Shown here: positions 1 to 64,000 of the stretch, piece by piece
Position numbering within the stretch: position 1 is the stretch's first letter
Layout of the letters: the number at the start of each line of letters is the position of its first letter
From: a virus
Reading direction: 5' to 3' (one strand)
DNA length: 64,000 nucleotides
Virus record (IMG/VR): IMGVR_UViG_3300028394_000057
Coordinates: 1 to 64,000 of that record
Notes under the pieces: model-generated
What the model saw: only the letters and a program-made list of their open reading frames with translations
Database searches by the model: none
Told to the model about the DNA's origin: nothing
Program-made: the position numbers and the translations under genes

Positions 1-1
1 T

Positions 2-2197
<2,196 letters not shown>

Positions 2198-2210
2198 GAA
2201 AGGATAAACC

Positions 2211-2360
2211 ATGAATGAAATAACTGAATTATTAACTTACTGGGAAAATGATGGATTAGCAAATCCAGCAGCATTAAAAGCAGCACATGATGCTATTGTG
2301 CTTTTAGTTGCAAAAGTAGAAGAATTAGAAACTCAAATTAAAAATTTATCTAATATATAA
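2211..2360 (+). CDS. Small helical protein following tail fibre
   Basis: 49 residues, ATG start 13 bases after the fibre stop, preceded by AAAGGA as ribosome binding site. The sequence is predicted almost entirely helical, with an alternating hydrophobic pattern in its second half (AIVLLVAKVEELETQIKNL) typical of a short coiled coil. No family is recognised. Its position directly behind the fibre, in the same orientation and with no terminator between, suggests a co-transcribed fibre accessory or assembly protein, but this is inference only. Confidence 0.7.
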   Translation: MNEITELLTYWENDGLANPAALKAAHDAIVLLVAKVEELETQIKNLSNI

Positions 2361-2369
2361 AATTAGTGT

Positions 2370-2410
2370 TTGACTTTTTATAAAACTGTGATATACTTTA
2401 TACATCACAG
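2370..2410 (+). promoter_or_regulatory. Sigma-70-type promoter with operator-like dyad before ribonucleotide reductase
   Basis: TTGACT at 2370-2375 and TATACT at 2392-2397 are separated by 16 bases. A perfect 7-base inverted repeat, CTGTGAT (2386-2392) and ATCACAG (2404-2410), brackets the -10 and the expected transcription start near 2404, as expected for a repressor operator. It does not look like a typical NrdR box. Confidence 0.75.
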
Positions 2411-2431
2411 TTATGGAAAGGCGGAAACGCT

Positions 2432-4462
2432 ATGTCGGAATTTTTTTCTTTTACCCTACCAACAGATTTTGTAGAAAAATACAAATCATTGGAATCACCC
2501 TTTGGATTCGTGGATGCAGGTGGCAACGCACTAGGTGAAATTACTTTTGTTCGAACTTACTCACGAGTCAAAGAAGATGGAACTAAAGAACGCTGGTACG
2601 AAGTTGTACGCAGAGTTATTGAAGGTATGTACTCTGTCCAGAAAAACCATGCAAAAGAGAATCGTCTTCCATGGAATGACTATAAGGCACAGAAGTCAGC
2701 ACAAGAAGCATTTGACCGTATGTTTACTCTAAAATGGACACCTCCAGGTCGTGGAATGTGGACTTTTGGAACACCTCTCACAATGGAAAAACGTAACTCT
2801 GCTGCTTTACAAAACTGTGCTATGGTATCAACAAAGGACCTAGATAAAAATGACCCAGGTGCTTTGTTTGCTTGGGTTATGGATGCTCTTATGCTTGGTA
2901 TTGGAGTTGGCTTTGATACCCTTGGTAAAGACAAAAACTTCCCAATCTATGCACCAACAGAACCAGAGGTAGTCTATATTATCCCAGATACTCGTGAAGG
3001 CTGGGTAGAGGCAACACGTTTGCTAATTAACTCATATCTTCGTGCAGGTCAAAACATTCAAAAATTTGACTATTCAGAAATTCGTCTAGAAGGTGCTGCA
3101 ATTAAAGGTTTTGGTGGCGTAGCCTCTGGTCCTGCACCGCTAATCAAACTACATGAACGCATTAGTCATGTACTAAATGGTCGTGTTGGTGATAACCTAG
3201 ATGCTCGTGCCATTGTTGATTTAATTAACCTTATTGGTACTTGTGTTGTTTCAGGTAATGTCAGACGTTCTGCTACACTTGCACTTGGGGTAGACGGAGA
3301 TGAAGACTTCCTAAATTTAAAGAATCCAGAAGCATTCCCAGAGCGTAACTCGTATGACCCAAACAACCCAGGATGGGCTTGGATGTCAAACAACTCTATT
3401 GAGGCAAAAGTTGGAATGGATTATGAAAAATATGTAGACCGTATTGTTGACAATGGTGAGCCAGGATTTATCTGGCTTGATGTTGCTCGTAACTTTGGTC
3501 GTTTAGCAGACCCAGCAGATGGTAAGGACTATCGTGTAATGGGCTTTAATCCGTGTGCAGAACAGCCATTAGAGTCATACGAACTATGTACCCTTGTAGA
3601 AGTACACCTAAACCGTCACGAGTCTAAGGAAGACTTCCTGCGTACTCTTAAATTTGCTTACTTGTATGGAAAGACTGTTACCCTTCTTCCTACTCACTGG
3701 CAACAGACTAACGGTATCATGCAACGAAATCGTAGAATTGGAACATCTCTAACAGGCATTGCATCGTTCGCTGACGAGCACGGTCTACCTGCTACTCGTG
3801 AGTGGATGGACGAAGGATACAACAAGATTCGTTACTACGATAATAAGTATTCAGAGTGGATGTGTGTTCGTGAATCAATTCGTGTAACCACCGTTAAGCC
3901 ATCTGGTTCTGTATCAATTCTTTCAGGTGCTACCCCTGGTGTTCACTGGGGTCCAGGCGGAAAGTTTTATCTAAGAGCAATTCGTTTTGGTAACACAGAC
4001 CCAATGCTACACCTGTTTAAAGCGGCAGGGTATAAGATTGAACTAGACCTGGTTTCAGCAAATACTTCAGTAGTATACTTTCCAATTGCTTCGGGACAGA
4101 AGCGAGCAGAAAAAGATGTAACTCTATTTGAAAAGACAGCCCTTGCCGCTACCGCTCAGAAGTACTGGTCAGATAACGGTGTTTCAGTAACACTATCATT
4201 TGATACAACAAATGAAAAGCAGCACATTTCATCTGTTTTAAACATGTACGAAGGACAACTAAAGGCAGTATCCTTCTTGCCAATGGGAAACACAGTTTAT
4301 CCACAGCAACCATATTCTGAAATTACAGAAGATGAGTATGACTACTACATTGGTAGGTTAGCAAAGATTGATTTCTCTGCTATTTATGATGGAGTAGAAA
4401 ACTTAGAGGCACTTGGAGAAAGTTACTGCAGTACAGATTATTGTGAGATTAAAATTAAATAG
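2432..4462 (+). CDS. nrdJ: Class II (adenosylcobalamin-dependent) ribonucleoside-triphosphate reductase
   Basis: 676 residues; reduces ribonucleotides to deoxyribonucleotides using a B12-derived radical, supplying DNA precursors. It resembles the monomeric Lactobacillus-type enzyme. Visible residues: Cys129 in QNCAMVS (first redox Cys), NPCAEQ with radical Cys375 and Glu377, second redox Cys386 in ELCTL (11 residues after Cys375, as in the family), the TVKPSGSVS loop, and a C-terminal CSTDYC pair (Cys666, Cys671) that recycles the active-site disulfide. The start ATG follows GAAAGG. It has its own promoter and terminator, so it is an independent unit. Class II enzymes work with or without oxygen and need cobalamin from host or environment. 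Confidence 0.93.
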   Translation: MSEFFSFTLPTDFVEKYKSLESPFGFVDAGGNALGEITFVRTYSRVKEDGTKERWYEVVRRVIEGMYSVQKNHAKENRLPWNDYKAQKSAQEAFDRMFTLKWTPPGRGMWTFGTPLTMEKRNSAALQNCAMVSTKDLDKNDPGALFAWVMDALMLGIGVGFDTLGKDKNFPIYAPTEPEVVYIIPDTREGWVEATRLLINSYLRAGQNIQKFDYSEIRLEGAAIKGFGGVASGPAPLIKLHERISHVLNGRVGDNLDARAIVDLINLIGTCVVSGNVRRSATLALGVDGDEDFLNLKNPEAFPERNSYDPNNPGWAWMSNNSIEAKVGMDYEKYVDRIVDNGEPGFIWLDVARNFGRLADPADGKDYRVMGFNPCAEQPLESYELCTLVEVHLNRHESKEDFLRTLKFAYLYGKTVTLLPTHWQQTNGIMQRNRRIGTSLTGIASFADEHGLPATREWMDEGYNKIRYYDNKYSEWMCVRESIRVTTVKPSGSVSILSGATPGVHWGPGGKFYLRAIRFGNTDPMLHLFKAAGYKIELDLVSANTSVVYFPIASGQKRAEKDVTLFEKTALAATAQKYWSDNGVSVTLSFDTTNEKQHISSVLNMYEGQLKAVSFLPMGNTVYPQQPYSEITEDEYDYYIGRLAKIDFSAIYDGVENLEALGESYCSTDYCEIKIK

Positions 4463-4474
4463 TTATCACTAAAA

Positions 4475-4508
4475 AAATACCCTGCCATTAACTTAGCAGG
4501 GTATTTTC
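4475..4508 (+). terminator. Rho-independent terminator after nrdJ
   Basis: Perfect 11-base stem AAATACCCTGC (4475-4485) with GCAGGGTATTT (4496-4506), 10-base loop, ending in a short T-rich tract. Confidence 0.9.
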
Positions 4509-4513
4509 TTATG

Positions 4514-4522
4514 TGATAGAAT
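4514..4522 (+). promoter_or_regulatory. Extended -10 promoter for the virion gene at 4530 (leaderless)
   Basis: TGATAGAAT (TGn plus TAGAAT at 4517-4522) lies only 7 bases before the ATG at 4530, so the predicted transcription start coincides with the start codon. No Shine-Dalgarno is present. Confidence 0.6.
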
Positions 4523-4529
4523 AGTAAGT

Positions 4530-7475
4530 ATGGCTATTAGTTCAAATAAATATATTCAAAAAATATCTTCTCAACATCCAACTGCCTTATGGTCGTTAGA
4601 TGATGAAGCATATTATGTTAAATTAATGTCGGATAGCGGAAGAGACTTAATAAATTGGACAAATGTTAACGCCGATAGTGTTACTAATATAGTTCCAGAA
4701 AACATAATTTTACCACGCAAAGATAGACCTTGCACAGAAATTGTTGGGTTAGAAATTGGTGGGGAAAATATTTATGGAAGCGTGTATCTTATAAGTGATG
4801 AAACTTTTACCTCGCAATCAGGCTCTTTTGATATTTCTTTTAATGTATATTCATATGGAAGCGATATACGTTATGCAAGGGTTGGTTATCAAATAGGAAC
4901 AACTAAATCAATTACAGGAGTTGGAAAGAGGACCACTCAAAACAGTCAAGTAAAATATTTTACAAGCAGTCCCCATGGTTTTACTAATGGACAATTTGTT
5001 ACTGTTTCTGGTACTGTTCCAACAGGGGCAAATCCAGGTGCCTATGACCAGGATGGAATTGTAGAAGTAATTAGTTCAACAACTTTTTGTATAACTAGTG
5101 GACTTAACTTTAATGCTTCGATTGCAGCAAATGAGTCTGCAGGAGAAACGTTTGTTGGTCAGATGGCAGTTGCGTCAGATGTTCGGTTGGCTGGAGAACA
5201 AAATAAATGGCTTTTTTTATCGGGACAATTTACTAGAGCAGTTTCAGGTGCAAAACTAAGATTAAAAATCTTTTATGACGGTGATTATGAAAAAACATTT
5301 TTAGTTAATGGAATAGATGTAGGAGAAAACTCATTAAAATTTGTTGGTAAATCTTCTGGACAAACCCCAGTAGAACTACCATCCGACATTGCAACAGATG
5401 AAACTTATGGAATTCCTGCAGAAAACTTTTTATCAAATTCCAACAAGGGTTATTATATTGTAAAAGACAACATACTTTGTACAGAAAATTCTTCAATTCC
5501 AATGGTTTATGGTTCTTCAAACACAACAGTCTTGTTCACAAACAACAATGCCCCATCATTAATTTTTCCTGGATTTGGATTTCTTAATGATTCTGGAATA
5601 AATAAAACATACAATTTTGAAACTTTTATTAGAATAAACGGAAATACAACAAGTCCAAAAAGAATTTTAGGACCTCTACAATCAGATGATGGGGTTTATG
5701 TGGATGGTTCTTTTATTGGTTTAAAAATAAATAATTTATATAAAACTGTTTATGTTGGAGAATGGTTTAAACCAATGCTATTAAATATTCAATACACAAA
5801 AAATAACATAGAACTTTTTATAAATGCAGAAAAACTTATAAACATAAATACTGCAAATGAAAGTATTTCTTTTCCAGAAAAAATTGCTACTACTGGGACA
5901 TATATTGACAAAGACCAGGATTGGATTGGTTTTTATTATTATGATGAATTTAATTCAATAGAGGTTGATACAGTTGCAATATATTGCTATGTTGTAAATG
6001 AATCAATATTAAAACAAAGACTTTTATATGCACAAGCAGTAAAAACATCTATTTTAGAAAATCAGGCTATTCAGAATAATGGAGAATTTTTTCATTTTCA
6101 GTATCCGTCATCTAACTATAGCAAGAATTACAATTATCCAACCTTTTCTAAATGGGAAAATGCTAGAATATTAGAAAATATAACAATAAAAGATAATGCA
6201 TTGTGTACTTTAGAATATGAATTGCCATCAATAAATTTAGGAACAAAAACACAAAATGAATGGCTGTCTGACCAGTATGAAATACAAAGTGAGGCAACAA
6301 ATTTTATGAGTTTAAAACCAGATTCATCCTATGACGATATTTATGGATACATATATTTTGATAATACAAATATTTTATCAGAGCCTATTTCATCAATATA
6401 TGCTGTTATAAAAAAACCAGCATCATCGGGCACCGAACAAAGACTTTTAACTATATACAATAATTATTCAAAAAATTATTTTAAAATTTGCTTAATTGGC
6501 TCAACTCTTTCATATGTTTTAAATTACAATGGAGTAGACACACAAATCTACTCAACGTCAAGTTCAATAATAAATAATAAAATTGCAATAGGAATTAATT
6601 TAGATATTATTAAAAATTCAACAAATTATGAATTATTATCATTTTTTAATGATAACAATTTGGTAATTTATGTTGGAGGAATGTTAGGAACAGAATATAC
6701 CTTTGACGGAAAAATCTATAAATTTGGAATATGTAATTCTAGAAATTCTTCAAATATTATTGCAAATTTTAATGAAAATGGAATAATGATACCAGCATCA
6801 TCCTTAGAAGATAATGTAGCAACATATACATTGTTTGTTGAAGAATTGTTTGATAATTTATTTTTAGATATTAAAACAAAATCATATTGGGAATCTTCAG
6901 TTTCTTTATTAAATTTATCTTATTTAAACTCGGATACACCAGATTTGAAATTTTTTCAACTAAACATAGATTATCCAGAAAATGTAAACATTGTTGATGG
7001 AGAATATGATACAACAAATGAATTAATTAAATCATATATAAGTTTTCAAGAAAACTCATCAGGTTTATCCGAATCAATTTTTTCTTCAACAGTACCACTT
7101 ACAAAAAATAAAATAATTGATGCAAAATTAAATTGGGCAAATAAAAAATATGAATTTATTGACCATACATTAGTTTACTCACCATCAGACATAGATATAA
7201 CTGATTACAGTGTTGTAATGCATTTAGAATTTGTTTCTAATGTTTATACAAAACCAATTAAATTAAAATATTTAGAGTTGGCATCAAAAACAACTGAAAG
7301 CAATAATGTTTCTACAATTACAACAACATCTGGAGCACCAGTTGAGCATTACTCTCTTGATGAAAATCAATTATTTGATTATCAAAATGATTCTGGTATT
7401 TTAATAACAAAAGAATCAACTTCATATTTAAATTTAAACAATAAAAGCGGCATTAGAATGGTTGGTTTAGAATAA
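4530..7475 (+). CDS. Large virion (minor tail/adhesion) protein with lectin-like regions
   Basis: 981 residues, Asn/Ser/Ile-rich with a beta-strand pattern throughout and no signal peptide or membrane segment. Near residues 130-193 is a small beta-module (HGFTNGQFVTVSG...) that recurs in three other virion proteins of this window. The N-terminal TALWSLDD and later segments such as SFIGLKINN...YVGEWFKPMLLNIQYT look like concanavalin A/LamG-type sandwich strands, which often bind glycans. No precise family is recognised; the virion role is inferred from composition and from position between the fibre and portal regions. Codon use is extremely AT-rich (AAT, TTT, ATA). It overlaps the next gene by one base (TAATG). 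Confidence 0.7.
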   Translation: MAISSNKYIQKISSQHPTALWSLDDEAYYVKLMSDSGRDLINWTNVNADSVTNIVPENIILPRKDRPCTEIVGLEIGGENIYGSVYLISDETFTSQSGSFDISFNVYSYGSDIRYARVGYQIGTTKSITGVGKRTTQNSQVKYFTSSPHGFTNGQFVTVSGTVPTGANPGAYDQDGIVEVISSTTFCITSGLNFNASIAANESAGETFVGQMAVASDVRLAGEQNKWLFLSGQFTRAVSGAKLRLKIFYDGDYEKTFLVNGIDVGENSLKFVGKSSGQTPVELPSDIATDETYGIPAENFLSNSNKGYYIVKDNILCTENSSIPMVYGSSNTTVLFTNNNAPSLIFPGFGFLNDSGINKTYNFETFIRINGNTTSPKRILGPLQSDDGVYVDGSFIGLKINNLYKTVYVGEWFKPMLLNIQYTKNNIELFINAEKLININTANESISFPEKIATTGTYIDKDQDWIGFYYYDEFNSIEVDTVAIYCYVVNESILKQRLLYAQAVKTSILENQAIQNNGEFFHFQYPSSNYSKNYNYPTFSKWENARILENITIKDNALCTLEYELPSINLGTKTQNEWLSDQYEIQSEATNFMSLKPDSSYDDIYGYIYFDNTNILSEPISSIYAVIKKPASSGTEQRLLTIYNNYSKNYFKICLIGSTLSYVLNYNGVDTQIYSTSSSIINNKIAIGINLDIIKNSTNYELLSFFNDNNLVIYVGGMLGTEYTFDGKIYKFGICNSRNSSNIIANFNENGIMIPASSLEDNVATYTLFVEELFDNLFLDIKTKSYWESSVSLLNLSYLNSDTPDLKFFQLNIDYPENVNIVDGEYDTTNELIKSYISFQENSSGLSESIFSSTVPLTKNKIIDAKLNWANKKYEFIDHTLVYSPSDIDITDYSVVMHLEFVSNVYTKPIKLKYLELASKTTESNNVSTITTTSGAPVEHYSLDENQLFDYQNDSGILITKESTSYLNLNNKSGIRMVGLE

Positions 7476-8224
7476 TGGCAACAGCAAAAGCAAAAATTTC
7501 AATGTCAAATGCACAAAGTGGGTATCCTATAAAATATATTATTTTCAGGTTTCAGTCATCAGCAATAACAAATGCTGAAAGTATTGAAATGGTTACAATG
7601 AGAATAAATTCTGATGATTATAGAATTATGATATTAAAAGGAACCAACACTGCAACAAATACAAACAATAATAAATTAAAGATTCAAAAAAAAGTTGATA
7701 ATACTTACATAACGGTTACAGATGCTAGTGTTTATACTTTAAATTCGCAAACACCAACAGGCTTTTTTGAATATAAAGCAGGTGCTGGTCAATGGGCAAC
7801 TGTAGGAATAAAATTTCCAGAAAAACCAGCCGCAGCGGATTCATATTTTCAAATTAATTCTAATCCAAACTGTAGTTTTACTTTGGCTGGATTTGCATAC
7901 TACGCTTCTGAAAATAATGAACAAAAACAATATTACACATTCAATACTTGGGGTAATGTAGATGACTTGCAATGGTATGCATATAGCAACACATCTCCTC
8001 AAACTTGGCAAAATGTTCATTATTCAGTAATAGACAGCAGGGCAATTGATAGCATTCAAACTCTATTTAATACATTTACTGGAAATGATGCAATTAATCC
8101 AACACCCCCAAGTAATATTACAACTGATACAACTGATACAAATTTACTAAATCTTGCTATAAGTCCTGAATTTAAAATATATATAGATGTCAAAAAAACA
8201 ATAATTACACAAACCCCTGTATAA
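7475..8224 (+). CDS. Predicted virion structural protein, function unknown
   Basis: 249 residues; the start overlaps the preceding stop by one base (TAATG), implying translational coupling. The sequence is beta-rich and polar (Asn, Thr, Tyr) with no recognised catalytic motif, membrane segment or signal peptide. It shares the AT-rich codon use of its upstream neighbour, suggesting a two-gene module of surface or tail proteins. It could be a second adhesin subunit or an assembly partner; the function is not known. Confidence 0.65.
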   Translation: MATAKAKISMSNAQSGYPIKYIIFRFQSSAITNAESIEMVTMRINSDDYRIMILKGTNTATNTNNNKLKIQKKVDNTYITVTDASVYTLNSQTPTGFFEYKAGAGQWATVGIKFPEKPAAADSYFQINSNPNCSFTLAGFAYYASENNEQKQYYTFNTWGNVDDLQWYAYSNTSPQTWQNVHYSVIDSRAIDSIQTLFNTFTGNDAINPTPPSNITTDTTDTNLLNLAISPEFKIYIDVKKTIITQTPV

Positions 8225-8226
8225 TA

Positions 8227-8235
8227 TGGTATACT
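8227..8235 (+). promoter_or_regulatory. Extended -10 promoter deciding the start at 8243
   Basis: TGGTATACT, with TATACT at 8230-8235, overlaps the end of the preceding gene region. An ATG sits 7 bases downstream at 8243, matching a leaderless transcript. The in-frame GTG at 8237 would lie upstream of the predicted transcription start. Confidence 0.6.
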
Positions 8236-8242
8236 AGTGGTT

Positions 8243-8638
8243 ATGGATATTGATACTACAAAAGATATTGGTCAAGTTATGCCCAATCAAATCGGAAAAA
8301 CAAAGGTTTCTGTTGTAAAGGAACCATTCTCAGACTATGGAATATATGTTTGGCAACTTCGTTCTGGCAAAGTCTTTACAGACGGTGAAGGAAATGCCCT
8401 GTCTATTGACTCAATGAGAGGCGATGAATCAAGAATTGCTTTACTTCGTAACGAAGCATCATGGCTAGGTCAACCAGACGGTCAGGCTATATTTTTTGCC
8501 AATGTTCGCAAAGTATCTGATGAAGAGCATAGTGAACAAGTTGATAGAATGGCTCAAGGATACATTCCTTCGGAAACAGATTTGGGTGCTCTTGTAGATG
8601 CAAAGAAAACCTTTGAACTGTACGGAAGTGATGACTAA
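8243..8638 (+). CDS. Conserved small protein upstream of portal
   Basis: 131 residues from ATG 8243. A GTG two codons earlier is possible but would precede the predicted mRNA start. The protein is soluble and mixed alpha/beta, with a central DYGIYVWQLRSGKVF segment and an acidic C terminus. No enzyme motif is recognised. It overlaps the portal gene by one base (TAATG), so it is probably co-translated with portal; small proteins at this position in actinophages are generally uncharacterised. A head-assembly role is inferred only from linkage. Confidence 0.7.
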   Translation: MDIDTTKDIGQVMPNQIGKTKVSVVKEPFSDYGIYVWQLRSGKVFTDGEGNALSIDSMRGDESRIALLRNEASWLGQPDGQAIFFANVRKVSDEEHSEQVDRMAQGYIPSETDLGALVDAKKTFELYGSDD

Positions 8639-10236
8639 TGAGTTATTATGAATATGCAAATACACCTGCTCGTCTAGATGAAGCACAAGTAATTAAGAAT
8701 GAATTTGCTGACTATGACCCTTTTATCAAGTCATGGGATGATATAAAATCTTTCAACGGTATGCAAACCAATTTTAAACGTAGAAGTTCTAGAATGGCTA
8801 AGGCTCTAGGTGATGACGCATATCTTGAGTCTGCTGGTGCAATTCAGACTGGTATTAATGGAGCAAGTTCAAATGCTATTAATCCTGGTGTGGTATTTCG
8901 TAATGCATATGCATTGTTTGATGTCATTACTCCACCATACAATCTTTATGAACTAGCAAGTTATTACGACACTTCATTTGCAAACCATGCGGCTATTGAT
9001 GCCAAAGTTGAGAATACTGTTGGTCTAGGGTTTGACTTTATAATTTCTGATAAAACTGGTCTTAAATTAGAGGCAGCAACAACAGACCAAATGGCTCGTG
9101 CTCGCAAACGTATCGAAAGACTTAAAGTACAACTTCGTGACTGGCTAGAAAGCATGAACCAAGATGAATCATTTTCATCTATTCTCGAAAAGGTATTTAC
9201 AGATGTTCACACAATGGGTAACGGATACATCGAGGTTGGAAGAACAGTAACTGGAGAGATTGGATATATTGGACATATTCCAGCGGCTACCATGCGTGTT
9301 CGTAGACTTCGTGATGGTTATGTTCAAATTATCGCAAATAAAGTTGTTTATTTTCGTAACTTTGGTGCAAAAAACGTAAACTATATTACCGAAGACCAAA
9401 GACCAAATGAAATTATTCATATTAAAGAATACTCTCCACTAAATACTTTTTATGGTGTTCCAGACGTAATTGCTGCTATGCCAGCATTAATTGGAGACAT
9501 GCTTGCTACACAATACAATATTGATTACTTTAATAACAAGGCTGTTCCTCGTTACATTGTAACACTAAAAGGTGCACAACTTACACAAGAAGCAGAAGAC
9601 AAACTATTCCGTTTCTTGCAAACAGGTCTTAAAGGACAGTCTCATAGAACTCTTTATATTCCACTTCCAGGAGATTCAGAAACCAATAAGGTTGAGTTTA
9701 AAATGGAACCTATTGAGGCTGGAGTTCAAGAAGGTTCGTTTACTAAATATCGTGAACAGAACCGTGACGACATCCTAGTGGCTCACCAAGTACCATTGTC
9801 AAAATTGGGTGGTAGCAGTTCTTCAACAATTGCTGACTCATTAGCACAAGACCGCACATTTAAAGAACAGGTTGCTAGACCTGCACAACGCAATCTTGAA
9901 AAAATTCTCAATAAAATTATTCGTGAAAAGACAGATATTTTAGAATTTAAGTTTAACGAACTTACTCTTACAGATGAATTGGCTCAGTCACAGATTCTTA
10001 CTAACTATGTTAAGAACCAAATTATGGTTCCTAACGAGGCTCGTGAACTTCTAAATTTGCCAGAACGTGGAGAAAGTGATTCAATGATTCAGCCAACTGC
10101 TAGACAAGCAGCAGATTCAAATGCCAACAATGCTCAAAATAGAACTCGTGATGGAGACCGTCAACAGGCTCAAGCAGATAATACTGCAACAACTGCTGGA
10201 AGAAATCCAAAGGGTGAAGGGAGACGCTCCTCTTAA
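8638..10236 (+). CDS. Portal protein (PBSX/HK97-like)
   Basis: 532 residues, typical portal length. The portal dodecamer forms the DNA channel at one capsid vertex and docks terminase and tail. Recognisable family features are EIIHIKEYSPLNTFYGVP, the following LIGDMLATQYNIDYFNNKAVP segment (given here in pieces: TQYNIDYFNN, VPRYIVTL), and the late DDILVAHQVPLSKLGG motif followed by LAQDRTFKEQVARP. The C-terminal ~40 residues are Asn/Gln/Arg-rich and disordered, as in many portals. The gene is coupled to the upstream small gene by a one-base overlap and followed by the protease-scaffold and capsid genes in classical order. Confidence 0.93.
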   Translation: MSYYEYANTPARLDEAQVIKNEFADYDPFIKSWDDIKSFNGMQTNFKRRSSRMAKALGDDAYLESAGAIQTGINGASSNAINPGVVFRNAYALFDVITPPYNLYELASYYDTSFANHAAIDAKVENTVGLGFDFIISDKTGLKLEAATTDQMARARKRIERLKVQLRDWLESMNQDESFSSILEKVFTDVHTMGNGYIEVGRTVTGEIGYIGHIPAATMRVRRLRDGYVQIIANKVVYFRNFGAKNVNYITEDQRPNEIIHIKEYSPLNTFYGVPDVIAAMPALIGDMLATQYNIDYFNNKAVPRYIVTLKGAQLTQEAEDKLFRFLQTGLKGQSHRTLYIPLPGDSETNKVEFKMEPIEAGVQEGSFTKYREQNRDDILVAHQVPLSKLGGSSSSTIADSLAQDRTFKEQVARPAQRNLEKILNKIIREKTDILEFKFNELTLTDELAQSQILTNYVKNQIMVPNEARELLNLPERGESDSMIQPTARQAADSNANNAQNRTRDGDRQQAQADNTATTAGRNPKGEGRRSS

Positions 10237-10241
10237 AAAAG

Positions 10242-10288
10242 TGGTATAATAACATTTATATAACATTTTTATAAAAAGGGGCTATAAT
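10242..10288 (+). promoter_or_regulatory. Two -10 elements before the protease-scaffold gene
   Basis: TGGTATAAT (10242-10250) and a second TATAAT (10283-10288). The second lies 7 bases before ATG 10296, predicting a leaderless mRNA; the first would give a ~40-base leader. Confidence 0.6.
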
Positions 10289-10295
10289 TAATACT

Positions 10296-11546
10296 ATGAG
10301 TATTCAGAAGGCACATTTTGACATTGACGGAAATAATGTCCGTATTTCTATGCCTCTCACAAAAATAGATGCAGAACGCAGAATTGTATCTGGATTTGCT
10401 ACGCTTGATAACATTGACAAGCAAAATGATATCGTTACCCCAGAAGCATCCGTATCAGCCTTTTCTAAATTCCGTGGCAACATCCGTGAAATGCATCAGC
10501 CAAAAGCGGTAGGAAAAATGGTGGCATTTAAGGAAGACAAATACTTTGACCCAGAAGAAAAGAAATTCTATCAGGGTGTATATGTATCTGCTTATGTTTC
10601 AAAAGGTGCACAAGATACTTGGGAAAAAGTCTTGGATGGCACACTTACTGGATTTTCTATTGGTGGTAAGATGAAAAAGTGGGATGATGGCTATGACGAA
10701 AAAAGCGATTCCGCTATTAGAATTATTAAAGACTATGACTTGGTTGAGTTATCCCTTGTTGATAGTCCAGCAAATCAGTTTGCAAATATCTTATCTGTTG
10801 AAAAAGTAGACGGTGTTGATACTATTACAGGCGAGGGTACCGATGCAGTTTTAGAAAATGTATTCTGGGACAAAGAATCAGGATTGGTAACAATCACAGA
10901 AGAAGAGTCTGCAGTAAGTCCAGTAACTGGAACACAAATGCAAAACATAGGTTTTGTCGAGAAATCAGACAATGATAAACTTGACATGGTAAAGTTCTTA
11001 GTGGATAGTGCTAAAGGCATTAATACTTCTAAGATTATTAAAAAGGAGAATGATAACATGACCGATGAAAACGTAAACGTTGAATCAGTAGATGTCGTTC
11101 CAGAGGCAGAAGTTGTAGTTGACACTCCTGCTACAGAAGAAGTTGTTGAAGAGGTTCTAGTAACCGAAACAACACATGTAGAAGAAGTTGTAGAAGAAGT
11201 TGTTCCAGGTTCAGAGGAAGTAATTGCTAAGGCAGTTACAGAACTAAGTTCAACAGTTACAACAGCCTTTAGCGACATTACAGCAATCGTAAAGTCACTA
11301 GCAGATGCAAATGCATCACTAGTTTCTGAAGTTGCTGAACTAAAGAAGTCACTAGGTTTTGTGTCAGCAGTAGTTGCCGATGCAGAGTCAGACTTCACAA
11401 ATCTTGGAAAGCGTATCGATGCTGTAGAAGCAGACACCGCTTTCCGCAAGTCTGGTGACCTCGGTGAGGTCATTCAGGAACCAGTACTGGTGGAAAAATC
11501 AGTATGGGGCGGAAGTTTCCTCACAACATCCGATTTACTAAAATAA
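10296..11546 (+). CDS. Prohead serine protease fused to scaffold (XkdF-like/S78 family)
   Basis: 416 residues. The N-terminal ~165 residues match the phage prohead protease fold: RRIVSGFATLDNIDKQNDIV, His67 in REMHQPKAVG and Ser121 in TGFSIGGKMKKW as probable catalytic His and Ser, then YDLVELSLVDSPAN. The protease cleaves scaffold and capsid delta-domains during head maturation. Residues from about 250 onward are acidic, Glu/Val-rich and coiled-coil-forming, typical of a scaffold. A strong internal ribosome binding site and in-frame ATG at 11058 would produce the scaffold alone (annotated separately). The gene precedes the capsid gene by 24 bases. Confidence 0.9.
   Translation: MSIQKAHFDIDGNNVRISMPLTKIDAERRIVSGFATLDNIDKQNDIVTPEASVSAFSKFRGNIREMHQPKAVGKMVAFKEDKYFDPEEKKFYQGVYVSAYVSKGAQDTWEKVLDGTLTGFSIGGKMKKWDDGYDEKSDSAIRIIKDYDLVELSLVDSPANQFANILSVEKVDGVDTITGEGTDAVLENVFWDKESGLVTITEEESAVSPVTGTQMQNIGFVEKSDNDKLDMVKFLVDSAKGINTSKIIKKENDNMTDENVNVESVDVVPEAEVVVDTPATEEVVEEVLVTETTHVEEVVEEVVPGSEEVIAKAVTELSSTVTTAFSDITAIVKSLADANASLVSEVAELKKSLGFVSAVVADAESDFTNLGKRIDAVEADTAFRKSGDLGEVIQEPVLVEKSVWGGSFLTTSDLLK
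11058..11546 (+). CDS. Nested in-frame scaffold protein (internal start)
   Basis: An ATG in frame with the protease gene, codon 255, is preceded by AAAAGGAG at 11041-11048, with 9 bases between GGAG and the ATG. The product would be 162 residues, equal to the acidic coiled-coil C-terminal part of the long protein. This is the arrangement known for lambda C/Nu3, where independent translation of the 3' part makes excess scaffold. The sequence shows the site; production of the short form is inferred. Few other positions in this gene carry such a strong Shine-Dalgarno, and the full-length start itself has none. Confidence 0.65.
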   Translation: MTDENVNVESVDVVPEAEVVVDTPATEEVVEEVLVTETTHVEEVVEEVVPGSEEVIAKAVTELSSTVTTAFSDITAIVKSLADANASLVSEVAELKKSLGFVSAVVADAESDFTNLGKRIDAVEADTAFRKSGDLGEVIQEPVLVEKSVWGGSFLTTSDLLK

Positions 11547-11570
11547 ACTCACTAGGAGGTGAAAAATAAA

Positions 11571-12728
11571 ATGTCAGAAGAAATTATCAAAAATATGCCA
11601 GCCGCTACAGGCGCTGGTTATCCAAACGCAGAAGGTACTTTTGGTGCTACTGGTGCAACAACCAATGGTACAGGAGCACTTTCACAGAATGGTTTGTATC
11701 TAGGTAACTCTCCAACCGCCAACTTTGGTGATTTGAGTGGTGCCAATGCTGTGAACCCATCTAGAACTGCGAGTCCGAACTACCCAGGTACTGGTATCCT
11801 ACGCCCTGAACAGGCAAAACGATTTATCGATTATGTTTGGGACGCAACCACACTTGCACAGGACGGTCGCAGAGTTACAATGAGAGCAAACACAATGGAA
11901 CTTGAGAAGATTAACGTGGGAGACCGTGTTATTCGTGCTGCAAGCCAAGGTGTTTCAACTTATACTAACACAGGTGCTACATTCTCGAAGGTTGAATTAA
12001 CTACAAAGAAGATTCGTCTAGATTGGGAAGTCTCTTCAGAGTCACTCGAAGATAACATCGAGGGTGCTGCTCTAGAAGACCACTTGGTTCGTTTGATGAC
12101 TAATGCTTTCGGTAACGATATCGAAGACCTAGCCATCAATGGTGACGGTTCAACAGGTTCGTTCCTAAGCATTATGAACGGATTCGTTAATCAGGAGAAG
12201 ACTAACCCTAGCCTTCAGCCTACAAACAATCCTGGAAGTGCACACGAAGTTATTAACTCAACACTAGTTGGTACTAACACAGCGTTTACCGATTGGACAA
12301 CTGAAAGAATGCAGCAACTTATCTTGGCTATGCCTCGTAGATACCGTGCCATCACAAATGGACTAAAGTTCTACGCTGGTACAGACACGTTTGCTAACAT
12401 TGTTAGGAACAATGCTACAGTTTACTCTACTATTGGTTCGACCGAGAATACTCGTAACGAATTCATTGGTGGTGCAAACCAGACTTTCGGTGGAGCACGT
12501 CAGACTCGTGTACTAGGTGTACCTGTTCTTGAAGTTCCTTACTACCCTGCAGGATTCGTTGACCTAACGTTCCCACAGAACCGTATTTGGGGCTTCCAGA
12601 GAGATATCACTGTGAACCGTTTCTACGTTCCAAAGAAGGATACAATTGAGTATACTGTCTTCGTTCGTTTCGGAATTGCCTGGGAAGAACTAGATGCAGT
12701 TGCTTATGCAGACGCAGCAGCAGAGTAA
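11571..12728 (+). CDS. Major capsid protein (HK97 fold)
   Basis: 385 residues from ATG 11571, 10 bases after a strong AGGAGGT; an in-frame GTG at 11559 overlaps that site and is less likely. Family features are RPEQAKRFIDYVWDATTLAQ, the DWEVSSESLEDNIEGAALEDH segment across residues ~150-170, AINGDGSTGSFLS, and a C-terminal VFVRFGIAWEELDAVAYAD. It forms the icosahedral shell on the scaffold. Asn, Phe, Asp and Tyr codons are mostly C-ending, unlike the tail genes around it, consistent with very high expression. A terminator follows. Confidence 0.93.
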   Translation: MSEEIIKNMPAATGAGYPNAEGTFGATGATTNGTGALSQNGLYLGNSPTANFGDLSGANAVNPSRTASPNYPGTGILRPEQAKRFIDYVWDATTLAQDGRRVTMRANTMELEKINVGDRVIRAASQGVSTYTNTGATFSKVELTTKKIRLDWEVSSESLEDNIEGAALEDHLVRLMTNAFGNDIEDLAINGDGSTGSFLSIMNGFVNQEKTNPSLQPTNNPGSAHEVINSTLVGTNTAFTDWTTERMQQLILAMPRRYRAITNGLKFYAGTDTFANIVRNNATVYSTIGSTENTRNEFIGGANQTFGGARQTRVLGVPVLEVPYYPAGFVDLTFPQNRIWGFQRDITVNRFYVPKKDTIEYTVFVRFGIAWEELDAVAYADAAAE

Positions 12729-12752
12729 TTCTGTTTAGCGTTACCTTTGAAT

Positions 12753-12790
12753 GGGGGTGGAGATTTATTTCTCCACTCCCTTTCTACTTT
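12753..12790 (+). terminator. Terminator after major capsid gene
   Basis: A 10-base stem, GGGGTGGAGA with TCTCCACTCC (one G-T pair), and a 6-base loop, followed by CCTTTCTACTTTT. Confidence 0.75.
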
Positions 12791-12794
12791 TATC

Positions 12795-12803
12795 TGGTAT
12801 AAT
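12795..12803 (+). promoter_or_regulatory. Extended -10 promoter for head-tail joining operon
   Basis: TGGTATAAT just downstream of the capsid terminator. The gene at 12830 follows with a good AAGGAGG ribosome binding site, so this transcript has a normal leader. Confidence 0.65.
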
Positions 12804-12829
12804 TAAAATAAATCTAAGGAGGATTTTGC

Positions 12830-13135
12830 ATGACCGAAAATAATGAAACAACCTCAAAACAAAGTATTGTTCAAACATTGGGATATAACAGTGATGGAGT
12901 TATGGGTTCAACAACAACCGATGCTGACTCGCCAACTCCACCATTAAGCAATGAAAAAATAGAAGTACCACTAAACAAGGTAGCAGTTTTTTCAAATAGA
13001 AATCTTTATGCAGATAGTTATGGAAACATTAAAATTGGTTATAATATTGTTGGAAATAAACATGCAGAATTTTGGTTACAGCAAAGCGGCATTCGTTTGG
13101 CAACTCCAGAAGAATTAATGGAGGCGTTTGGCTAA
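12830..13135 (+). CDS. Small head-associated protein, function unknown
   Basis: 101 residues with strong AAGGAGG ribosome binding site. The N-terminal ~40 residues are Thr/Ser/Pro-rich and probably disordered; the C-terminal half (KVAVFSNRNLYADSYG...YNIVGNKHAEFWLQQSG) looks like a compact beta-strand domain ending in a helix. No family is recognised. It is the first gene of the block between capsid and tail tube and abuts the next start with no gap, which suggests a head decoration or connector-assembly role, but that is inferred from position. Confidence 0.7.
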   Translation: MTENNETTSKQSIVQTLGYNSDGVMGSTTTDADSPTPPLSNEKIEVPLNKVAVFSNRNLYADSYGNIKIGYNIVGNKHAEFWLQQSGIRLATPEELMEAFG

Positions 13136-14302
13136 ATGGAAGTATTGAGAGTCCCACCTTATCCTATTTCAACATCTTGGGATGTGCCTACTGCAAATGC
13201 AACATACATTTTTGAGGTAGAGGATTTGGTAGACCACTCCATTGAAAGAACAACTCTAACATCAAGTGCAAGTAAAGTACTCACATATGTAATTCCTAAG
13301 TCAAAAGCACAGTTTGACCGTGAGTTTGCTGTAAAAATTTATGAAACAGACCTTTATGGAGAAATTGTTTTAGAAGACAATTTAACTATTTATAGACCTT
13401 ATGTAGACCCAAATACTTTGGCTACAACAACTGAAGATATTCTTGCATATAAAGAATATGAAATTATTGCTCGTTCTATTATTGATACTTATTTAATGGA
13501 AGGTTCTGGAAATGGAGGAGCATTCTATAATCATAAACTTGTTATTCAACGTACAGGAGAAGGTAATGATTATTTTTCTATTTGGCATCCAGTAAATCGT
13601 GTATTAAAAGTATATGAAAATAATCTTCTTGTATATAATGCAGAAAATAACCCTATTGGTATTGCTGTTCAAAACGTTAATGTAACTAGCGGTGTTTTAA
13701 AACTTACAACTACAATTACACACGGATTTCAAACTGGTCAAAGTGTTACAATTTCTGGAGTTACCCCAACCAAATTTAACGGAACATTTACAATAACCAC
13801 AACTCCAACAGCAACAACATTTACTTTAGACAATTCATATGTTTCTGCTACAAATGGTGAGGCAATTACTACTCGTGGTGGGGTAGAGTCAGTATGGCAA
13901 TATCAATATGCCCCATCTTTAGATAACTCAGCAATTCTGCGTATGGAATATGAAGAGTATAATCGACAAGAAAACACATTACCTCGTTTACCAACTGGTA
14001 TTGGAGATATTGGATTTTATGGATATTATTCAGTTGCATTTCCAAGAGGATATGACTATATGTTTATTGTAGATGCTGGTTTTAAAACTGTTCCACCAGA
14101 TATAGAAATTGCAATTAAAATGCTTATTGAAGATATTAAATGTGGTAAAAATGATTATTATAATAGATTTGTTACTGAATATAGCACTGACTCATTTGAT
14201 GTCAAGTTTGCACCACAATTTTTGGAAGGCACTGGAAATATGATTGTTGATAAAATTCTTGGCAACTATAAGGGAACACTCATTAAACCAGGATTACTAT
14301 GA
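13136..14302 (+). CDS. Head-tail connector/adaptor-like protein with inserted beta-module
   Basis: 388 residues starting directly after the preceding stop. Helical and beta segments flank an inserted beta-module at about residues 178-255 (HGFQTGQSVTISGV...NGTFTITTTPTATTFTLDN), similar to FCCH-like modules seen in other phage virion proteins and in three more proteins here. The C-terminal VPPDIEIAIKMLIEDIKCGKNDYYNRF is typical of head-completion adaptors that sit under the portal. Its position between capsid and tail tube genes supports a connector role. It ends with a 4-base ATGA overlap with the next gene. Confidence 0.65.
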   Translation: MEVLRVPPYPISTSWDVPTANATYIFEVEDLVDHSIERTTLTSSASKVLTYVIPKSKAQFDREFAVKIYETDLYGEIVLEDNLTIYRPYVDPNTLATTTEDILAYKEYEIIARSIIDTYLMEGSGNGGAFYNHKLVIQRTGEGNDYFSIWHPVNRVLKVYENNLLVYNAENNPIGIAVQNVNVTSGVLKLTTTITHGFQTGQSVTISGVTPTKFNGTFTITTTPTATTFTLDNSYVSATNGEAITTRGGVESVWQYQYAPSLDNSAILRMEYEEYNRQENTLPRLPTGIGDIGFYGYYSVAFPRGYDYMFIVDAGFKTVPPDIEIAIKMLIEDIKCGKNDYYNRFVTEYSTDSFDVKFAPQFLEGTGNMIVDKILGNYKGTLIKPGLL

Positions 14303-14745
14303 TATGCGAAACTACAGACTTTACTTACCCACTACTTGCTGATGTTTATTATCCAATTATTGAAACTGGAGCATATGGAAATCTTAAAAAACAATGGGTT
14401 TTAGATAGAACAATTGCTTGTTATTTTTCTTCTGGTGGATTAAAAAATAAAAAAGATGTTAACTCAGAAGCAAATTTAAATATAGATAATTTAATTTCTG
14501 GAAGAATTAGAAATGATTTAACACAATCACAAACAAATTCTTTATACTCAATTACAAACATTATAGTTACAAACATTCGTGATATTGATGCAACATCTAT
14601 TTATAATGAATCTGCTGGACCTCGTTCTGGAATGTCAACATTATTTGAAATAGCAACACTTAATCCAATTCAAGGTGCTTTTGGAAAAACTGACCACTAC
14701 AAACTTTTGCTAAGACGTTCTGAAAATCAGGCGGCAGATTTGTGA
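14299..14745 (+). CDS. Head-tail joining protein (putative)
   Basis: 148 residues, ATG within a 4-base ATGA overlap with the upstream stop, so translationally coupled. The sequence is mixed alpha/beta without catalytic motifs; VYYPIIETGAYGNLKKQWVLDRTIACYF near the N terminus has the look of stopper or joining proteins that follow the portal adaptor. Assignment rests on gene order (capsid, adaptor, stopper, completion protein, tail tube) more than on sequence. It ends with a GTGA overlap with the next gene. Confidence 0.6.
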   Translation: MICETTDFTYPLLADVYYPIIETGAYGNLKKQWVLDRTIACYFSSGGLKNKKDVNSEANLNIDNLISGRIRNDLTQSQTNSLYSITNIIVTNIRDIDATSIYNESAGPRSGMSTLFEIATLNPIQGAFGKTDHYKLLLRRSENQAADL

Positions 14746-15416
14746 AAGTAACATTTAATTCTAAAAATTTATTTAGTGATTTAAACAATTTAACAGAATA
14801 TTCTGTTGGATTTTTAGATGGTATAAAATTAGGAGAAAATAATTTTTTAGATAATCTTGGTCAATCTACAATAGATTTAATGAAAAGTTTTATAGATTCA
14901 AATGCTAGAACACAACCACAAACCTTACATCACGTTTACGAATGGTATCAAACTGGTTCTCCAGAAGCAAGATTATTTGATTTAGAATATTTTGTTAAAA
15001 GTTCTGGTTTATCTTTTAATTATACTTTTAGTCAATCAAATTCTTTTGCAAACGGTTCAAAAGAACCATTTTATAATAAAGCACAAATAATGGAAAATGG
15101 AACCCCTGTTACAATTAGACCTAAAAATGCAAAAGTATTATCATTTGATGATAATGGAACTCAAATATTTACTAAAAATCCAATAATTATTGCTAACCCT
15201 GGTGGAAATAATGTATCTGGAAGTTTTGAAAGAATATTAGATGAATTTTTTAACACTTATTTTCAACAGTCATACTTGTATGTTTCTGGGGTACTGGAGT
15301 ATTTACAAAATCCAATTACATATAAACAAAACTTACCTGCTGGAGTTAAGCAAGGAAAAAGTGTTGGAGTTAAAGTTGGCTATGAATGGATATCGAAAGG
15401 TGGTAAAATAGAATAA
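14742..15416 (+). CDS. Head-tail/neck protein of unknown function
   Basis: 224 residues starting with GTG in a 4-base GTGA overlap. The product has an aromatic-rich middle (SSGLSFNYTFSQSNSF) and a C-terminal lysine/glycine-rich stretch (GVKQGKSVGVKVGYEWISKGG). HK97 gp10-type neck proteins occupy this position, but no diagnostic motif is visible, so only the location supports the call. It is coupled to the next gene by a one-base TAATG overlap. Confidence 0.6.
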   Translation: MKVTFNSKNLFSDLNNLTEYSVGFLDGIKLGENNFLDNLGQSTIDLMKSFIDSNARTQPQTLHHVYEWYQTGSPEARLFDLEYFVKSSGLSFNYTFSQSNSFANGSKEPFYNKAQIMENGTPVTIRPKNAKVLSFDDNGTQIFTKNPIIIANPGGNNVSGSFERILDEFFNTYFQQSYLYVSGVLEYLQNPITYKQNLPAGVKQGKSVGVKVGYEWISKGGKIE

Positions 15417-15937
15417 TGACTACTACATCTATTTTAAATACACCTGTGCTATGGGTTAATGCTTACTTACAAGAAAAATTACAAGATTTAGGTTTTGCTT
15501 CAATTCCATTTTTTCCAACAACTCCATCAACCATAAATGACCTTACAGAATATTTTCCTGCTGGTGGCGTAATGTGTACATATGACCGTATGCTTCGTAT
15601 GCGTAAAAGTCCATTTCCACATATTAAATGTGAAGAATTATTATATTATTTTTATGCTACAGCAGAAAATTCAATTATTAACATGATTAAAATAACTGAA
15701 AAGATTAATAGACTTATGGATAATGAAGATGAGACTGCAGAAGACATTAATCAATGGTGTATTGCTAAAGGCTCAATTACTGTAGAAGGTGAATCCCTTC
15801 AACCAAATTTTAGATTTCATAATTTCAAGGTATTTCAATTGCAGGAAACTCGTGACATTATTAACTTTGGTACAGCCAGGACTTATGCTGGTAACAAGAT
15901 AATCCTATACTATGACTACACAATGGTAAGTAAATAG
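15416..15937 (+). CDS. Tail completion/terminator-like protein
   Basis: 173 residues directly upstream of the tail tube gene, the usual place of the tail terminator (gpU-like) protein that caps the tube and joins head to tail. It contains an alpha/beta pattern with MCTYDRMLRMRKSPFPHIKCEELLYYFY and, near the end, RFHNFKVFQLQETRDIINF. Homology is not certain from sequence alone; the order adaptor, stopper, neck protein, terminator, tube supports the call. Start by one-base overlap with the upstream stop. Confidence 0.6.
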   Translation: MTTTSILNTPVLWVNAYLQEKLQDLGFASIPFFPTTPSTINDLTEYFPAGGVMCTYDRMLRMRKSPFPHIKCEELLYYFYATAENSIINMIKITEKINRLMDNEDETAEDINQWCIAKGSITVEGESLQPNFRFHNFKVFQLQETRDIINFGTARTYAGNKIILYYDYTMVSK

Positions 15938-15946
15938 TTAAAAGGC

Positions 15947-15955
15947 TGTTATACT
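15947..15955 (+). promoter_or_regulatory. Extended -10 promoter for major tail protein
   Basis: TGTTATACT (TATACT at 15950-15955) upstream of the tail tube gene, which then has a ~50-base leader with a GAGGTG ribosome binding site. Confidence 0.6.
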
Positions 15956-16012
15956 TATATAGAGGAAACACACGCTCATATATTTCATTAAAGAAAAAGA
16001 GGTGAAAAAAAT

Positions 16013-16747
16013 ATGGCAACTTATACAAGAGGAAATGCTGCTAACATCGTAGTCGGTGCTGCAGCAGTTTTTTTAGGAAATTACGGTGTAAACGTAAACA
16101 GCACAATTGCATCTGGAACTAACCCAGGTGCTGGTGCTCCAGATTTCGTAGAAGCAACGTCTTACAAGGATACCCTTGCAAACAACGTTAACTACACATC
16201 TGTAGGTTTTACTAACAACGGTCTAGAACTATCATTCGACCCATCATTCGGTGAGGTAATGGTAGACCAAATTCTAGACGTAGCAAAGTTGTACAAGTCA
16301 GGTATGAAGGTAACTCTAAAGACTTCTCTAGCAGAAGCAACTTTGGAAAACTTGCTACTAGCACTTGCACAGCGTGGTTCTGTAAACCGTTACACTAACA
16401 CTGCAACAACAGCCGCAGCAACAATTACATATACTCCAGGTACAAGCACTGAAAACAGTACTGCACATGGTAAGTATATTGACTTGTTCTCAGGTGACCT
16501 AGGTGACTACCCAGTTGAGCGTTCGCTCATTGCAATTGGTGCTGGTCTGTCTACCATTGGAAACAATGCAACAGGTGTAGCAACAACTGACCAGTCAGAA
16601 CGTGTCTATGTCGCATATCGTGTTGTAAACATCAGTAACGTAACTGTCGCTGCAAAGCGTGATGCTGCAACTACATTCGATGTAGAGTTCCGTCTGCTCC
16701 CAGATGCAAACGGTGCTTACGGTAAAATCGTAGACCGCACATACTAA
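16013..16747 (+). CDS. Major tail (tube) protein
   Basis: 244 residues; polymerises into the tail tube around the tape measure. Start ATG follows GAGGTGAAAAAAAT. The sequence has the beta-rich tube-protein character, with GLELSFDPSFGEVMVDQILDVAKLY, then an inserted Thr/Ala-rich loop and a C-terminal VAAKRDAATTFDVEFRLLPDANG typical of major tail proteins. Position between the completion gene and the chaperone/tape measure genes fits. Like the capsid gene it uses C-ending codons (AAC, TTC, GAC), indicating strong expression, and it is a monocistronic unit between its own promoter and terminator. Confidence 0.88.
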   Translation: MATYTRGNAANIVVGAAAVFLGNYGVNVNSTIASGTNPGAGAPDFVEATSYKDTLANNVNYTSVGFTNNGLELSFDPSFGEVMVDQILDVAKLYKSGMKVTLKTSLAEATLENLLLALAQRGSVNRYTNTATTAAATITYTPGTSTENSTAHGKYIDLFSGDLGDYPVERSLIAIGAGLSTIGNNATGVATTDQSERVYVAYRVVNISNVTVAAKRDAATTFDVEFRLLPDANGAYGKIVDRTY

Positions 16748-16777
16748 AAATTAAATAATAACTGAATACTGATGAGG

Positions 16778-16809
16778 CTGCCCTGGGGATACCTGGGGCA
16801 GTTTCTTTT
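16778..16809 (+). terminator. Terminator after major tail protein
   Basis: A 10-base stem, CTGCCCTGGG with CCTGGGGCAG (two G-T pairs), and a GATA loop, followed by TTTCTTTT. Confidence 0.85.
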
Positions 16810-16817
16810 GGTATAAT
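16809..16817 (+). promoter_or_regulatory. Extended -10 promoter for long tail chaperone (leaderless)
   Basis: TGGTATAAT begins in the terminator T-tract. TATAAT (16812-16817) lies 5 bases before ATG 16823 and there is no Shine-Dalgarno, so a leaderless transcript is predicted. Confidence 0.65.
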
Positions 16818-16822
16818 AGACT

Positions 16823-17539
16823 ATGCCTACTAATATATATGATACAAAATACATTTACCTTATTGATGGAACAGAGTTAGAGGTTAGTCCATTAAAGATT
16901 AAATATTTAAAAGAATTTATGGAAGTATTTGAACCAATAAAAAATACTAAAAATGATGATGAGTCTATTAAAATACTTATTCATTGTATGAAAATAGCGA
17001 TGAAACAATATTATCCTAAAATTAAAACAATTGAAGATGTTGAAGATAGTATGGATTTGCCAACAATTTATAAAGTTTTAGAAATTTCTGCTGGAATTAA
17101 AATGGGTCAGCCTACAGATAGTAGTATAGACAATAGTGTACAACAAATACCAGTAGCACCAACAGATAATGGTTCTTGGAAAACACTAGATTTGGCTAAA
17201 CTAGAAGCAGAAATTTTTGTTCTTGGAATATGGAAAAACTTTGATGAACTAGAATCAAACATATGTATGCCAGAATTAATGGCTATTCTTGAATCAAAAA
17301 GAGAATTGGATTATAATGAAAAGAAATTTCTTGCCGCTATGCAAGGTGTAGACCTTGATGAAGCCAGCGGTAAAAAAGAAGAAGACCCTTGGGAAGCAAT
17401 GAAAGCCAGGGTCGCAGCAAAAACTAGCGGTGTTGGTAATGGAGACCCTAATGATATAACAGCATTACAAGGAATAAAAGCACAGCAAACAGGATTTGGT
17501 ATAGGTATGGGTCTTGATTATGAAGTTGTTTCAAAATAG
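16823..17539 (+). CDS. Tail assembly chaperone, long form (gpGT-like)
   Basis: 238 residues between tail tube and tape measure genes, the conserved place of the tail assembly chaperones. The N-terminal ~95 residues are paralogous to the whole next gene (shared DGT, PLKI, DLPT-YK and SAGIKM/ASGIKL blocks). The C-terminal ~140 residues are an extension with WKTLDLAKLEAEIFVLGIW and an acidic EEDPWEAMKARVAAK. In most siphophages the short and long chaperones arise from one gene by programmed frameshift; here the long form is uninterrupted and separately encoded. The chaperones coat the tape measure during tail assembly. Confidence 0.78.
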   Translation: MPTNIYDTKYIYLIDGTELEVSPLKIKYLKEFMEVFEPIKNTKNDDESIKILIHCMKIAMKQYYPKIKTIEDVEDSMDLPTIYKVLEISAGIKMGQPTDSSIDNSVQQIPVAPTDNGSWKTLDLAKLEAEIFVLGIWKNFDELESNICMPELMAILESKRELDYNEKKFLAAMQGVDLDEASGKKEEDPWEAMKARVAAKTSGVGNGDPNDITALQGIKAQQTGFGIGMGLDYEVVSK

Positions 17540-17548
17540 ATTGTGTTA

Positions 17549-17557
17549 TGCTATAAT
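17549..17557 (+). promoter_or_regulatory. Extended -10 promoter for short tail chaperone
   Basis: TGCTATAAT (TATAAT at 17552-17557) followed by a leader with AAGGAGG at 17571-17577. It gives the short chaperone and tape measure a promoter separate from the long chaperone. Confidence 0.65.
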
Positions 17558-17581
17558 TAATAAGAGCCTTAAGGAGGATTC

Positions 17582-17905
17582 ATGTCTACAACAATTAACG
17601 AAGCAAGAACTGTAGAACTACTGGACGGAACAAGTATTACTGTTCGTCCACTTAAAATCTCTCTTCTACGCCCTTTTATGACAAAGTTTGAGGGTATTGC
17701 AGAAGTAGCAGATAGCAATGATAAATCAATGAGTTTGCTCATTGAATGTGTGCAGATTGCTTTTCAGCAATTTGCTCCAGAACTAGCCAAGGATGCAAAG
17801 GCTCTAGAAGAACTTTTGGACCTACCAACCGTATACAAGATTGTTGAAGAAGCATCTGGTATTAAACTTAGTGAAGCCTCACTAATGGGTGGTTTAATCG
17901 GCTAA
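17582..17905 (+). CDS. Tail assembly chaperone, short form (gpG-like)
   Basis: 107 residues, strong AAGGAGG ribosome binding site. It aligns along its length with the N-terminal domain of the upstream gene: LLDGTSITVRPLKISLLRPF against LIDGTELEVSPLKIKYLKEF, and DLPTVYKIVEEASGIKL against DLPTIYKVLEISAGIKM. No slippery heptamer is evident near its stop and no T-like frame follows, since the tape measure starts 18 bases later. It therefore acts as the short G-type chaperone, made in excess from its own promoter and better ribosome site. The duplicated arrangement is unusual. Confidence 0.78.
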   Translation: MSTTINEARTVELLDGTSITVRPLKISLLRPFMTKFEGIAEVADSNDKSMSLLIECVQIAFQQFAPELAKDAKALEELLDLPTVYKIVEEASGIKLSEASLMGGLIG

Positions 17906-17923
17906 CAAAGCGGTGTAAGTTGA

Positions 17924-20900
17924 ATGGCTGATATCAATTCCAATATAAAAGTTAATATAGATACGTCAGACGCTCTGGCACAACTAAAACTTTTACAGCA
18001 ACAGATATCAGCCTTTCAGCAAGCAATGCGAAATGCAGGAGCACAAAATGCTGCCGCTGCTGCTGCAATGCAGCAAAATCTTATAACCTCAATTAATGCT
18101 ACTGGAAAATTCAGAGCAAACGTTCAAACAATAAAAACAAGTGCAGAATCATTTACAGAATCTTTAGAAAAGAATAAATTTTCTATTGGAGAATACTTTA
18201 GATATGCTGGCGGTGCTTCAAAAACTTTCGGTAAATTGTTTAAATCAGAGTATGCAACTATAACTCAGGTAGCAAAAGAACGAGTAAAAGAACTACAAAC
18301 TCAATATATCAAACTTGGTCGTGATGCCACTGGCGCTATGAAGGCTATTGCTGTTAAGCCGCTATCACTTGACATGAATAATCTTGCAACTAAAACACAG
18401 TTAGCAGCACAAAAACAACAATTGTTTAATCAGTTAATGAAACAAGGTTCTACAAGTCTTCTAAATTTTGGTAAAAATACTCAATGGGCTGGTCGCCAAC
18501 TTATGGTTGGTTTTACAATTCCATTAACTATGTTAGGTTCTGCCGCTGCTAAAGCATACATGCAAATTGAAGCAGCATCTGTAAAATTTAGACGTGTTTA
18601 TGGTGACATGAATACAACTACAGAAGAAGCCAATAAGATGGTTAGGTCTGTACAAGGTCTTGCAAATGAATTTACAAAGTATGGTGTTGCAGTTGCAGAT
18701 ACTATGGATATGGCTGCCCAGGCAGCCGCTATGGGTAAAACTGGTGCAGACCTTATTGCACAAATAAATAATGCTGCAAAACTTTCTATCTTAGGTGGGG
18801 TAGACCAAACAAAGGCTTTAGAAACTACTATTAGTCTTACAAATGCTTTTGGAGTTGCAGCAGAAGATTTAGGTAAAAATATTGATTTCCTAAACGCAGT
18901 GGAAAACCAAACTACACTTAGTATCGATGATTTAACTACTGCTATTCCAAAGGCTGCCCCTGTTGTTAAACAACTTGGTGGAGATGTAAAAGATTTGGCA
19001 TTCTTTATGACAGCAATGAAAGAAGGTGGAATTAACGCATCTGAAGGTGCTAACGCAATTAAATCTGGTTTGGCATCATTAATTAATCCATCAGAAAAAG
19101 CATCAAAATTTCTTCAAGGATTTGGCATTAATGTTAAGGGTATTGTTGAAGCAGATAAAGGTAATCTAAAGAAAACAGTTGTTGATTTTGCTAAAGCACT
19201 AGACACTCTTGACCCACTAAACCGTGCTCGTGCTATTGAACAAATGTTTGGAAAGTTCCAATTTTCCAGACTTTCAACATTGTTCCAAAACGTAATTGCC
19301 GAAGGTAGCCAAGCATCTCAAGTAGCAGAATTATCTAAAAACTCAGCAGAAGAATTAGCAATCTTATCAGAACGAGAAATGAAAAAGATTTCAGATTCTC
19401 CAATGTTTAAGTTTCAAAAATCTATTCAAGACATGCAAGCCAAACTTGCACCTGTTGGCGAAGCATTCTTAAAGGCTGTCACACCAATCATTGAATTTGT
19501 TAGCAAAATACTAGATGGTTTTAATAGTATGGGCGAAGGTGCCAAAAACTTTGTTTCAATGCTAGTGTTGGCTGTTGCTGGTATCGGTCCTGTATTGCTT
19601 ATGACATTTGGTTTGATTGCAAACGGTGTAGCAAATATTATGAAACTATTTACAAATATGAAGGGTTTCATTAATAAGACAACAAAGCCATCAGATATTC
19701 TTGGTGAACAAACTAGTTATATGACTACAGAACAGTTGAAGGGTGCAACAGTTGCAGCATCTCTTGACCAAGCACATGCCAAACTTCGTCAAACATTTAC
19801 CTCTGAAAAAGCAGCATTAGATGAATTAACTAGGTCATATAGACAAGCAGTAGAAGCCCAACAGCAATATTCTGGTGTTCCAGGAATACCAACAGGAAAT
19901 CCAAATGCTGTTCCTAAAAGATATGCTAATGGTGTTTCTATGGTTCCTGGTCCAAGAGGTGCAGGAGATATTATTCCAGCCTTGCTGTCTCCAGGTGAAG
20001 CAGTTATACCAGCCAAACATGCACAAAAATATGCTCCAGTAATTGCTGGTATGGTTTCTGGTAATCTTCCAGGATTTGAAACTGGAACTACTGGTGTTGG
20101 TATTCGTCAAAGCACAATTGGACCACTTACTCAAAAACAAACCGAAGGAATTTTAAGAACTGGTAAAACACTTAAAGAAATTAGCGATGAAGTTTATGCT
20201 GGACCATATGGAGCAGTTCCTCCAGAACACTATGTAAGACAGGTTGAGCCAACTAGTGGGCACTCATTCCCTGCATTCCAAGTTGGTGGAATTTATGAAA
20301 AGGCTGATGGTAGTCAAGTATTTGTAAAACCACAAATGGATTTAACCTCAGCACTAGCAGAAGTTCGTGGTACTCAAATTGCAAGAGACGCACATCAATT
20401 AACAACACCTATGCAAAAAATTGTTACAATGATGGACCCAACAGACCCAGAAGGTATGCGTAAATTTATTGCTTTAGAATCACCACTAAATGAACAAATT
20501 GCTAAAATTTCTACATCATTTACAAAGGGACAATATTTTAAACAACTAGTTGCTTCTTTACTTCGTGGAGATAAAGACCTTGGTATTGGAAATCTTGGCG
20601 GAGATATCCTTGCTGATGTTGGTACTGCAGGTGTATTCCAAACAGCATCTGGTAAGCGTAAACTTGGCGGTAGCATTAATTCAATGGAAGAGCAAGCCAT
20701 CATTAATTTGCTTGGTGTAAAGGGCGGTGCTAAGAGATTCTTTGCTGAATCAACCTCAGATATTGCTAAGAACATGTCATCTGCTGAATATGATGCAACA
20801 ATGAAAGCAGAAATTCAAGCAGTAATGCCAAGGCTTCAAGCCACCATTGCTGGTTTTGGAAATCTTTCACCAGAAGAAAAAGCAGCATACGCAAATATGC

Positions 20901-23900
20901 AGCAAAGACTTCAAGCAGGTATGAGTGTTGATTGGGGTAAATATCAGGTTATGCATTCTGCTGTTCCTTCAAAAAAGTATGCTATGGGTGGTATGGTTCC
21001 AGGATATTTTGATGGAAAAGATAATGTTAAAAAAGAATCTGATTATACAACAGAAGAACTTTATAAACTATTAAACATTCAAGAAACACATGCTTTTGGT
21101 GAAATGAATATTAAAGACCCAAGAGTTCAAGCACAACTGCAAAAACAATTTAAAGAATCTACTCCAGAAGACTTTAATAAATTTAAAGTTCTTAGTAATC
21201 TTACTATTAGTTTGCCAGGTAAATTAAATCAATTAATTAAAGAAACTAGTAACGGTGTAAGCGGAACAATGTTTGGTCAAGCCTACAATGCTTTGCGTGG
21301 TAAATTAAGTAAAACTGCAAAAATGTCTGGTATTAAAAATCTATCAGATTCTCAATCTCTTGAAGATATTATTGGAACAAAATTTGCAGGAGAACCATTA
21401 ATTAAAGATTCAATATTTGCAAGAATAGTAGAGCAAAATATTAACGAACAAACTGCAAACACCTCTAGTATTGGTGCTGCAGCAAACTTAATTTGGGAAA
21501 GAACAAAACAAGTTGGTACAGTTAGACCTAAACGTGATGGTTTAGATGCACCTAGATGGAACGATTTGATTCGAACAATGTTGCAAAATGATGAACTTGT
21601 TTTGGTTCCAGGAAGTGAAAAAGGATTTCCAGTTGCAAATACTCCATTTGGTGGTCGTTTTGGAAGAATCAAAGCAGATGGTATTGGCTCAAGTAAGACT
21701 GCTGAAGGACGTGCTCTTCGTAAACTAGCACAAGATGCAGCAAATGCATGGGCTAGGTCAGGCAATAAAACAACACCTTTGCCTAGTGTACAAGATAATA
21801 ATGGAAATATAGTTCCATTAACTTGGAGAGATAATAGTGCAAAACCAGGAAGTTTTTCAACAGATGATTTTGCTGCCTATGACGATACAAGTAAAAAATA
21901 TGCATCAGACCTATCTTTTGCCCCTGGAGGATTTGATGTTCTTAAAAATCTTAAATTCTTTGCTGATGGTGGAATGGTTCCAGGTTATTCTGGAGGAACA
22001 GATAATATAGTTAAAAAACTATCTCTAAAAGATTTAGATTTTGCTGGAATGAAAAAGGATAAACTTGGTGCAGTGCCAGGTGGCTACAGAATAATTGATG
22101 GTAAAAAATATTATGTAAAAAATACTAAATCATCTACAGACGCATCAATAGAACTAATTATGTCTGAATTAAACCAGGCTATGCAAAATCCTGGTGCCCA
22201 TAAAATGAACATGTTTGGCGAAGGATTGGTTGGGAGTAAGTTTGTTCCAGGTTTAAAGAACACAATGGATTCCACTATGACTAATTGGTTGCAATCACAA
22301 CCAAACAAATTCTCAGCAGCAGAAACACTTATGGCGGCTGCTAAAGATTTCATTACAAAAGATGCTCCATTTAACGCAATGATTGGAAATGACGATGGTC
22401 ACACAAATAATATACTTTTTAATCCAAAAACTCGCAAATTTGTAAACCTTGACCTTGGGGTTAATTCAGCAAAAGATAAAGGTAAGTCAACAAAATTTAA
22501 TGAAATGGCACAAATTGGAATTCAAAACTTTAAATCTAGAATTATGATGGCTATTAGAACTGTTCTCTCTCCCAAAAAAGCCGATGTTCTTTCAAAAAAA
22601 TATGGAATTGATTTAAATGCATATTCTAAGGGGGATAAATTTTCAAATGAATATGACACATCTCCAGAAATTAGCAAAATGGCTAAACTGCTTGGTTTTG
22701 ATTTATCTAAACCAATATCCGAAAACCCAATTGATTTAAGAACCAACCCTTTTGTTTTGTCACTACTTGCTAAAAATCCAGAACTTGCAGAAATTTTAAA
22801 ACTACAAGTAACAAGTGGTGGAGTAAACCCACAAAGTGCTCTTTCACAAATCTTTAAAACTTTACAAAGTGCAAGCAAAAAACCAATTCTGAAATTTGCT
22901 GATGGTGTATTTTCAGTTCCAGGACCAAAGGGTGCTGGCGATGTAGTTCCTGCTATGCTATCTCCTGGTGAGGCTGTTATTCCTGCTGACCGTGCTGCTC
23001 AACACCGTGGACTAATTAAGGGAATGATTGCTGGTAATTTGCCAGGGTATGCAAAGGGAACTATAATTCCAGGATACGTTCATGGCAAAGATGAAGTTAA
23101 AAGAATACCAGGAATGCCAGCATCCGCAGTTACCGTTACTTCTTTTGATGCTGATAATCAGGCTATGCTTGCAGAACAATCAAAAGTTGTTGCTTTAGAA
23201 GAAGCCTTAGTTGCAAAAAAGACAGATTTAACTCGTTTAACTCGTGAACAAATTGAAGAGCAGATGGCAGTAGAGGATGACATCTACAGACAACTATTAG
23301 AAAAACAAGAAGAACTAAAGATGAAACATGTTCTTACTGAAGATGAAAGAAAGTTGCTAGAGTCAAACAAGCAAATTATGCTTAGAAAAGAAGAAGCCTT
23401 TAAACTTGAAAAGAATGTAATAGAAAAAGAAAAAAGAGGACTGTTTACAAGAAATGCTACGACTGGAAAAGTTCAAGGTCTGATGTATGGTCTTTCTGGA
23501 GCAGCAGGTCTTGCATCAACTGTGCCAGGTGCTGTAGGAGAAAGTGCACAGCAAATGCTTCCAGTTATTGGTGCTGCCACTGCCGCTATGTCTGTTATTC
23601 CTGGCTACGCTGGCATGATTGTTGGAGCAGGTGCAGCATTAGTTACAGCCTACATGCAAGTACAAGAGAGGTTAAACAAGATTAGAGATGAGGCATTGGC
23701 TCTGGGAACTGCTATGGGTTCATCTACAAAGTCTATTGATAAATTTGCGGAATTTGCCAAAACTGTTACTGGTAGTCAGACAATGGATAAACGTAGAGAA
23801 ACTAGTGCTGGCACTTTCTTTAATGTTGTTCAGGGTAAAACAACTTTTGGCGAAGCATATATGCAAGGAGATGCTGGAAAAGCCTTAGTAAAATCAGTTG

Positions 23901-26900
23901 GAGAATCAATTAAGGGTGGAGGATTAACTCAAGCAAAATCTATGATTGTAAATCAATTATCTACTGCTATTGCCAGCGGAGCAATGTCTCCTGCTCAGGC
24001 TAGAAGTATTGCATCAAATCTAGGTGCTCAACTAGGAGACATGTCTTTAGGTATTGAGGTTGCAGGAAAAATAACTGACCTTGTAGGTCCAAAAGGAGAA
24101 GACTTAAAGAAAGAACCTTTGCAAATAAGACTGCGTCTTGTTGCTGACTCTATGGAGCAGTTTAAGAAGCAAGCAGAAATTTCTAATGCTAACGCAACTG
24201 ATGCCGCAAAGAATGCAGGAACATCTGGTGCAGGTATTGGTATAGGTGCTGGTGCTGGTTTAGCGGCTGGCTTTGGTGTTGCTGGTGCAGGAAGCATAGT
24301 AGCAAATCTTGGCTCTACAGGAATCTTGGCAGGAATGGCTCTTGGAACTACAGCAGGTTCTGTAGTTCCAGTTATTGGAACTATTGCTGGAGCACTTGTA
24401 GGATTCTCGATTGCTGCAGTTCAACTGCAAGGAGATATTGCAAAAAATGCAGGGTATTTACAAGCAAGTCTAGGAAGTGCCTTATCTGTTCAACAACAAA
24501 TGGTTGACTCTTTAACAGTAGATTATGAAAAGAGAATAGCGTCAGCAAAGGCTGCTGGGGATACAGCAGAAGCCACTAGACTACAAAATCAGTACCTTGC
24601 TGACCAAGCAGAGTTATTAGACTTTAATAAAAAACAAACTCAAGAAATGTATGGTATTTTAAATGAACAAAGTACTGGCTTAGGGTTTATGTTAAATGCA
24701 CAAGTTGCAAACTTGGATACAGCAAGAGAAGGTTTGAAGAAAGCATTTGAAGGAACTGGGCAAGAGGTTCAGGCTAAACTTGCACAAGAACAGATTGATG
24801 CTATGTCAGGTTCTCTTGCACAAAAGACTATGCTTATGTCAGCAGTTGGTCAAAAACAAATAGGGCTTAACCAAATTGGAGTTGCACAAAAAGCGTTTGG
24901 TTCTGACCAAGCAGGAGCAGATACTCTGCAAACGCTTATGGAAAATAGCCCAACCGAACTAAACAGAACTCTTGGTCTAGCAGGAAACATGGCTGAAACA
25001 GAGCAAAAGAAATTTGTAATAGACATGAGTCTAAAAGACCCTATTCAAGCAAAGATAATGAATGATGCTGTAGAACTAGCACAAAAAACAACTGGCGTTT
25101 TCTTTGGAGAAAAGAAAACAGCGGAAGCAATTATGAGATTTGCTGTAGAAAATCCAGAAAAGATGCTAGAGTTTCAAGAAAACGTAACAGATTTAAAAAA
25201 TATACAAGGAACAACTTTTGATATTACAGTTGCACAAAAAATTCTTGGTCCAGATTTAGCAAAGGCTTTGGGAGAAAAAAGCGTTGGAGCATATTTTAAA
25301 AAGTATAACAAGCAAAACAAGATTGTGTTCTTATCTGAATTCCAGCAGGTAATGACAATGCTTGCAAAGGGTGATGAAGACATGCTTGCATCTTGGAGAT
25401 TGTGGAATGCTGAAAATGGTGGCAAAAAAACAATGGCTGATTACGCTGCCTACCAGTCTGACAGAACAGTTACTAGTCAGGGAGTCGACAATACAATAGT
25501 TCCTGGCACTGGTACCACTGGCGGTAGTGGTAATGGTCCAGAGAGTTCTTGGCTAGACCCTTTTGTTAAAAATATAAGGGATGCTGGAACATCGACTCAA
25601 AAATTAACAACTGGTTTTAATGATTCAGCAGCAGCACTTACAAAATTTGCGAATAAAGTACCAAATTTTATTGGTTTATTTACACAACTTAAGAAAGCAG
25701 GGGCTAGTGCAAAAATTATCGAGGCTGCACTTGGCGGTGATGAAGCCACAACAGCAAAATTGATTGATACAAAAACTGGACAATTAAAAGCAGGGGCTAA
25801 AAAAATTCTTGATGGAATTAGCAAAGCCATTAGAGAACAAAAAATGGTAGACTGGATGCTCCTTACAGGGGCAGGAAAAAGACAAAAGTATAACGATATG
25901 TATCAAGCAAACCTGGATGTTCTTAAAATTGATGAAGATAAAATTAATAAAACTTATGATGATAGAATTAAAGCATTAGATGAAATAAATACTCTTCAAG
26001 AAAAAAATACTGCTCAACAACAAAGCACTTTAACTATTGCAGATGCCTTATCTAAAGGAGACATTGCAGGGGCTGCTCGTGCCGCATTAGAAAAAACAAA
26101 ACAAGACACAGCATTTGCTATTGAACAACAAAAGATAAATCTAGAAAATGCTAGACAAACAGAACTTGGAAAACTTACAACAAATATTAATGGTGTTCAA
26201 ATGACAAGAGTAGAAATAGAAGAAAAGATTAGAATTAATGCAGAAAAAATTACTAAAAGTAAAGCAGAAGAATTAGAATCTGAGATTCGTATTGGTAAAT
26301 TAGCAGAAAAACGATTTAAAGCATACAAACCAGTTCCAGGTGTGTCCACTGGTGGCGGTGGTGGTGGCGGTGGCGGCAAAGCAGATACAAAACCCACACC
26401 AGATACAAAACCCACACCAGATACTAAGCCCACACCAGATACAAAACCCACACTAGATAATAAGCCCACACCAGATACAAAACCTAGTGGCGTAGTTGGT
26501 GACATTACAAGTTCTCCACAAGGCAAAGCATTTACAGCAGCACTCAAAGGTGCTCAGGATGTTACACCTGGTGCTTTAAAGGCTGCTCAGGATTATGCTA
26601 CTGCTAAGAAAAATGCAGGGGCATCAATGAGCGATGCTGCTGCAGCAAAGAAATTTGGTGGAAAAAATACTGCAGCATTTAAAACATGGAAAGCAAATCA
26701 AACAAAACTTGCTAAAGCATTAACAGCAGCACAGGATTACGGTATTGTCGATAGTTCTGGTAACGTTCTTACAGCAGACCAAGTTACTAATGCAAGTATT
26801 TATCAAAGATATGCAATGCTTAGTTCAAAGAGTGGTCAAGCAGATGCAGCAGAATCTTTAAAAGGTATTCCAGCAGAAATTGCTTCTAGGGCAAAATTGA

Positions 26901-27682
26901 TTAAAAATTCAAATAAAGATTTTGCAGCAGACAAAACAAAACTTGATGGAATGAAGAAAACATTTGAAAAAGCAGGTGGTTTATTGTATATGCTTCCAGG
27001 ATACTATCAAACATGGTTAAATACCTCAGATGCTTTAAGACCTACAACTCCTTTTGGAAAACTTATTGCAAAAGGTGCTAAACCAGAAGAACTTATAAAT
27101 CAAGCAACAAAAATGGCAACGAAGTTTGGTGAAATAGATAATTATAGAAAAGCACTTACAAGTGCTGGGTATACAGACTCGTTGCTTTTTCAGGCTAAAC
27201 TATTTGATAGTAATTATGGTCGTGATGGACAAACTTTAAAGCAAACATCCGATTTTGCATCTGGTCAAATGTTTAAGCCACATAAAGCCTATACAGGAAC
27301 AAATATTGGATATGGTAAAAACCAAATACTTCCTGACGCAGAAAACATGCTTAGATTTGGTAATCAATATTACGCTATGGGTGGTATGGTTTATGCAAAC
27401 AAGGGGCTTAAGGTTGCAGCAAGTAAGTATGCTCTTGGAACTGATACTATTCCTGCTATGCTTACCCCAGGAGAATTTGTAATTAAAAAATCAGCAGTGG
27501 ATTCAATTGGATTAAATAAACTTAATTCTATAAACTCTGGAACATTGTCATCTAATTCAGTGTATAATTATAGTATCAATGTTAATGTTAAATCAGATGC
27601 AAATGTAAACCAAATTGCAGATACTGTTATTAGACAAATTAAACAAATTGATTCACAAAGATTAAGGAGTGTCAGTATATAA
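17924..27682 (+). CDS. Giant tape measure protein with embedded kinase-like modules
   Basis: 3252 residues. Residues ~186-472 match the TP901-type tape measure core (AQAAAMGKTGADLIAQ, TAMKEGGINASEGANAIKSG); hydrophobic segments lie at ~541-570, ~1860-1914 and ~2102-2169. Linkers of the type GDIIPALLSPGEAVIP occur at ~673 and ~1659, with a C-terminal variant at ~3150. GGMVPGY-x-x-G-x-D linkers lie at ~1020 and ~1347, with a variant at ~1711. Between linkers are two kinase-like modules: Lys802/Glu813/Asp885/Asn890/Asp898, and Lys1399/Glu1415/Asp1491/Asn1496/Asp1510 with IGNDDGHTNN and NLDLG. A DTKPTP repeat lies at 2821-2854. The protein sets tail length and enters the cell with DNA; the embedded modules may be delivered effectors (inference). 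The start follows the chaperone by 18 bases with a weak ribosome site. Confidence 0.9.
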   Translation: MADINSNIKVNIDTSDALAQLKLLQQQISAFQQAMRNAGAQNAAAAAAMQQNLITSINATGKFRANVQTIKTSAESFTESLEKNKFSIGEYFRYAGGASKTFGKLFKSEYATITQVAKERVKELQTQYIKLGRDATGAMKAIAVKPLSLDMNNLATKTQLAAQKQQLFNQLMKQGSTSLLNFGKNTQWAGRQLMVGFTIPLTMLGSAAAKAYMQIEAASVKFRRVYGDMNTTTEEANKMVRSVQGLANEFTKYGVAVADTMDMAAQAAAMGKTGADLIAQINNAAKLSILGGVDQTKALETTISLTNAFGVAAEDLGKNIDFLNAVENQTTLSIDDLTTAIPKAAPVVKQLGGDVKDLAFFMTAMKEGGINASEGANAIKSGLASLINPSEKASKFLQGFGINVKGIVEADKGNLKKTVVDFAKALDTLDPLNRARAIEQMFGKFQFSRLSTLFQNVIAEGSQASQVAELSKNSAEELAILSEREMKKISDSPMFKFQKSIQDMQAKLAPVGEAFLKAVTPIIEFVSKILDGFNSMGEGAKNFVSMLVLAVAGIGPVLLMTFGLIANGVANIMKLFTNMKGFINKTTKPSDILGEQTSYMTTEQLKGATVAASLDQAHAKLRQTFTSEKAALDELTRSYRQAVEAQQQYSGVPGIPTGNPNAVPKRYANGVSMVPGPRGAGDIIPALLSPGEAVIPAKHAQKYAPVIAGMVSGNLPGFETGTTGVGIRQSTIGPLTQKQTEGILRTGKTLKEISDEVYAGPYGAVPPEHYVRQVEPTSGHSFPAFQVGGIYEKADGSQVFVKPQMDLTSALAEVRGTQIARDAHQLTTPMQKIVTMMDPTDPEGMRKFIALESPLNEQIAKISTSFTKGQYFKQLVASLLRGDKDLGIGNLGGDILADVGTAGVFQTASGKRKLGGSINSMEEQAIINLLGVKGGAKRFFAESTSDIAKNMSSAEYDATMKAEIQAVMPRLQATIAGFGNLSPEEKAAYANMQQRLQAGMSVDWGKYQVMHSAVPSKKYAMGGMVPGYFDGKDNVKKESDYTTEELYKLLNIQETHAFGEMNIKDPRVQAQLQKQFKESTPEDFNKFKVLSNLTISLPGKLNQLIKETSNGVSGTMFGQAYNALRGKLSKTAKMSGIKNLSDSQSLEDIIGTKFAGEPLIKDSIFARIVEQNINEQTANTSSIGAAANLIWERTKQVGTVRPKRDGLDAPRWNDLIRTMLQNDELVLVPGSEKGFPVANTPFGGRFGRIKADGIGSSKTAEGRALRKLAQDAANAWARSGNKTTPLPSVQDNNGNIVPLTWRDNSAKPGSFSTDDFAAYDDTSKKYASDLSFAPGGFDVLKNLKFFADGGMVPGYSGGTDNIVKKLSLKDLDFAGMKKDKLGAVPGGYRIIDGKKYYVKNTKSSTDASIELIMSELNQAMQNPGAHKMNMFGEGLVGSKFVPGLKNTMDSTMTNWLQSQPNKFSAAETLMAAAKDFITKDAPFNAMIGNDDGHTNNILFNPKTRKFVNLDLGVNSAKDKGKSTKFNEMAQIGIQNFKSRIMMAIRTVLSPKKADVLSKKYGIDLNAYSKGDKFSNEYDTSPEISKMAKLLGFDLSKPISENPIDLRTNPFVLSLLAKNPELAEILKLQVTSGGVNPQSALSQIFKTLQSASKKPILKFADGVFSVPGPKGAGDVVPAMLSPGEAVIPADRAAQHRGLIKGMIAGNLPGYAKGTIIPGYVHGKDEVKRIPGMPASAVTVTSFDADNQAMLAEQSKVVALEEALVAKKTDLTRLTREQIEEQMAVEDDIYRQLLEKQEELKMKHVLTEDERKLLESNKQIMLRKEEAFKLEKNVIEKEKRGLFTRNATTGKVQGLMYGLSGAAGLASTVPGAVGESAQQMLPVIGAATAAMSVIPGYAGMIVGAGAALVTAYMQVQERLNKIRDEALALGTAMGSSTKSIDKFAEFAKTVTGSQTMDKRRETSAGTFFNVVQGKTTFGEAYMQGDAGKALVKSVGESIKGGGLTQAKSMIVNQLSTAIASGAMSPAQARSIASNLGAQLGDMSLGIEVAGKITDLVGPKGEDLKKEPLQIRLRLVADSMEQFKKQAEISNANATDAAKNAGTSGAGIGIGAGAGLAAGFGVAGAGSIVANLGSTGILAGMALGTTAGSVVPVIGTIAGALVGFSIAAVQLQGDIAKNAGYLQASLGSALSVQQQMVDSLTVDYEKRIASAKAAGDTAEATRLQNQYLADQAELLDFNKKQTQEMYGILNEQSTGLGFMLNAQVANLDTAREGLKKAFEGTGQEVQAKLAQEQIDAMSGSLAQKTMLMSAVGQKQIGLNQIGVAQKAFGSDQAGADTLQTLMENSPTELNRTLGLAGNMAETEQKKFVIDMSLKDPIQAKIMNDAVELAQKTTGVFFGEKKTAEAIMRFAVENPEKMLEFQENVTDLKNIQGTTFDITVAQKILGPDLAKALGEKSVGAYFKKYNKQNKIVFLSEFQQVMTMLAKGDEDMLASWRLWNAENGGKKTMADYAAYQSDRTVTSQGVDNTIVPGTGTTGGSGNGPESSWLDPFVKNIRDAGTSTQKLTTGFNDSAAALTKFANKVPNFIGLFTQLKKAGASAKIIEAALGGDEATTAKLIDTKTGQLKAGAKKILDGISKAIREQKMVDWMLLTGAGKRQKYNDMYQANLDVLKIDEDKINKTYDDRIKALDEINTLQEKNTAQQQSTLTIADALSKGDIAGAARAALEKTKQDTAFAIEQQKINLENARQTELGKLTTNINGVQMTRVEIEEKIRINAEKITKSKAEELESEIRIGKLAEKRFKAYKPVPGVSTGGGGGGGGGKADTKPTPDTKPTPDTKPTPDTKPTLDNKPTPDTKPSGVVGDITSSPQGKAFTAALKGAQDVTPGALKAAQDYATAKKNAGASMSDAAAAKKFGGKNTAAFKTWKANQTKLAKALTAAQDYGIVDSSGNVLTADQVTNASIYQRYAMLSSKSGQADAAESLKGIPAEIASRAKLIKNSNKDFAADKTKLDGMKKTFEKAGGLLYMLPGYYQTWLNTSDALRPTTPFGKLIAKGAKPEELINQATKMATKFGEIDNYRKALTSAGYTDSLLFQAKLFDSNYGRDGQTLKQTSDFASGQMFKPHKAYTGTNIGYGKNQILPDAENMLRFGNQYYAMGGMVYANKGLKVAASKYALGTDTIPAMLTPGEFVIKKSAVDSIGLNKLNSINSGTLSSNSVYNYSINVNVKSDANVNQIADTVIRQIKQIDSQRLRSVSI
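26384..26485 (+). repeat. 18-bp tandem repeat coding DTKPTP in tape measure
   Basis: About 5.7 copies of an 18-base unit, GATACAAAACCCACACCA with variants, preceded by a run of nine glycine codons. It encodes a Pro/Lys/Thr-rich spacer. Confidence 0.9.
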
Positions 27683-28308
27683 TGGCTACTAGTACATATA
27701 TGCAAGGTCGTAAAGAATATGCTAGACCTCAAGGAATTTTATTTTCTAAAAATTCTGGAACTTTGGCAGCAAATGGAACTTATGTTCCAAATGGAAATGA
27801 ATTTGGTGAATCTGGAACATTGGATGCTAATGCAGATTTTTTAATATTGTCAGATGATAATAGAGGACCAATAGATTTTAAAACCACTAGGATTGAAAAT
27901 CGTAAAAGAATGATTAATGGTCGTATGCGTTCATATCATGTTGCAGACAAGTTAACTATTAATCTTTCTTGGAATATGCTTCCATCACGTTCTTATTTTG
28001 GAAATCCAAATTTTAACGCAACTACTGGAGTGTCAGATAAAACAGAGTCATGTACAAGTGATGGCGGTGCTGGAGGAGTAGAAATTCTTAGATGGTATGA
28101 AAATAACCCAGGTCCATTTTGGATGTTTCTTTCGTATGATAAATACAGTAATTTTGATAATGATGGCAATGTAAATAGATATACTCACTTAGGAGAATAC
28201 AGTCAAGTAGTTGAAGTTTATATATCTAGTTTTGATTATTCCGTTGAAAAACGTGGTGCACGAACAGATGATTTTTGGAATATATCTATATCGTTGGAAG
28301 AGGTTTAA
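27682..28308 (+). CDS. Distal tail-like protein
   Basis: 208 residues, start by one-base overlap with the tape measure stop. Immediately downstream of the tape measure is the canonical site of the distal tail protein that forms the hexameric tip joining tube and hub. The sequence is beta-rich, with RMRSYHVADKLTINLSWNML and a C-terminal YISSFDYSVEKRGARTDDFW that fits tube-like proteins. The N-terminal MATSTYMQGRKEYARPQGIL is conserved-looking but not a named motif. Assigned mainly on gene order. Confidence 0.65.
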   Translation: MATSTYMQGRKEYARPQGILFSKNSGTLAANGTYVPNGNEFGESGTLDANADFLILSDDNRGPIDFKTTRIENRKRMINGRMRSYHVADKLTINLSWNMLPSRSYFGNPNFNATTGVSDKTESCTSDGGAGGVEILRWYENNPGPFWMFLSYDKYSNFDNDGNVNRYTHLGEYSQVVEVYISSFDYSVEKRGARTDDFWNISISLEEV

Positions 28309-28311
28309 AAA

Positions 28312-31300
28312 ATGCTTAAAACATATTCAAACGGCACTGAAATTTTTGATTTAAAAAATCATTTGCTAGATTCGCAAACAATAAAAACTCAATCAATTGT
28401 TTTGGGTGAATGGAATTTAAACATAGCAGATAATATAGAAGAGATAGGAAACTATAGATATAGACCTAGTAATTCTGCAAGTTCTTTTTATACGTTGCCA
28501 TCTACATTTACAAAAGAAACATCATCAACTACATCTCCAAAATATTATGGTGCTACATTTGCAGATGTAGTTATAGATGGTGGGTATGATATTGATAGTA
28601 ATCCAATAAGCATTTTAACTGAAAATGAAAAAATAAAATTTTATTATTCTTTAGAAGATTGTTTTAATAGGTTTCGACCACGTTCTGGAATTAATAAAGC
28701 GGTATTTCGTAAAGGATATTATTCACATTTTACTGACCTAAATATGGCAAAAAGACCAAGATATTATGTAGCAGATAAAACAAATATTTTTAAATATTGG
28801 ACATCCTATAGGACAAACGATAATCTTATACTTGGTATATCAAAAGATGCAGCACCATCATCTGGTGGATATTATATAGATGATGCTGTTCCTTTTGTTA
28901 AATATAAAAACAATATATATGCAAATAGGATTATTGTAAAAATGCAAACTCATGTAGGTAGTGCTGCAGACAAAACTTTATCTAATGACCCTTTTACTGG
29001 CGATGCAAATAAAAAAGTTCCTAAAATTTGGAGTATAGAAGTTTTAAGAAAAAATAATTCTGGAGGAACCAATTGGACTACAGAAAAAGTTTTGACTAGT
29101 TATACAATTAATAATGATGGATATGTAGAATTAGCGTATGGACCACAAATACCATCAGAATATCAAGATATTTTTACTTATGTTGCAACTATAGCAAATT
29201 CTTCTGCTTTGCCAACAAGTTCAACAAATGGGTATGCCTATCTTGTAGAATCAGACAATACATATCGTATATGGCTAAGTTCTACTTCATCTTGGGTAAC
29301 ATTTTCTGCAAGTTCTAGTTGGCAAACAATAGAATCTTTTTCAAATAGAACAATTCCATATGCAACAGATTTAGTTGGAGATGAAACAAGTCTTACTACT
29401 TTTAATTTGGGAGATAACTATACCAGATATAGAGAATTTGATGCTATTCAGGGCATTAGGGTAGCAGTAAAAACAATGAAAAATATCAACACTTCTTTTG
29501 ATTTAATTGAAATTTCTCCAAGACTTGTAGTTGACCTATCAGATAAAACATTAAATTTTTCAATTGAAAAAAAAGCATCCGACTTATCTGTAAGTGGATT
29601 ACCATTAGGAGACATCCTTGCTTCTACTGGCAAATTATCATTATTTGATTACGACCAGGCATTTGATAAAGACAATGCAAACAGTATATTGAAAGATATA
29701 ACGTTTAAAAATTTGCAATTTAAATTTTATCAAAAAATTATTGATGTTAATGGTTTAGATTATTTGGTTCCAATTAAAACAATGTATTCAGATGGATTTC
29801 CAGATTTAAGTTATTCTGATAGAACATTAGATATTACATTAAGAGATTTGTTTTTTTATTTTGAATCAGTAACTGCACCTACCGTTTTTGTTAAAAATAA
29901 AACATTAAGTTATATAATTTGTTTATTACTAGATTCTATTGGTTATTCTAATTATATATTTAAAAGAACTTTAAATGAAAAAGAAAAAATTATTCCAGAT
30001 TTTTTTATTGCACCAGATAAAACAGTAGCACAAATTTTACAAGATTTAGCAAAATCAACACAAGCATCAATGTTTTTTGATGAAGAAAATAATTTTGTTG
30101 TTATGAGTAAAAATTATATGATGCCAACATACACATCAGATATTGAAAATGGCAGAGTAACAGACATAACTCTTTCTGCTTCTACAGACCAAGGACAAAA
30201 TGACAGTCCTCTAGAATCTGAAACTTCTATACGCTCTAATGCCTCAATTGCAAATATTTTAGATATTAAAATAGAAAATCACGATGTTTATAATGATGGA
30301 AAAATTATTTATAATTCAAAGTATATTCAAAAAAATGTTTCTAATCTAGAGCAGGTATCGGCATTAGATTCAGATAAAACATACACATATCAACCAGTTT
30401 TACTTTGGGAATTGTCAACAAAAAGTGACACAAGTAATGTAGAAAAAAATACAAATGATGGATTTGCTTTGTCTGCTGTAACGTTAAAAAAGGCTATTGT
30501 TGAAGCATCACCAAGTATTTCTACAACTACTGGAAAAATTGTAAACAATACAATAGATATTGGAGAAAGCGTCTATTGGTTAAGTAATTATTCTGGATAT
30601 TTGTTTGCTAATGGTGAAATTATTAAATATGATGCAAAAGAATATTCCGTAGTAGGTGTTGATGGACTAAGCAACGTTTGGATTTCTAGTGCAAGCGATA
30701 AAGATTATTATTTTTCAAAAGTTCCATATAATGGAAAAATGTATCCTACTGGACTTATAAAAATTTATACAGAAGTTTCTTATACAGCAGATGGAGCATT
30801 GGCTACTGTTGTAAAACATGGTAGAGGACAATTTGGAACAAAAATTATTGGTCATTCTGCAGGGATACCCCAAGACTCTCCTTGGTTTACAAATACTAGC
30901 GGAGCATCAAACGATTTTGAATATTTAAGTGGCGTTAAAACATTTCCTCCAATGACTACTGAAACTACTCCTGTAGAAATTCCAACAATTTTTGGTTCCC
31001 CTGCTGCACCTGCTGGAAAAACTGTTCCATATACTTTAGCAGGTAGTAATATATATTACGAAAATGATTCAAATTTTAATACAAAAAATGGAATTATAAG
31101 AAATTTCTTATCATCAACATATCCGTCAATAAACAAATACAACAAAAGCACAGATTTACCGTTGGGAGCAGTTCAAGCATCTGCTCTTACAATTTTTGGT
31201 AATAAGAATAATGTAAGAACTTTGCCAATTAATTTTTTGTCATATTCTTATAAAGATTTAGGAAAATGTAATGATACATTTGGAACAAGAATGAGAATAA

Positions 31301-32937
31301 TGGGGCAATTGACATCAAATAAAAGTACAATTCAGAATGCAACTGGCTCTATGTCATTTTTTAAAGGAAATAGTGAAACCACCTCTGCTCTTAATGTTTA
31401 TGGTGGTTCTGGCGGTATTGCAATTTGGTTAAATCCTACAGCAAATTCTGGATATTATTTTGAGATAGCAGCATTGTCAACATACGAATCTTTAAATGAT
31501 TCAAATATGTGGTTTTATAAATTAAAAAGAAAAACTGGAAATGGACTTAAAACTAATTCAGTGAGTGGCTCATTAACTCAAGTAAATGCAGACTTTACCG
31601 ATGATAGAACTCAAAATATATTGAAAGCAACAAGTGTTGGTATTATAAATACTAATACTCAATTTAGTGCAACTCTTGCTGTTGGCGATAGAGTTAAAAT
31701 ATCTGGACAAACAAAAACAGAAAAGAATGGATTTTATTTAGTAACTAAATTAGGAACCTCAACTACTAAATGGGAAATGGAACGAGACGAACTTGCAATA
31801 CCAGAAGTATTGTGGAAAGGAAAAACTAGAATAGTCGTAGATGCTACTGGTACTGTTGGTTTGTCAAAAACTAATCCAAAAGATGAACTTCCAATATATG
31901 ATTTAAAAGTAAAATGGGAAACCATTGATAATGGGGCAATAAGATTTTCTTTATATTTAAATGATATTTTGGTTGGGGTATGCGTAGACACTGTTCCAGA
32001 AGAAAAAGGAACTCATGTTGGTCTTTTTGTAAGAGGTACTTCAAAATGTATGTTTGAACATGTTTATGCACTTACTTCTGATTATCGACAAAAATCTCCA
32101 ACTGCAACTTATTCTAAAATATTTGGAATAGAAAACATAAAAATATCAAATACTTTTAATGCTTATAGGCTTAATGAAACAATTATTACAGATTATTTAT
32201 CTAGTCAAACTACGACAGGTTTTGAAAATGATTTGTATTTTGAAGAATTTGGAACAATTTTGCGTGAGTGTGCTTATTTTAATATTCGTTATGATAAAGC
32301 ATATCCTGCTTTACTTGCAAAGATTGCCAATAATCAAAATCCATTATTAGGTTATTATGTATCTAATTTTAAATCAAGTCCATATGGTGCAGAATTTATG
32401 GTATTTAATACTACAGATTCTGTGTTACCAATGGATTCGTCAAGTGGAAATTATTTAAGAATTACTGGAGTTACCTTTACAGCAGAATCAAACAACGAAT
32501 TAACAGTTGATGATTATTTTAATAAAGCAACTGATTATTCACACACTCAGTTTACAAGTTTACCAACCAATGCAACAAATTCAAAAAATGATTTAATTTT
32601 AATAAAAAATAGCAGACTTACTTATGGTAAAAAAGATTTTTCATTGGAAGCACCTTATATTCAGGATAGGGATACTGCATACGAAATGATGGATTGGATG
32701 ATTCAAAAAATTAAAAAACCAAAAATTGCAATAGGTGTAGAAGTTTTTGGATTACCAATTGTTCAACTTGGAGACATTATTAAAATAGATTATTATATAT
32801 CAAAAATAAAAGATGGAATCACTATAACGGACAATGTTCAAATTCCAACAAATTCAAGATTTGTTGTTTATGCTATTACTCATTCAGTAGATGCAAATGG
32901 TCCGTCACAAACATTATATTTAAGCGAGGTATCATAA
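28312..32937 (+). CDS. Large tail hub/baseplate-like protein with lectin-like domain
   Basis: 1541 residues, starting 3 bases after the upstream stop. Residues ~400-600 (SLFDYDQAF, SYSDRTLDITLRDLFFYF, TVAQILQDLAKSTQASMFFD) resemble tail-hub proteins of the siphophage tip. Residues ~1010-1260 look like a LamG/concanavalin-type sandwich (GGIAIWLNPTANSGYYFEIA; KGTHVGLFVRGTSKCMFEHV). A beta-module similar to those in other virion proteins sits inside at ~1103-1163. The C-terminal AYEMMDWMIQKIKKPKIAI...GLPIVQLGDII returns to hub-like sequence. It probably forms the central tip and displays a glycan-binding domain. No lysozyme or peptidase motif was found. Very AT-rich codon use. Confidence 0.7.
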   Translation: MLKTYSNGTEIFDLKNHLLDSQTIKTQSIVLGEWNLNIADNIEEIGNYRYRPSNSASSFYTLPSTFTKETSSTTSPKYYGATFADVVIDGGYDIDSNPISILTENEKIKFYYSLEDCFNRFRPRSGINKAVFRKGYYSHFTDLNMAKRPRYYVADKTNIFKYWTSYRTNDNLILGISKDAAPSSGGYYIDDAVPFVKYKNNIYANRIIVKMQTHVGSAADKTLSNDPFTGDANKKVPKIWSIEVLRKNNSGGTNWTTEKVLTSYTINNDGYVELAYGPQIPSEYQDIFTYVATIANSSALPTSSTNGYAYLVESDNTYRIWLSSTSSWVTFSASSSWQTIESFSNRTIPYATDLVGDETSLTTFNLGDNYTRYREFDAIQGIRVAVKTMKNINTSFDLIEISPRLVVDLSDKTLNFSIEKKASDLSVSGLPLGDILASTGKLSLFDYDQAFDKDNANSILKDITFKNLQFKFYQKIIDVNGLDYLVPIKTMYSDGFPDLSYSDRTLDITLRDLFFYFESVTAPTVFVKNKTLSYIICLLLDSIGYSNYIFKRTLNEKEKIIPDFFIAPDKTVAQILQDLAKSTQASMFFDEENNFVVMSKNYMMPTYTSDIENGRVTDITLSASTDQGQNDSPLESETSIRSNASIANILDIKIENHDVYNDGKIIYNSKYIQKNVSNLEQVSALDSDKTYTYQPVLLWELSTKSDTSNVEKNTNDGFALSAVTLKKAIVEASPSISTTTGKIVNNTIDIGESVYWLSNYSGYLFANGEIIKYDAKEYSVVGVDGLSNVWISSASDKDYYFSKVPYNGKMYPTGLIKIYTEVSYTADGALATVVKHGRGQFGTKIIGHSAGIPQDSPWFTNTSGASNDFEYLSGVKTFPPMTTETTPVEIPTIFGSPAAPAGKTVPYTLAGSNIYYENDSNFNTKNGIIRNFLSSTYPSINKYNKSTDLPLGAVQASALTIFGNKNNVRTLPINFLSYSYKDLGKCNDTFGTRMRIMGQLTSNKSTIQNATGSMSFFKGNSETTSALNVYGGSGGIAIWLNPTANSGYYFEIAALSTYESLNDSNMWFYKLKRKTGNGLKTNSVSGSLTQVNADFTDDRTQNILKATSVGIINTNTQFSATLAVGDRVKISGQTKTEKNGFYLVTKLGTSTTKWEMERDELAIPEVLWKGKTRIVVDATGTVGLSKTNPKDELPIYDLKVKWETIDNGAIRFSLYLNDILVGVCVDTVPEEKGTHVGLFVRGTSKCMFEHVYALTSDYRQKSPTATYSKIFGIENIKISNTFNAYRLNETIITDYLSSQTTTGFENDLYFEEFGTILRECAYFNIRYDKAYPALLAKIANNQNPLLGYYVSNFKSSPYGAEFMVFNTTDSVLPMDSSSGNYLRITGVTFTAESNNELTVDDYFNKATDYSHTQFTSLPTNATNSKNDLILIKNSRLTYGKKDFSLEAPYIQDRDTAYEMMDWMIQKIKKPKIAIGVEVFGLPIVQLGDIIKIDYYISKIKDGITITDNVQIPTNSRFVVYAITHSVDANGPSQTLYLSEVS

Positions 32938-33503
32938 TGTTAAATGGAGCAAAACCAGTAACATCAAATAATATTTCAACTATTACTGCAACAGCGGCTA
33001 AAGCAACCACTACAAAACCAGCAGTTAAAATTGCAACATCTAATTTATTTATAGATACATTAAATGTTCCAGACTATAAATCGATAGAAGATTTAATATT
33101 TGAAACATTAAACTCTGGAGAAATACTTGATTATGGTAATACACAGGCTACAGTTGTTGGTAGTGTTGGAACAGGAATAAATGGTTTTCAAGATGATAAT
33201 TTAAATTTGATAGATACACGTTTATATCCAGACTCAAACATAGATGAAGAAATTCCTTATGACGGCAATGGACCAAACACTACAGATGGTTCTACAGGTG
33301 GTTCTACAGGTGGCATCGTTCCAATTGATTCAAATATAAACTATTACTATCCAATAGTTGGGAATGGAATAGGTGGAGAGTATGTTTATTTTAATACTAA
33401 TAATAACTTAGTAATTGATTTAATAAATGTAAGGGAGGGGCAGTATGTAGAGATTGAGTTTTGGAAATACGAAACAGAACTTAATGATACAATATATTCA
33501 TAA
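32937..33503 (+). CDS. Small tail-tip protein, function unknown
   Basis: 188 residues, coupled at both ends by one-base TAATG overlaps to the hub gene and the next fibre-type gene. The N-terminal ~50 residues are Thr/Ala/Lys-rich and likely disordered, a TDGSTGGSTGG linker lies near residue 120, and the C terminus (INVREGQYVEIEFWKYE) is a beta-strand domain. No family is recognised. The overlaps on both sides argue that it is made stoichiometrically with the tail tip complex. Confidence 0.6.
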   Translation: MLNGAKPVTSNNISTITATAAKATTTKPAVKIATSNLFIDTLNVPDYKSIEDLIFETLNSGEILDYGNTQATVVGSVGTGINGFQDDNLNLIDTRLYPDSNIDEEIPYDGNGPNTTDGSTGGSTGGIVPIDSNINYYYPIVGNGIGGEYVYFNTNNNLVIDLINVREGQYVEIEFWKYETELNDTIYS

Positions 33504-34882
33504 TGATTACTTCAAAAGGACAAGAACTTATAACAAAAAAACTAGCATCTAACACACCATATGCAACACATATTGCATTAGGTTGCGGTGCAAGACCAAG
33601 AAACAAATTTAGCGTAAGCATATCATCAACAGAATCATCTACTGCTAATGCAACATCTGGGTATGCAAAAATAATTACATCTACAAACCACGATTTTCAG
33701 GTGGGGGATTATGTAAAAATATATAATACAGGTGGTAGTAATATTGCTAGTGCATATCTTGGAACTTGGTTAATAACAAGCATAACCTCGAACAGTTTTA
33801 AATTTGCTATTGGTAATAATACAGTAAGAGCATTGGCATCTCCAAGTCCATCTCCAAAAGTAATTTTAGATTTTTCAAATAAAACATCTTTAGATTTAGA
33901 AATGTTTAGAATTCCAATTACAACTTCAACTAGTTTTAGCGAAGATGGCATTAATAAAATTTTGTTTTCAGCAGATTTGCCAACAACCGAAAGGTATGAA
34001 ATTAGTGAAATTGGAATATTTTCACAGGTATCAGACTCAACATCACAAGTTAATAATAAAGTTTTGTATAGTTTTTTAAATACAGAAAGTTGGAAATATC
34101 ATTCTTCAACAGCAATAGAAGGAATTTTATTTAAAACTACTTTAATAAATACAGCATTGACTACAAATGATATAGTAATAACAGATAAAGCATTTCAAGC
34201 AAATGCAAATAATCTTTTATTTAATAATTCTATAAGAACTTTAAGGCAAGAACGACCAAGATTTTATAATAATTCTTATTTTTTATATGGGGACACCTCT
34301 AATTTAGTAGTTAATGGTTCGGGAACTAGCATGAGATTAACTCCAACTTCAACAACAAATCATATAGAAATAATTGATAATTCTCTTTCCCAATTAGATA
34401 AAGCATCATCAAATGATGAAATAAAGTTTGCACTATCAATAGTTAATAAAACACAAAGTGCCGCTGACCCAGATGAAATTAGAGTTTTGCTAGAATTTGC
34501 AACTATAGACGGTACTGGAAGTGCTACATCTGAATATAAATATAAAAGATTTCATGCAAAATTAACAAGCACTGAACAAGATTTTTCCAAAAACAGGTAC
34601 ATTGTTTTTACTAAAAAATTAAGTGAAATAGATAGTTCTGAAAGTTTTTCATGGGAACAAATAAAATTTGTAAAAATATATTCATCAATTATTAAAAGTA
34701 GTGCAATAAGCGGAGATTACCTTGCAGCATTTGATGCAATAACTTTTAATTTAACAACAAGTACAAATCCACTCTATGGTTTAAGTGCATATACTATAGT
34801 AAAAACTAGCGATAATTCAACTATTCCTAAAGAAGAAAATTCTCAACAATCAGTAGAATTTAAGTTTGGAATTGGAACTTAA
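33503..34882 (+). CDS. Tail-tip/baseplate-associated adhesion protein
   Basis: 459 residues. The N terminus MITSKGQELITKKLA...YATHIALGCGARP resembles the attachment segment found in many phage tail-fibre and baseplate proteins. Near residues 46-115 is another copy of the small beta-module (NHDFQVGDYVKIYNTGG...LITSITSNSFKF). The C-terminal half is beta-rich, with SFSWEQIKFVKIYSS, consistent with a jelly-roll-like surface domain. It probably attaches to the tail tip and contacts the cell; the binding target is unknown. The next ATG lies one base after its stop. Confidence 0.65.
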   Translation: MITSKGQELITKKLASNTPYATHIALGCGARPRNKFSVSISSTESSTANATSGYAKIITSTNHDFQVGDYVKIYNTGGSNIASAYLGTWLITSITSNSFKFAIGNNTVRALASPSPSPKVILDFSNKTSLDLEMFRIPITTSTSFSEDGINKILFSADLPTTERYEISEIGIFSQVSDSTSQVNNKVLYSFLNTESWKYHSSTAIEGILFKTTLINTALTTNDIVITDKAFQANANNLLFNNSIRTLRQERPRFYNNSYFLYGDTSNLVVNGSGTSMRLTPTSTTNHIEIIDNSLSQLDKASSNDEIKFALSIVNKTQSAADPDEIRVLLEFATIDGTGSATSEYKYKRFHAKLTSTEQDFSKNRYIVFTKKLSEIDSSESFSWEQIKFVKIYSSIIKSSAISGDYLAAFDAITFNLTTSTNPLYGLSAYTIVKTSDNSTIPKEENSQQSVEFKFGIGT

Positions 34883-34883
34883 A

Positions 34884-35462
34884 ATGGTAGATGTTGGAAT
34901 AAAAAAAATACAAATTACTGAATCAAGTCTGCCAGCAATTAGGGATACTGAAGAATATCTTTTAAGGTATAGGGTTAAAACTAACACAAATTCTTCTACT
35001 TGGTCTAAAGTTTACGTTGTTGGAAAATCTAACTCTATAGCGTCTTTAGTTGCCATAGAACCAATAAACCCTAGTATTTCACAAATAGATAACAACAACA
35101 AACTACAAGTATCTTGGACTATGCCAAATTCAATAAATTTAAATTATTTCGATGTTTATGTAAAATGGTACTACACAACAGAAATTCCAAACAATAATAC
35201 TCAAAATGCCACTGAATGGGTTAGGTATGATAAAGTAGTTTATTTATCAACAATTAATATAGATATACCCTCTACTGCAAAATGGTTTCAAATTGCGGTA
35301 ACTGCAGAAACATTTCCTAAATTTGTTAATCAAACAATACTTAGCGATAAAACAACATTTTTATTTCAAACAGAGTCGGGTGCTAATTTAAGAAGAAGGA
35401 CCCAAACTATTGATGGTGGGGGAACTGTTGGTGGAACCGCTGCTGGTGGAAATACTGGTTAA
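34884..35462 (+). CDS. Fibronectin-III-like virion protein
   Basis: 192 residues from ATG 34884, one base after the preceding stop; an in-frame TTG at 34866 inside the upstream gene is less likely. The strand pattern and motifs (LRYRVKTNTNSSTWSKVY; KLQVSWTMPNSINLNYFDVYV; AKWFQIAVTAETFP) look like one or two fibronectin type III sandwiches, frequent on phage tail tips. It ends in a Gly-rich tail (GGGTVGGTAAGGNTG). Such domains usually add weak carbohydrate or surface binding. Confidence in virion location is good; the exact role is not known. Confidence 0.65.
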   Translation: MVDVGIKKIQITESSLPAIRDTEEYLLRYRVKTNTNSSTWSKVYVVGKSNSIASLVAIEPINPSISQIDNNNKLQVSWTMPNSINLNYFDVYVKWYYTTEIPNNNTQNATEWVRYDKVVYLSTINIDIPSTAKWFQIAVTAETFPKFVNQTILSDKTTFLFQTESGANLRRRTQTIDGGGTVGGTAAGGNTG

Positions 35463-35494
35463 TGGATTAATTTTTAAAAACACTTTAATATTTA

Positions 35495-35503
35495 TGTTAT
35501 AAT
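35495..35503 (+). promoter_or_regulatory. Extended -10 promoter, leaderless, for gene at 35510
   Basis: TGTTATAAT with TATAAT at 35498-35503, 6 bases before ATG 35510; no Shine-Dalgarno. The rest of the 35463-35509 spacer is AT-rich without other signals. Confidence 0.65.
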
Positions 35504-35509
35504 ATAAAT

Positions 35510-35944
35510 ATGACAAACATACCTATTCCCTCAACCAACCAGCCAATCGACTATGATTTTTTAAACACAATTGTCCAAACAATAAATTATCTTTCTGACG
35601 CTAATGCGATAGATAATGCAAATTCAATATCTGCAATTTTTAATCAGACTGTTGCATCTAATAAAGTAAAAGTTCTTGCATTAACAAATAATGTTGTTTC
35701 TGAAACCAAGAGTCAGCCAAATGTTATGGCTACTGTGCAAATTAGTTTTGGTTCAACAACTTTTAAGGGCAATCCTTTTGTGGTTGCAACACCAAGGGCT
35801 GTTAATAGTGCTAATTTTGCTGGATGCAGTTATTTTATCTCAAACCTTTCATCATCTGGATGTACAATAAACATTAAATGGCTTGTAGAAAAATCCAGCA
35901 TCAATATGTTTTTTGACGTTTTGGCTATTGGCGTTCCAGCATAA
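35510..35944 (+). CDS. Small fibre-type protein, unknown
   Basis: 144 residues. The N terminus (IPSTNQPIDYDFLNTIVQTINYL) is helical and reminiscent of the short trimerising segments that start phage fibre subunits. The remainder is beta-rich (TVQISFGSTTFKGNPFVVATPRAV...SSGCTINIKWLVEK) and resembles the small C-terminal strand domain of tail-fibre proteins. It is the last gene of the structural block, under its own leaderless promoter, and the next gene begins 3 bases after its stop. Function inferred only broadly. Confidence 0.6.
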   Translation: MTNIPIPSTNQPIDYDFLNTIVQTINYLSDANAIDNANSISAIFNQTVASNKVKVLALTNNVVSETKSQPNVMATVQISFGSTTFKGNPFVVATPRAVNSANFAGCSYFISNLSSSGCTINIKWLVEKSSINMFFDVLAIGVPA

Positions 35945-35947
35945 AGA

Positions 35948-36478
35948 ATGGCTGCTCAAACAATGGAGCAATACAATTCTGCTTCTGTAATTACAGGGAA
36001 TAAAAAGGTTTGGTTTCTTAATGGAAGCCTTGTTCGTGTATATCATATGAACAACTCTAATGGAATAATGTCTGTTTATAATATCATACTTGACCAGATA
36101 GAAAGTTGTTTAATTAGTGATTTTAAAAAGAATAGACAAAGAGCATATACCGTAGGAGAGGCTGCAAGCCTTGTTAACAGGCATAAAAAATATATGCCAC
36201 AATTAATGCTAAAAGGTATTATTCCCTTCCCTATGGGGTCACAGAAGGGCGGAGAGAGGGGCTGGCAGGTCCGTTCTTACTATTCTGAATCACAGGTAAG
36301 AGAAATTCGTGATATACTTGCTTCCTACCATCACGGTAGACCAAGAAAAGATAAACTAATAACCAACGATGTAACACCTACAAAGCAAGAGTTGACAAGG
36401 CGTATGGGCGATGGTATACTGGTATATACAAAGACAGAAGATGGCAGATTTGTGCCTATCTGGAATGAATCAATTTAG
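35948..36478 (+). CDS. MerR-like helix-turn-helix DNA-binding protein
   Basis: 176 residues at the junction between structural and replication blocks. The segment YTVGEAASLVNRHKKYMPQL followed by a wing with RGWQVRSYYSESQVREIRDI, residues ~66-123, fits an excisionase/MerR-type winged helix-turn-helix. A basic HGRPRKDK stretch follows at ~128-135. The start lies 3 bases after the upstream stop. The strongest promoter in the window, driving the replication genes, lies inside its 3' end, so it is a candidate regulator of that switch; this is inference. The first ~60 residues carry no recognised motif. Confidence 0.7.
   Translation: MAAQTMEQYNSASVITGNKKVWFLNGSLVRVYHMNNSNGIMSVYNIILDQIESCLISDFKKNRQRAYTVGEAASLVNRHKKYMPQLMLKGIIPFPMGSQKGGERGWQVRSYYSESQVREIRDILASYHHGRPRKDKLITNDVTPTKQELTRRMGDGILVYTKTEDGRFVPIWNESI
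36392..36420 (+). promoter_or_regulatory. Consensus promoter for replication operon, inside the upstream gene
   Basis: TTGACA (36392-36397), 17-base spacer, TATACT (36415-36420) with an extended TGG before it. This is the closest match to consensus in the window and lies within the HTH gene's coding region. Confidence 0.8.
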
Positions 36479-36498
36479 TTCTTGAAAGGACAAACGGT

Positions 36499-36708
36499 AT
36501 GAATAATGATGAGACTAAGGTTACAGTAGGGCTAGGCTATACGCTTAATCTAGGTAACTTTCAATCACTCCGCATTGACTTATCTGTATCAGATAACAAG
36601 CGTGAGGGAGAAAATATAACAGATGCATTTGAACGTGTGTATGCTTTTGTTGAAACAAAGTTGGCTGAAAAAGTCAAGGAATCTGTAGAAGAGACAGAAA
36701 ATAAGTAA
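36499..36708 (+). CDS. Small conserved early protein
   Basis: 69 residues, ribosome site GAAAGGA, first gene of the replication operon. The sequence forms a beta-hairpin-like N terminus (KVTVGLGYTLNLGNFQSLRI) followed by a helix (ITDAFERVYAFVETKLAEKV) and a Glu/Lys tail. No function is known to me; small proteins of this shape are common at this position in actinophage genomes. One-base TAATG overlap with the next gene. Confidence 0.65.
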   Translation: MNNDETKVTVGLGYTLNLGNFQSLRIDLSVSDNKREGENITDAFERVYAFVETKLAEKVKESVEETENK

Positions 36709-37016
36709 TGGCTGACCGCAAAGACCGCATGGCTTTGCTTAGTCGCTACAGTAAACTGCATACTGCAAAGTACCAAGAAAAGCCATCCCTAAATTTAAAT
36801 GTAGAGCAGTGGGCAGCAGATGCCTTGATTGCTTCTTATGGTATTCCCGAATGCTATGACCTGCTAGAATATTACTTTGATGTATCAGAAAATCCATCAT
36901 GGAAATACTTTGCAAATTATGCAGACAACATTGTTTACAAACGTAAACAAGTACAACAAGATTTAAAAGAACGCCAAGAGCGTAGACTGAAAGCGAAAGA
37001 GTGGCTAAATGAATAA
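36708..37016 (+). CDS. Small helical protein preceding DnaB-like helicase (possible helicase loader)
   Basis: 102 residues, all-helical, basic C terminus (KRKQVQQDLKERQERRLKAK). The central NVEQWAADALIASYGIPECYDLLEYYFD is followed by a WKYFANYADNIVYKRK helix. It overlaps the helicase gene by 8 bases, so the two are translated together, and phages often encode a loader next to their replicative helicase. No loader family motif is recognised, so the role is inferred from linkage and composition. Confidence 0.65.
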   Translation: MADRKDRMALLSRYSKLHTAKYQEKPSLNLNVEQWAADALIASYGIPECYDLLEYYFDVSENPSWKYFANYADNIVYKRKQVQQDLKERQERRLKAKEWLNE

Positions 37017-38229
37017 CACAGAATCGAAACTAATCTCTGCTGTATTAGCAGACAAACAAGTGCACGTTTTGCTACAAGCAAATGTAGAAAACATACTAAG
37101 AACTCACAATGACATCTGGACATTCATTCGTAACTATTCAGAAGCCAATGGCACAGTGCCACCAACATCATTAGTTGTAGATAAATTTCGTGACTTTATT
37201 CCTGCCGAAGGTATTGGTGCCACCAAGTATCACCTAGAAGAACTACAGGCTGAGTTCCTGAATGATAGTCTAAAGGATGTTCTTAGGACTACCGCTTCAG
37301 ATGTTCAGGCAGGTCAGGGAACCAAAGCATTAGAAGACTTAATCCAGAAGACATCAGAACTAAAAAAGAATACAGCAGTTATCCGTGACATTGATGCCAC
37401 TGATATTGATTCTGCTGTTGCTTACTTTGAAAACCTTGCTCGTCAGAATGAACTAGGTTCGATTGGTATCAAAACTGGTTTGCCAGGATTTGACAACTAT
37501 CTTCCTGCTGGTATTACTCCAGGTCAGTTGGGTGTGTTTCTTGCTTATCCAGGAATTGGTAAGTCTTGGTTCGCTCTTTACATGGCAGTACAGGCATGGA
37601 AGCAGGGCAAGTCACCACTAGTAATATCACTCGAAATGTCAGAGACGGAGGTTCGTAACCGTGTGTTTGCTATCATGGGTGAAGGTCTTTGGTCACATCG
37701 CAAACTTAGCAATGGGCAGGTAGAGATTGATGACCTGAAGCGTTGGCACAAGAAAGAACTTGAGGGTAAGCCAGAATTTCATATCATCTCTAATGACAAC
37801 GGTGGAGAAGTAACTCCATCAGTTATTCGTGGTAAGATTGACCAATATAAACCTGACCTAGTTATTGTTGACTATCTACAGTTGATGTCTCCAAATCAGA
37901 AATCAGATAATGAGACTGTTCGTATGAAAAACCTTTCTCGTGAACTTAAATTGATGTCTATTGGTGAAGAGATTCCTATTATTGCTATCTCTTCTGCTAC
38001 ACCAGATGACGTTACTAAGTTAGATACAGTTCCTACTCTTGGTCAAACTGCTTGGTCACGCCAAATTGCGTACGATGCTGACTGGGTTCTTGCTCTTGGT
38101 CGTGCCACCAACTCAGACATTCTAGAGTGTGTGTTCCGTAAGAACCGTAATGGGTTTATGGGAGAATTCTTGGTTCAGGTTGATTTTGACAAAGGTTACT
38201 ATCGTTATAAGGATTTTGAAGATAACTAG
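37009..38229 (+). CDS. dnaB: DnaB-like replicative helicase
   Basis: 406 residues; unwinds the fork and carries primase. The N-terminal ~110 residues are helical, as in DnaB. The RecA-type core begins at GLPGFDNYLPAGITPGQLGV and has Walker A AYPGIGKSW at ~178-186, LVISLEMSETEVRNR (H1a), DLVIVDYLQLMSP (Walker B), and an arginine-finger-like region late in the chain. It is slightly shorter than bacterial DnaB (~450). Start ATG lies inside an 8-base overlap with the upstream small gene. The primase gene lies one gene downstream, giving a helicase-primase set. Confidence 0.9.
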   Translation: MNNTESKLISAVLADKQVHVLLQANVENILRTHNDIWTFIRNYSEANGTVPPTSLVVDKFRDFIPAEGIGATKYHLEELQAEFLNDSLKDVLRTTASDVQAGQGTKALEDLIQKTSELKKNTAVIRDIDATDIDSAVAYFENLARQNELGSIGIKTGLPGFDNYLPAGITPGQLGVFLAYPGIGKSWFALYMAVQAWKQGKSPLVISLEMSETEVRNRVFAIMGEGLWSHRKLSNGQVEIDDLKRWHKKELEGKPEFHIISNDNGGEVTPSVIRGKIDQYKPDLVIVDYLQLMSPNQKSDNETVRMKNLSRELKLMSIGEEIPIIAISSATPDDVTKLDTVPTLGQTAWSRQIAYDADWVLALGRATNSDILECVFRKNRNGFMGEFLVQVDFDKGYYRYKDFEDN

Positions 38230-38230
38230 T

Positions 38231-38236
38231 TATAAT
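38231..38236 (+). promoter_or_regulatory. -10 element for leaderless GTG gene at 38242
   Basis: TATAAT directly after the helicase stop and 5 bases before GTG 38242; no ribosome binding site and no clear -35. Confidence 0.5.
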
Positions 38237-38241
38237 AGAGT

Positions 38242-38586
38242 GTGGACAATATATATCACAGACCTATTAAGAACTTTACGTTTGACGGAATCATTAAGAA
38301 TGATGCCGCAATTGGTAGACTTCGCATAGAACTTGTGAGACTTAAAGCACTTGAGATGTGCGAGTTGGGGTATGTGCAAAGACTTGACATAGACCCACAA
38401 TTTACGATAAAATATAATAACGAAAAAGATTACTACGAATTTACATTAACAGTATATGGTACATACATAGGAAAGAATAAAGCATTATGGACAATAGGAA
38501 TAGACGGAACACAAATGGTTCCTACTCAAAGGAACAAATTAAGCGAGTTATTGCAGGGTCAGGCATCACAATCGAATCGGAAGTAG
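38242..38586 (+). CDS. Small protein between helicase and primase, unknown
   Basis: 114 residues from GTG 38242, set by the adjacent -10 element and the absence of a Shine-Dalgarno. The chain is alpha/beta (GRLRIELVRLKALEMCELGY; YYEFTLTVYGTYIGKNKALW) and ends in a Gln/Ser-rich basic tail. Its last 100 bases are shared, in another frame, with the primase gene. No family is recognised; it may be part of the primosome given its position. Confidence 0.65.
   Translation: MDNIYHRPIKNFTFDGIIKNDAAIGRLRIELVRLKALEMCELGYVQRLDIDPQFTIKYNNEKDYYEFTLTVYGTYIGKNKALWTIGIDGTQMVPTQRNKLSELLQGQASQSNRK
38384..38413 (+). promoter_or_regulatory. Internal promoter candidate upstream of primase
   Basis: TTGACA (38384-38389), 18-base spacer, TAAAAT (38408-38413), about 75 bases before the primase start and inside the upstream gene. 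Confidence 0.45.
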
Positions 38587-39431
38587 ATTCTGATTATATT
38601 ATATTTTGTCCTTTCCATAATAACTATCGTTCACCTGCTGGTGAAGTAGATAAAAGTTCTGGACTATTCTTTTGTTTTTCCTGCCACCATGTTTGTGACC
38701 TAGCATCTTTAATTATGAATACCTCTGGCAGAACATACTTTGAGGCAGTTCGTTACATCAAGTCTAAAGAAACCGAGATTGACCTTTCTTATCAAATTAA
38801 TCAAACACTTGTAGAAAAGCCAGACTATATTCCATATGATGAATTACAAATTAAAAGATTAAATCAGCAAGCATTAGAATCCGCAAGAGCAACTAGATAC
38901 TATGATGGCAGATTAATTAATCAAACATCTATTAATAAGTTTCAACTCGGATTTTCTGAGAAACAAGATATGGTAACTATACCTGTACATTCCCCAGATG
39001 GAATTGCTGTGGGGTTTGTTGGTCGTTCTATTGAGGGTAAAGATTTCAAGAATACCCCAGGACTTCCAAAAGCAAAAACTTTATTTAACATACATCGTGT
39101 CAAGACTGCTGGAAAAGTCTATGTAGTTGAATCATCATTTGATGCTATCCGTTTAGACCAATGTGGTTTTCCTGCGGTAGCAACATTGGGTGCAAACGTA
39201 TCCAATTTTCAAACAGACCTACTCGGAAAGTATTTCAATAACATAATTGTTATTGCTGATAATGATGAGGCTGGCGGTAATATGAAAGATAAGATAGTTG
39301 AACGTCTTGGCTCTCGTGTTAACGTAATTAAAATAGATAAACAATATAAGGATATTGGCGATATGTCTGACGAAGCAATAAAAAATATTGATGAATCGTT
39401 TGACAAAACTATTGCTAGTATGCTAAACTAG
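38487..39431 (+). CDS. dnaG: DnaG-type DNA primase
   Basis: 314 residues; makes RNA primers for the DnaE polymerase. The N-terminal zinc-binding domain has Cys41-x2-His44 and Cys63-x2-Cys66 (FCPFH, CFSC), as in CHC2 primases. The TOPRIM catalytic core is visible in KVYVVESSFDAIRLDQCG (Glu) and IIVIADNDEAGG (Asp-x-Asp). It is about half the length of bacterial DnaG and lacks the C-terminal helicase-binding region. The start at 38487 requires a 100-base overlap with the upstream gene, but no later start would keep the zinc domain, since the next Met is residue 77. Confidence 0.88.
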   Translation: MDNRNRRNTNGSYSKEQIKRVIAGSGITIESEVDSDYIIFCPFHNNYRSPAGEVDKSSGLFFCFSCHHVCDLASLIMNTSGRTYFEAVRYIKSKETEIDLSYQINQTLVEKPDYIPYDELQIKRLNQQALESARATRYYDGRLINQTSINKFQLGFSEKQDMVTIPVHSPDGIAVGFVGRSIEGKDFKNTPGLPKAKTLFNIHRVKTAGKVYVVESSFDAIRLDQCGFPAVATLGANVSNFQTDLLGKYFNNIIVIADNDEAGGNMKDKIVERLGSRVNVIKIDKQYKDIGDMSDEAIKNIDESFDKTIASMLN

Positions 39432-39461
39432 TATACCGCTAAGAAAACATAAGGAGAAATT

Positions 39462-40115
39462 ATGAGCGTAATTAAAGGGCTAAAAGATATCGGTGCATTA
39501 ATGGATAAGCCAAAATATGAAAACAATGGTCAAAAAGTTCGCTGGGTAAAACTGGCTGACGGACAATCTGCAAGAGTTCGCTTTGTTGAAGAACTTGATA
39601 CAGATTCAGCAAACTACGATGAAAGTCGTGGTCTATCTGTGGTAATCGCAGAACACACTAATCCAAAGGATTACAAGCGTAAGGCAGTTTGTACAATTGA
39701 CTCTGAGGGTCGTTGCTATGGTTGTGAAATGGGTCGTAAAGAACCAAAGGGCGGATGGCGTTCACGTCTTCGCTGGTATGGTAACGTCATCATTGATGAT
39801 GGTACTGAAGCACCTTATGTGGCTGTATGGTCACAAGGTATTTCAAAGCAGTCTGCTTTCGGAAATCTCCGTGAGTATGCTATTGAGACTGGCTCTATCT
39901 CTAACCTAGAGTGGAAGATTAAGCGTAATGGTCAGGGAACTGAAACCAACTACACATTGCTTCCAACTAAGCCTGACACAGAACCATTCAAGTTCGATGG
40001 CATTGAGCCATTCAATCTTGAAAAGGTTGTTCGTGAAGTCGCTTATGCAGAGCAGGAGAATTTCTACTTCGGTTTTGATGCTCCATCTCTAACATCCAGC
40101 AACACTGACTGGTAA
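39462..40115 (+). CDS. Single-stranded DNA-binding protein (putative, phage type)
   Basis: 217 residues, ribosome site AAGGAG. The centre has an OB-like strand pattern (GQSARVRFVEEL...GLSVVIAEHTNP...RLRWYGNVIIDDG). A Cys cluster CTIDSEGRCYGC may bind zinc, as in T4 gp32-type proteins. The last residues (SLTSSNTDW) form an acidic/aromatic tip like the protein-docking tail of single-strand binding proteins. Its position between primase and polymerase fits. Sequence alone does not prove the family, but the neighbours and layout make it the best call. A hairpin follows the gene. Confidence 0.65.
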   Translation: MSVIKGLKDIGALMDKPKYENNGQKVRWVKLADGQSARVRFVEELDTDSANYDESRGLSVVIAEHTNPKDYKRKAVCTIDSEGRCYGCEMGRKEPKGGWRSRLRWYGNVIIDDGTEAPYVAVWSQGISKQSAFGNLREYAIETGSISNLEWKIKRNGQGTETNYTLLPTKPDTEPFKFDGIEPFNLEKVVREVAYAEQENFYFGFDAPSLTSSNTDW

Positions 40116-40125
40116 AAATAAATGT

Positions 40126-40159
40126 AATGGGGGTAGACGATTCGCTCTCTGCCCCCATT
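40126..40159 (+). terminator. Strong hairpin between SSB-like and polymerase genes
   Basis: A 12-base stem, AATGGGGGTAGA with TCTGCCCCCATT (one G-T pair), and a 10-base loop. It is followed by CTTCATCTCT rather than a T-run, so it may attenuate or stabilise mRNA ends rather than terminate fully. Confidence 0.65.
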
Positions 40160-40188
40160 CTTCATCTCTAACTTAAGGAAAATTTTAT

Positions 40189-43100
40189 ATGAGTTATGCT
40201 GGACTGCACGTTCACACTCACTACTCGCTATTTGATGGAATAGCAACACCACAAGAATATGTGGACAGGGCAATCGAAATTGGAATGCCAGCCATCGCAA
40301 TCACAGACCACGGTTCGCTATCTGGACATCGTGAAATGTATCGTACCGCTATTGAAAAGGGTATAAAACCAATTCTTGGTGTTGAAGGATATATTGCACA
40401 AGACCGCTTTGACCAGAGAGATAAAACAGAGCGTGAAGACACACCACTAAACCCTGTATACAATCACTTAATTATTCTTGCTAAGAATGAAAAAGGTCTA
40501 GAGAATCTAAACAAACTAAATGAGATTGCTTGGACTGAGGGTTTCTATAAGAAGCCTCGTATGGATTGGGAATCTCTAGAAAAATATAAAGAAGGACTTA
40601 TCATTACTTCTGGATGTCTATCTGGTTTCTTGGCTAAGGCTATTGAAGCAGATGACCTTGCTGCTGCTAAAGAACATTTGCAGTGGGCTAAGAAAACATT
40701 TGGCGATGACTACTACATTGAAGTTATGCCACACAATCCACCAGAGATTAATAAAACTATTCTTGCTCTTGCAGATGAGTTTGGTATCAAGCCTATCGTT
40801 ACTCCAGATTGTCACCACGCTAGTCCAGAACAGCGTGAGATTCAGGAACTTAAACTAATCCTAAATACTTATTCAAACAAAGTTCAGAAAGATGCAAACT
40901 TTGCTGGTACTCAAAAGTATGACAACCTTATGGATAAGTTAGATTACTTGTATGGGGCTGACCGTCAGATTACTTTTAGAGATTATGAAATTCATTTGCT
41001 TTCTGATGAAGAGATGCACAAGTCTATGGAATCGCAGGGTATTGTAAGACAAGATATGTATGATAATACTATTGAGATTATGAACAAGGTTGAAGATTAC
41101 AATATCAAAGACCACTTAGACTTGCTACCAGCACAGTATCAGAATCCAGACCAAGAACTTTATGAACTTGCTATGGAGGGTTTGGTTGCTCGTGGTGTAG
41201 GTGCTGACCCTGCATATCACATTAGGGCTGAAGAAGAACTTCAAATCATTAAGGATAAAAACTTTGCTCCTTACTTCCTAGTTGTTCGTAACATGATTAA
41301 CTGGGCTAAGAAAGAAGGCATTATGGTTGGTCCAGGACGTGGTTCGTCTGCTGGTTCTCTAGTTTGTTATGCGTTAGGGATTACTGATATTGACCCTATT
41401 GAGCATGGTCTTCTTTTCTTCCGTTTTATCAATCCAGAACGTAATGACTTTCCAGATATTGATACAGATATTCAAGATTCAAGACGTGAAGATGTCAAAG
41501 ATTATCTAGTTAGACAGTATAGGCATGTTGCTTCTATTGCCACATTCCTTGAGTTCAAGGGTAAAGGTATGATTAGAGATATTGCTCGTGTGTTAAACAT
41601 TCCACTACCAGATGTGAACAAGGTTCTCAAACTGGTTGATGACTGGGATGATTATTTAAGGTCTAAGTCTACTCAGGAGTTCCGTGAGAAGTATCCAGAG
41701 ATTGAACTTTATGGTGAACAAATGCGTGGTCGTATTCGTGGTACTGGTATTCACGCTGCTGGTGTAGTTACTGCTAAAGAGCCTATCTTTAAGTATGCAC
41801 CACTAGAGACTAGAACAACTCCAGGTAGCAAGGAACGTATTCCAGTAGTAGCAGTAGACATGGAAGAAGCAGAACGTATTGGTCTAATTAAGATTGATGC
41901 TTTGGGTCTTAAGACTTTATCTGTTATTCAGGATACTTTGGCTATCATTAAGGAACGTACTGGTACTGATGTTGACTTATATAAACTAGATATGAAAGAT
42001 GCAAATGTATATCGCATGCTTTCTGATGGCTATACCAAGGGCGTATTCCAATGTGAAGCAACACCTTATACTAACTTGCTTGTTAAAATGGGTATCAAAA
42101 ACTTTTCAGAACTTGCTGCTTCTAACGCTTTGGTTCGTCCAGGTGCTATGAATACAATTGGTAAAGATTATGTTGCTCGTAAACATGGTAAGCAAAATAT
42201 TGATTACAAGCATGAAGTGTTAAAAGCATTCACACAAGAAACCTATGGATGTATTCTATATCAGGAACAGGTTATGCTTGCCTGTGTGGAACTTGGTGGA
42301 ATGACAATGGCTGAAGCGGATAAGGTTCGTAAGATTATTGGTAAGAAGAAAGATGCTAAAGAATTTGATGTGTTCAAAGACAAGTTCGTTGCTGGTGCTT
42401 CTAGATTCTTAACTCCAAATGCTGCTCAAGACCTTTGGCATGACTTCGAAGCCCACGCTGGATACTCGTTTAACAAGTCTCACGCTGTGGCTTACTCAAC
42501 AGTTTCTTACTGGACTGCATGGCTAAAGCACAATTATCCTATTGAGTTTATGTATTCATTGCTCAAGAATGAAAGTGATAAAGATGCTCGTACTGAATAT
42601 TTGATTGAAGCAAAACGTATGGGTATTCCTGTTCGCTTGCCACACATCAACGAATCAGATGTTGATTTTAAAATCGAGGGTAAAGGAATTCGCTTTGGAC
42701 TATCATCTATTAAGTTTATTAGTGATAACATTGCTAATAAGTATCTTGCCGCTAGACCTTTTGGTTCTTACAAAGAACTAGAAGAGTTTACATTTGGTAA
42801 GGGCAATGGTGTTAACAGTCGTGCATTACAGGCTCTACGCCTTGTAGGAGCCGCTACTTTTGAAGACCAACCTAGAAACGATGAAGAAGTTCGTGAGAAC
42901 CTTTACGAGTATCTTAACCTACCAGAATTTAATACATCAATTCCACAACACTATCACGCATTCATTAATGACGTGGAAGAGTACGAAGAAAAGGGTGCAT
43001 ACATTCTAATGGGGATGATTAAGAACATCAAGCGTGGTGATGGCTGGTCAAGAGTAGAACTACTAGATAAAACTGGTAGCACTGGAATCTTTGATGAAGC

Positions 43101-43470
43101 AAACACAACTATTGAAGCAGGTAAGACCTATATAGTTCTTGCAAGTGATAATAGAATTGTTACTGCTATTCCAGCAGATGAAACTAAAGGTAATTTGTCT
43201 GGGCTAATTAAGATTCTTAACTATCGTCAGTTGCCATACAAAGATGATGAACTATTTGTAGTGTCATTTAAGCCAAGGGTAACTAAGGCTGGTAAAAAGA
43301 TGGCTTCTCTCGTTCTGGCAGACACTAATCGTGATATGCACAGCGTAACAGTATTTCCAACAGCATTCCCAAGGGCTTACATGAAGATTGATGAAGGAAA
43401 TGTGTATAAATTCTCTTTAGGTAAAACTAAAGATGGAACAACAATTATGGAAGATGTAGAAAATGTTTGA
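40189..43470 (+). CDS. dnaE: DNA polymerase III alpha subunit (DnaE-type) with PHP domain
   Basis: 1093 residues; replicative polymerase of the C family. The N-terminal PHP domain shows the full metal-site pattern: LHVHTHYSLFDG, AITDHGSL, GVEGYI and VTPDCHHAS, suggesting an intact 3'-5' exonuclease. The palm has PGRGSSAGSLVCY, catalytic Asp425 and Asp427 in PDIDTDIQD, and Asp570 in IKIDALGLKTL. C-terminal regions include the helix-hairpin-helix area (IDALGLKT onward) and an OB-like segment near 950-1060. It is slightly shorter than bacterial DnaE (~1160). AAGGAAAAT precedes the ATG. It overlaps the MazG gene by 8 bases. Confidence 0.95.
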   Translation: MSYAGLHVHTHYSLFDGIATPQEYVDRAIEIGMPAIAITDHGSLSGHREMYRTAIEKGIKPILGVEGYIAQDRFDQRDKTEREDTPLNPVYNHLIILAKNEKGLENLNKLNEIAWTEGFYKKPRMDWESLEKYKEGLIITSGCLSGFLAKAIEADDLAAAKEHLQWAKKTFGDDYYIEVMPHNPPEINKTILALADEFGIKPIVTPDCHHASPEQREIQELKLILNTYSNKVQKDANFAGTQKYDNLMDKLDYLYGADRQITFRDYEIHLLSDEEMHKSMESQGIVRQDMYDNTIEIMNKVEDYNIKDHLDLLPAQYQNPDQELYELAMEGLVARGVGADPAYHIRAEEELQIIKDKNFAPYFLVVRNMINWAKKEGIMVGPGRGSSAGSLVCYALGITDIDPIEHGLLFFRFINPERNDFPDIDTDIQDSRREDVKDYLVRQYRHVASIATFLEFKGKGMIRDIARVLNIPLPDVNKVLKLVDDWDDYLRSKSTQEFREKYPEIELYGEQMRGRIRGTGIHAAGVVTAKEPIFKYAPLETRTTPGSKERIPVVAVDMEEAERIGLIKIDALGLKTLSVIQDTLAIIKERTGTDVDLYKLDMKDANVYRMLSDGYTKGVFQCEATPYTNLLVKMGIKNFSELAASNALVRPGAMNTIGKDYVARKHGKQNIDYKHEVLKAFTQETYGCILYQEQVMLACVELGGMTMAEADKVRKIIGKKKDAKEFDVFKDKFVAGASRFLTPNAAQDLWHDFEAHAGYSFNKSHAVAYSTVSYWTAWLKHNYPIEFMYSLLKNESDKDARTEYLIEAKRMGIPVRLPHINESDVDFKIEGKGIRFGLSSIKFISDNIANKYLAARPFGSYKELEEFTFGKGNGVNSRALQALRLVGAATFEDQPRNDEEVRENLYEYLNLPEFNTSIPQHYHAFINDVEEYEEKGAYILMGMIKNIKRGDGWSRVELLDKTGSTGIFDEANTTIEAGKTYIVLASDNRIVTAIPADETKGNLSGLIKILNYRQLPYKDDELFVVSFKPRVTKAGKKMASLVLADTNRDMHSVTVFPTAFPRAYMKIDEGNVYKFSLGKTKDGTTIMEDVENV

Positions 43471-43801
43471 TGAAGTAGCAAAAGAACTGCACGAAGCCGC
43501 AGTAGAAAAAGGTTTTTGGGGCATTGCCTATAACAATGATGACAAGGAATCCTTGGATATATTTATGACTAAACAACTAATGATGATTGTGTCAGAGGCG
43601 GTAGAGGTTATGGAAGCAATTCGAAAGTCCAAAGGACCAGAAGAAGTAGCAGATGAAATGGCTGACATTATTATTCGCACTCTTGACTTGTACGCAGGTC
43701 TCCGTGAGTTTGAGTATGTCAATGGTAGCCTTGACGATGCTTTTGAAAAGAAGACTGGCTACAATAAGTCTAGACCAGAAAGACATGGGGTTCGTTTCTA
43801 A
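43463..43801 (+). CDS. mazG: MazG-like nucleotide pyrophosphohydrolase
   Basis: 112 residues, all-alpha NTP-PPase. Metal ligands are visible as Glu45-x2-Glu48 (SEAVEVMEAI) and Glu65-x2-Asp68 (ADEMADIIIRTLDLY), the ExxE...ExxD signature. These enzymes hydrolyse NTPs or dNTPs to monophosphates; phage versions may clean the nucleotide pool or alter alarmone levels, which is not decided here. It is wedged between polymerase (8-base overlap) and recombinase (one-base overlap), so it is co-translated with the replication genes. Confidence 0.85.
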   Translation: MFDEVAKELHEAAVEKGFWGIAYNNDDKESLDIFMTKQLMMIVSEAVEVMEAIRKSKGPEEVADEMADIIIRTLDLYAGLREFEYVNGSLDDAFEKKTGYNKSRPERHGVRF

Positions 43802-44808
43802 TGACAACTATCGAAGAAGCAATGGCAGCACTAGACCCACGCATTCGTAAGCGTTTGACTAATGGTGTTGGATTTAAAACAGAATATCAGGCTACCCCTA
43901 GTTTTGGACTTAACCGTGCACTTAATGGTGGACTACCTATGGGCAGACAGGTATTGGTTTGGGGAAGCAAGTCTTCTGCTAAGTCTTCACTTTGTCTACA
44001 GATGGTTGCTCTGGCTCAGGAAGAAGGCAAGTTGTGTGCTTGGATTGATGCAGAGATGGCTTACTCTGAAGACTGGGCTAAAAGACTTGGGGTAGACACA
44101 GATAAACTTATTGTGTCACAAGCCAGAACTATTAATGAGATGGTTGATGTGGGAACTAACCTAATGAACGCAGGGGTAGACTTGATTGTAATTGATTCAA
44201 TTACATCACTGCTACCTGCTATCTATTTTGAAAAGGATACTGATGAACTTAAACAATTGGAAAATACTAAACAGATTGGTGCGGAGTCTAGAGATTTTAG
44301 TAACGCTTGGAAGATGCTTAATTATGCTAATAATAAAGTTAAGCCAACCCTTATGGTTCTTATTTCGCAATCTCGTAACAATATTTCTGCTATGTATACT
44401 AGTCAACAGCCTTCAGGCGGTCAGGCTACTAAGTTTTATTCATCAACGGTTATCAAGTTATTCTCTTCCGAATCAGACAATCAAGCAATTAAAGGCAAGA
44501 TTGCAATTGGCGATAAACTCATTGAAGAAAAGATTGGTAGGAAAGTTCGTTGGGAGATTCAATTTAGCAAAACATCGCCAGCCTTCCAATCTGGAGAATA
44601 CGATTTTTATTTCCGAGGCGATGTTGGCATTGATAGCATTGGTGATTTGGTTGATACTGCAGAGATGATGGGTATTGTAGAACGCACAGGTGCTTGGTAT
44701 ATCCTACCAGATGGAACTAAATTACAGGGTAGAGATAAGTTTGTGGCTCGTGTTCGTGAAGACTTGGACCTACAAGATGATATTAAGGCTAGGGTTGTTC
44801 GTGGGTAA
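43801..44808 (+). CDS. recA: RecA/UvsX-like recombinase with variant Walker A
   Basis: 335 residues; strand exchange for recombination-dependent replication. Features in order: GLNRALNGGLPMGR, Walker A GSKSSAKSS with Lys61 but Ala60 in place of the usual glycine, WIDAEMAYSEDWAKRLGVD (catalytic Glu), DLIVIDSITSLLP (Walker B), VLISQSRNN then PSGGQATKFYSS (loop L2 region). It lacks the basic C-terminal domain of bacterial RecA in recognisable form. It overlaps both neighbours by 1 and 8 bases. Confidence 0.88.
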   Translation: MTTIEEAMAALDPRIRKRLTNGVGFKTEYQATPSFGLNRALNGGLPMGRQVLVWGSKSSAKSSLCLQMVALAQEEGKLCAWIDAEMAYSEDWAKRLGVDTDKLIVSQARTINEMVDVGTNLMNAGVDLIVIDSITSLLPAIYFEKDTDELKQLENTKQIGAESRDFSNAWKMLNYANNKVKPTLMVLISQSRNNISAMYTSQQPSGGQATKFYSSTVIKLFSSESDNQAIKGKIAIGDKLIEEKIGRKVRWEIQFSKTSPAFQSGEYDFYFRGDVGIDSIGDLVDTAEMMGIVERTGAWYILPDGTKLQGRDKFVARVREDLDLQDDIKARVVRG

Positions 44809-44983
44809 ATACACAGTCTACACAGGTAAGTTTCCTTGTCATACATGCAGGGTAGAAGTAAAATCTGTAAGAGTATATCCATCAGACAAATTAATAACTT
44901 GGATGTGTCCAGACAAACATTTAAATGAAGTTAGTTTAAAAAACAATAAGAAGAAAGACTATGAGCGAGAGAAGCGAGAGTAA
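44801..44983 (+). CDS. Small zinc-ribbon-like protein
   Basis: 60 residues from GTG 44801, overlapping the recombinase stop by 8 bases. A longer frame reaches upstream but would lie wholly inside the recombinase gene, so the GTG is preferred. The motif FPCHTCRVEV, then WMCPDKHL, gives Cys-x2-Cys and Cys-x3-His, a likely zinc site. The C terminus is highly basic/acidic (KNNKKKDYEREKRE). It overlaps the next gene's start by 23 bases. A nucleic-acid-binding accessory role is plausible but unproven. Confidence 0.65.
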   Translation: MGKYTVYTGKFPCHTCRVEVKSVRVYPSDKLITWMCPDKHLNEVSLKNNKKKDYEREKRE

Positions 44984-45260
44984 GCGTATTGGTGCTAAAC
45001 AGCACAAGAACTCTGGCAGGGGTACTCACAAGGGCGATGCTTCTTGGGAAGGGTTTACTGTTGACTTCAAAGAGGTTGGCAAGTCCTTTACCCTGAATAA
45101 AGATGTTTGGGCTAAGGCAACTACAGATGCTATTCGTAATAATAATAACCCAGCAATTGTAGTTGTCCTTGGCGATACTGGAATCAAAACAAGACTAGCA
45201 GTCATTGAGTTGTCTTTGCTAGAGATGATACTTGACCTATTACCACCTGATAGTGTATAA
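44961..45260 (+). CDS. Hjc-like PD-(D/E)xK nuclease (putative Holliday junction resolvase)
   Basis: 99 residues, small nuclease scale. The arrangement GAKQHKNSGRGTHKGDASWE, then TVDFKEVGKSFTL and DVWAKATTDAI, matches archaeal-type resolvases: GSGR-like loop, Asp26, then Asp35-x-Lys37 where the family usually has Glu-x-Lys, then the serine/leucine strand and a helix. Such enzymes cut four-way junctions formed by recombination. The Asp for Glu change is conservative but worth noting. It sits downstream of the recombinase. The gene's last bases hold a promoter for the next gene. Confidence 0.6.
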   Translation: MSERSESKRIGAKQHKNSGRGTHKGDASWEGFTVDFKEVGKSFTLNKDVWAKATTDAIRNNNNPAIVVVLGDTGIKTRLAVIELSLLEMILDLLPPDSV

Positions 45261-45261
45261 T
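45232..45261 (+). promoter_or_regulatory. Promoter overlapping the end of the resolvase-like gene
   Basis: TTGACC (45232-45237), 18-base spacer, TATAAT (45256-45261), the latter covering the upstream stop codon. It serves the gene at 45287, which has TAAGGAAAC as its ribosome site. Confidence 0.7.
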
Positions 45262-45286
45262 AGAACTATAACATTAAGGAAACAAA

Positions 45287-45592
45287 ATGGAACAAACACA
45301 GACAACAATTGAACAGGTCAATGGTCTTACAGAGATTGCTGACTTTATGAATGATGAAGAACTGACTACTGCTCTTACCTTTATTGCTAAGGTAATTCTT
45401 AAGCCAGATATTCCCCTTAACGTTGCACAAGTAGAAATCGTTCGTTTGCAAGCAATTGCTGCGAAGATGTCTTTCAAAGCCACATGGCTTACTAACGTAG
45501 ATAAAGGAGACAGAGCGAAAAAGAATATTTACTACACCGCTGCAGAGGCTATTAACAACCTCGTATCGGCTCTTAAATATATTACTCGCTAA
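45287..45592 (+). CDS. Small helical protein, function unknown
   Basis: 101 residues, predicted all-helical (TEIADFMNDEELTTALTFIA; VAQVEIVRLQAIAAKMSFKA; AAEAINNLVSALKYI). No motif is recognised and no membrane span is obvious. It begins a new transcription unit that continues into the Cas4-like nuclease, 6 bases after its stop. A helper of the nuclease or a DNA-binding helical bundle are possibilities; neither is supported beyond location. Confidence 0.65.
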   Translation: MEQTQTTIEQVNGLTEIADFMNDEELTTALTFIAKVILKPDIPLNVAQVEIVRLQAIAAKMSFKATWLTNVDKGDRAKKNIYYTAAEAINNLVSALKYITR

Positions 45593-45598
45593 ATTATC

Positions 45599-46408
45599 AT
45601 GGCTAAAAATTTATTGCAACAAGTGATGCTCAAGAAGATTGATGCGAATCCAAATTCAAAACCTTCATTCCTTGACAAAGAAGCATTGATTGAAAAGATT
45701 AACTCTGGTTATACTGTCAATCGTGTAGATAAGTTTCAAACAAAGAAAACATTTGCACCTAGCACAATAGCATTCTCTCATGGAGAATGTCCACGCTATT
45801 GGTATCTAGCCTTTGAGGGTGCAAACTTTACAGACAATGCTGATGCTTATGGCGGTGCGAACATGACTGCTGGTACAAAGGCACACGAAAGAATTCAAGC
45901 AGCAATGGGCAATGTCCCTGGTCTGCTTGTAGATTCGGAATTCAAGGTAACATACGACAGCCCACCAATTTTTGGCTATGGGGATGTTATTCTTAATTGG
46001 GAAGACCAAGAGTTACTTGGTGAGATTAAGACAATGCCGAATGAAGGATTTGAGTATCGCAAAAGTGCAGGTAAGCCAAAACTAGGGCATATGGTCCAGT
46101 TGCTTATTTACATGAAGATTCTTAATAGAAGCAAAGCAATCCTGATTTATGAAAACAAGAACAATCACGAACTGTTGATTTTTCCTGTAGAATTAAATCA
46201 GTATATGTACGAGTGGGTAGAGAACGCTTTTGAATGGATGAGGAATGTTCGAAAGGCTTGGGAAGATAAAACCCTGCCAGAGAAAAATTATCGTTCTAAT
46301 TCAAAGATATGCAAGACATGCCCTATACAAGCGGCTTGTGCTTCTGCAGGTTCTGGAGAGATAAAAATTAAATCTCTGGAGCCTTTAAATGAAGAACAAA
46401 CACTGTAA
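45599..46408 (+). CDS. Cas4/RecB-like PD-(D/E)xK nuclease with iron-sulfur cysteines
   Basis: 269 residues. Nuclease motifs: AGTKAHERIQ with His96 (motif I), GYGDVIL with Asp129, LLGEIKT with Glu142 and Lys144, then HMVQLLIYMKIL (QxxxY-like helix). Four cysteines, Cys64 in GECPRYW and Cys238/Cys241/Cys247 in ICKTCPIQAAC, reproduce the 4Fe-4S ligand pattern of Cas4 and AddB-type exonucleases. No CRISPR array or other cas gene is present, so it is a phage recombination or end-processing exonuclease (inference). It ends with a 20-base overlap with a zinc-finger gene. Confidence 0.82.
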   Translation: MAKNLLQQVMLKKIDANPNSKPSFLDKEALIEKINSGYTVNRVDKFQTKKTFAPSTIAFSHGECPRYWYLAFEGANFTDNADAYGGANMTAGTKAHERIQAAMGNVPGLLVDSEFKVTYDSPPIFGYGDVILNWEDQELLGEIKTMPNEGFEYRKSAGKPKLGHMVQLLIYMKILNRSKAILIYENKNNHELLIFPVELNQYMYEWVENAFEWMRNVRKAWEDKTLPEKNYRSNSKICKTCPIQAACASAGSGEIKIKSLEPLNEEQTL

Positions 46409-46688
46409 TTGGTGCGATAAGCAATTTCAAACTAAACTATCTTATCAGATATACTGCTCTGCTGAATGCAGGGAACAAGCAACTAGAGAAAAGATTGCTG
46501 AAAAATATTTAAAGGATAAGGTAAAGAAGCGTGTTGGAAAAGTCAGACTTTGTAAATCTTGTAACAAACAATTGTCAATCTACACCGAGGAAACTATTTG
46601 TCAAAATTGCGAGGTAAATCCAGATGACGTTAAAGACACTCTTAAAGAGATTAAGGATATCCTAAATGGTAAAACTAAACTTGACTAA
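46389..46688 (+). CDS. Double zinc-ribbon protein
   Basis: 99 residues. Two cysteine clusters are seen: CNWCDKQF...YCSAECREQ at residues ~6-28 and LCKSCNKQLS...ICQNCEVN at ~54-75, both compatible with zinc ribbons or HNH-associated zinc knuckles. Between them lies a basic helix (AEKYLKDKVKKRVGKV). No catalytic residues are visible. Overlaps of 20 bases upstream and 23 bases downstream place it tightly between two nucleases, suggesting a DNA-binding partner. Confidence 0.7.
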   Translation: MKNKHCNWCDKQFQTKLSYQIYCSAECREQATREKIAEKYLKDKVKKRVGKVRLCKSCNKQLSIYTEETICQNCEVNPDDVKDTLKEIKDILNGKTKLD

Positions 46689-47241
46689 AAAACCAAAACG
46701 ATTCTGTGCTATTGATGCCAGTACAAACAGCCTAGCGTTTGCCATCTTTGACGATAATAAAATTATTGCTTGTGGCAAGATTAAGTTTGAGGGCGTGTCT
46801 ACCTATGACAAGGTTATGGATGCTGCTAAGAAAACAAAAGCCTTCTTTGATAAGTTTGATTTTGATACTATTATAATTGAACACACAGTCTTTATGAACA
46901 GTCCTAAGACTGCCGCTCAGTTGGCTATGGTTCAGGGAGCATTGCTTGGTGCTGCATCTATGGCTGGGGTAAAGAAGATTGGCTCAGTCTCACCTATGAC
47001 ATGGCAGAACTTTATTGGCAACAAGAAGATAACCAAAGAAGAAAAACACGAGATACAGAAAAAGAATCCAGGAAAATCTGTGTCTTGGTTTAAGAATGAA
47101 GAACGAAGTATTCGAAAACAAAGAACAATTAACTTTGTTAATATAAACTATGATAAGCAGTTAGACGATGACGATGTTGCAGATGCTTGTGCTATTGGTC
47201 ATTGGGCTTTAAAAAATTGGGACAAGGCGTTTGGATACTGA
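46666..47241 (+). CDS. ruvC: RuvC-like Holliday junction resolvase
   Basis: 191 residues with an RNase H-like fold: Asp17 in FCAIDASTNSLAFAIFD (first strand), Glu72 in TIIIEHTVFMNSP, and the late acidic group DDDDVADACAIGHWAL with Asp170/Asp173. This matches RuvC-type resolvases that cut branched DNA before packaging. An insertion around residues 115-150 (Lys/Glu-rich) is longer than in bacterial RuvC. The stop overlaps the next ATG by one base (TGATG). Confidence 0.82.
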   Translation: MVKLNLTKKPKRFCAIDASTNSLAFAIFDDNKIIACGKIKFEGVSTYDKVMDAAKKTKAFFDKFDFDTIIIEHTVFMNSPKTAAQLAMVQGALLGAASMAGVKKIGSVSPMTWQNFIGNKKITKEEKHEIQKKNPGKSVSWFKNEERSIRKQRTINFVNINYDKQLDDDDVADACAIGHWALKNWDKAFGY

Positions 47242-47396
47242 TGGCTAATAAATTTTATACCAATGAGGCATGGCTTCGCAAAAGATTCCATGTAGATAAA
47301 AAAACTCCAGAGCAAATTGCTTTAGAGTGTGGCACTAGCGTAGAAACAGTCTATGTTTATTTAGCCAAGTTTAAGTTAAGGAAGTCAAAAAGATGA
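47241..47396 (+). CDS. Small helix-turn-helix protein
   Basis: 51 residues from ATG 47241, which overlaps the resolvase stop (TGATG); a longer frame upstream would be nested in the resolvase gene. The segment TPEQIALECGTSVETVYVYL is a good helix-turn-helix of the sigma-region-4/homeodomain-like type, followed by a basic KFKLRKSKR tail. It could be a DNA-binding regulator or terminase-related helper. The next gene begins 4 bases before its end (ATGA). Confidence 0.7.
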   Translation: MANKFYTNEAWLRKRFHVDKKTPEQIALECGTSVETVYVYLAKFKLRKSKR

Positions 47397-47680
47397 AAAA
47401 AGTAAAATTAGTTAAACAAATTCAAACAAAATTTGACAAAGAAGATAGCCTAGAAATCGGCAATTTTACTATTGCTAAAGGTGATATCATTAAGATAGAT
47501 GGGGAACATGGCGTAAAGTTTATGTTTGAAAGTCTTGTTACCAATACAGAAACTGGTAAAATTTGGGTGGACTGCTTTGAAATGCAAAAAGCAAAGCCTA
47601 CCATATGGCGTTCTTTTACTCCAGACAGAATAAAAAGAATTCCAACAAAACGAGGAAGACCAAAGAAAAATGTCAATTGA
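47393..47680 (+). CDS. Small beta-barrel protein with AT-hook tail
   Basis: 95 residues. Residues ~20-75 (EIGNFTIAKGDIIKIDGEHG, KFMFESLVTNTETGKIWVDCFEM) form a small strand-rich domain, and the C terminus IPTKRGRPKKNVN carries the AT-hook core RGRPKK, which binds the minor groove of AT-rich DNA. It is encoded directly before the small terminase gene (11-base overlap), so a role in genome recognition or condensation is possible. The family name is not certain. Confidence 0.68.
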   Translation: MKKVKLVKQIQTKFDKEDSLEIGNFTIAKGDIIKIDGEHGVKFMFESLVTNTETGKIWVDCFEMQKAKPTIWRSFTPDRIKRIPTKRGRPKKNVN

Positions 47681-48203
47681 AGAATTAACAGTTGAACATC
47701 TCGATGAGATGAACAAGGTTGTGGAGAAGTACCTCCAAGGTGAAGAACCTACCCAAATTTCTAAAGCACTTGCACTACCACGTCAAAAAGTTGTAGCCCA
47801 CATTAATCAGTGGCGTGTAATGGCTTCTGACAATGCCGCTATTCGTGCTAGGGCAAAGGAAGCATTGGTTGGTGCAGACACACACTATAACAAACTAATT
47901 AGTAAAGCATACGAAGTTATGGATGATGCTACCACTGTTGCTAATCTTGGTGCCAAGACTGCCGCAATTAAACTTGTTATGGATATTGAAAGCAAACGTA
48001 TAGACATGCTACAAAAGGCTGGTCTACTTGAGAATAAAGAACTGGCAGAAGAGATGCTAAACATTGAACACAAACAAGATGTACTTGTTGGTATTCTTAG
48101 AGATATTGCAAGTGAGTATCCACAGATTCGTGACGAGATTATGCGTAGGCTTTCGCAGGTATCAAAAGAGCAAGAGGTTATAACCATTGTCAATGTTCAA
48201 TGA
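47670..48203 (+). CDS. terS: Small terminase subunit (putative)
   Basis: 177 residues upstream of and overlapping the large terminase gene by 17 bases. The N terminus has a helix-turn-helix (YLQGEEPTQISKALALPRQKVVAHINQW), as in small terminases that bind the packaging site; the middle is a long helical oligomerisation region (KAYEVMDDATTVANLGAKTA; IESKRIDMLQKAGLLENKE). The C terminus would contact the large subunit. Assigned on architecture and linkage. Confidence 0.78.
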   Translation: MSIEELTVEHLDEMNKVVEKYLQGEEPTQISKALALPRQKVVAHINQWRVMASDNAAIRARAKEALVGADTHYNKLISKAYEVMDDATTVANLGAKTAAIKLVMDIESKRIDMLQKAGLLENKELAEEMLNIEHKQDVLVGILRDIASEYPQIRDEIMRRLSQVSKEQEVITIVNVQ

Positions 48204-49983
48204 TTTTCTTGAGGTACTAAAGAGCAACGTTTTTGCAGAGATACCAGTAGATGTTAAAACATTTGTTGAAGGTGAAGACTATTTGCAACAGCCACCACTA
48301 TCTCAAATTCAGTATGACATTGTTGAAGCAATGTCACAAATTTATAGACTAGAAGAGGTTATAGAACTACTTGGTGAAGAAGAAGGTCGTAGATACTACA
48401 AAAAATATACAAAGAATGAAGTAATCCTACAACTTGGAAAAGGTTCTGGTAAGGATTTTGTTTCTACTGTCGCTTGTTCCTATATTGTTTATAAATTACT
48501 TTGTCTTAAAGACCCTGCTCGTTATTTTGGCAAACCTACTGGAGACGCTATTGATATTATCAACATTGCTGTTAACGCACAACAGGCTAAGAACGTTTTT
48601 TTTAAGGGTTTCAAAAACAAAATTGAGCGTTCACCTTGGTTCGCTGGTAAATATTATGCAAAAGTAGATAGCATTGAGTTTAATAATGCTATTACTGTTT
48701 ATTCTGGACACTCAGAACGAGAGTCTCACGAAGGTCTAAACCTTATTCTGGCAGTGCTGGATGAAATTTCTGGTTTTGCTAATGAAGTTGGAACTGGAAA
48801 TGACCAAGGAAAAACCGCAGACAACATCTATAAAGCCTTCCGTGCCTCCGTAGACAGTCGTTTTCCAGACTTAGGCAAAGTAGCACTACTTTCTTTTCCA
48901 CGCTATCCTGGGGACTTTATTAGCCAAAGGTATGACTCAGTTATTGCCGAAAAAGAAGTGGTAATAAAGAAACATAAGTTTATTATGAATGCAGATTTGC
49001 CAGAAGACGCAGATGGAAATAGCCTAGATATTGAATGGGAAGAAGATAATATTTTGTCTTATAAATTTCCAGGAATGTTTGCTATTAAAAGACCTACATG
49101 GGTGGTAAATCCTACTCGTAAAATTGATGACTTTAAATTAGCGTTCTATACAGACCTGGGAGATGCCATGATGCGTTTTGCTTGTGTCCCCACCTACGCC
49201 TCTGACGCTTTCTTTAAGCAACAGGAAAAAGTTCGTGCTTGTATGACAATTGTAAACCCCATTGATTCTAATAAAAGTTTTATGGAATCATTTAAACCAG
49301 ACCCAGATAAAAAATACTTTGTCCATGCTGACCTTGCACAACGCCACGACAAATGTGCTGTGGCTATTGCTCACGTTGAAAAATGGGTAAATGTGCAGGT
49401 AGTTAAAGATTATGCCCAAGTAATGCCTATCGTAGTGGTAGATGCAGTAGTATATTGGGAACCAAAAGTTGAAGGTCCTGTTAACCTTTCAGAGGTAAAG
49501 CAATGGATTCAGAACTTGAGGAGACTTGGATTTGATTTGGGTATGGTATCGTTTGACCGTTGGCAATCGTTTGATATTCAAAATGAACTGAAGTCTGTTG
49601 GTATAAAGACTGAAACTGTTTCTGTTGCCAAGAAGCATTATGAAGATATGGCTATGCTTGTTTACGAAGAGCGTCTTGCTATGCCAGCCATAGAGTTGCT
49701 GTTTGAAGAACTAACAGAATTAAAAATTATGAGGGGTAATCGTGTAGACCACCCTAGAAAGTCCTCTAAGGACCTTGCAGATGCTGTATGCGGTGCTATC
49801 TTTGGTGCTATCTCTCACACTGTAAAAGACATGAATCAGATGGTAGAAATACATACATTTCGTGACAGAAAACCAACAGAAGAAATGCATGAGTTTGACA
49901 AGCGTAATATCATTCAACGCAATAAACCAGAGCAAAAAGATTTAGATGCATACTTTAAACAGTTCAACATAAATATAATGTAG
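48187..49983 (+). CDS. terL: Large terminase subunit (ATPase-nuclease)
   Basis: 598 residues; pumps DNA into the prohead through the portal and cuts it. Motor motifs: Walker A LGKGSGKDF at ~84-92, Walker B LILAVLDEISG with Asp192 and Glu193. Nuclease RNase H-like site: FVHADLAQRHDKC, MVSFDRWQSFD, and DLADAVCGAIFGA late in the chain. The start is TTG 48187 with an AGAGGT ribosome site ten bases upstream; ATG 48193, two codons later, is an alternative. The pair sits far from portal and capsid, at the end of the replication block, which is not the usual terminase-portal order. Confidence 0.93.
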   Translation: MSMFNDFLEVLKSNVFAEIPVDVKTFVEGEDYLQQPPLSQIQYDIVEAMSQIYRLEEVIELLGEEEGRRYYKKYTKNEVILQLGKGSGKDFVSTVACSYIVYKLLCLKDPARYFGKPTGDAIDIINIAVNAQQAKNVFFKGFKNKIERSPWFAGKYYAKVDSIEFNNAITVYSGHSERESHEGLNLILAVLDEISGFANEVGTGNDQGKTADNIYKAFRASVDSRFPDLGKVALLSFPRYPGDFISQRYDSVIAEKEVVIKKHKFIMNADLPEDADGNSLDIEWEEDNILSYKFPGMFAIKRPTWVVNPTRKIDDFKLAFYTDLGDAMMRFACVPTYASDAFFKQQEKVRACMTIVNPIDSNKSFMESFKPDPDKKYFVHADLAQRHDKCAVAIAHVEKWVNVQVVKDYAQVMPIVVVDAVVYWEPKVEGPVNLSEVKQWIQNLRRLGFDLGMVSFDRWQSFDIQNELKSVGIKTETVSVAKKHYEDMAMLVYEERLAMPAIELLFEELTELKIMRGNRVDHPRKSSKDLADAVCGAIFGAISHTVKDMNQMVEIHTFRDRKPTEEMHEFDKRNIIQRNKPEQKDLDAYFKQFNINIM

Positions 49984-49992
49984 TGGTATAAT
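49984..49992 (+). promoter_or_regulatory. Extended -10 promoter before the PA14-protein gene
   Basis: TGGTATAAT just after the terminase stop (TATAAT 49987-49992). The predicted mRNA start is near 49999, directly at a small hairpin. Confidence 0.7.
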
Positions 49993-49996
49993 AGTT

Positions 49997-50016
49997 TTGT
50001 TGGACATTCCCAACAA
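49997..50016 (+). promoter_or_regulatory. 5' hairpin touching the ribosome binding site
   Basis: Perfect 7-base stem TTGTTGG (49997-50003) with CCAACAA (50010-50016). Its 3' arm covers the first two bases of the AAGGAG site at 50015-50020, so folding could tune translation. Confidence 0.5.
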
Positions 50017-50027
50017 GGAGACTACAA

Positions 50028-51968
50028 ATTAATAACAAAACCTCAAGATTTATACTAGCAATATTTTTAGCCTTTTTCTGTTTATTTTTTCCATCAACAG
50101 CCTCTGCAGAAACAAGGGCTGAATATGATGCAGTTGTAGCAGAAGCACAGGCTTTAGTTGATGCTACCAAAACCGCTTTGACAGTTGCTCAGGAAGCATA
50201 CCAGACAGCCTTGAATGAAAAGGCTACAATAGATTCCATGGTAGAGTCAAACAAAACAGTTTTAGATAATGCAATCCTAGATGTTGAAAGCAAGCAATTG
50301 CTGGTAGATAAAGCACAAGTAGACTTAGATTTGGCTAAGGAAAATTACAACACAAAATTAATTTCAGACCCTAATTGGACTAGACCTGATAAAGAGGTCA
50401 CACAAACTATTGACGTTCCATATACAGTTCAAGTTCCATATACGGAGTTAGTTCCAAGAACAGAACTTGTACCGAGAACAATCTTAGTTCCTAATACAAG
50501 GATGGAGTCTTATCTAGATTATGAGCCAGTTGAAGTCACAACTTTGGTTCCAGGTGGACTTACAGCAACTTCTTACAACAGACAAGGGTACAACAATGCT
50601 CCACCACTACCAACAGAAACAGAAACACCACTAGCAACTAAGAATGTTCCTAACATTGATTTCCAATGGGGCGGTGGCTTGGTCTTAAACTCTGGAAAAA
50701 CTGAAGATGTTTTAGTAAAGTTTGAAGGTAACCTAATGGTTCCACAAGATGGATGGTATAGTTTTTACGCTCCAGGAGATGACGGAGTTAAGTTAACAAT
50801 TGCTGGCATGAGCCTTATCAATGATTGGCGTGACAAAGGTGGAGGTGGCAGCACCTCACAAGAAGTATGGATTAGAGCAGGTGTTTTTTATCCAACCACA
50901 CTATACTATTATGAAAATGGTGGTGGAGCATGGGTACAACTTTATTCAAAAATTTCTGGTGGTAATATGCAAATTGTTCCTGCATCATGGTTTGGAGAAA
51001 GAACAGTAACAGAGATAGTATATCAACCAGTTGTAAAGTACTACGAGGTAACTTATTACACAGAGGAAATTGTTTATGATGAGGTAATTGTGTATGATGA
51101 AATTACTTTATTTAGAGAAGAAATTAGATATAGAAAAGAAGATATCATCATTGTTGTTCCAGATGAGGATGCTAGTGCTCCACTAATCAATAACCCAGAA
51201 CTACTGCTGGTTGTTGGTATAGCACAGACCAACTTAGATGAAAAACAATCTACTTTGTTATTTGCAATATCCGATAGAGATAAGTTGCAGCAAAACTACG
51301 AGTCTTCTTTGCTAGTTCAAACAGAAAAAGCAGGTATAATTGAAGTAACATCGCAGGGTGTAATAACAAAACAGGAGGAACTACTTGTCGCAGAACAAGA
51401 ACTACAAGCCATTCCACCTTATGAAGAGCCAACACCTACACCTACGGAGACCGAGGAACCTGTTGAAAAGCCAACAGAAGTTATCCCAGAGCCGCTACCA
51501 GAGCCAGAGCCGCCAGTGTCCCCCGAACCCAATCAACCTGAGTTACCAGTAGATATAGCCACGGTAGACCCACAATCACTTTCAAATGAACAAGTAGCAG
51601 AACTTATATCTGTAGCAAATGAAATATTAAATAATTCCGAGCAAGGCTCACCAGAGTATGAAGAAGCCCTTGACGCTTTGTTTGTTGCTGCTCAGGCAGA
51701 TGACATTGTAATCTCTGAAGAACTTGCAGCCATTCCAGGTGCAGCGGCTTTAGTTGGTGCAATTAACTTTATGGGTAACGTTGGTTCTGACATGTCTCCA
51801 AAGGTAAGAGAAGAATCTAAAAAGATTGTTGTAACAGCAGTTGTTGCTGTTGGAGCAGCAGTCAACGCAGCAACAGGAGCAGCATTATCTGCAGCAGCAC
51901 CATCAGCGGCAGCATCTGCATCAGCAGGTGGCTCAGGTGGAACATCAAGTACAAGGAGGAAAGATTAA
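50028..51968 (+). CDS. Secreted PA14-domain protein with ATT start codon
   Basis: 646 residues if translation begins at ATT 50028, 7 bases after AAGGAG (50015-50020). No ATG, GTG or TTG lies in frame between the stop at 49992 and TTG 50178, and 50178 lacks a ribosome site and would remove the signal peptide. The new N terminus is a typical secretion signal: basic NNKTSR, hydrophobic FILAIFLAFFCLFF, then STASA before Glu28. Next come a coiled coil (~28-120), VPYT/VPRT repeats (~130-170), a PA14 domain (~178-321, with WYSFYAPGDDGVKLTIAG), Tyr/Val/Glu repeats (~325-375), a Pro/Glu linker (~465-510) and an Ala-rich hydrophobic end. PA14 domains usually bind glycans. Role unknown; it precedes the membrane proteins of the lysis region. 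Confidence 0.82.
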   Translation: MNNKTSRFILAIFLAFFCLFFPSTASAETRAEYDAVVAEAQALVDATKTALTVAQEAYQTALNEKATIDSMVESNKTVLDNAILDVESKQLLVDKAQVDLDLAKENYNTKLISDPNWTRPDKEVTQTIDVPYTVQVPYTELVPRTELVPRTILVPNTRMESYLDYEPVEVTTLVPGGLTATSYNRQGYNNAPPLPTETETPLATKNVPNIDFQWGGGLVLNSGKTEDVLVKFEGNLMVPQDGWYSFYAPGDDGVKLTIAGMSLINDWRDKGGGGSTSQEVWIRAGVFYPTTLYYYENGGGAWVQLYSKISGGNMQIVPASWFGERTVTEIVYQPVVKYYEVTYYTEEIVYDEVIVYDEITLFREEIRYRKEDIIIVVPDEDASAPLINNPELLLVVGIAQTNLDEKQSTLLFAISDRDKLQQNYESSLLVQTEKAGIIEVTSQGVITKQEELLVAEQELQAIPPYEEPTPTPTETEEPVEKPTEVIPEPLPEPEPPVSPEPNQPELPVDIATVDPQSLSNEQVAELISVANEILNNSEQGSPEYEEALDALFVAAQADDIVISEELAAIPGAAALVGAINFMGNVGSDMSPKVREESKKIVVTAVVAVGAAVNAATGAALSAAAPSAAASASAGGSGGTSSTRRKD

Positions 51969-52147
51969 TGAAGAATTTTTTAAATGACCTACTGGGTCAA
52001 GCATGGACACTCCTTGGTATGTTTGTAGCATGGCTGGTCCTTGAGGGTTCAGCAAAAGAAGTTGTAGGATATGCAATCTTTGGAACATCAGTTCTATGGA
52101 TGATTACTTATCCACTTAGAAATCCAAAAGACAAGGAGGAAGATTAA
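51968..52147 (+). CDS. Small two-span membrane protein (holin-like)
   Basis: 59 residues, with an ACAAGGAGG-type ribosome site in the 3' end of the upstream gene and a one-base overlap start. Two hydrophobic segments (WTLLGMFVAWLVL; VVGYAIFGTSVLWMITYPL) are followed by a charged tail (RNPKDKEED). This size and topology fits class II holins, and an endopeptidase lies about 0.8 kb downstream. Its stop overlaps the next membrane gene's ATG by one base. Holin function is inferred from topology and neighbourhood. Confidence 0.68.
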   Translation: MKNFLNDLLGQAWTLLGMFVAWLVLEGSAKEVVGYAIFGTSVLWMITYPLRNPKDKEED

Positions 52148-52434
52148 TGAAACTATTCGGTAATGTATTTATGCGTATCGTTGCTACGTTCGTTGCATCT
52201 GCACTTGGTGTAGTTGGTGCAGGAACAGTGGCAAGCGGTATAAGCGGAATTGATATCCCAGTTTGGTTTAGTGCTGTTATGGGTGGTATTTTGGCAGTAG
52301 CCAAGGTTGTAGAACTCCTAGCCCTAGCATTCCTTGAAGATGGCAAACTATCTCGTAATGAGATTAATGCTGCTTTCCGTCAGACTGTTGCTCTTAAAGA
52401 TGTAAAAGAAGATGTAGAAACATCAAAGAAATAA
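52147..52434 (+). CDS. Membrane protein, holin-like
   Basis: 95 residues, ribosome site AAGGAGG, start overlapping the preceding stop. The N terminus has two hydrophobic helices (IVATFVASALGVVGAGTVASG; FSAVMGGILAVAKVVELLALAFL), then a charged cytoplasmic-type tail (RQTVALKDVKEDVETSKK). With the preceding 59-residue protein it forms a pair, as expected for holin plus antiholin or two cooperating holins. A terminator hairpin follows, closing the operon that begins at the PA14 gene. Confidence 0.68.
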   Translation: MKLFGNVFMRIVATFVASALGVVGAGTVASGISGIDIPVWFSAVMGGILAVAKVVELLALAFLEDGKLSRNEINAAFRQTVALKDVKEDVETSKK

Positions 52435-52435
52435 C

Positions 52436-52464
52436 TTGACAAACCTCTTTCAGTAGTTTATACT
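52436..52464 (+). promoter_or_regulatory. Consensus promoter nested in the terminator
   Basis: TTGACA (52436-52441), 17-base spacer, TATACT (52459-52464). Transcripts would start near 52471, after the left stem arm, leaving GAAAGGGG free as the ribosome site of the gene at 52492. Confidence 0.8.
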
Positions 52465-52489
52465 AGATATAGACCTGAAAGGGGTTTTT
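52441..52489 (+). terminator. Terminator hairpin closing the PA14/membrane-protein operon
   Basis: A 13-base stem, AAACCTCTTTCAG (52441-52453) with CTGAAAGGGGTTT (52475-52487), one T-G pair, followed by TT. The 21-base loop holds the -10 of the next promoter, and the 3' arm contains the ribosome site of the next gene. Confidence 0.75.
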
Positions 52490-52491
52490 CT

Positions 52492-52731
52492 ATGTCAATG
52501 ACTTTTGACGAATGGCTACAACATGGCTTAACACAAGGCTGGATTGGTCCTGCTGTATGCAGTACACACGATGGCGTTCCTACCACTAGAGATGAAGATT
52601 TAGAGTGGGAAACTGGAGACCCATGTATCCATGTACTAAGACTATATGAAGATGAAGCAACCAAGTTGGCTGTTGAAGAAAATCATGCTCCGTCTGTATG
52701 GCGAGCAACAAACAGTGGTTACACTGTATAA
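52492..52731 (+). CDS. Small acidic protein, conserved in actinophages, unknown
   Basis: 79 residues, ribosome site GAAAGGGG. It is acidic and rich in Trp/His/Cys (VCSTHDGVPTTRDED; WETGDPCIHVLRLYED), with two cysteines and two histidines that could bind a metal, though not in a standard finger spacing. I have seen this STHDGVPTT...DPCIHVLRLY pattern in actinobacterial phages but know no function. The monocistronic unit is driven by a consensus promoter and separated from upstream genes by a terminator; tRNA genes follow. Confidence 0.7.
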   Translation: MSMTFDEWLQHGLTQGWIGPAVCSTHDGVPTTRDEDLEWETGDPCIHVLRLYEDEATKLAVEENHAPSVWRATNSGYTV

Positions 52732-52732
52732 T
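52727..52732 (+). promoter_or_regulatory. -10 element ahead of the tRNA pair
   Basis: TATAAT covering the end of the upstream gene, 10 bases before the first tRNA; preceded directly by TG. Confidence 0.5.
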
Positions 52733-52742
52733 TAAATAGTGA

Positions 52743-52815
52743 TGGGCATTAACTCAGTTGGCAGAGTGTTCGACTGTTAATCGAAATGTCCCTGGTTCGA
52801 GCCCAGGATGCCCAG
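52743..52815 (+). tRNA. tRNA-Asn (GTT)
   Basis: 73 bases fold as a full cloverleaf: acceptor TGGGCAT with ATGCCCA, D arm ACTC/GAGT, anticodon stem TTCGA/TCGAA with loop CTGTTAA (anticodon GTT), T arm CCTGG-TTCGAGC-CCAGG, discriminator G as usual for Asn. CCA is not encoded. Confidence 0.92.
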
Positions 52816-52819
52816 CAAA

Positions 52820-52891
52820 GCCACCTTAACTCAGCGGTAGAGTGCCATACTTGTAATATGGAGGTCAACAGTTCAAATCTGTTAGGTGGCT
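52820..52891 (+). tRNA. tRNA-Thr (TGT)
   Basis: 72 bases: acceptor GCCACCT with AGGTGGC, D arm ACTC/GAGT, anticodon stem CCATA/TATGG with loop CTTGTAA (anticodon TGT, reads ACA), T arm AACAG-TTCAAAT-CTGTT, discriminator T. CCA is not encoded. It lies 4 bases after tRNA-Asn, so both probably come from one transcript. Confidence 0.92.
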
Positions 52892-52899
52892 CTGATGAA

Positions 52900-52908
52900 T
52901 GCTATAAT
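52900..52908 (+). promoter_or_regulatory. Extended -10 promoter for endopeptidase operon
   Basis: TGCTATAAT (TATAAT 52903-52908) just after the tRNA pair, about 50 bases before the M23 start. Confidence 0.6.
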
Positions 52909-52957
52909 AGTATTACTATGAGCAATCGTAGAATACATCTTGAAAGGAAGTATAATT

Positions 52958-53422
52958 ATGACAGCAATTTATAAAGAACCATTCCCAGCAAAAACTCGTG
53001 GAGATGAATTCGGAAACCTAGCCCCTTATCGTGAGGGTAGACCACACAGAGGTCAGGACTGGAGTCCAAAGGAACTTTCACCAATTCCAGCAATCACTGA
53101 TGGAACAGTTTTTCTTAATGAGTGGAGTGATGGTCTAGGTTGGTTTCTAGTTCATTCAGCAAAAGACGGACACTTCGTTTTATACGCTCACCTAGCAGAA
53201 CAGTCACCATTGAAGAAAGACTCTAAAGTTAAACTTGGAGATATCATTGGTAAAGTTGGCGGTGGAAAGAAAACTCCATCAGGTAAATTCTCAACTGGAG
53301 CACACCTACACCTGAGCATTGGTAAGGCTAACAAGGCTTGGAGCAATCCAACAATTCACCTATCGGCATATGATGACTTGGTAGACCCACTAAAGCACAT
53401 TCTAGCAAACTCAGGAAAGTAA
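52958..53422 (+). CDS. M23-family (LytM-type) zinc endopeptidase, probable endolysin
   Basis: 154 residues from ATG 52958 with GAAAGGAAG as ribosome site; the longer in-frame TTG at 52940 is less likely. Zinc ligands of the family are visible: His30-x3-Asp34 (HRGQDW), His78 (YAHLA), and His116-x-His118 (AHLHLSIG). M23 enzymes cut peptide cross-bridges of peptidoglycan. It has no signal peptide, so release would depend on the holin-like membrane proteins encoded upstream. No separate cell-wall-binding domain is present. An active site on a single domain suggests a compact lysin. Confidence 0.88.
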   Translation: MTAIYKEPFPAKTRGDEFGNLAPYREGRPHRGQDWSPKELSPIPAITDGTVFLNEWSDGLGWFLVHSAKDGHFVLYAHLAEQSPLKKDSKVKLGDIIGKVGGGKKTPSGKFSTGAHLHLSIGKANKAWSNPTIHLSAYDDLVDPLKHILANSGK

Positions 53423-53423
53423 A

Positions 53424-53600
53424 ATGCCAGAATACACTTTTAAATGTCCAACATGTAATAAGATTGATAAAGATACCAGAACTTTTGAAGATGCTGCAAA
53501 AGAATTTTTATGCAAATCTTGTAATGCTCCAATGAATAAAGTATATTCTATTGGTGTTGTCAAGTTTAACGGTGGAGGATTTTACTCAAATGACAAATAG
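53424..53600 (+). CDS. FmdB-like small zinc-ribbon protein
   Basis: 58 residues, one base after the endopeptidase stop. Two Cys-x2-Cys pairs (FKCPTCNKI; LCKSCNAPM), with hydrophobic spacing and a C-terminal GVVKFNGGGFYSND, match the short FmdB-type zinc-ribbon proteins widespread in bacteria and actinophages. Their role is not established; a regulatory function has been proposed for the family. It overlaps the next gene by 11 bases. It was too short to be obvious as an open frame but has clean codon structure. Confidence 0.78.
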   Translation: MPEYTFKCPTCNKIDKDTRTFEDAAKEFLCKSCNAPMNKVYSIGVVKFNGGGFYSNDK

Positions 53601-53817
53601 CCTAATTGAACAAATTGATAAGAAGTGGACACTATCAGCATTAGATAGATGTGATGCATGTGGCTCACAGGCTTATGTTCAAGCATTAGGAACAGCAGGG
53701 GATTTGCTTTTCTGTGCTCATCATTACGAGGGTATTCTAAGAAATGAAAAGGCACAGGAAGCAATGACCAAATTTGCTTATCAAATTATTGATGAGCGTG
53801 AACAATTGAGTGAGTAG
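53590..53817 (+). CDS. DUF7455-like small zinc protein (actinobacterial family)
   Basis: 75 residues from ATG 53590, with GGTGGAGGA as ribosome site 10 bases upstream; a longer GTG frame at 53551 is nested in the previous gene. The ALDRCDACGSQAYVQ...GDLLFCAHHYEGIL pattern (Cys-x2-Cys, then CAHH) is characteristic of a small family found almost only in actinobacteria and their phages. Metal binding is likely; function unknown. It is a useful host marker. Confidence 0.78.
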   Translation: MTNSLIEQIDKKWTLSALDRCDACGSQAYVQALGTAGDLLFCAHHYEGILRNEKAQEAMTKFAYQIIDEREQLSE

Positions 53818-53819
53818 TT

Positions 53820-54233
53820 ATGGAATATTTTTTAGGGTCAGTAGTTACCTTAGTAAGCATTTTTATTACTGTTAAATTTATTAGACAGCCAAAAAATAAA
53901 TTTATCAATAACTTTATTGTTCATAATCAATCAAGGCTGCACGATTTAACAAAATATATGCTTCCAGAAATTAAGTCAGAACCTATCAAAACACAGGCAA
54001 CCGAATATTTTGATTCAAAGCATATTAAGGTTGTATATACCAGTAGCAGTGTTTATTGGATTCAGGACGGTGTCTTCTATACCGCTGATTTTATTAATGG
54101 AGAAGTTTTACAAGAAACTAAGAAAAAGGTTGACACAAGTACCATGAGTAAGGTAGAATTAGATAAGATAAGTTTTATCGTAGATATATTAGCAAAGGAT
54201 GAAAAGAATGATAGTGGCAATTCAGGGAAGTAA
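53820..54233 (+). CDS. Membrane-anchored small protein, unknown
   Basis: 137 residues. The N terminus is one membrane span (FLGSVVTLVSIFITVKFI) followed by positive residues, so the rest would face the cytoplasm. The soluble part has a strand-rich stretch (KVVYTSSSVYWIQDGVFYTADFI) and a Lys/Asp-rich C terminus. No family is recognised. It starts 2 bases after the upstream stop and overlaps the next gene by 26 bases. Confidence 0.65.
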   Translation: MEYFLGSVVTLVSIFITVKFIRQPKNKFINNFIVHNQSRLHDLTKYMLPEIKSEPIKTQATEYFDSKHIKVVYTSSSVYWIQDGVFYTADFINGEVLQETKKKVDTSTMSKVELDKISFIVDILAKDEKNDSGNSGK

Positions 54234-54558
54234 GAACTTCAATGACTACAACGTATTCTTAAGAGCAATGGGGGTAGCCCTATCTAGCCTACCAGAAGGC
54301 GATACTGACATACTTTTTGCATCTGCTGGACCATTAAACATTAATAACATGGGCATGGAATTTACTAACATATCTGAACGCAGTCTAAAGGCTCGTGGAA
54401 TTAACATTAAGTTAATTAAGGTTCCACCTACTTGGATTAAAAATAATATTAATAGCATTGGTTATTTTGCTTATTTTAGCAAACCAAAAGAACCACTATC
54501 TGAATTAGTAAACTTGGCTGAAGCCAAGGATATTGAGGTAGGGGTTTATCGTTACTAA
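54208..54558 (+). CDS. SLOG/DprA-like nucleotide-binding protein (putative)
   Basis: 116 residues. ATG 54208 is preferred over ATG 54199 because AAAGG at 54194-54198 is correctly spaced for it. The chain starts MIVAIQGSKNFNDYNVFLRA and continues with strand-helix units (ILFASAGPLNINNMGMEF; GINIKLIKVPPTWI), a Rossmann-like arrangement resembling SLOG domains that bind nucleotides or nucleotide-derived ligands. The GS..FNDY signature fits DUF2493/YspA-like members. Ligand and role are unknown; such domains occur in anti-phage sensing as well as in phages. Confidence 0.6.
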   Translation: MIVAIQGSKNFNDYNVFLRAMGVALSSLPEGDTDILFASAGPLNINNMGMEFTNISERSLKARGINIKLIKVPPTWIKNNINSIGYFAYFSKPKEPLSELVNLAEAKDIEVGVYRY

Positions 54559-54572
54559 ACGAAAGGGTGATT

Positions 54573-54794
54573 ATGTTAATTAAATCACTAGAAGAAATGG
54601 AAACAATTGTAGAAAACAATAAGTTTCTATCATGGGATGGCTGGACAGTTTTAGAACTGAAAAAGTCTGCAATGGCATGGTTAAAACCAAATGCTAAGTT
54701 TATTAAACACGAATGGTATACTGCTAATCGTTTTGATGTAAACGAGAGTGGCTGGAATATACCTGCTAGTTTGGTAAAGAAGAATGCCAAATGA
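54573..54794 (+). CDS. Small phage protein, unknown
   Basis: 73 residues from ATG 54573, 5 bases after GAAAGGG; the in-frame GTG at 54567 overlaps that site. The sequence has two tryptophan-rich pieces (FLSWDGWTVLELKKSAMAWL; HEWYTANRFDVNESGWNIP) and no recognised motif. It overlaps the WhiB gene by 11 bases and is probably co-translated with it. Confidence 0.65.
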   Translation: MLIKSLEEMETIVENNKFLSWDGWTVLELKKSAMAWLKPNAKFIKHEWYTANRFDVNESGWNIPASLVKKNAK

Positions 54795-55074
54795 AAATTG
54801 GAAAGATGAAGCCTTATGTAAAGGTGACGATGTTAATCTATTCTTTGATACTTATGAGCAAGATGTTGAAGTCAGAAAAGAAGTAGATTCTTTATGTTCT
54901 ATTTGTCCAATGGCTCGTATATGTTTTGCAGTTGGGGTATCTCAAAAATCATATGGTGTTTGGGGTGGAGTTTACTTAGATAGAGGTAAAGTTTCCAGGG
55001 AATTTAATAAGCACAAAACCAAGCAAGACTGGACAGAAACATGGCAACACCTAACAACAGATAAGGAATTCTAA
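54784..55074 (+). CDS. whiB: WhiB-family iron-sulfur transcription regulator
   Basis: 96 residues. The four iron-sulfur cysteines have the family layout: Cys12, then Cys38-x2-Cys41-x5-Cys47 (LCSICPMARIC). The GVWGG beta-turn follows at residues 58-62 and the basic C terminus (REFNKHKTKQ) is the DNA-contact region. WhiB proteins are found only in actinobacteria and their phages and act by binding the main sigma factor near promoters. A phage copy probably retunes host or phage transcription, as shown for mycobacteriophage WhiB-like proteins. Co-translated with its neighbours. Confidence 0.92.
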   Translation: MPNENWKDEALCKGDDVNLFFDTYEQDVEVRKEVDSLCSICPMARICFAVGVSQKSYGVWGGVYLDRGKVSREFNKHKTKQDWTETWQHLTTDKEF

Positions 55075-55316
55075 TGTATACACCAGAGATGGCAACAGCA
55101 TTTAAAGCAATAGTGCCACCAAAGAATTTTGGTCTCACTATCTATGACAATGATAATTTTGTTACGCTTGAAATTAATCCTAAAGATTTGGTTGATTTGC
55201 TTGACGAAGACAAGACAGCAGTGGTAAAATATATCAATGATGTCAAAAGTATTTTGGAAGAACTTGGAGCAATTGTGTTTATAGTTAGAGAGGCGTTAGA
55301 ATCTAATGTGGATTAA
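55074..55316 (+). CDS. Small acidic protein, unknown
   Basis: 80 residues, one-base TAATG overlap with whiB. Alpha/beta with FGLTIYDNDNFVTLEINPKD then VDLLDEDKTAVVKYINDVKSILEELGA. No motif is recognised. It shares the WhiB operon and overlaps the next gene's start by 11 bases. Similar small proteins are common in the accessory region of actinophages without known function. Confidence 0.62.
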   Translation: MYTPEMATAFKAIVPPKNFGLTIYDNDNFVTLEINPKDLVDLLDEDKTAVVKYINDVKSILEELGAIVFIVREALESNVD

Positions 55317-55737
55317 TATTTCAATTGGAGTGGTGGTAACAGTCGTACTATTCTACACAACCTATAGATTGCTTAGATATAGAATTGCTTTTCAAAATCT
55401 AGCAAACGAGTATCTTCAAAAGTTATCCGATAACGAACTTTTGCTTAAAGAAATAAACAGACTTAATCAGCAAATAAACAATAAAGAACTTGAAAATTCA
55501 GATGGTTTTTTAAAATTTGTTTCAGATTCTCGTGACTGGGCTTTTCAGTATATTGAACAGGTTCAAAAAGCACTTAATGAATTTGATGAAGAGGTTGCAC
55601 CCCAACTTGAATGGGCTAATACCTTTGGTCAGGCTGCAGGTGACACAGTTCACACAGGAACAATGAAAAAGATTTCCGAGGCATACGATAAACTAAAATC
55701 AATATTGCCAGAGAATACCGAAACGCCTAATAACTAG
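55306..55737 (+). CDS. Membrane-anchored coiled-coil protein
   Basis: 143 residues. One N-terminal membrane span (ISIGVVVTVVLFYTTYRLL) is followed by a coiled coil (ELLLKEINRLNQQINNKELE) and a conserved-looking FVSDSRDWAFQYIEQVQKALNEFD segment. Topology resembles an i-spanin-like or membrane-tethered regulator, but an actinobacterial host has no second membrane to fuse in most lineages, so spanin is doubtful. Function unknown. It starts within an 11-base overlap. Confidence 0.65.
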   Translation: MWINISIGVVVTVVLFYTTYRLLRYRIAFQNLANEYLQKLSDNELLLKEINRLNQQINNKELENSDGFLKFVSDSRDWAFQYIEQVQKALNEFDEEVAPQLEWANTFGQAAGDTVHTGTMKKISEAYDKLKSILPENTETPNN

Positions 55738-55759
55738 GCACTAAACAAGGAGAAACAAA

Positions 55760-56044
55760 ATGAGTACAACTCAACTAAAGGCTCTGTTCGCATCATATTT
55801 GCGTAGCATCCTATCCGCAGTGGCAGCACTATACTTGGCTGGCATTACAGACCCACAGACTCTTCTATGGTCTTTGGTTGCTGCATTGCTACCAGTTGCA
55901 ACAAGAGCAGTAAATCCAAAGGACAAGGCATTTGGTATTGTTCCATCTGCTGAAGTTGTTGCAGAGGCTCTTAAGGATGTCAAGGTAACAAAGGCACCAG
56001 TTAAGAAGACTGTGACGGTCAAGAAGACGGTTACAAAGAAGTAA
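55760..56044 (+). CDS. Small membrane protein (holin-like)
   Basis: 94 residues, ribosome site AAGGAG. A hydrophobic N-terminal half with probable two spans (YLRSILSAVAALYLAGI; LLWSLVAALLPVATRAV) is followed by a repetitive basic tail (KKTVTVKKTVTKK). Proteins of this type in actinophages are often listed as holins. It lies outside the main lysis group, so it may be a third holin candidate or an unrelated membrane protein. Last plus-strand gene before the convergent glycosylation operon. Confidence 0.65.
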   Translation: MSTTQLKALFASYLRSILSAVAALYLAGITDPQTLLWSLVAALLPVATRAVNPKDKAFGIVPSAEVVAEALKDVKVTKAPVKKTVTVKKTVTKK

Positions 56045-56060
56045 TCTTAATAAATATTAA

Positions 56061-56084
56061 GGCGAGTCTAGAAATAGGCTCGTC
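56061..56084. terminator. Bidirectional terminator between convergent operons
   Basis: An 8-base stem, GGCGAGTC with GGCTCGTC (two wobble pairs on the plus strand), and loop TAGAAATA. T-rich tracts lie on both sides (TTTCTATATTT on plus, TTAATATTTATT on minus). It covers the stop codon of the minus-strand gene. Confidence 0.7.
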
Positions 56085-57168
56085 TTTCTATATTTGGCAA
56101 TATTTCTTTTACCTTTAATAATATCTCTAGGTATTCAAATAAATTTAAATAATTTTGTTTTAAAGATTCTTGAGAAAATTGATTATATCCAATTTTGTAT
56201 GCACTTTCTTTCAAAGAACTATCGTCTTCCATAGCCATGTAAGAGTCTATTTTTTGTGCCAACTCAACTGGCGACCCTGCATAAGCAGTTATAGTTCTTC
56301 TTGTATTAAATGTTTTAATCTGAGTAGACCTGATAAGCCATTCTTTTGGTAGCACCTTGTCATTTGGAGAAATGTTGGTCATAATTACTGGCAAGCCACT
56401 AAGCAAAGCCTCGTTCATTGGTAAACATAATCCAGCAAACCTTCTTGGCAAAATTAAAGCATCAAATCCATCATACAAATCTGCTCTATTGACAACATTA
56501 AAATATTCTATTCTTGCCCTGGGGTCATTACAAATAAAGTTAGAACCAGTTTGAACCTTAAAAACAATTTCAAAATCTGACTCTGCATACTTTAACATTT
56601 CAATTACTGTATTTGTTCCATTTCTATCTTGTGTTGCTGCTTTTCCAACAACATGAAGCAAACGTCTATGTTTTTTAGATAAATTGTTTTGTCTAACTTT
56701 GTCAAACTGAGTGTGTTCTGTTGGTGGCGGCAAGTGAAGAACCTCACAGTGGTTTCCATATAATTCTTTAACTTCTTCTAAATACCAAAAACTTGGAGAG
56801 AGTAATACATCTGGCAAATGTGTTGGTTCCATGTGATGCAAAAATTCATAATTGAATTGTAATATTGTTTTTATTCCTCTATCCCTGGCAAATGGAACAA
56901 CATTGTCAGAATAGAATAGTTCGCAAGAAATTACAACATCCAAATCGTTTAAAAATTCTAAAACTTCTTGTTCTTGTATCCAGCCTTCTGGATTTCCTAA
57001 CTGAGTGTTATAGTCTTTATACCATTCTGGATGTGTTGCAAACTTGCCCTCATTCCAACTAGAAGAATCTACTAAAAATACTTTAGATGGATTAAGCATT
57101 TTTGCTAATTCTAAACATTGATTACCTAAACCAGTATCATCCATTCTTGCTATAAGACCTATTTTCAT
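56068..57168 (-). CDS. Glycosyltransferase, GT-B fold (GT4-like)
   Basis: 366 residues from ATG 57168, which forms a 4-base ATGA overlap with the upstream stop; the TTG at 57183 is less likely. The N terminus KIGLIARMDDTGLGNQCLEL has the glycine-rich loop of the GT-B N domain. The C-terminal domain shows FAGLCLPMNEALLSGLPVIM, which is the G-x-P-x-x-E-A-x-x-x-G-x-P signature of retaining family-4 enzymes that bind the sugar nucleotide. It transfers a sugar from NDP-sugar to an unknown acceptor. Last gene of the minus-strand operon, next to the terminator. Confidence 0.8.
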   Translation of the reverse strand: MKIGLIARMDDTGLGNQCLELAKMLNPSKVFLVDSSSWNEGKFATHPEWYKDYNTQLGNPEGWIQEQEVLEFLNDLDVVISCELFYSDNVVPFARDRGIKTILQFNYEFLHHMEPTHLPDVLLSPSFWYLEEVKELYGNHCEVLHLPPPTEHTQFDKVRQNNLSKKHRRLLHVVGKAATQDRNGTNTVIEMLKYAESDFEIVFKVQTGSNFICNDPRARIEYFNVVNRADLYDGFDALILPRRFAGLCLPMNEALLSGLPVIMTNISPNDKVLPKEWLIRSTQIKTFNTRRTITAYAGSPVELAQKIDSYMAMEDDSSLKESAYKIGYNQFSQESLKQNYLNLFEYLEILLKVKEILPNIERRAYF

Positions 57169-57899
57169 TCTGTTAGACCCCAAGCAATATCATCGCTAGT
57201 GAATTTTCTAGTTCCAGCACGACCATCTAAATGATAAGAGGATGCAACATCAACCCCATTGTTTGGATAATATATCCAAACTTTATTTACATTCCAATTA
57301 TTGATAACAACATAACTGTAAAACCTATCTTCAATAAACTCTTTATCATGGGACTGTGCAAGCACCACGTCTCTATAATAAGACACTTTAGATATGTGTG
57401 GTCTTTGGCTCCATTGAATTGTTTTTAAAAAGTTTCCTTCTTTTTCTAACATCAAATAATCATGCTCTTCTGGAATTTCTTTCATAGGATGGAATCTAAC
57501 TGTATTGCAGTTGTCTGTCTCTAACATGTCTAAACATTCTTGTATATTAATTTTGTTTTTAATGAGAGGGGTATCAGATTCAATATACAGAATAAGAGAA
57601 GTGTTAACTAAATCAATAGTCTCTTTCATCATAGTGGTTTGATGTTTATGTTCTGTAAAGATAATAGGCAATACGTTTGTCCACTCATGCAATGACTTCC
57701 AAAGAATTCTATTCTTATATTCGTCATATCTGTCTTTCCAAGTAAGTCTTTCATCTCTAAGACCATCTACTTGTAAAATAATTTCGCTGTCAGGAAAATA
57801 ATGTCTAACACTATCCATGGTTTCTTCAAGAATACTGGTATCTGGATGACTTGGTATTACAGATGTTGGTATAATTATTGTTACATCTTTAGAGTTCAT
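57165..57899 (-). CDS. Glycosyltransferase, GT-A fold (GT2-like)
   Basis: 244 residues. The N terminus VTIIIPTSVIPSHPDTSILEET is a GT-A nucleotide-binding strand. LILYIESDTPL contains the acidic Glu-Ser-Asp equivalent of the DxD metal site, and a C-terminal WIYYPNNGVDVASSYHLDGR may contact the acceptor. Mid-operon, with an 11-base overlap upstream and ATGA overlap downstream. Sugar and acceptor are not determinable from sequence. Confidence 0.72.
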   Translation of the reverse strand: MNSKDVTIIIPTSVIPSHPDTSILEETMDSVRHYFPDSEIILQVDGLRDERLTWKDRYDEYKNRILWKSLHEWTNVLPIIFTEHKHQTTMMKETIDLVNTSLILYIESDTPLIKNKINIQECLDMLETDNCNTVRFHPMKEIPEEHDYLMLEKEGNFLKTIQWSQRPHISKVSYYRDVVLAQSHDKEFIEDRFYSYVVINNWNVNKVWIYYPNNGVDVASSYHLDGRAGTRKFTSDDIAWGLTE

Positions 57900-58743
57900 T
57901 ATATTCCTTGACTATTTTAATAGCAAAATCTCTTTTAAATTTAATCCACCAAGACACGAGCAAATGCATATTTTGTGGATAATCTTTTAATAAACTATCA
58001 ACAATTTGTGGTAATTCATTCCAATTATTAGTCTTTGCTATATCTATTTTACCATCAAAAACAAAATCCCAGAAGTCAAAGTCTTGTTCTATGGCACTTT
58101 TAATGTCACCAATGGGCAAACAAAGCAACTCTATGGCTTCGTAGAACCTGAATGAATCAATTGTTACGTTTCCAGCAGGAGCAGGAGCAATCCTACCTTT
58201 AATGAATTTTTCATAATACTTTTTTGGCTCATAACCCTTCATAAAGCCATCTGTTAAATTAAATACACAGTTATCTATAGTGGGCAAAACTTCAGCCAAT
58301 TCTTTTCTTCTACTATGATTTATTTGACCAGAGTAAAAGACATCATATTCTTTTTCTGCATATTCTGGCAGATTTGTTTTTAAAAATTCTGGTGCACCAA
58401 GAGGAAATTTATTATGTTTTTCATGTTTTAAAAATGGATATTGCATCCAAAACTTTATATCTCTGTGACTAATTTGATTATCTTGAAATTGTCCAGTTTC
58501 ATTGGAAGTAACAAAAAGCATAACTCTATCTATTTTACTTAACTCATTATCAATCACATGCTCTTTTGTATAAAAATCTCCACCACATATAACAACAATA
58601 GCCTTATCGGTCTTTGGTAGGGACTGAACCCTAACTGTCTCTATGTTAGCCCTATTAAAAACTTCTTGCAAAAATGCAAAATCAGATTTTGTGTCTGGGT
58701 AATTATCACTTTTAGAGTATAGGTATGCTTTAATTTGACTCAT
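57889..58743 (-). CDS. Exostosin/GT47-like glycosyltransferase (putative)
   Basis: 284 residues. It has a Rossmann-like start (VVICGGDFYTKEHVI) and a central EYDVFYSGQINHSRRKELAEVL followed by FKKY-like helices and GRIAPAPAGNVTIDSFRFYEAIELLCLPIG. The last resembles the nucleotide-sugar binding region of exostosin-type enzymes, where a conserved phenylalanine/arginine and a Glu precede a Pro-Ile-Gly turn. It overlaps both neighbours by 11-14 bases. Confidence in glycosyltransferase function is moderate, helped by the operon. Confidence 0.65.
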   Translation of the reverse strand: MSQIKAYLYSKSDNYPDTKSDFAFLQEVFNRANIETVRVQSLPKTDKAIVVICGGDFYTKEHVIDNELSKIDRVMLFVTSNETGQFQDNQISHRDIKFWMQYPFLKHEKHNKFPLGAPEFLKTNLPEYAEKEYDVFYSGQINHSRRKELAEVLPTIDNCVFNLTDGFMKGYEPKKYYEKFIKGRIAPAPAGNVTIDSFRFYEAIELLCLPIGDIKSAIEQDFDFWDFVFDGKIDIAKTNNWNELPQIVDSLLKDYPQNMHLLVSWWIKFKRDFAIKIVKEYNEL

Positions 58744-59443
58744 AATAAAGATGAACCTCGTGTTGATAATCTAAAATTGTTTCGGTATACCCAAGTTGTT
58801 TAATCCAACCTCTAAGTTCACTAAGATACAAACCCCATTGATGAAACATAAACTCTGGATGTCCAGATAACCAAATCTTTGGTTTATATTGTTTTAACAC
58901 TTCTTCGGCACCACGCAACACCTTAAATTCGCTTCCCTCTACATCTAGAGTGATAATTGTTGGTGGCTTTAATCCATAAAAAGAAACGCAGTCATCTATC
59001 TTTACTTGACCATACATGCTTCCCTCTAGATATAATTCTTTAAACCCATGTGCCGCTTCAATATTTTGATATGCTTCTGGTGGAAATTCATCTCTATATA
59101 TTCTAATAAGTGAATTGTTTTCATCAGATGCAAAGCATGGAATAGTTGCTAATGGATTTTTTAAATTATTTGCTTCCCAGATTGCTGGCATGTGTGACCA
59201 AACTTTTGGGTTAGGTTCAAACAAAACTACTTCTGCACCCCAAATTTGACACAAGGCAGACATCTCTCCCTCTTCTGCACCAACATAATACACAACATCC
59301 CCATCTACAAGATTGTCGTGCATGGATTTTAGCCTTAGTTTCTCCCAACCATTTTCAGTATACCATTCTGGTCTATCTGCTCTGTGCTTTGGAATGGTAA
59401 TTTCCCATTCGCCATTTAGAATGGCTTTAACCATTTCTGTCAT
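58730..59443 (-). CDS. FkbM-family methyltransferase
   Basis: 237 residues. The S-adenosylmethionine-binding region is seen as DGDVVYYVGAEEGEMSALCQ and VVLFEPNPKVWSHM, and the family signature as TIITLDVEGSEFKVLRGAEE. FkbM enzymes O-methylate sugars or secondary metabolites. Encoded between a dehydratase/epimerase and glycosyltransferases, it most likely methylates a hydroxyl on a transferred sugar, possibly to cap a chain (inference). ATGA-type overlap with the epimerase gene. Confidence 0.83.
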   Translation of the reverse strand: MTEMVKAILNGEWEITIPKHRADRPEWYTENGWEKLRLKSMHDNLVDGDVVYYVGAEEGEMSALCQIWGAEVVLFEPNPKVWSHMPAIWEANNLKNPLATIPCFASDENNSLIRIYRDEFPPEAYQNIEAAHGFKELYLEGSMYGQVKIDDCVSFYGLKPPTIITLDVEGSEFKVLRGAEEVLKQYKPKIWLSGHPEFMFHQWGLYLSELRGWIKQLGYTETILDYQHEVHLYYESN

Positions 59444-60372
59444 TTGTTTTCCTCCATATAAAATTTAATTATTTCTTTCATGCTATCTTTCATAGTATGC
59501 TTTGATTCCCATCCAGTTTTTTCGTATAGCAAAGATGAGTTCATAAATTGTTTCTTAATTTCAAACCCATCACTTTCAACCATTTTATAATTGACTTCTT
59601 TGCCAATAGCATCTCTAACAATATTAAACACTTGAAGTGTGGAATATCTTTCCCCAGATGATATATTAAATGATGCAACATCATTAACTGTTTCTGCGTA
59701 TGTTAGTATATTAGCATATGCTGAAACAACATCTTTCACATTTATATATTCTCTAACATCTCTACCATTATTTCTTATTGTAAATGATAAATTATCTTTA
59801 TGTGCTTTTAAAATTCCAGGTATTAGTCTTTGAATGTTGTTATCTCCAGTGCCATAAATATTACAAGCACGAGTAGTTACAATAGGCATACTGTATGTAT
59901 TTCTATATGAGTTACACATAATGTCTGTAATAGATTTAGAGGCATCGTATGGATATATTCCATTAAGGATATGGTCTTCAAAGTATTCGTCATTAGTTAG
60001 TTCTCCGTATGCTTTGTCGCTAGAAGCAACAATGATTGACTTACATTCTTTATATTCTCTCAATGATTCAAGCACGTTTAGAGTGCCAACAGCATTTGTA
60101 TAGAAAGTATTGTACGGATATTTAATTGAATCATGTGCTTGAGTTTGTGCTGCAAGATGAATAAAATAGTCTGGTCTTGACTTTTCTATAAAGAAATCAA
60201 CATCTGTTTTGTTATTGATATTTCCATATACCTTGTTAACATTCTTAGAAAGTTCTGTACGACTGTGTTCGTCTTTCAATAAAACAAACACATCCCAACC
60301 AAGAGATAAATAATGGTTTGAAAGGTGTGAACCCAAAAGTCCAGTAGCACCAGTGATTGCTATACTTTTCAT
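59440..60372 (-). CDS. NAD-dependent sugar-nucleotide dehydratase/epimerase (extended SDR)
   Basis: 310 residues. GATGLLGS at residues 8-15 is the NAD-binding loop. VASSDKAYG (Ser117/118) and Tyr142-x3-Lys146 (YDASK) give the catalytic triad of extended short-chain dehydrogenases. The RACNIYGTGDNNIQRLIP and NGRDVREYINVKDVVSAY segments are typical of CDP-glucose and GDP-mannose 4,6-dehydratases. It makes a modified sugar nucleotide, probably a deoxysugar donor, for the glycosyltransferases of the operon. It overlaps both neighbours by 4 bases. Confidence 0.88.
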   Translation of the reverse strand: MKSIAITGATGLLGSHLSNHYLSLGWDVFVLLKDEHSRTELSKNVNKVYGNINNKTDVDFFIEKSRPDYFIHLAAQTQAHDSIKYPYNTFYTNAVGTLNVLESLREYKECKSIIVASSDKAYGELTNDEYFEDHILNGIYPYDASKSITDIMCNSYRNTYSMPIVTTRACNIYGTGDNNIQRLIPGILKAHKDNLSFTIRNNGRDVREYINVKDVVSAYANILTYAETVNDVASFNISSGERYSTLQVFNIVRDAIGKEVNYKMVESDGFEIKKQFMNSSLLYEKTGWESKHTMKDSMKEIIKFYMEENK

Positions 60373-61334
60373 TCTATGCCTAACTTGTTAACAATTGTTT
60401 CCCAGCGATGTGCGTAGGTGTGTTCATTTTTTGTTCTTTGATGTCCAGCAAAACGAATCTGTTCTCTCTCTTCATCATTATCTAAATAGTAATCAATTTT
60501 TTCTTTTAGTTTATCTAGATTACCATGTGGGTAAAATGCAATCTCTTTACCGTCTTCAAAAAATTGGTCAAGACCTGTGATGTCTGGGTAGATAGTAAAT
60601 CCACCACGACCAGTAGACTCAAATAGTCTGTCGCTACTGTAATAAGGATATGAAAAATTAATGTTTAAACTATCTCCAATAGCAATCTTGCTGCGAGCAT
60701 AAATTCTATTTAAAGCATCTCCTCTTACCGTTCCAGTTTCACCATCTGGACCAACATGTAAGAATCTATTTCCGTAAGTATATTTTAAAAATTCAATTAG
60801 TTGTGGTCTGTATGGATACTCTGGATGATATCCCTTGCTTCCAACAAAGATAACATCATAATCAAAGTTACTTGCATCGTAATCTGGGTGAACGTAAACC
60901 TCTTTATCGTAAACACCTGCTGGAAGATAGTGACCGATTACATCGGTTTCTTTGTTAAACCAATCAGCCATGAGTTTATCTGTTGCAAAAAAGTGACCAA
61001 TCTTAGAATAAAAACCATCATTTTCTAAATCTACTTGTCTTTGCAATCCAAACCAAAGGTCTAAGTGATAGGTCATAGTTGGAATATTTGCTACCTTTAA
61101 TAATTCTAATAGTCTTGTTAGGTCTAAGTCTCCTGGATTTGACCAACCATGCGTATGTACCCAAACAAACAAATCTGACCTCATTGCTTCAAATAAAATG
61201 TCTGATGTTTTTGCTCCCCAAACACCTTCTTGAAGTCTGATTACTTCGTGTCCTAGGGATTCTAATGATTTAGCGTGATGATTTTCGCTAGAGTAATCTA
61301 CCTGAAAATTACCTAAAAATGCTATTCTAGCCAA
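60369..61334 (-). CDS. Glycosyltransferase-like protein, first gene of operon
   Basis: 321 residues from TTG (rc of CAA at 61332-61334), preceded on the minus strand by AGGAAC. GT-B-like: ARIAFLGNFQVDYSSENHHAKSL at the N terminus, DYDVIFVGSKGYHPEYPYRP opening the second domain, then SYPYYSSDRLFESTGRGGFTIYP. The last resembles the CgeB/Glyco_trans_1_2 C-terminal region with the catalytic E and a terminal HTYAHRWETIV helix. Acceptor unknown. The gene starts ~40 bases downstream of the divergent promoter. Confidence 0.75.
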   Translation of the reverse strand: MARIAFLGNFQVDYSSENHHAKSLESLGHEVIRLQEGVWGAKTSDILFEAMRSDLFVWVHTHGWSNPGDLDLTRLLELLKVANIPTMTYHLDLWFGLQRQVDLENDGFYSKIGHFFATDKLMADWFNKETDVIGHYLPAGVYDKEVYVHPDYDASNFDYDVIFVGSKGYHPEYPYRPQLIEFLKYTYGNRFLHVGPDGETGTVRGDALNRIYARSKIAIGDSLNINFSYPYYSSDRLFESTGRGGFTIYPDITGLDQFFEDGKEIAFYPHGNLDKLKEKIDYYLDNDEEREQIRFAGHQRTKNEHTYAHRWETIVNKLGIE

Positions 61335-61371
61335 TGTGTTCCTGTCTGTTTGTTCACAATGTGATACTTAC

Positions 61372-61380
61372 ATTATACCA
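61372..61380 (-). promoter_or_regulatory. Promoter of the glycosylation operon
   Basis: Minus-strand TGGTATAAT (plus ATTATACCA). It is back to back with the Hsp20 promoter, 12 bases separating the two -10 hexamers. Confidence 0.7.
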
Positions 61381-61386
61381 GATATA

Positions 61387-61395
61387 TGCTATAAT
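61387..61395 (+). promoter_or_regulatory. Promoter of the Hsp20 gene
   Basis: TGCTATAAT with TATAAT at 61390-61395. The region 61372-61395 is a near-palindrome, so RNA polymerase probably cannot sit on both promoters at once. Confidence 0.7.
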
Positions 61396-61399
61396 TTAC

Positions 61400-61424
61400 T
61401 TGTACCTGCCAAAAGGGGGTACAA
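61400..61424 (+). promoter_or_regulatory. 5' hairpin in Hsp20 leader
   Basis: Perfect 7-base stem TTGTACC with GGTACAA and an 11-base loop, at the predicted 5' end of the mRNA. The ribosome site AAGGAG lies 14 bases further on and is not sequestered by this stem. Confidence 0.5.
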
Positions 61425-61453
61425 AATAACTCGCTTAAAAGGAGATGATACAA

Positions 61454-61858
61454 ATGGTAATCTACACAGACCCATTCGCAGCACTTAGTCAGGAATTTGA
61501 TAAGATGTTTGCACAACCAACAAGGGCTACATACCCACCCTACAACGTAATCCACTCAAAGGAAAAGAACGAATGGTATCTTGAGTTCGCTCTAGCAGGA
61601 TTTGAGAAGGATGATGTAACCATCACAACAGATAAGAATGTTTTGACTGTTGCTGGTGAAACAAAAGAAGACAAAGAACTACCAGAGGATATCCGCTATG
61701 TTTATAAGGGCATTGCTGGTCGTAAGTTCACTCGTTCTTTTACTCTACCAGAATACGCTGAAGTCGCTAAGGCTGAATTGAAGCATGGTATTCTGACTAT
61801 TGATTTAGTTATCAATGTTCCAGAGGAAAAGAAACCTAAGACTATTATTATTAAGTAA
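61454..61858 (+). CDS. Hsp20-family small heat-shock protein
   Basis: 134 residues from ATG 61454, 9 bases after AAGGAG; ATG 61445 abuts that site and is rejected. The alpha-crystallin domain shows the LEFALAGFEKDDVTITTD strands, the GETKEDKELPE loop, RKFTRSFTLPEYAE and the HGILTIDL GxL motif. The C-terminal KTIIIK is the IxI-type tail that mediates oligomer assembly. Small heat-shock proteins hold unfolded proteins for refolding; phage copies probably assist virion protein folding in infected cells. Monocistronic under a divergent promoter. Confidence 0.92.
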   Translation: MVIYTDPFAALSQEFDKMFAQPTRATYPPYNVIHSKEKNEWYLEFALAGFEKDDVTITTDKNVLTVAGETKEDKELPEDIRYVYKGIAGRKFTRSFTLPEYAEVAKAELKHGILTIDLVINVPEEKKPKTIIIK

Positions 61859-61903
61859 GTCGGAAGTCCTGGGTATGACAGTAAACTGCCCACCTAATAG
61901 ATA

Positions 61904-61912
61904 TGGTATAAT
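61904..61912 (+). promoter_or_regulatory. Extended -10 promoter for Dps gene (leaderless)
   Basis: TGGTATAAT, TATAAT at 61907-61912, 6 bases before ATG 61919, without a ribosome binding site. Confidence 0.7.
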
Positions 61913-61918
61913 AAGACA

Positions 61919-62374
61919 ATGGAAAACTTACTAGCACAACTAAGAACGCTACTGGCAGATAACGTTGCCCTTAAATTTAAAGCACACGGATATCATTGGA
62001 ATGTAGAAGGACATGATTTTTCACAATACCACAAATTTTTTCAGAAAATCTATGAGGACTATGATGCTGCAACAGACACTTATGCAGAATGGCTTCGCAT
62101 ATTGAAAGAGTATGCACCATACAGACTAACAGATTTCTTTGACATGTCAACAGTTCCAGAACCAGTAATTGTTGGTGAACCACAGGGTATGCTGCATGAC
62201 CTATATCTTTCAATTGAGGCACATATAGAAGCCTTGGTGATTGCAGGTGGTGTTGCAACAGAAGCAAAACAATACGGATTAGCAAATTTCTTTGCTGACC
62301 GTCAAACAGCCTCGCAGAAATTCTGCTGGCAAATTCGTGTAAGTCACGAAATGGAAATGGAGATAGAAAACTAA
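61919..62374 (+). CDS. dps: Dps-like ferritin (DNA-protection, iron storage)
   Basis: 151 residues. The HGYHWNVEGHDF motif and spacing of His26, His38, Asp53 and Glu57 (12, 15 and 4 apart) reproduce the ferroxidase ligands of Dps subunits. The position normally held by a further Asp, four after the second His, is Gln42. Dodecamers oxidise and store iron with peroxide as oxidant and may bind DNA. A phage copy could protect DNA from oxidative damage during infection. It overlaps the following gene by one base. Confidence 0.88.
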   Translation: MENLLAQLRTLLADNVALKFKAHGYHWNVEGHDFSQYHKFFQKIYEDYDAATDTYAEWLRILKEYAPYRLTDFFDMSTVPEPVIVGEPQGMLHDLYLSIEAHIEALVIAGGVATEAKQYGLANFFADRQTASQKFCWQIRVSHEMEMEIEN

Positions 62375-63627
62375 TGCCTTATTCAGTAGGAGCACAAAAT
62401 TCAAATGGATGCTCAGGGTATCCAGTAGTAAAAGAAGGTGGCGAAGTAATGGGATGCCACAAGACAGAAGCAGATGCAACAGCACAGGTTCGTGCCCTGT
62501 ATGCTGCTGAAGCAGACAAGGCTGATGGTCCTAACAGTGTTAATCCATCGTCTACCCCAAACCCAACATACCCAAATGTTGGAGTGAAGACACCAACATC
62601 TATGCGTGGTGGAAAGAAAGTTAAGATTCGTAAACCAAAGAATCAACCAGGAAATGGTTCAGATAGTTCTGGTGCAGTTTCTAGTGGTGGAACATCCATT
62701 AGTTCTATGTATAAGGCAGATACAATCGTTGAAGGAGATTATGTAATGGGGCTAACAACTGAAGGTGCAGTTGTTGGTCTTGTTGAGCATGTTATGACTG
62801 AGGGTGGAGTTTATGGTGTTGCAGGAACAGAATACGCTATTCAATCCACGCCAGAAAATCCAGCAATGGCTGTTAGAATTTATGAGTATGAAGAAGATGA
62901 AGACCAATGGTGTCCAACAGCATACTCAATCGGAATGCTAATGTCCGATGCACACAAAATTGCAGAACTTGATGTAGAGGTTCAAGAACCAATGGATGGT
63001 ATGCCAGAAATGGACATGGAAGAAATGTATAAGGCTGATGGATATTCTCCAACTGCTGGAATGAAGTCTGCTGCTGCTCGTGCTATCCGTTGGAAAGAAG
63101 AAGGTAAAGCCACTGGTGCAGGAACTCCTGTAGGATGGGGTAGAGCAAGAGATATCGTAGCAGGACGCTCAATGTCTCTCAGCGTGGTCAAACGAATGTA
63201 CTCTTTTTTCTCCAGACACGAGGTAGACAAAAAAGGCAAAGACTTTAACAATACAAGTAACCCAAGCAACGGTAGAATTATGTGGGACGCTTGGGGCGGT
63301 GACGCTGGATTCTCTTGGAGTCGTGGCATTGCAACTAGAGAAGCAGATAAGGCTTTGTTTGCTGATTTTGGTAAAGATTATTCTAGAGATGAAATGTCCG
63401 TATCTAAGGGTGGTAGCGTTGGTAGCATGGTTTCTTGGAATTCTTCTGGCGGTACAGCAACAGGAAAGATTGTTAGAATTATTAGAAATGGTAAGTACAA
63501 TGTTCCTAACTCAGACTTTGCAGTAACAGGAACACCAGAAGACCCTGCCGCAGTTGTCAGAGTATATAAAGATGGTAAACCAACAGACACACTTGTTGGA
63601 CATAAACTTAAGACTCTTAGAGGATAG
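62374..63627 (+). CDS. Multi-domain protein with two Tudor-like modules
   Basis: 417 residues. The N terminus (GCSGYPVVKEGGEVMGCHKTE, residues ~12-33, written across two Cys) is a short module also met in phage proteases. Residues ~119-175 and ~347-414 are paralogous Tudor-like (HVA1-type) modules sharing TPENPAMAVRIYE and TPEDPAAVVRVYK. Between them, ~225-325, is a phage-typical segment with AARAIRWKEEG, GWGRARDIVAG and GRIMWDAWGGDAG. No catalytic motif is certain. Low-complexity Gly/Ser/Pro linkers separate the parts. Coupled to dps by a one-base overlap; could be a minor virion or host-takeover protein. Confidence 0.72.
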   Translation: MPYSVGAQNSNGCSGYPVVKEGGEVMGCHKTEADATAQVRALYAAEADKADGPNSVNPSSTPNPTYPNVGVKTPTSMRGGKKVKIRKPKNQPGNGSDSSGAVSSGGTSISSMYKADTIVEGDYVMGLTTEGAVVGLVEHVMTEGGVYGVAGTEYAIQSTPENPAMAVRIYEYEEDEDQWCPTAYSIGMLMSDAHKIAELDVEVQEPMDGMPEMDMEEMYKADGYSPTAGMKSAAARAIRWKEEGKATGAGTPVGWGRARDIVAGRSMSLSVVKRMYSFFSRHEVDKKGKDFNNTSNPSNGRIMWDAWGGDAGFSWSRGIATREADKALFADFGKDYSRDEMSVSKGGSVGSMVSWNSSGGTATGKIVRIIRNGKYNVPNSDFAVTGTPEDPAAVVRVYKDGKPTDTLVGHKLKTLRG

Positions 63628-63630
63628 GTA

Positions 63631-63879
63631 ATGAAGGAACTAATTCATTTTAGTGCTACATGGTGTCAACCATGCAAACAAATGCAGCCAGTATTAGATA
63701 AGTTTCTTAGTGATAACCCAGACATTGTTTATACTAAGTATGATGCTGATGAAAATGTAAGCGTTTTCCAGGAACATGAGGTTAGGGGAGTCCCTGCTTT
63801 TATTGGCAAGGTAGATGGCAAGGAAACTTTTCACAAGGGGGCAGCCACCGAAGCCAGACTTTCCTCACTATTTGCTTGA
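63631..63879 (+). CDS. Thioredoxin-like protein
   Basis: 82 residues, short thioredoxin fold. Active site Trp11-Cys12-Gln13-Pro14-Cys15, cis-Pro55 in RGVPAF, and the following GKVDGKETFHKG strand turn are all present. It would reduce disulfides, for example of ribonucleotide reductase (class II enzymes use thioredoxin) or of virion proteins. It is 3 bases after the upstream stop. The next promoter overlaps its last bases. Confidence 0.9.
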   Translation: MKELIHFSATWCQPCKQMQPVLDKFLSDNPDIVYTKYDADENVSVFQEHEVRGVPAFIGKVDGKETFHKGAATEARLSSLFA

Positions 63880-63904
63880 CAAATACCGCCATATACGGTA
63901 AAAT
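63876..63904 (+). promoter_or_regulatory. Promoter with operator-like dyad, leaderless
   Basis: TTGACA (63876-63881), 17-base spacer, TAAAAT (63899-63904), 6 bases before ATG 63911. The spacer holds an inverted repeat TACCG (63884-63888) and CGGTA (63896-63900). Confidence 0.75.
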
Positions 63905-63910
63905 ATATAT

Positions 63911-64000
63911 ATGAGTAAACCAGATTGGGCTACACGCCTACAACGCACATTTAAACGTAAATACGACAAGGGCTATGAAGATGGCTATAACAAGGGCTGG
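63911..64000 (+). CDS. Partial gene at window end, unknown
   Basis: The first 30 codons of a gene continuing past the window: SKPDWATRLQRTFKRKYDK, then GYEDGYNKGW. It is basic and rich in Lys/Arg with Gly-Tyr pairs, without a membrane span. The ATG lies 6 bases after a consensus promoter and has no ribosome site, so leaderless translation is expected. Too short to classify. Confidence 0.6.
   Translation, partial: MSKPDWATRLQRTFKRKYDKGYEDGYNKGW

Follow-up and report, generated by a model that had tools for sequence, protein, structure and literature searches.

Does the ribosomal slip by which phages make their tail assembly chaperones matter in itself, or does only the resulting protein ratio matter? 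Long-tailed phages mostly make a short and a long chaperone from one gene via a programmed ribosomal frameshift, and few recoding events in tailed phages are as conserved as this G/GT frameshift. The window, a 64,000-nucleotide stretch of viral DNA (IMG/VR record IMGVR_UViG_3300028394_000057), carries the two forms as two genes. It belongs to a large freshwater clade without the slip, which stands beside close relatives that keep it. Nature has thus performed the experiment, and the transition is visible in sequence.

We consider it very likely that, at this tail assembly chaperone locus, two genes have taken over from programmed -1 frameshifting. The two proteins are homologous and their genes are intact. 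The frameshift signal is lost, the fusion of G with T co-occurs with a second G gene, and the leaders of both genes are conserved. The replacement predicts that the ratio alone matters and that initiation can set it.

The chaperone locus of the window

The two genes occupy the position of a chaperone locus, with the presumed major tail gene upstream and the tape measure gene downstream:

16013-16747, plus strand: presumed major tail protein gene, the upstream neighbour (phrog_2175 match, E 1.6e-28)
16823-17539, plus strand: GaT, long tail assembly chaperone, an in-frame G-T fusion of 238 aa (open reading frame, BLASTP, PHROG)
17177-17449, plus strand: T domain of GaT, aa 119-209 (phrog_10474; alignment with the -1-frame T reading frames of frameshift relatives)
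17582-17905, plus strand: Gb, short form of the tail assembly chaperone, 107 aa, consisting of a G domain alone (open reading frame, BLASTP, PHROG, fold)
17924-27682, plus strand: tape measure protein gene, 3252 aa (PF10145 PhageMin_Tail, E 2e-24; synteny with annotated tape measure genes)

The gene at the position of 16013-16747 is annotated as major tail protein in Streptomyces and Rhodococcus relatives, and its product is the presumed partner of the T domain. The tape measure protein is presumably the client of both chaperones. By eye, its reading frame contains two kinase-like stretches (20285-20623 and 22079-22459), for which searches of Pfam, PHROG and PDB gave no support. Each consists of a GGxYxxxDGxxxxVK lobe followed by a D/H..N...D.G block, with repeated MVPG and PGEAVIP motifs nearby.

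The original prediction described a reading frame of 238 aa followed by one of 107 aa, and both are present. It also held the short protein to be a paralogue of the N-terminal domain of the long one. The alignment bears this out, with significant similarity between GaT and Gb (BLASTP, 39% identity and 68% positives over 100 aa, E=6e-25). The predicted motif blocks DGT, PLKI and DLPTxYK occur in both proteins, and the last block reads (S/A)GIK. PHROG 10504, which spans the first 101 residues, matches the N-terminal domains of both (6.5e-23 and 6.2e-18), and PHROG 10474, the T domain, has its sole match at aa 136-209 of the long protein. The G domain is common to both forms, and the T domain is added in the long form alone. 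PHROG 10504 and PHROG 10474 are separate reading frames in known phages, which hints that G and T are usually joined by a frameshift.

Among isolated phages, Streptomyces phages of the family Stanwilliamsviridae are closest, and the portal protein agrees with this. GaT corresponds by homology to their G and T reading frames taken together, and homologues are annotated as tail assembly chaperones. The top PDB fold match of the AlphaFold model of Gb (pLDDT 77) is modest (TM 0.46, E 0.39); it is the HK97 tail assembly chaperone 2ob9. Viral fold matches of the same model include many annotated tail assembly chaperones, N15 GT among them. The E-value for 2ob9 is weak; the identification leans mainly on homology and synteny. 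The GaT model (pLDDT 72) yielded no significant match in the fold search, and no Pfam model matches GaT or Gb. The PDB sequence search returned nothing for Gb and only chance matches for GaT (E at least 0.29). From these data we infer that GaT and Gb function as chaperones.

Relatives occur in two states

We classified related loci from viral contigs, 335 in a first pass and 159 in a second. Only two states exist among them, and no mixture of the two. In the first state a continuous G-T reading frame is followed after 25-68 nt by a G-only reading frame (187 unique loci). In the second, a single G reading frame is overlapped by T, always in the -1 frame (about 98 unique loci, 40 in the first set and 60 in the second, with two shared). 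Every in-frame fusion is accompanied by the short paralogue (187/187), a pairing far above chance. The survey thus agrees with the original prediction that duplication stands in place of the frameshift. Loci with GaT alone or T-Gb alone were considered as a third state and rejected, because contig ends cut these loci.

One two-gene locus, L149, has a 776-nt insertion between the GaT and Gb genes that encodes a methyltransferase-like protein; hence the two genes need not adjoin. A search of a genome collection gave one relative (L259, CAINGU010000031.1), with a frameshift-type chaperone locus and a tape measure gene. Its contig is binned as an uncultured cyanobacterium and is possibly a phage contig placed in a cyanobacterial bin. 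Judging by the Streptomyces and Rhodococcus relatives, the hosts of the clade are likely to be actinobacteria.

What a fusion without its partner does is known from phage TP901-1. A permanent GT fusion without G (gpGfsT) gives normal-looking but non-infectious particles (PMC4493119). The natural fusion is likewise permanent and in frame, but the TP901-1 variant is a laboratory mutant without separate G, whereas the fusion here always comes with a separate G gene. That G is kept in every natural fusion of this survey agrees with the prediction from TP901-1 (PMC4493119).

Loss of the frameshift signal

The nearest frameshift relatives have an invariant slippery site. In all 60 of these loci, codons 98-100 of G hold a perfect heptamer of the X XXY YYZ type, which reads GGGAAAC, GGGAAAT, CCCAAAC or CCCAAAT. 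In the first set of frameshift loci a perfect heptamer is found at the homologous site in 22 of 40 and CCCGGAA in the other 18. The Streptomyces-phage-like set has the perfect heptamer in 20 of about 38 loci, and CCCGGAA in the rest. The loci with CCCGGAA in place of the perfect heptamer are L161, L162, L175 and 15 other Stanwilliamsviridae-like loci.

In two-gene loci there is no conserved heptamer at the homologous site, neither in the G part of the fusion (Ga) nor in Gb. The GaT gene of the window is one continuous reading frame without a slippery heptamer at this site, and the Gb gene of the window has none there either.

Could a hidden frameshift still set the ratio? GaT might slip near the end of the G domain and so yield a short product, or Gb might be extended, and the second gene would then be an accessory. 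Some material for slippage exists, since AT-rich linkers of 25 of the 187 fused genes hold heptamers such as AAAAAAC, and TTTTTTG occurs in the T domain of some. However, the linker heptamers are scattered and unconserved, unlike the invariant site of the frameshift relatives, and at the homologous position the window lacks them altogether. Extension of Gb fares no better in the window: its -1 frame closes within 9 codons and its +1 frame within 4, and T precedes Gb instead of following it. We regard a hidden frameshift as very unlikely indeed, although, given the 25 linkers, sporadic slippage may occur in some fused relatives. Replacement of the frameshift by two genes remains our preferred reading.

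Order of events

The G tree, rooted on the Stanwilliamsviridae-like group, places Ga in one group (support 100/99) and Gb in another (96/95), both inside a paraphyletic frameshift G, so that Ga and Gb each have a single origin within the frameshift lineage. A first G tree, in which two frameshift loci grouped with Gb and the position of Ga was uncertain, was superseded after 60 frameshift loci were added. Gb is 62% identical to the L294-type frameshift G and Ga 42%, so Ga has changed more. By this comparison of sequences, the short gene resembles the ancestral G gene more than the long gene does. Gb is also the more uniform of the two, with a mean identity of 67% among 40 representatives compared to 50% for Ga.

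The divergence between the copies could be taken to mean that Gb has another task, for example as a dedicated chaperone for the very long tape measure protein, and that it has no fixed-ratio partnership with GaT. Of the two copies, which share only about 40% identity, Gb is the better conserved. Yet Gb is the copy nearest to the single G of the frameshift relatives, which does the ordinary job, and Gb is never absent where the fusion is present. Hence we find a separate task for Gb unlikely.

The T tree is less clear than the G tree. Fused loci, the nearest frameshift loci and L259 form a strong group (100/100) without internal resolution, and the frameshift relatives cluster inside the unresolved fused rows (74/94). 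This clustering is what one would expect if the two-gene state were ancestral in the clade and the frameshift relatives were derived by deletion and rearrangement. But all outgroups (Stanwilliamsviridae-like loci, Rhodococcus Francesca, L304 and L259) are frameshift loci, and we therefore read the frameshift as ancestral. The G tree, too, nests Ga and Gb within frameshift G, and a reversal would need T to be relocated behind Gb and the same heptamer site to be regained. An ancestral two-gene state is in our judgement highly improbable. A single fused clade is not rejected on the T tree (p=0.44); as the tree leaves this clade unresolved, partial reversal may have taken place inside it.

With the frameshift as the starting point, we infer the following order of duplication and fusion. 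The ancestor would have had a single G with a slippery heptamer and T in the -1 frame. A second G copy would then have been gained ahead of the tape measure gene, downstream of a promoter that was already present. Such a promoter is at hand: a TATAAT box lies between T and the tape measure gene in all 33 frameshift relatives with GGGAAAN. Since it is already at the future site of Gb, insertion of a G copy behind it is a simple path. Subsequently the first G copy would have been joined in frame with T, and the slippery site and the leader would have been lost.

Leaders and the ratio of the two forms

The window contains the following signals around the two genes:

16778-16809, plus strand: intrinsic-terminator-like hairpin with a 10-bp stem, a 4-nt loop and a T-rich tail, TTTCTTTT (from sequence)
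16812-16817, plus strand: -10 box of the GaT gene, extended TGGTATAAT, 5 nt before the ATG at 16823 (from sequence)
17552-17557, plus strand: -10 box of the Gb gene, extended TGCTATAAT (from sequence)
17571-17577, plus strand: Shine-Dalgarno AAGGAGG of the Gb gene, whose ATG is at 17582 (from sequence)

The promoters and terminators are consensus matches, and promoter activity is deduced from them. A promoter for each gene, a leaderless long gene without ribosome site and a short gene with AAGGAGG were all part of the original prediction. The corresponding signals are present in the window and are kept among relatives. The hairpin, which separates the major tail gene from the GaT gene, is an addition to that prediction.

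For the fused gene, a -10 box with at most one mismatch is present in 98% of relatives, and exact boxes end 5-6 nt before the ATG. The start of the GaT gene lacks a Shine-Dalgarno motif in the window, and the motif is found in 0% of relatives (185-187 unique loci). Hence the GaT transcript is predicted to be leaderless. For Gb, an exact TATAAT precedes the gene in 97% of 187 relatives, mostly 23-37 nt from the start, and a Shine-Dalgarno motif is present in 96% (median duplex energy -10.7 kcal/mol). The strict leaderless position of the -10 box separates the genes: it is found for Ga in 143 of 185 loci, for Gb in 0 of 187 and for frameshift G in 0 of 60 and 0 of 38 (0/98 in total), counts that measure conservation and not independent origins, because the two-gene loci share one ancestor.

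Of 185 relatives, 89% have a terminator-like element ahead of the fused gene (shuffled sequences, 0%), and there is none between the GaT and Gb genes in any of 186 loci. GaT would thus be made from its own promoter alone, on a leaderless transcript that begins just past the terminator. Gb would have two sources of message, its own promoter and transcripts that run on from the GaT promoter, and a strong ribosome site for translation. Gb is probably the more abundant form, in excess over GaT. By analogy with gpG and gpGT of lambda, the G-only Gb would cover the tape measure protein, and GaT, the scarcer form, would bring in the tail tube protein. According to PMC5009743, lambda G binds the tape measure protein and T the tail tube protein, and gpG and gpGT are made at about 30:1, GT via -1 frameshifting.

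As far as the arrangement of these signals goes, the Gb:GaT ratio is probably set by ordinary expression, that is, by promoters and the mode of initiation. The original prediction proposed control by expression, and the conserved contrast between the two leaders fits it. We advance a more specific account tentatively, and rate it somewhat below an even chance. In a large freshwater siphophage clade, probably with actinobacterial hosts, a universal recoding signal would have been lost once. Control of the ratio would then have moved to a leaderless GaT and a Shine-Dalgarno Gb on overlapping transcripts. If this is true, the preference of the host for leaderless or leadered messages would tune tail assembly.

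Leaderless initiation can be efficient in actinobacteria, and low GaT output need not follow from it. Neither is it special to GaT in this phage. A simple scan of the window shows -10-like boxes 6-7 nt before the starts at 4530, 8243, 10296, 35510 and 61919, mostly without a ribosome site. Leaderless genes are described as common in actinobacteria (PMC3160421).

Comparison with known systems

The window phage shares with lambda gpG/gpGT and HK97 2ob9 the G-only and G-T forms, the predicted G fold (TM 0.46) and the gene order. It differs from lambda in using two genes instead of -1 frameshifting.

A two-gene solution has been reported for some T4-like phages (PMC10885494, citing Vladimirov, Gautam and Davidson 2022). 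By the description given there, separate genes encode the short form and the long fused form without a frameshift, and on this likeness the window case is a variant of an already known arrangement. T4-like phages have contractile tails, however. Moreover, close relatives in the clade studied here allow one to trace how two genes took the place of the frameshift and how the leader type changed with it. A limited literature search gave no report of two genes in phages with non-contractile tails, nor did it turn up a transition that had been traced.

The Stanwilliamsviridae (Streptomyces phages Coruscant, Braelyn and Patelgo) show what the locus looks like with the frameshift in place. They share the G and T domains of the window locus (up to 48% identity) and its position between the major tail and tape measure genes, and they have a terminator and TATAAT before the G gene. 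In contrast to the window, they have one G gene (about 114 aa) with a Shine-Dalgarno leader, followed by T in the -1 frame. The matched complete Streptomyces phage genomes contain no second G copy, with one match to the short protein each. Their annotation lists two tail assembly chaperone genes or, in Patelgo, a frameshift join. For annotation in general, the two-gene clade is a caution that an absent frameshift is not necessarily an error.

Follow-up and report, generated by a model that had tools for sequence, protein, structure and literature searches.

A putative second kinase-like module within the exchangeable cargo block of a phage tape measure protein

The window analysed here, a 64,000-nucleotide stretch of viral DNA, encodes a tape measure protein of 3252 aa in a single open reading frame on the plus strand (17924..27682), which is recognised by PF10145 (E 2e-24) and TIGR01760 (E 1.1e-29). 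The TIGR01760 match covers residues 199-556 at 103.6 bits, against a curated cut-off of 28.8, and the same model is passed by 10/10 tested relatives that carry the first kinase-like domain described below (module 1). Tape measures are virion proteins. By portal protein, the nearest isolated phages are Streptomyces phages of the family Stanwilliamsviridae (44-45% identity), and 332 phage records match the tape measure core, most often those of Streptomyces and Gordonia phages. An actinobacterial host is therefore plausible on sequence grounds. A megablast search with the first 24 kb of the window matched no phage record. The N-terminal core of the tape measure is 29-30% identical to those of the Streptomyces phages Wofford and Coruscant (Stanwilliamsviridae), but the tape measures of these two phages are 2084 and 2133 aa long, compared with 3252 aa in the window, do not match module 1 at E 10, and lack the PGEAVI repeat that delimits the region described below.

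Module 1 (residues 760-1023; 20201..20992, plus strand) is identified as kinase-like by seven catalytic-type positions, an AlphaFold2 model and matches to kinase folds. Lys802, Glu813, Asp883, Asp885, Asn890, Asp898 and Gly900 are invariant in 81/81 tape measures (62 of them distinct), a set that comprises the window and the best-matching 80 of 235 relatives and in which 48 tape measures are complete. Within one viral contig collection, a relative of module 1 is encoded at 235 of 261 candidate stretches and, judged by sequence, module 1 is a standard component of the window's tape measure family. Its model is confident (pLDDT 83.9, pTM 0.85), contains long helices after the catalytic region, and is matched by VIA-align to CotH (Z 11.7 over 218 residues), CtkA (10.6), PI4K II-beta (10.3), HipA (9.6) and Fam20C (9.2). 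Structures of the CotH, CtkA, PI4K II, HipA and Fam20 types as a whole match at Z 8.2-11.7 over approximately 175-220 residues, but at a sequence identity of just 7-17%, and neither module has a Pfam match. Foldseek returned 794 weak matches to the model in the PDB, none at E <=0.001, the best of which (7e-3) are kinases, and in a viral structure library the model matches GodonK gp67 together with several proteins that are also matched by the second module. Searches at the sequence level recovered no kinase match for module 1 in Pfam, NCBIfam or PHROGs, a best hit of E 0.042 to a non-kinase when its profile was compared with PDB sequences, and no phage record by tblastn. A protein-kinase-like fold for module 1, with a confident CotH/CtkA/PI4K/HipA-like model, is well supported by this structure prediction.

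Module 1 lies in a cargo block bounded by repeats. The left edge is the first VPGPxGAGDxxPALLSPGEAVIP repeat (approximately residues 670-703; 19931..20032, plus strand), recognised from its sequence, and the right edge is the second VPGPKGAGDVVPAMLSPGEAVIP repeat (approximately residues 1661-1694; 22904..23005, plus strand); copies of the repeat occur at residues 690, 1681 and, as PGEFVI, 3182. Module 1 is followed by a middle domain (residues 1024-1346; 20993..21961, plus strand), which has no Pfam match and is detectable in 18/81 tape measures, and then by a glycine/proline linker, GGMVPGYSGGTDN (21968..22006, plus strand), which forms a cassette boundary. Beyond this linker lies the second kinase-like module (module 2), flanked by the GGMVPGY linker and the second VPGPKGAGD...PGEAVIP repeat. 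The boundaries are established by comparison with the related gene L052, which is 91.7% identical to the window at the DNA level up to gene base 4076, within the linker; L052 then carries two other cassettes, and similarity returns at gene base 4971 with 75% identity.

Cassette-by-cassette BLAST across the 81 tape measures established the exchange in relatives, with module 2 present in three (the window, L008 and L058), a HAD cassette in 17 (PF03767, E 8.7e-17 in the copy tested), and further, unassigned cassettes in two to seven each. Three of the cassettes were labelled by eye as ADP-ribosyltransferases; none of the three has Pfam support, and a PDB search with one of them gave no result. 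In L058, the start of module 2 is found at another position of the array and is 95.5% identical in DNA to that of the window, compared with 81.6% for the rest. L058 and L008 carry one and the same metagenome number, their contigs break off at an identical base of module 2, and L058 is identical to the window after base 4161. The placement of module 2 in L058 is therefore possibly an assembly join, and L058 alone is not leaned on for that reason, although it differs from the window at 4083, 4114, 4152 and 4161, which speaks against its being simply a copy of the window's strain. Taken across the family, module 2 is a rare, exchangeable cassette located between repeated linkers, as read from the gene comparisons.

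Module 2 itself (approximately residues 1360-1650; 22001..22873, plus strand) was delineated from the family alignments A7 (16 rows), A6 (14 rows) and A4 (8 rows), a profile match to module 1 and a low-confidence model. A sequence-only reading of the window had drawn attention to 22064-22480, which corresponds to residues 1381-1519 of the 17924-27682 reading frame, and the motifs it named are in place, namely YYVKN at 1396-1400 (with Lys1399), IGNDDGHTNN at 1487-1496 and NLDLG at 1508-1512. The putative beta-3 lysine Lys1399 (22118..22120), Asn1489 and the proposed catalytic aspartate Asp1491 (22394..22396) are kept in every row of the alignments (16/16 in A7, 14/14 in A6 and 8/8 in A4). The key glutamate had been assigned to Glu1415, but that position varies, and the conserved residue is instead the putative helix-C glutamate Glu1410 (22151..22153), which is kept in 15/16 rows of A7 and 13/14 of A6, the relative L049 having proline there. 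The proposed metal-binding asparagine Asn1496 (22409..22411) is present in 16/16 rows of A7, 2/14 of A6 and 3/8 of A4; its distance of five residues from the aspartate is, as had been noted, the same in both modules (Asp885-Asn890 and Asp1491-Asn1496). Asp1510 of NLDLG (22451..22453), the proposed DxG metal aspartate, is kept in 14/14 rows of A6 and 8/8 of A4, and Gly1512 is invariant in A6 (14/14). In A7, Asp1510 faces gaps and its column is taken by Asp1518 (22475-22477), an alternative DxG aspartate. All of these codons are on the plus strand. Because the loop is short and poorly conserved, the assignments of Asn1496 and Asp1510 depend on the alignment used.

The strict loop G-N-x-D-x-H-x-x-N...[LIVMF]-D-x-G arose in 0/20,000 shuffles of the tape measure, a relaxed loop pattern in 414/20,000, and the full Lys-Glu-Asp-Asn-Asp layout in 15/3,000. 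Since these patterns were written after the sequence had been seen, conservation within the family, which is established, is a better test than the shuffle counts. The loose alignment of Asn1496 and Asp1510, and a His1493 common to just 2/14 or 2/16 rows, would fit a pseudokinase or structural spacer that has a kinase-like fold and tunes tail length, chaperone binding or solubility, with no phosphotransfer. Tape measures tolerate changes in length, which also favors a spacer: across a selection of 11 that each have a pair of repeat copies (among them L055 and L064, whose N-termini are shorter or cut), the block spans 679-1397 aa, compared with 1862-2345 aa for the rest of the protein. However, the lysine, glutamate and catalytic aspartate positions of module 2 persist in distant relatives, the neighbouring module 1 retains all seven of its catalytic-type positions throughout the 81 tape measures, and enzyme signatures such as that of the HAD cassette would not be needed in a spacer. 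A role as pseudokinase or spacer is accordingly regarded as unlikely. Without the block, the window's tape measure would be 2261 aa long, close to the 2084 and 2133 aa of the two Streptomyces phage homologues that lack module 1 and the repeats. Describing the block as an insertion rests on its position and length, because no homology was detected between the C-terminal part of the window's tape measure and Streptomyces phage tape measures.

Relatives of module 2 were recovered from viral contigs at six loci, and a profile-guided scan recovered 16 loci overlapping the first set. Two of the contigs carry near-identical tape measures cut inside the module, and the remaining relatives, located inside other long proteins, share 34-50% identity across the N-lobe. 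A tblastn search of isolated phages with one of these relatives, L040, matched 19 records (RefSeq duplicates included) at 33-47% identity, from phages of Gordonia (11), Pseudomonas (3), Aeromonas, Morganella, Enterobacter and Yersinia and from an Actinomycetia phage; 4/19 are annotated as ADP-ribosyltransferase, and in 4/4 Gordonia genomes examined the relative's gene directly follows the portal gene. These family members include Gordonia phage proteins GodonK gp67, Sixama gp73, Forza gp78 and Phendrix gp66, as well as gp117 of the Pseudomonas phage Dolphis. Unlike the carrier of module 2, they are not tape measures but portal-adjoining or ADP-ribosyltransferase-annotated proteins, and their catalytic loop reads N-W-D, with a longer stretch to the asparagine than in module 2. 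A direct tblastn search of phages with module 2 recovered none of these relatives, yielding three records at E 0.5-0.6 that are annotated as epimerase or unannotated; the link between module 2 and isolated phages therefore runs via metagenomic relatives. In addition, a search with the loop pattern gave three stretches, of which only L049 lies within a long open reading frame. L049 is the relative with the most similar loop, which reads almost identically, but it was fetched with a pattern taken from the module 2 loop, so this likeness provides no independent support. L049 is a distant relative that reaches PF00454 at E 8.8e-4 and 19.7 bits, below the cut-off of 27.1, and a family scan with it recovered only L049 itself. 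When bacterial and archaeal genomes were scanned with alignment A1, 111 pattern matches and no relative were recovered.

The distribution of these relatives also bears on where module 2 would act. It belongs to a structural protein that is made late, which would suit a kinase active in the producing cell during tail assembly, acting on itself, on tail chaperones or on the tube rather than being injected. However, a rare and exchangeable module (3/81) whose slot is used by unrelated domains is unlike an assembly factor, and its relatives occur in multidomain phage proteins, ADP-ribosyltransferase-annotated or portal-adjoining, of a class proposed to be injected in the available text of PMC5512222. 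Activity confined to tail assembly thus appears very unlikely.

The fold of module 2 was approached by structure prediction and profile comparison. The structure check yielded a poor model (pLDDT 47.8, pTM 0.39, no residue >=70), and low-confidence models of this kind can yield meaningless structural matches; the best matches are RIO2, APH and PRPK at Z <=6.7, under the tool's noise level of 8, and among the 50 matches listed, 47 are kinase or aminoglycoside phosphotransferase entries and three are pre-40S particle chains. In the viral structure library, E 0.001 was reached by two uncultured-phage proteins (an ADP-ribosyltransferase and a portal-fused protein), followed by GodonK gp67 (3.1e-3) and Sixama gp73 (6.4e-3), with a coronavirus-like polyprotein at rank 6; tblastn had likewise placed GodonK gp67 and Sixama gp73 among the sequence relatives of the module 2 family. 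A comparison of the two module families by hhalign gave E 1.8e-4 to 2.7e-4 at a probability of 42-48%, confined to the N-lobe and to 26-35 columns in most comparisons. On rerunning, the local scores of 34.5 (A7) and 31.9 (A5) exceeded those of 150/150 column shuffles each (maxima 20.5 and 22.1), and reversed profiles scored 14.7 and 15.1, respectively, below the true scores. A forced global profile alignment with A7 pairs the lysine, the glutamate, Asp1491 and Asn1496 with their module 1 counterparts, and pairs the module 1 DxG position with Asp1518 rather than Asp1510; with A5 and A6, the forced global alignment shrinks to 24-27 columns. Significant pairwise similarity of module 2 to its relatives likewise extends no further than the N-lobe (at most query residues 1-119), which leaves multiple alignment as the basis for the catalytic loop.

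No kinase family was matched by module 2 in Pfam, NCBIfam or PHROGs. At limits of E 1 or 10, the window residues matched none of PF00454, HipA_C (PF07804) and CotH (PF08757), and PF07804 and PF08757 are absent from the whole record (G000). As a single sequence, module 2 matched among PDB sequences only cell-wall-binding-repeat proteins (E 0.22-0.41) and no kinase, and its family profile matched the surface-layer protein 1l0q over profile positions 19-83 (E 2.1e-6), again with no kinase. The 1l0q match covers the strand region and is read as a resemblance of strand motifs, yet it is counted against the kinase reading. Together with the missing kinase profile match and the poor model, it would be in keeping with a non-kinase, in which DGKKYYVK, a strand motif rich in lysine, is a repeat of the kind common in beta-hairpins or beta-propellers and the loop resembles that of a kinase by chance. 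Against this, Glu1410, Asn1489 and Asp1491 are conserved outside the DGKKYYVK strand, the weak model predicts strands and helices in an order that suits a kinase N-lobe with a helical lobe after it, the N-lobe profile matches module 1 with a higher score than any shuffle, and the strict loop was absent from every shuffle. A non-kinase is hence considered distinctly unlikely, and module 2 is probably kinase-like on the evidence taken as a whole; it is best read as adopting a kinase fold, the predicted model being of low confidence.

The sequence-only reading had proposed two independent kinase-like modules in one tape measure, the second with the clearer catalytic loop and a resemblance to FAM20/PI3K-like kinases. 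The presence of two such modules is still the best reading, being well supported for module 1 and backed in module 2 by family conservation and profile similarity to module 1, but with a poor model and no kinase family match. The other proposals fared less well: of the two modules, module 1 has the stronger support, no PF00454 match was found among the window residues to place module 2 with the PI3K type, and the match to Fam20C is a structural one of module 1. Independence needs care as well, because the N-lobes of the two modules look homologous by profile match. Of the two outcomes that were jointly to refute the proposal, one was observed, in that profile searches of module 2 gave no direct kinase match, and structure prediction gave a low-confidence model rather than one lacking an ATP pocket.

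Taken together, we infer that module 2 is an injected effector kinase, with a probability of about 0.6 for a reading that spans its fold, delivery, refolding, phosphotransfer and target. The exchangeable cargo block separates the N-terminal tape measure core from the long C-terminal part, and the tape measure would thread unfolded through the tail tube, so that the cargo domains would reach the newly infected cell's envelope or cytoplasm and refold there. Module 2 would then bind ATP via Lys1399 and Glu1410 and, at an early stage of infection, use Asp1491, Asn1496 and Asp1510 (or Asp1518) to transfer phosphate to a target of the host or the phage. More tentatively, and with somewhat less than even confidence, the tape measures of the window's phage family may be polymorphic effector carriers injected at first contact, with module 1 as a fixed kinase and an array of exchangeable cassettes that would include a second kinase, a HAD phosphatase, possible ADP-ribosyltransferases and others, swapped at the repeated linkers.

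Kinases in multidomain phage proteins and cell-wall enzymes in tape measures are already known. Injection is predicted for the phage polyvalent proteins, some of which contain kinases (Iyer et al. 2017, PMC5512222). As described in the available text, they resemble the window's protein in joining multiple enzymatic domains within a single long polypeptide, including kinases with ADP-ribosyltransferase-type partners, and in their suggested cassette-like recombination. By inference, the window carries two kinase-like modules in one polypeptide, and its relatives combine module 1 with a Pfam-confirmed HAD domain; the cargo block may likewise be packaged in the virion and injected, as for polyvalent proteins. 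However, the kinases of polyvalent proteins are described there as lacking the whole C-terminal subdomain, whereas the module 1 model has long helices after the catalytic region, which would speak against such a loss in module 1, and they are reported mainly from (pro)phages of Verrucomicrobia-Chlamydia and Bacteroidetes. In addition, the term tape measure never occurs in the text of PMC5512222, whereas in the window the carrier is the tape measure itself.

Two other systems share part of this architecture, as far as their available text describes them. The tape measure of mycobacteriophage TM4 (PMC1796659) contains, like that of the window, an enzymatic motif, in this case an embedded peptidoglycan hydrolase motif aiding infection, but it acts on the cell wall, is not a kinase and is not described in those parts as an exchangeable block. 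Sle1-type effectors of actinobacterial contractile injection systems (PMC13277306) combine, as in the window, a tape-measure-related carrier with diverse exchangeable effector domains, but these are cellular injection systems with a C-terminal helical domain, and the word kinase is absent from the text of PMC13277306. Among the matches listed in a search of open-licence papers, no report of a kinase domain inside a tape measure was found; PMC8876498 and PMC6102473 name both a kinase and a tape measure, but as separate proteins in the text available.

The questions made testable by this architecture include the passage of folded domains via the tail tube, whether the cargo adds to tail length, and the first host targets to be phosphorylated, and the cargo block points to a natural model of how tape measures might be loaded with cargo. 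If true, a conserved kinase-like domain combined with an exchangeable block would mean that phages can deliver enzymes with the first molecule that enters the cell, and that the tail-length ruler and the host-takeover arsenal are one molecule. These features suggest that the tail ruler may also serve to deliver enzymes that act on the bacterium being infected.

Besides the kinase-like cassette at residues 1360-1650 of the tape measure protein (module 2), further cassettes occupy the exchangeable cargo block in four relatives from viral contigs (L055, L058, L060 and L061). A HAD acid-phosphatase-like cassette lies in this same block in 17 of the 81 tape measures compared, and a repeated, unassigned domain of the block, here termed KW, is present in three of the 81, in up to three copies. 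Among relatives, the block also holds two small helical cassettes, and three others look, by eye, like ADP-ribosyltransferases, a Pfam search with these three returning no match. Between module 1 (the kinase-like domain at residues 760-1023) and module 2, the middle domain (20993-21961), for which no family match was found, is fast-evolving, with 25-43% identity in relatives other than the closest two.

The contigs of L008 and L058, two relatives carrying module 2, end at the identical base inside this module and have a metagenome number in common, a sign of either sequence common to coexisting strains or an assembly branch point.

Elsewhere, the window encodes a ribonucleotide reductase (2432-4462), a DnaB-like helicase (37009-38229), DNA polymerase III alpha (40189-43470) and RecA (43801-44808), and a gene for a PA14 domain protein (50178-51968; PF07691, E 8.6e-9) sits amid late genes.

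In Actinomycetia phage DSL-LC01, an unannotated multidomain protein of 3289 aa (52800-62669 of that record), encoded downstream of the portal gene, contains a module-2-like domain.
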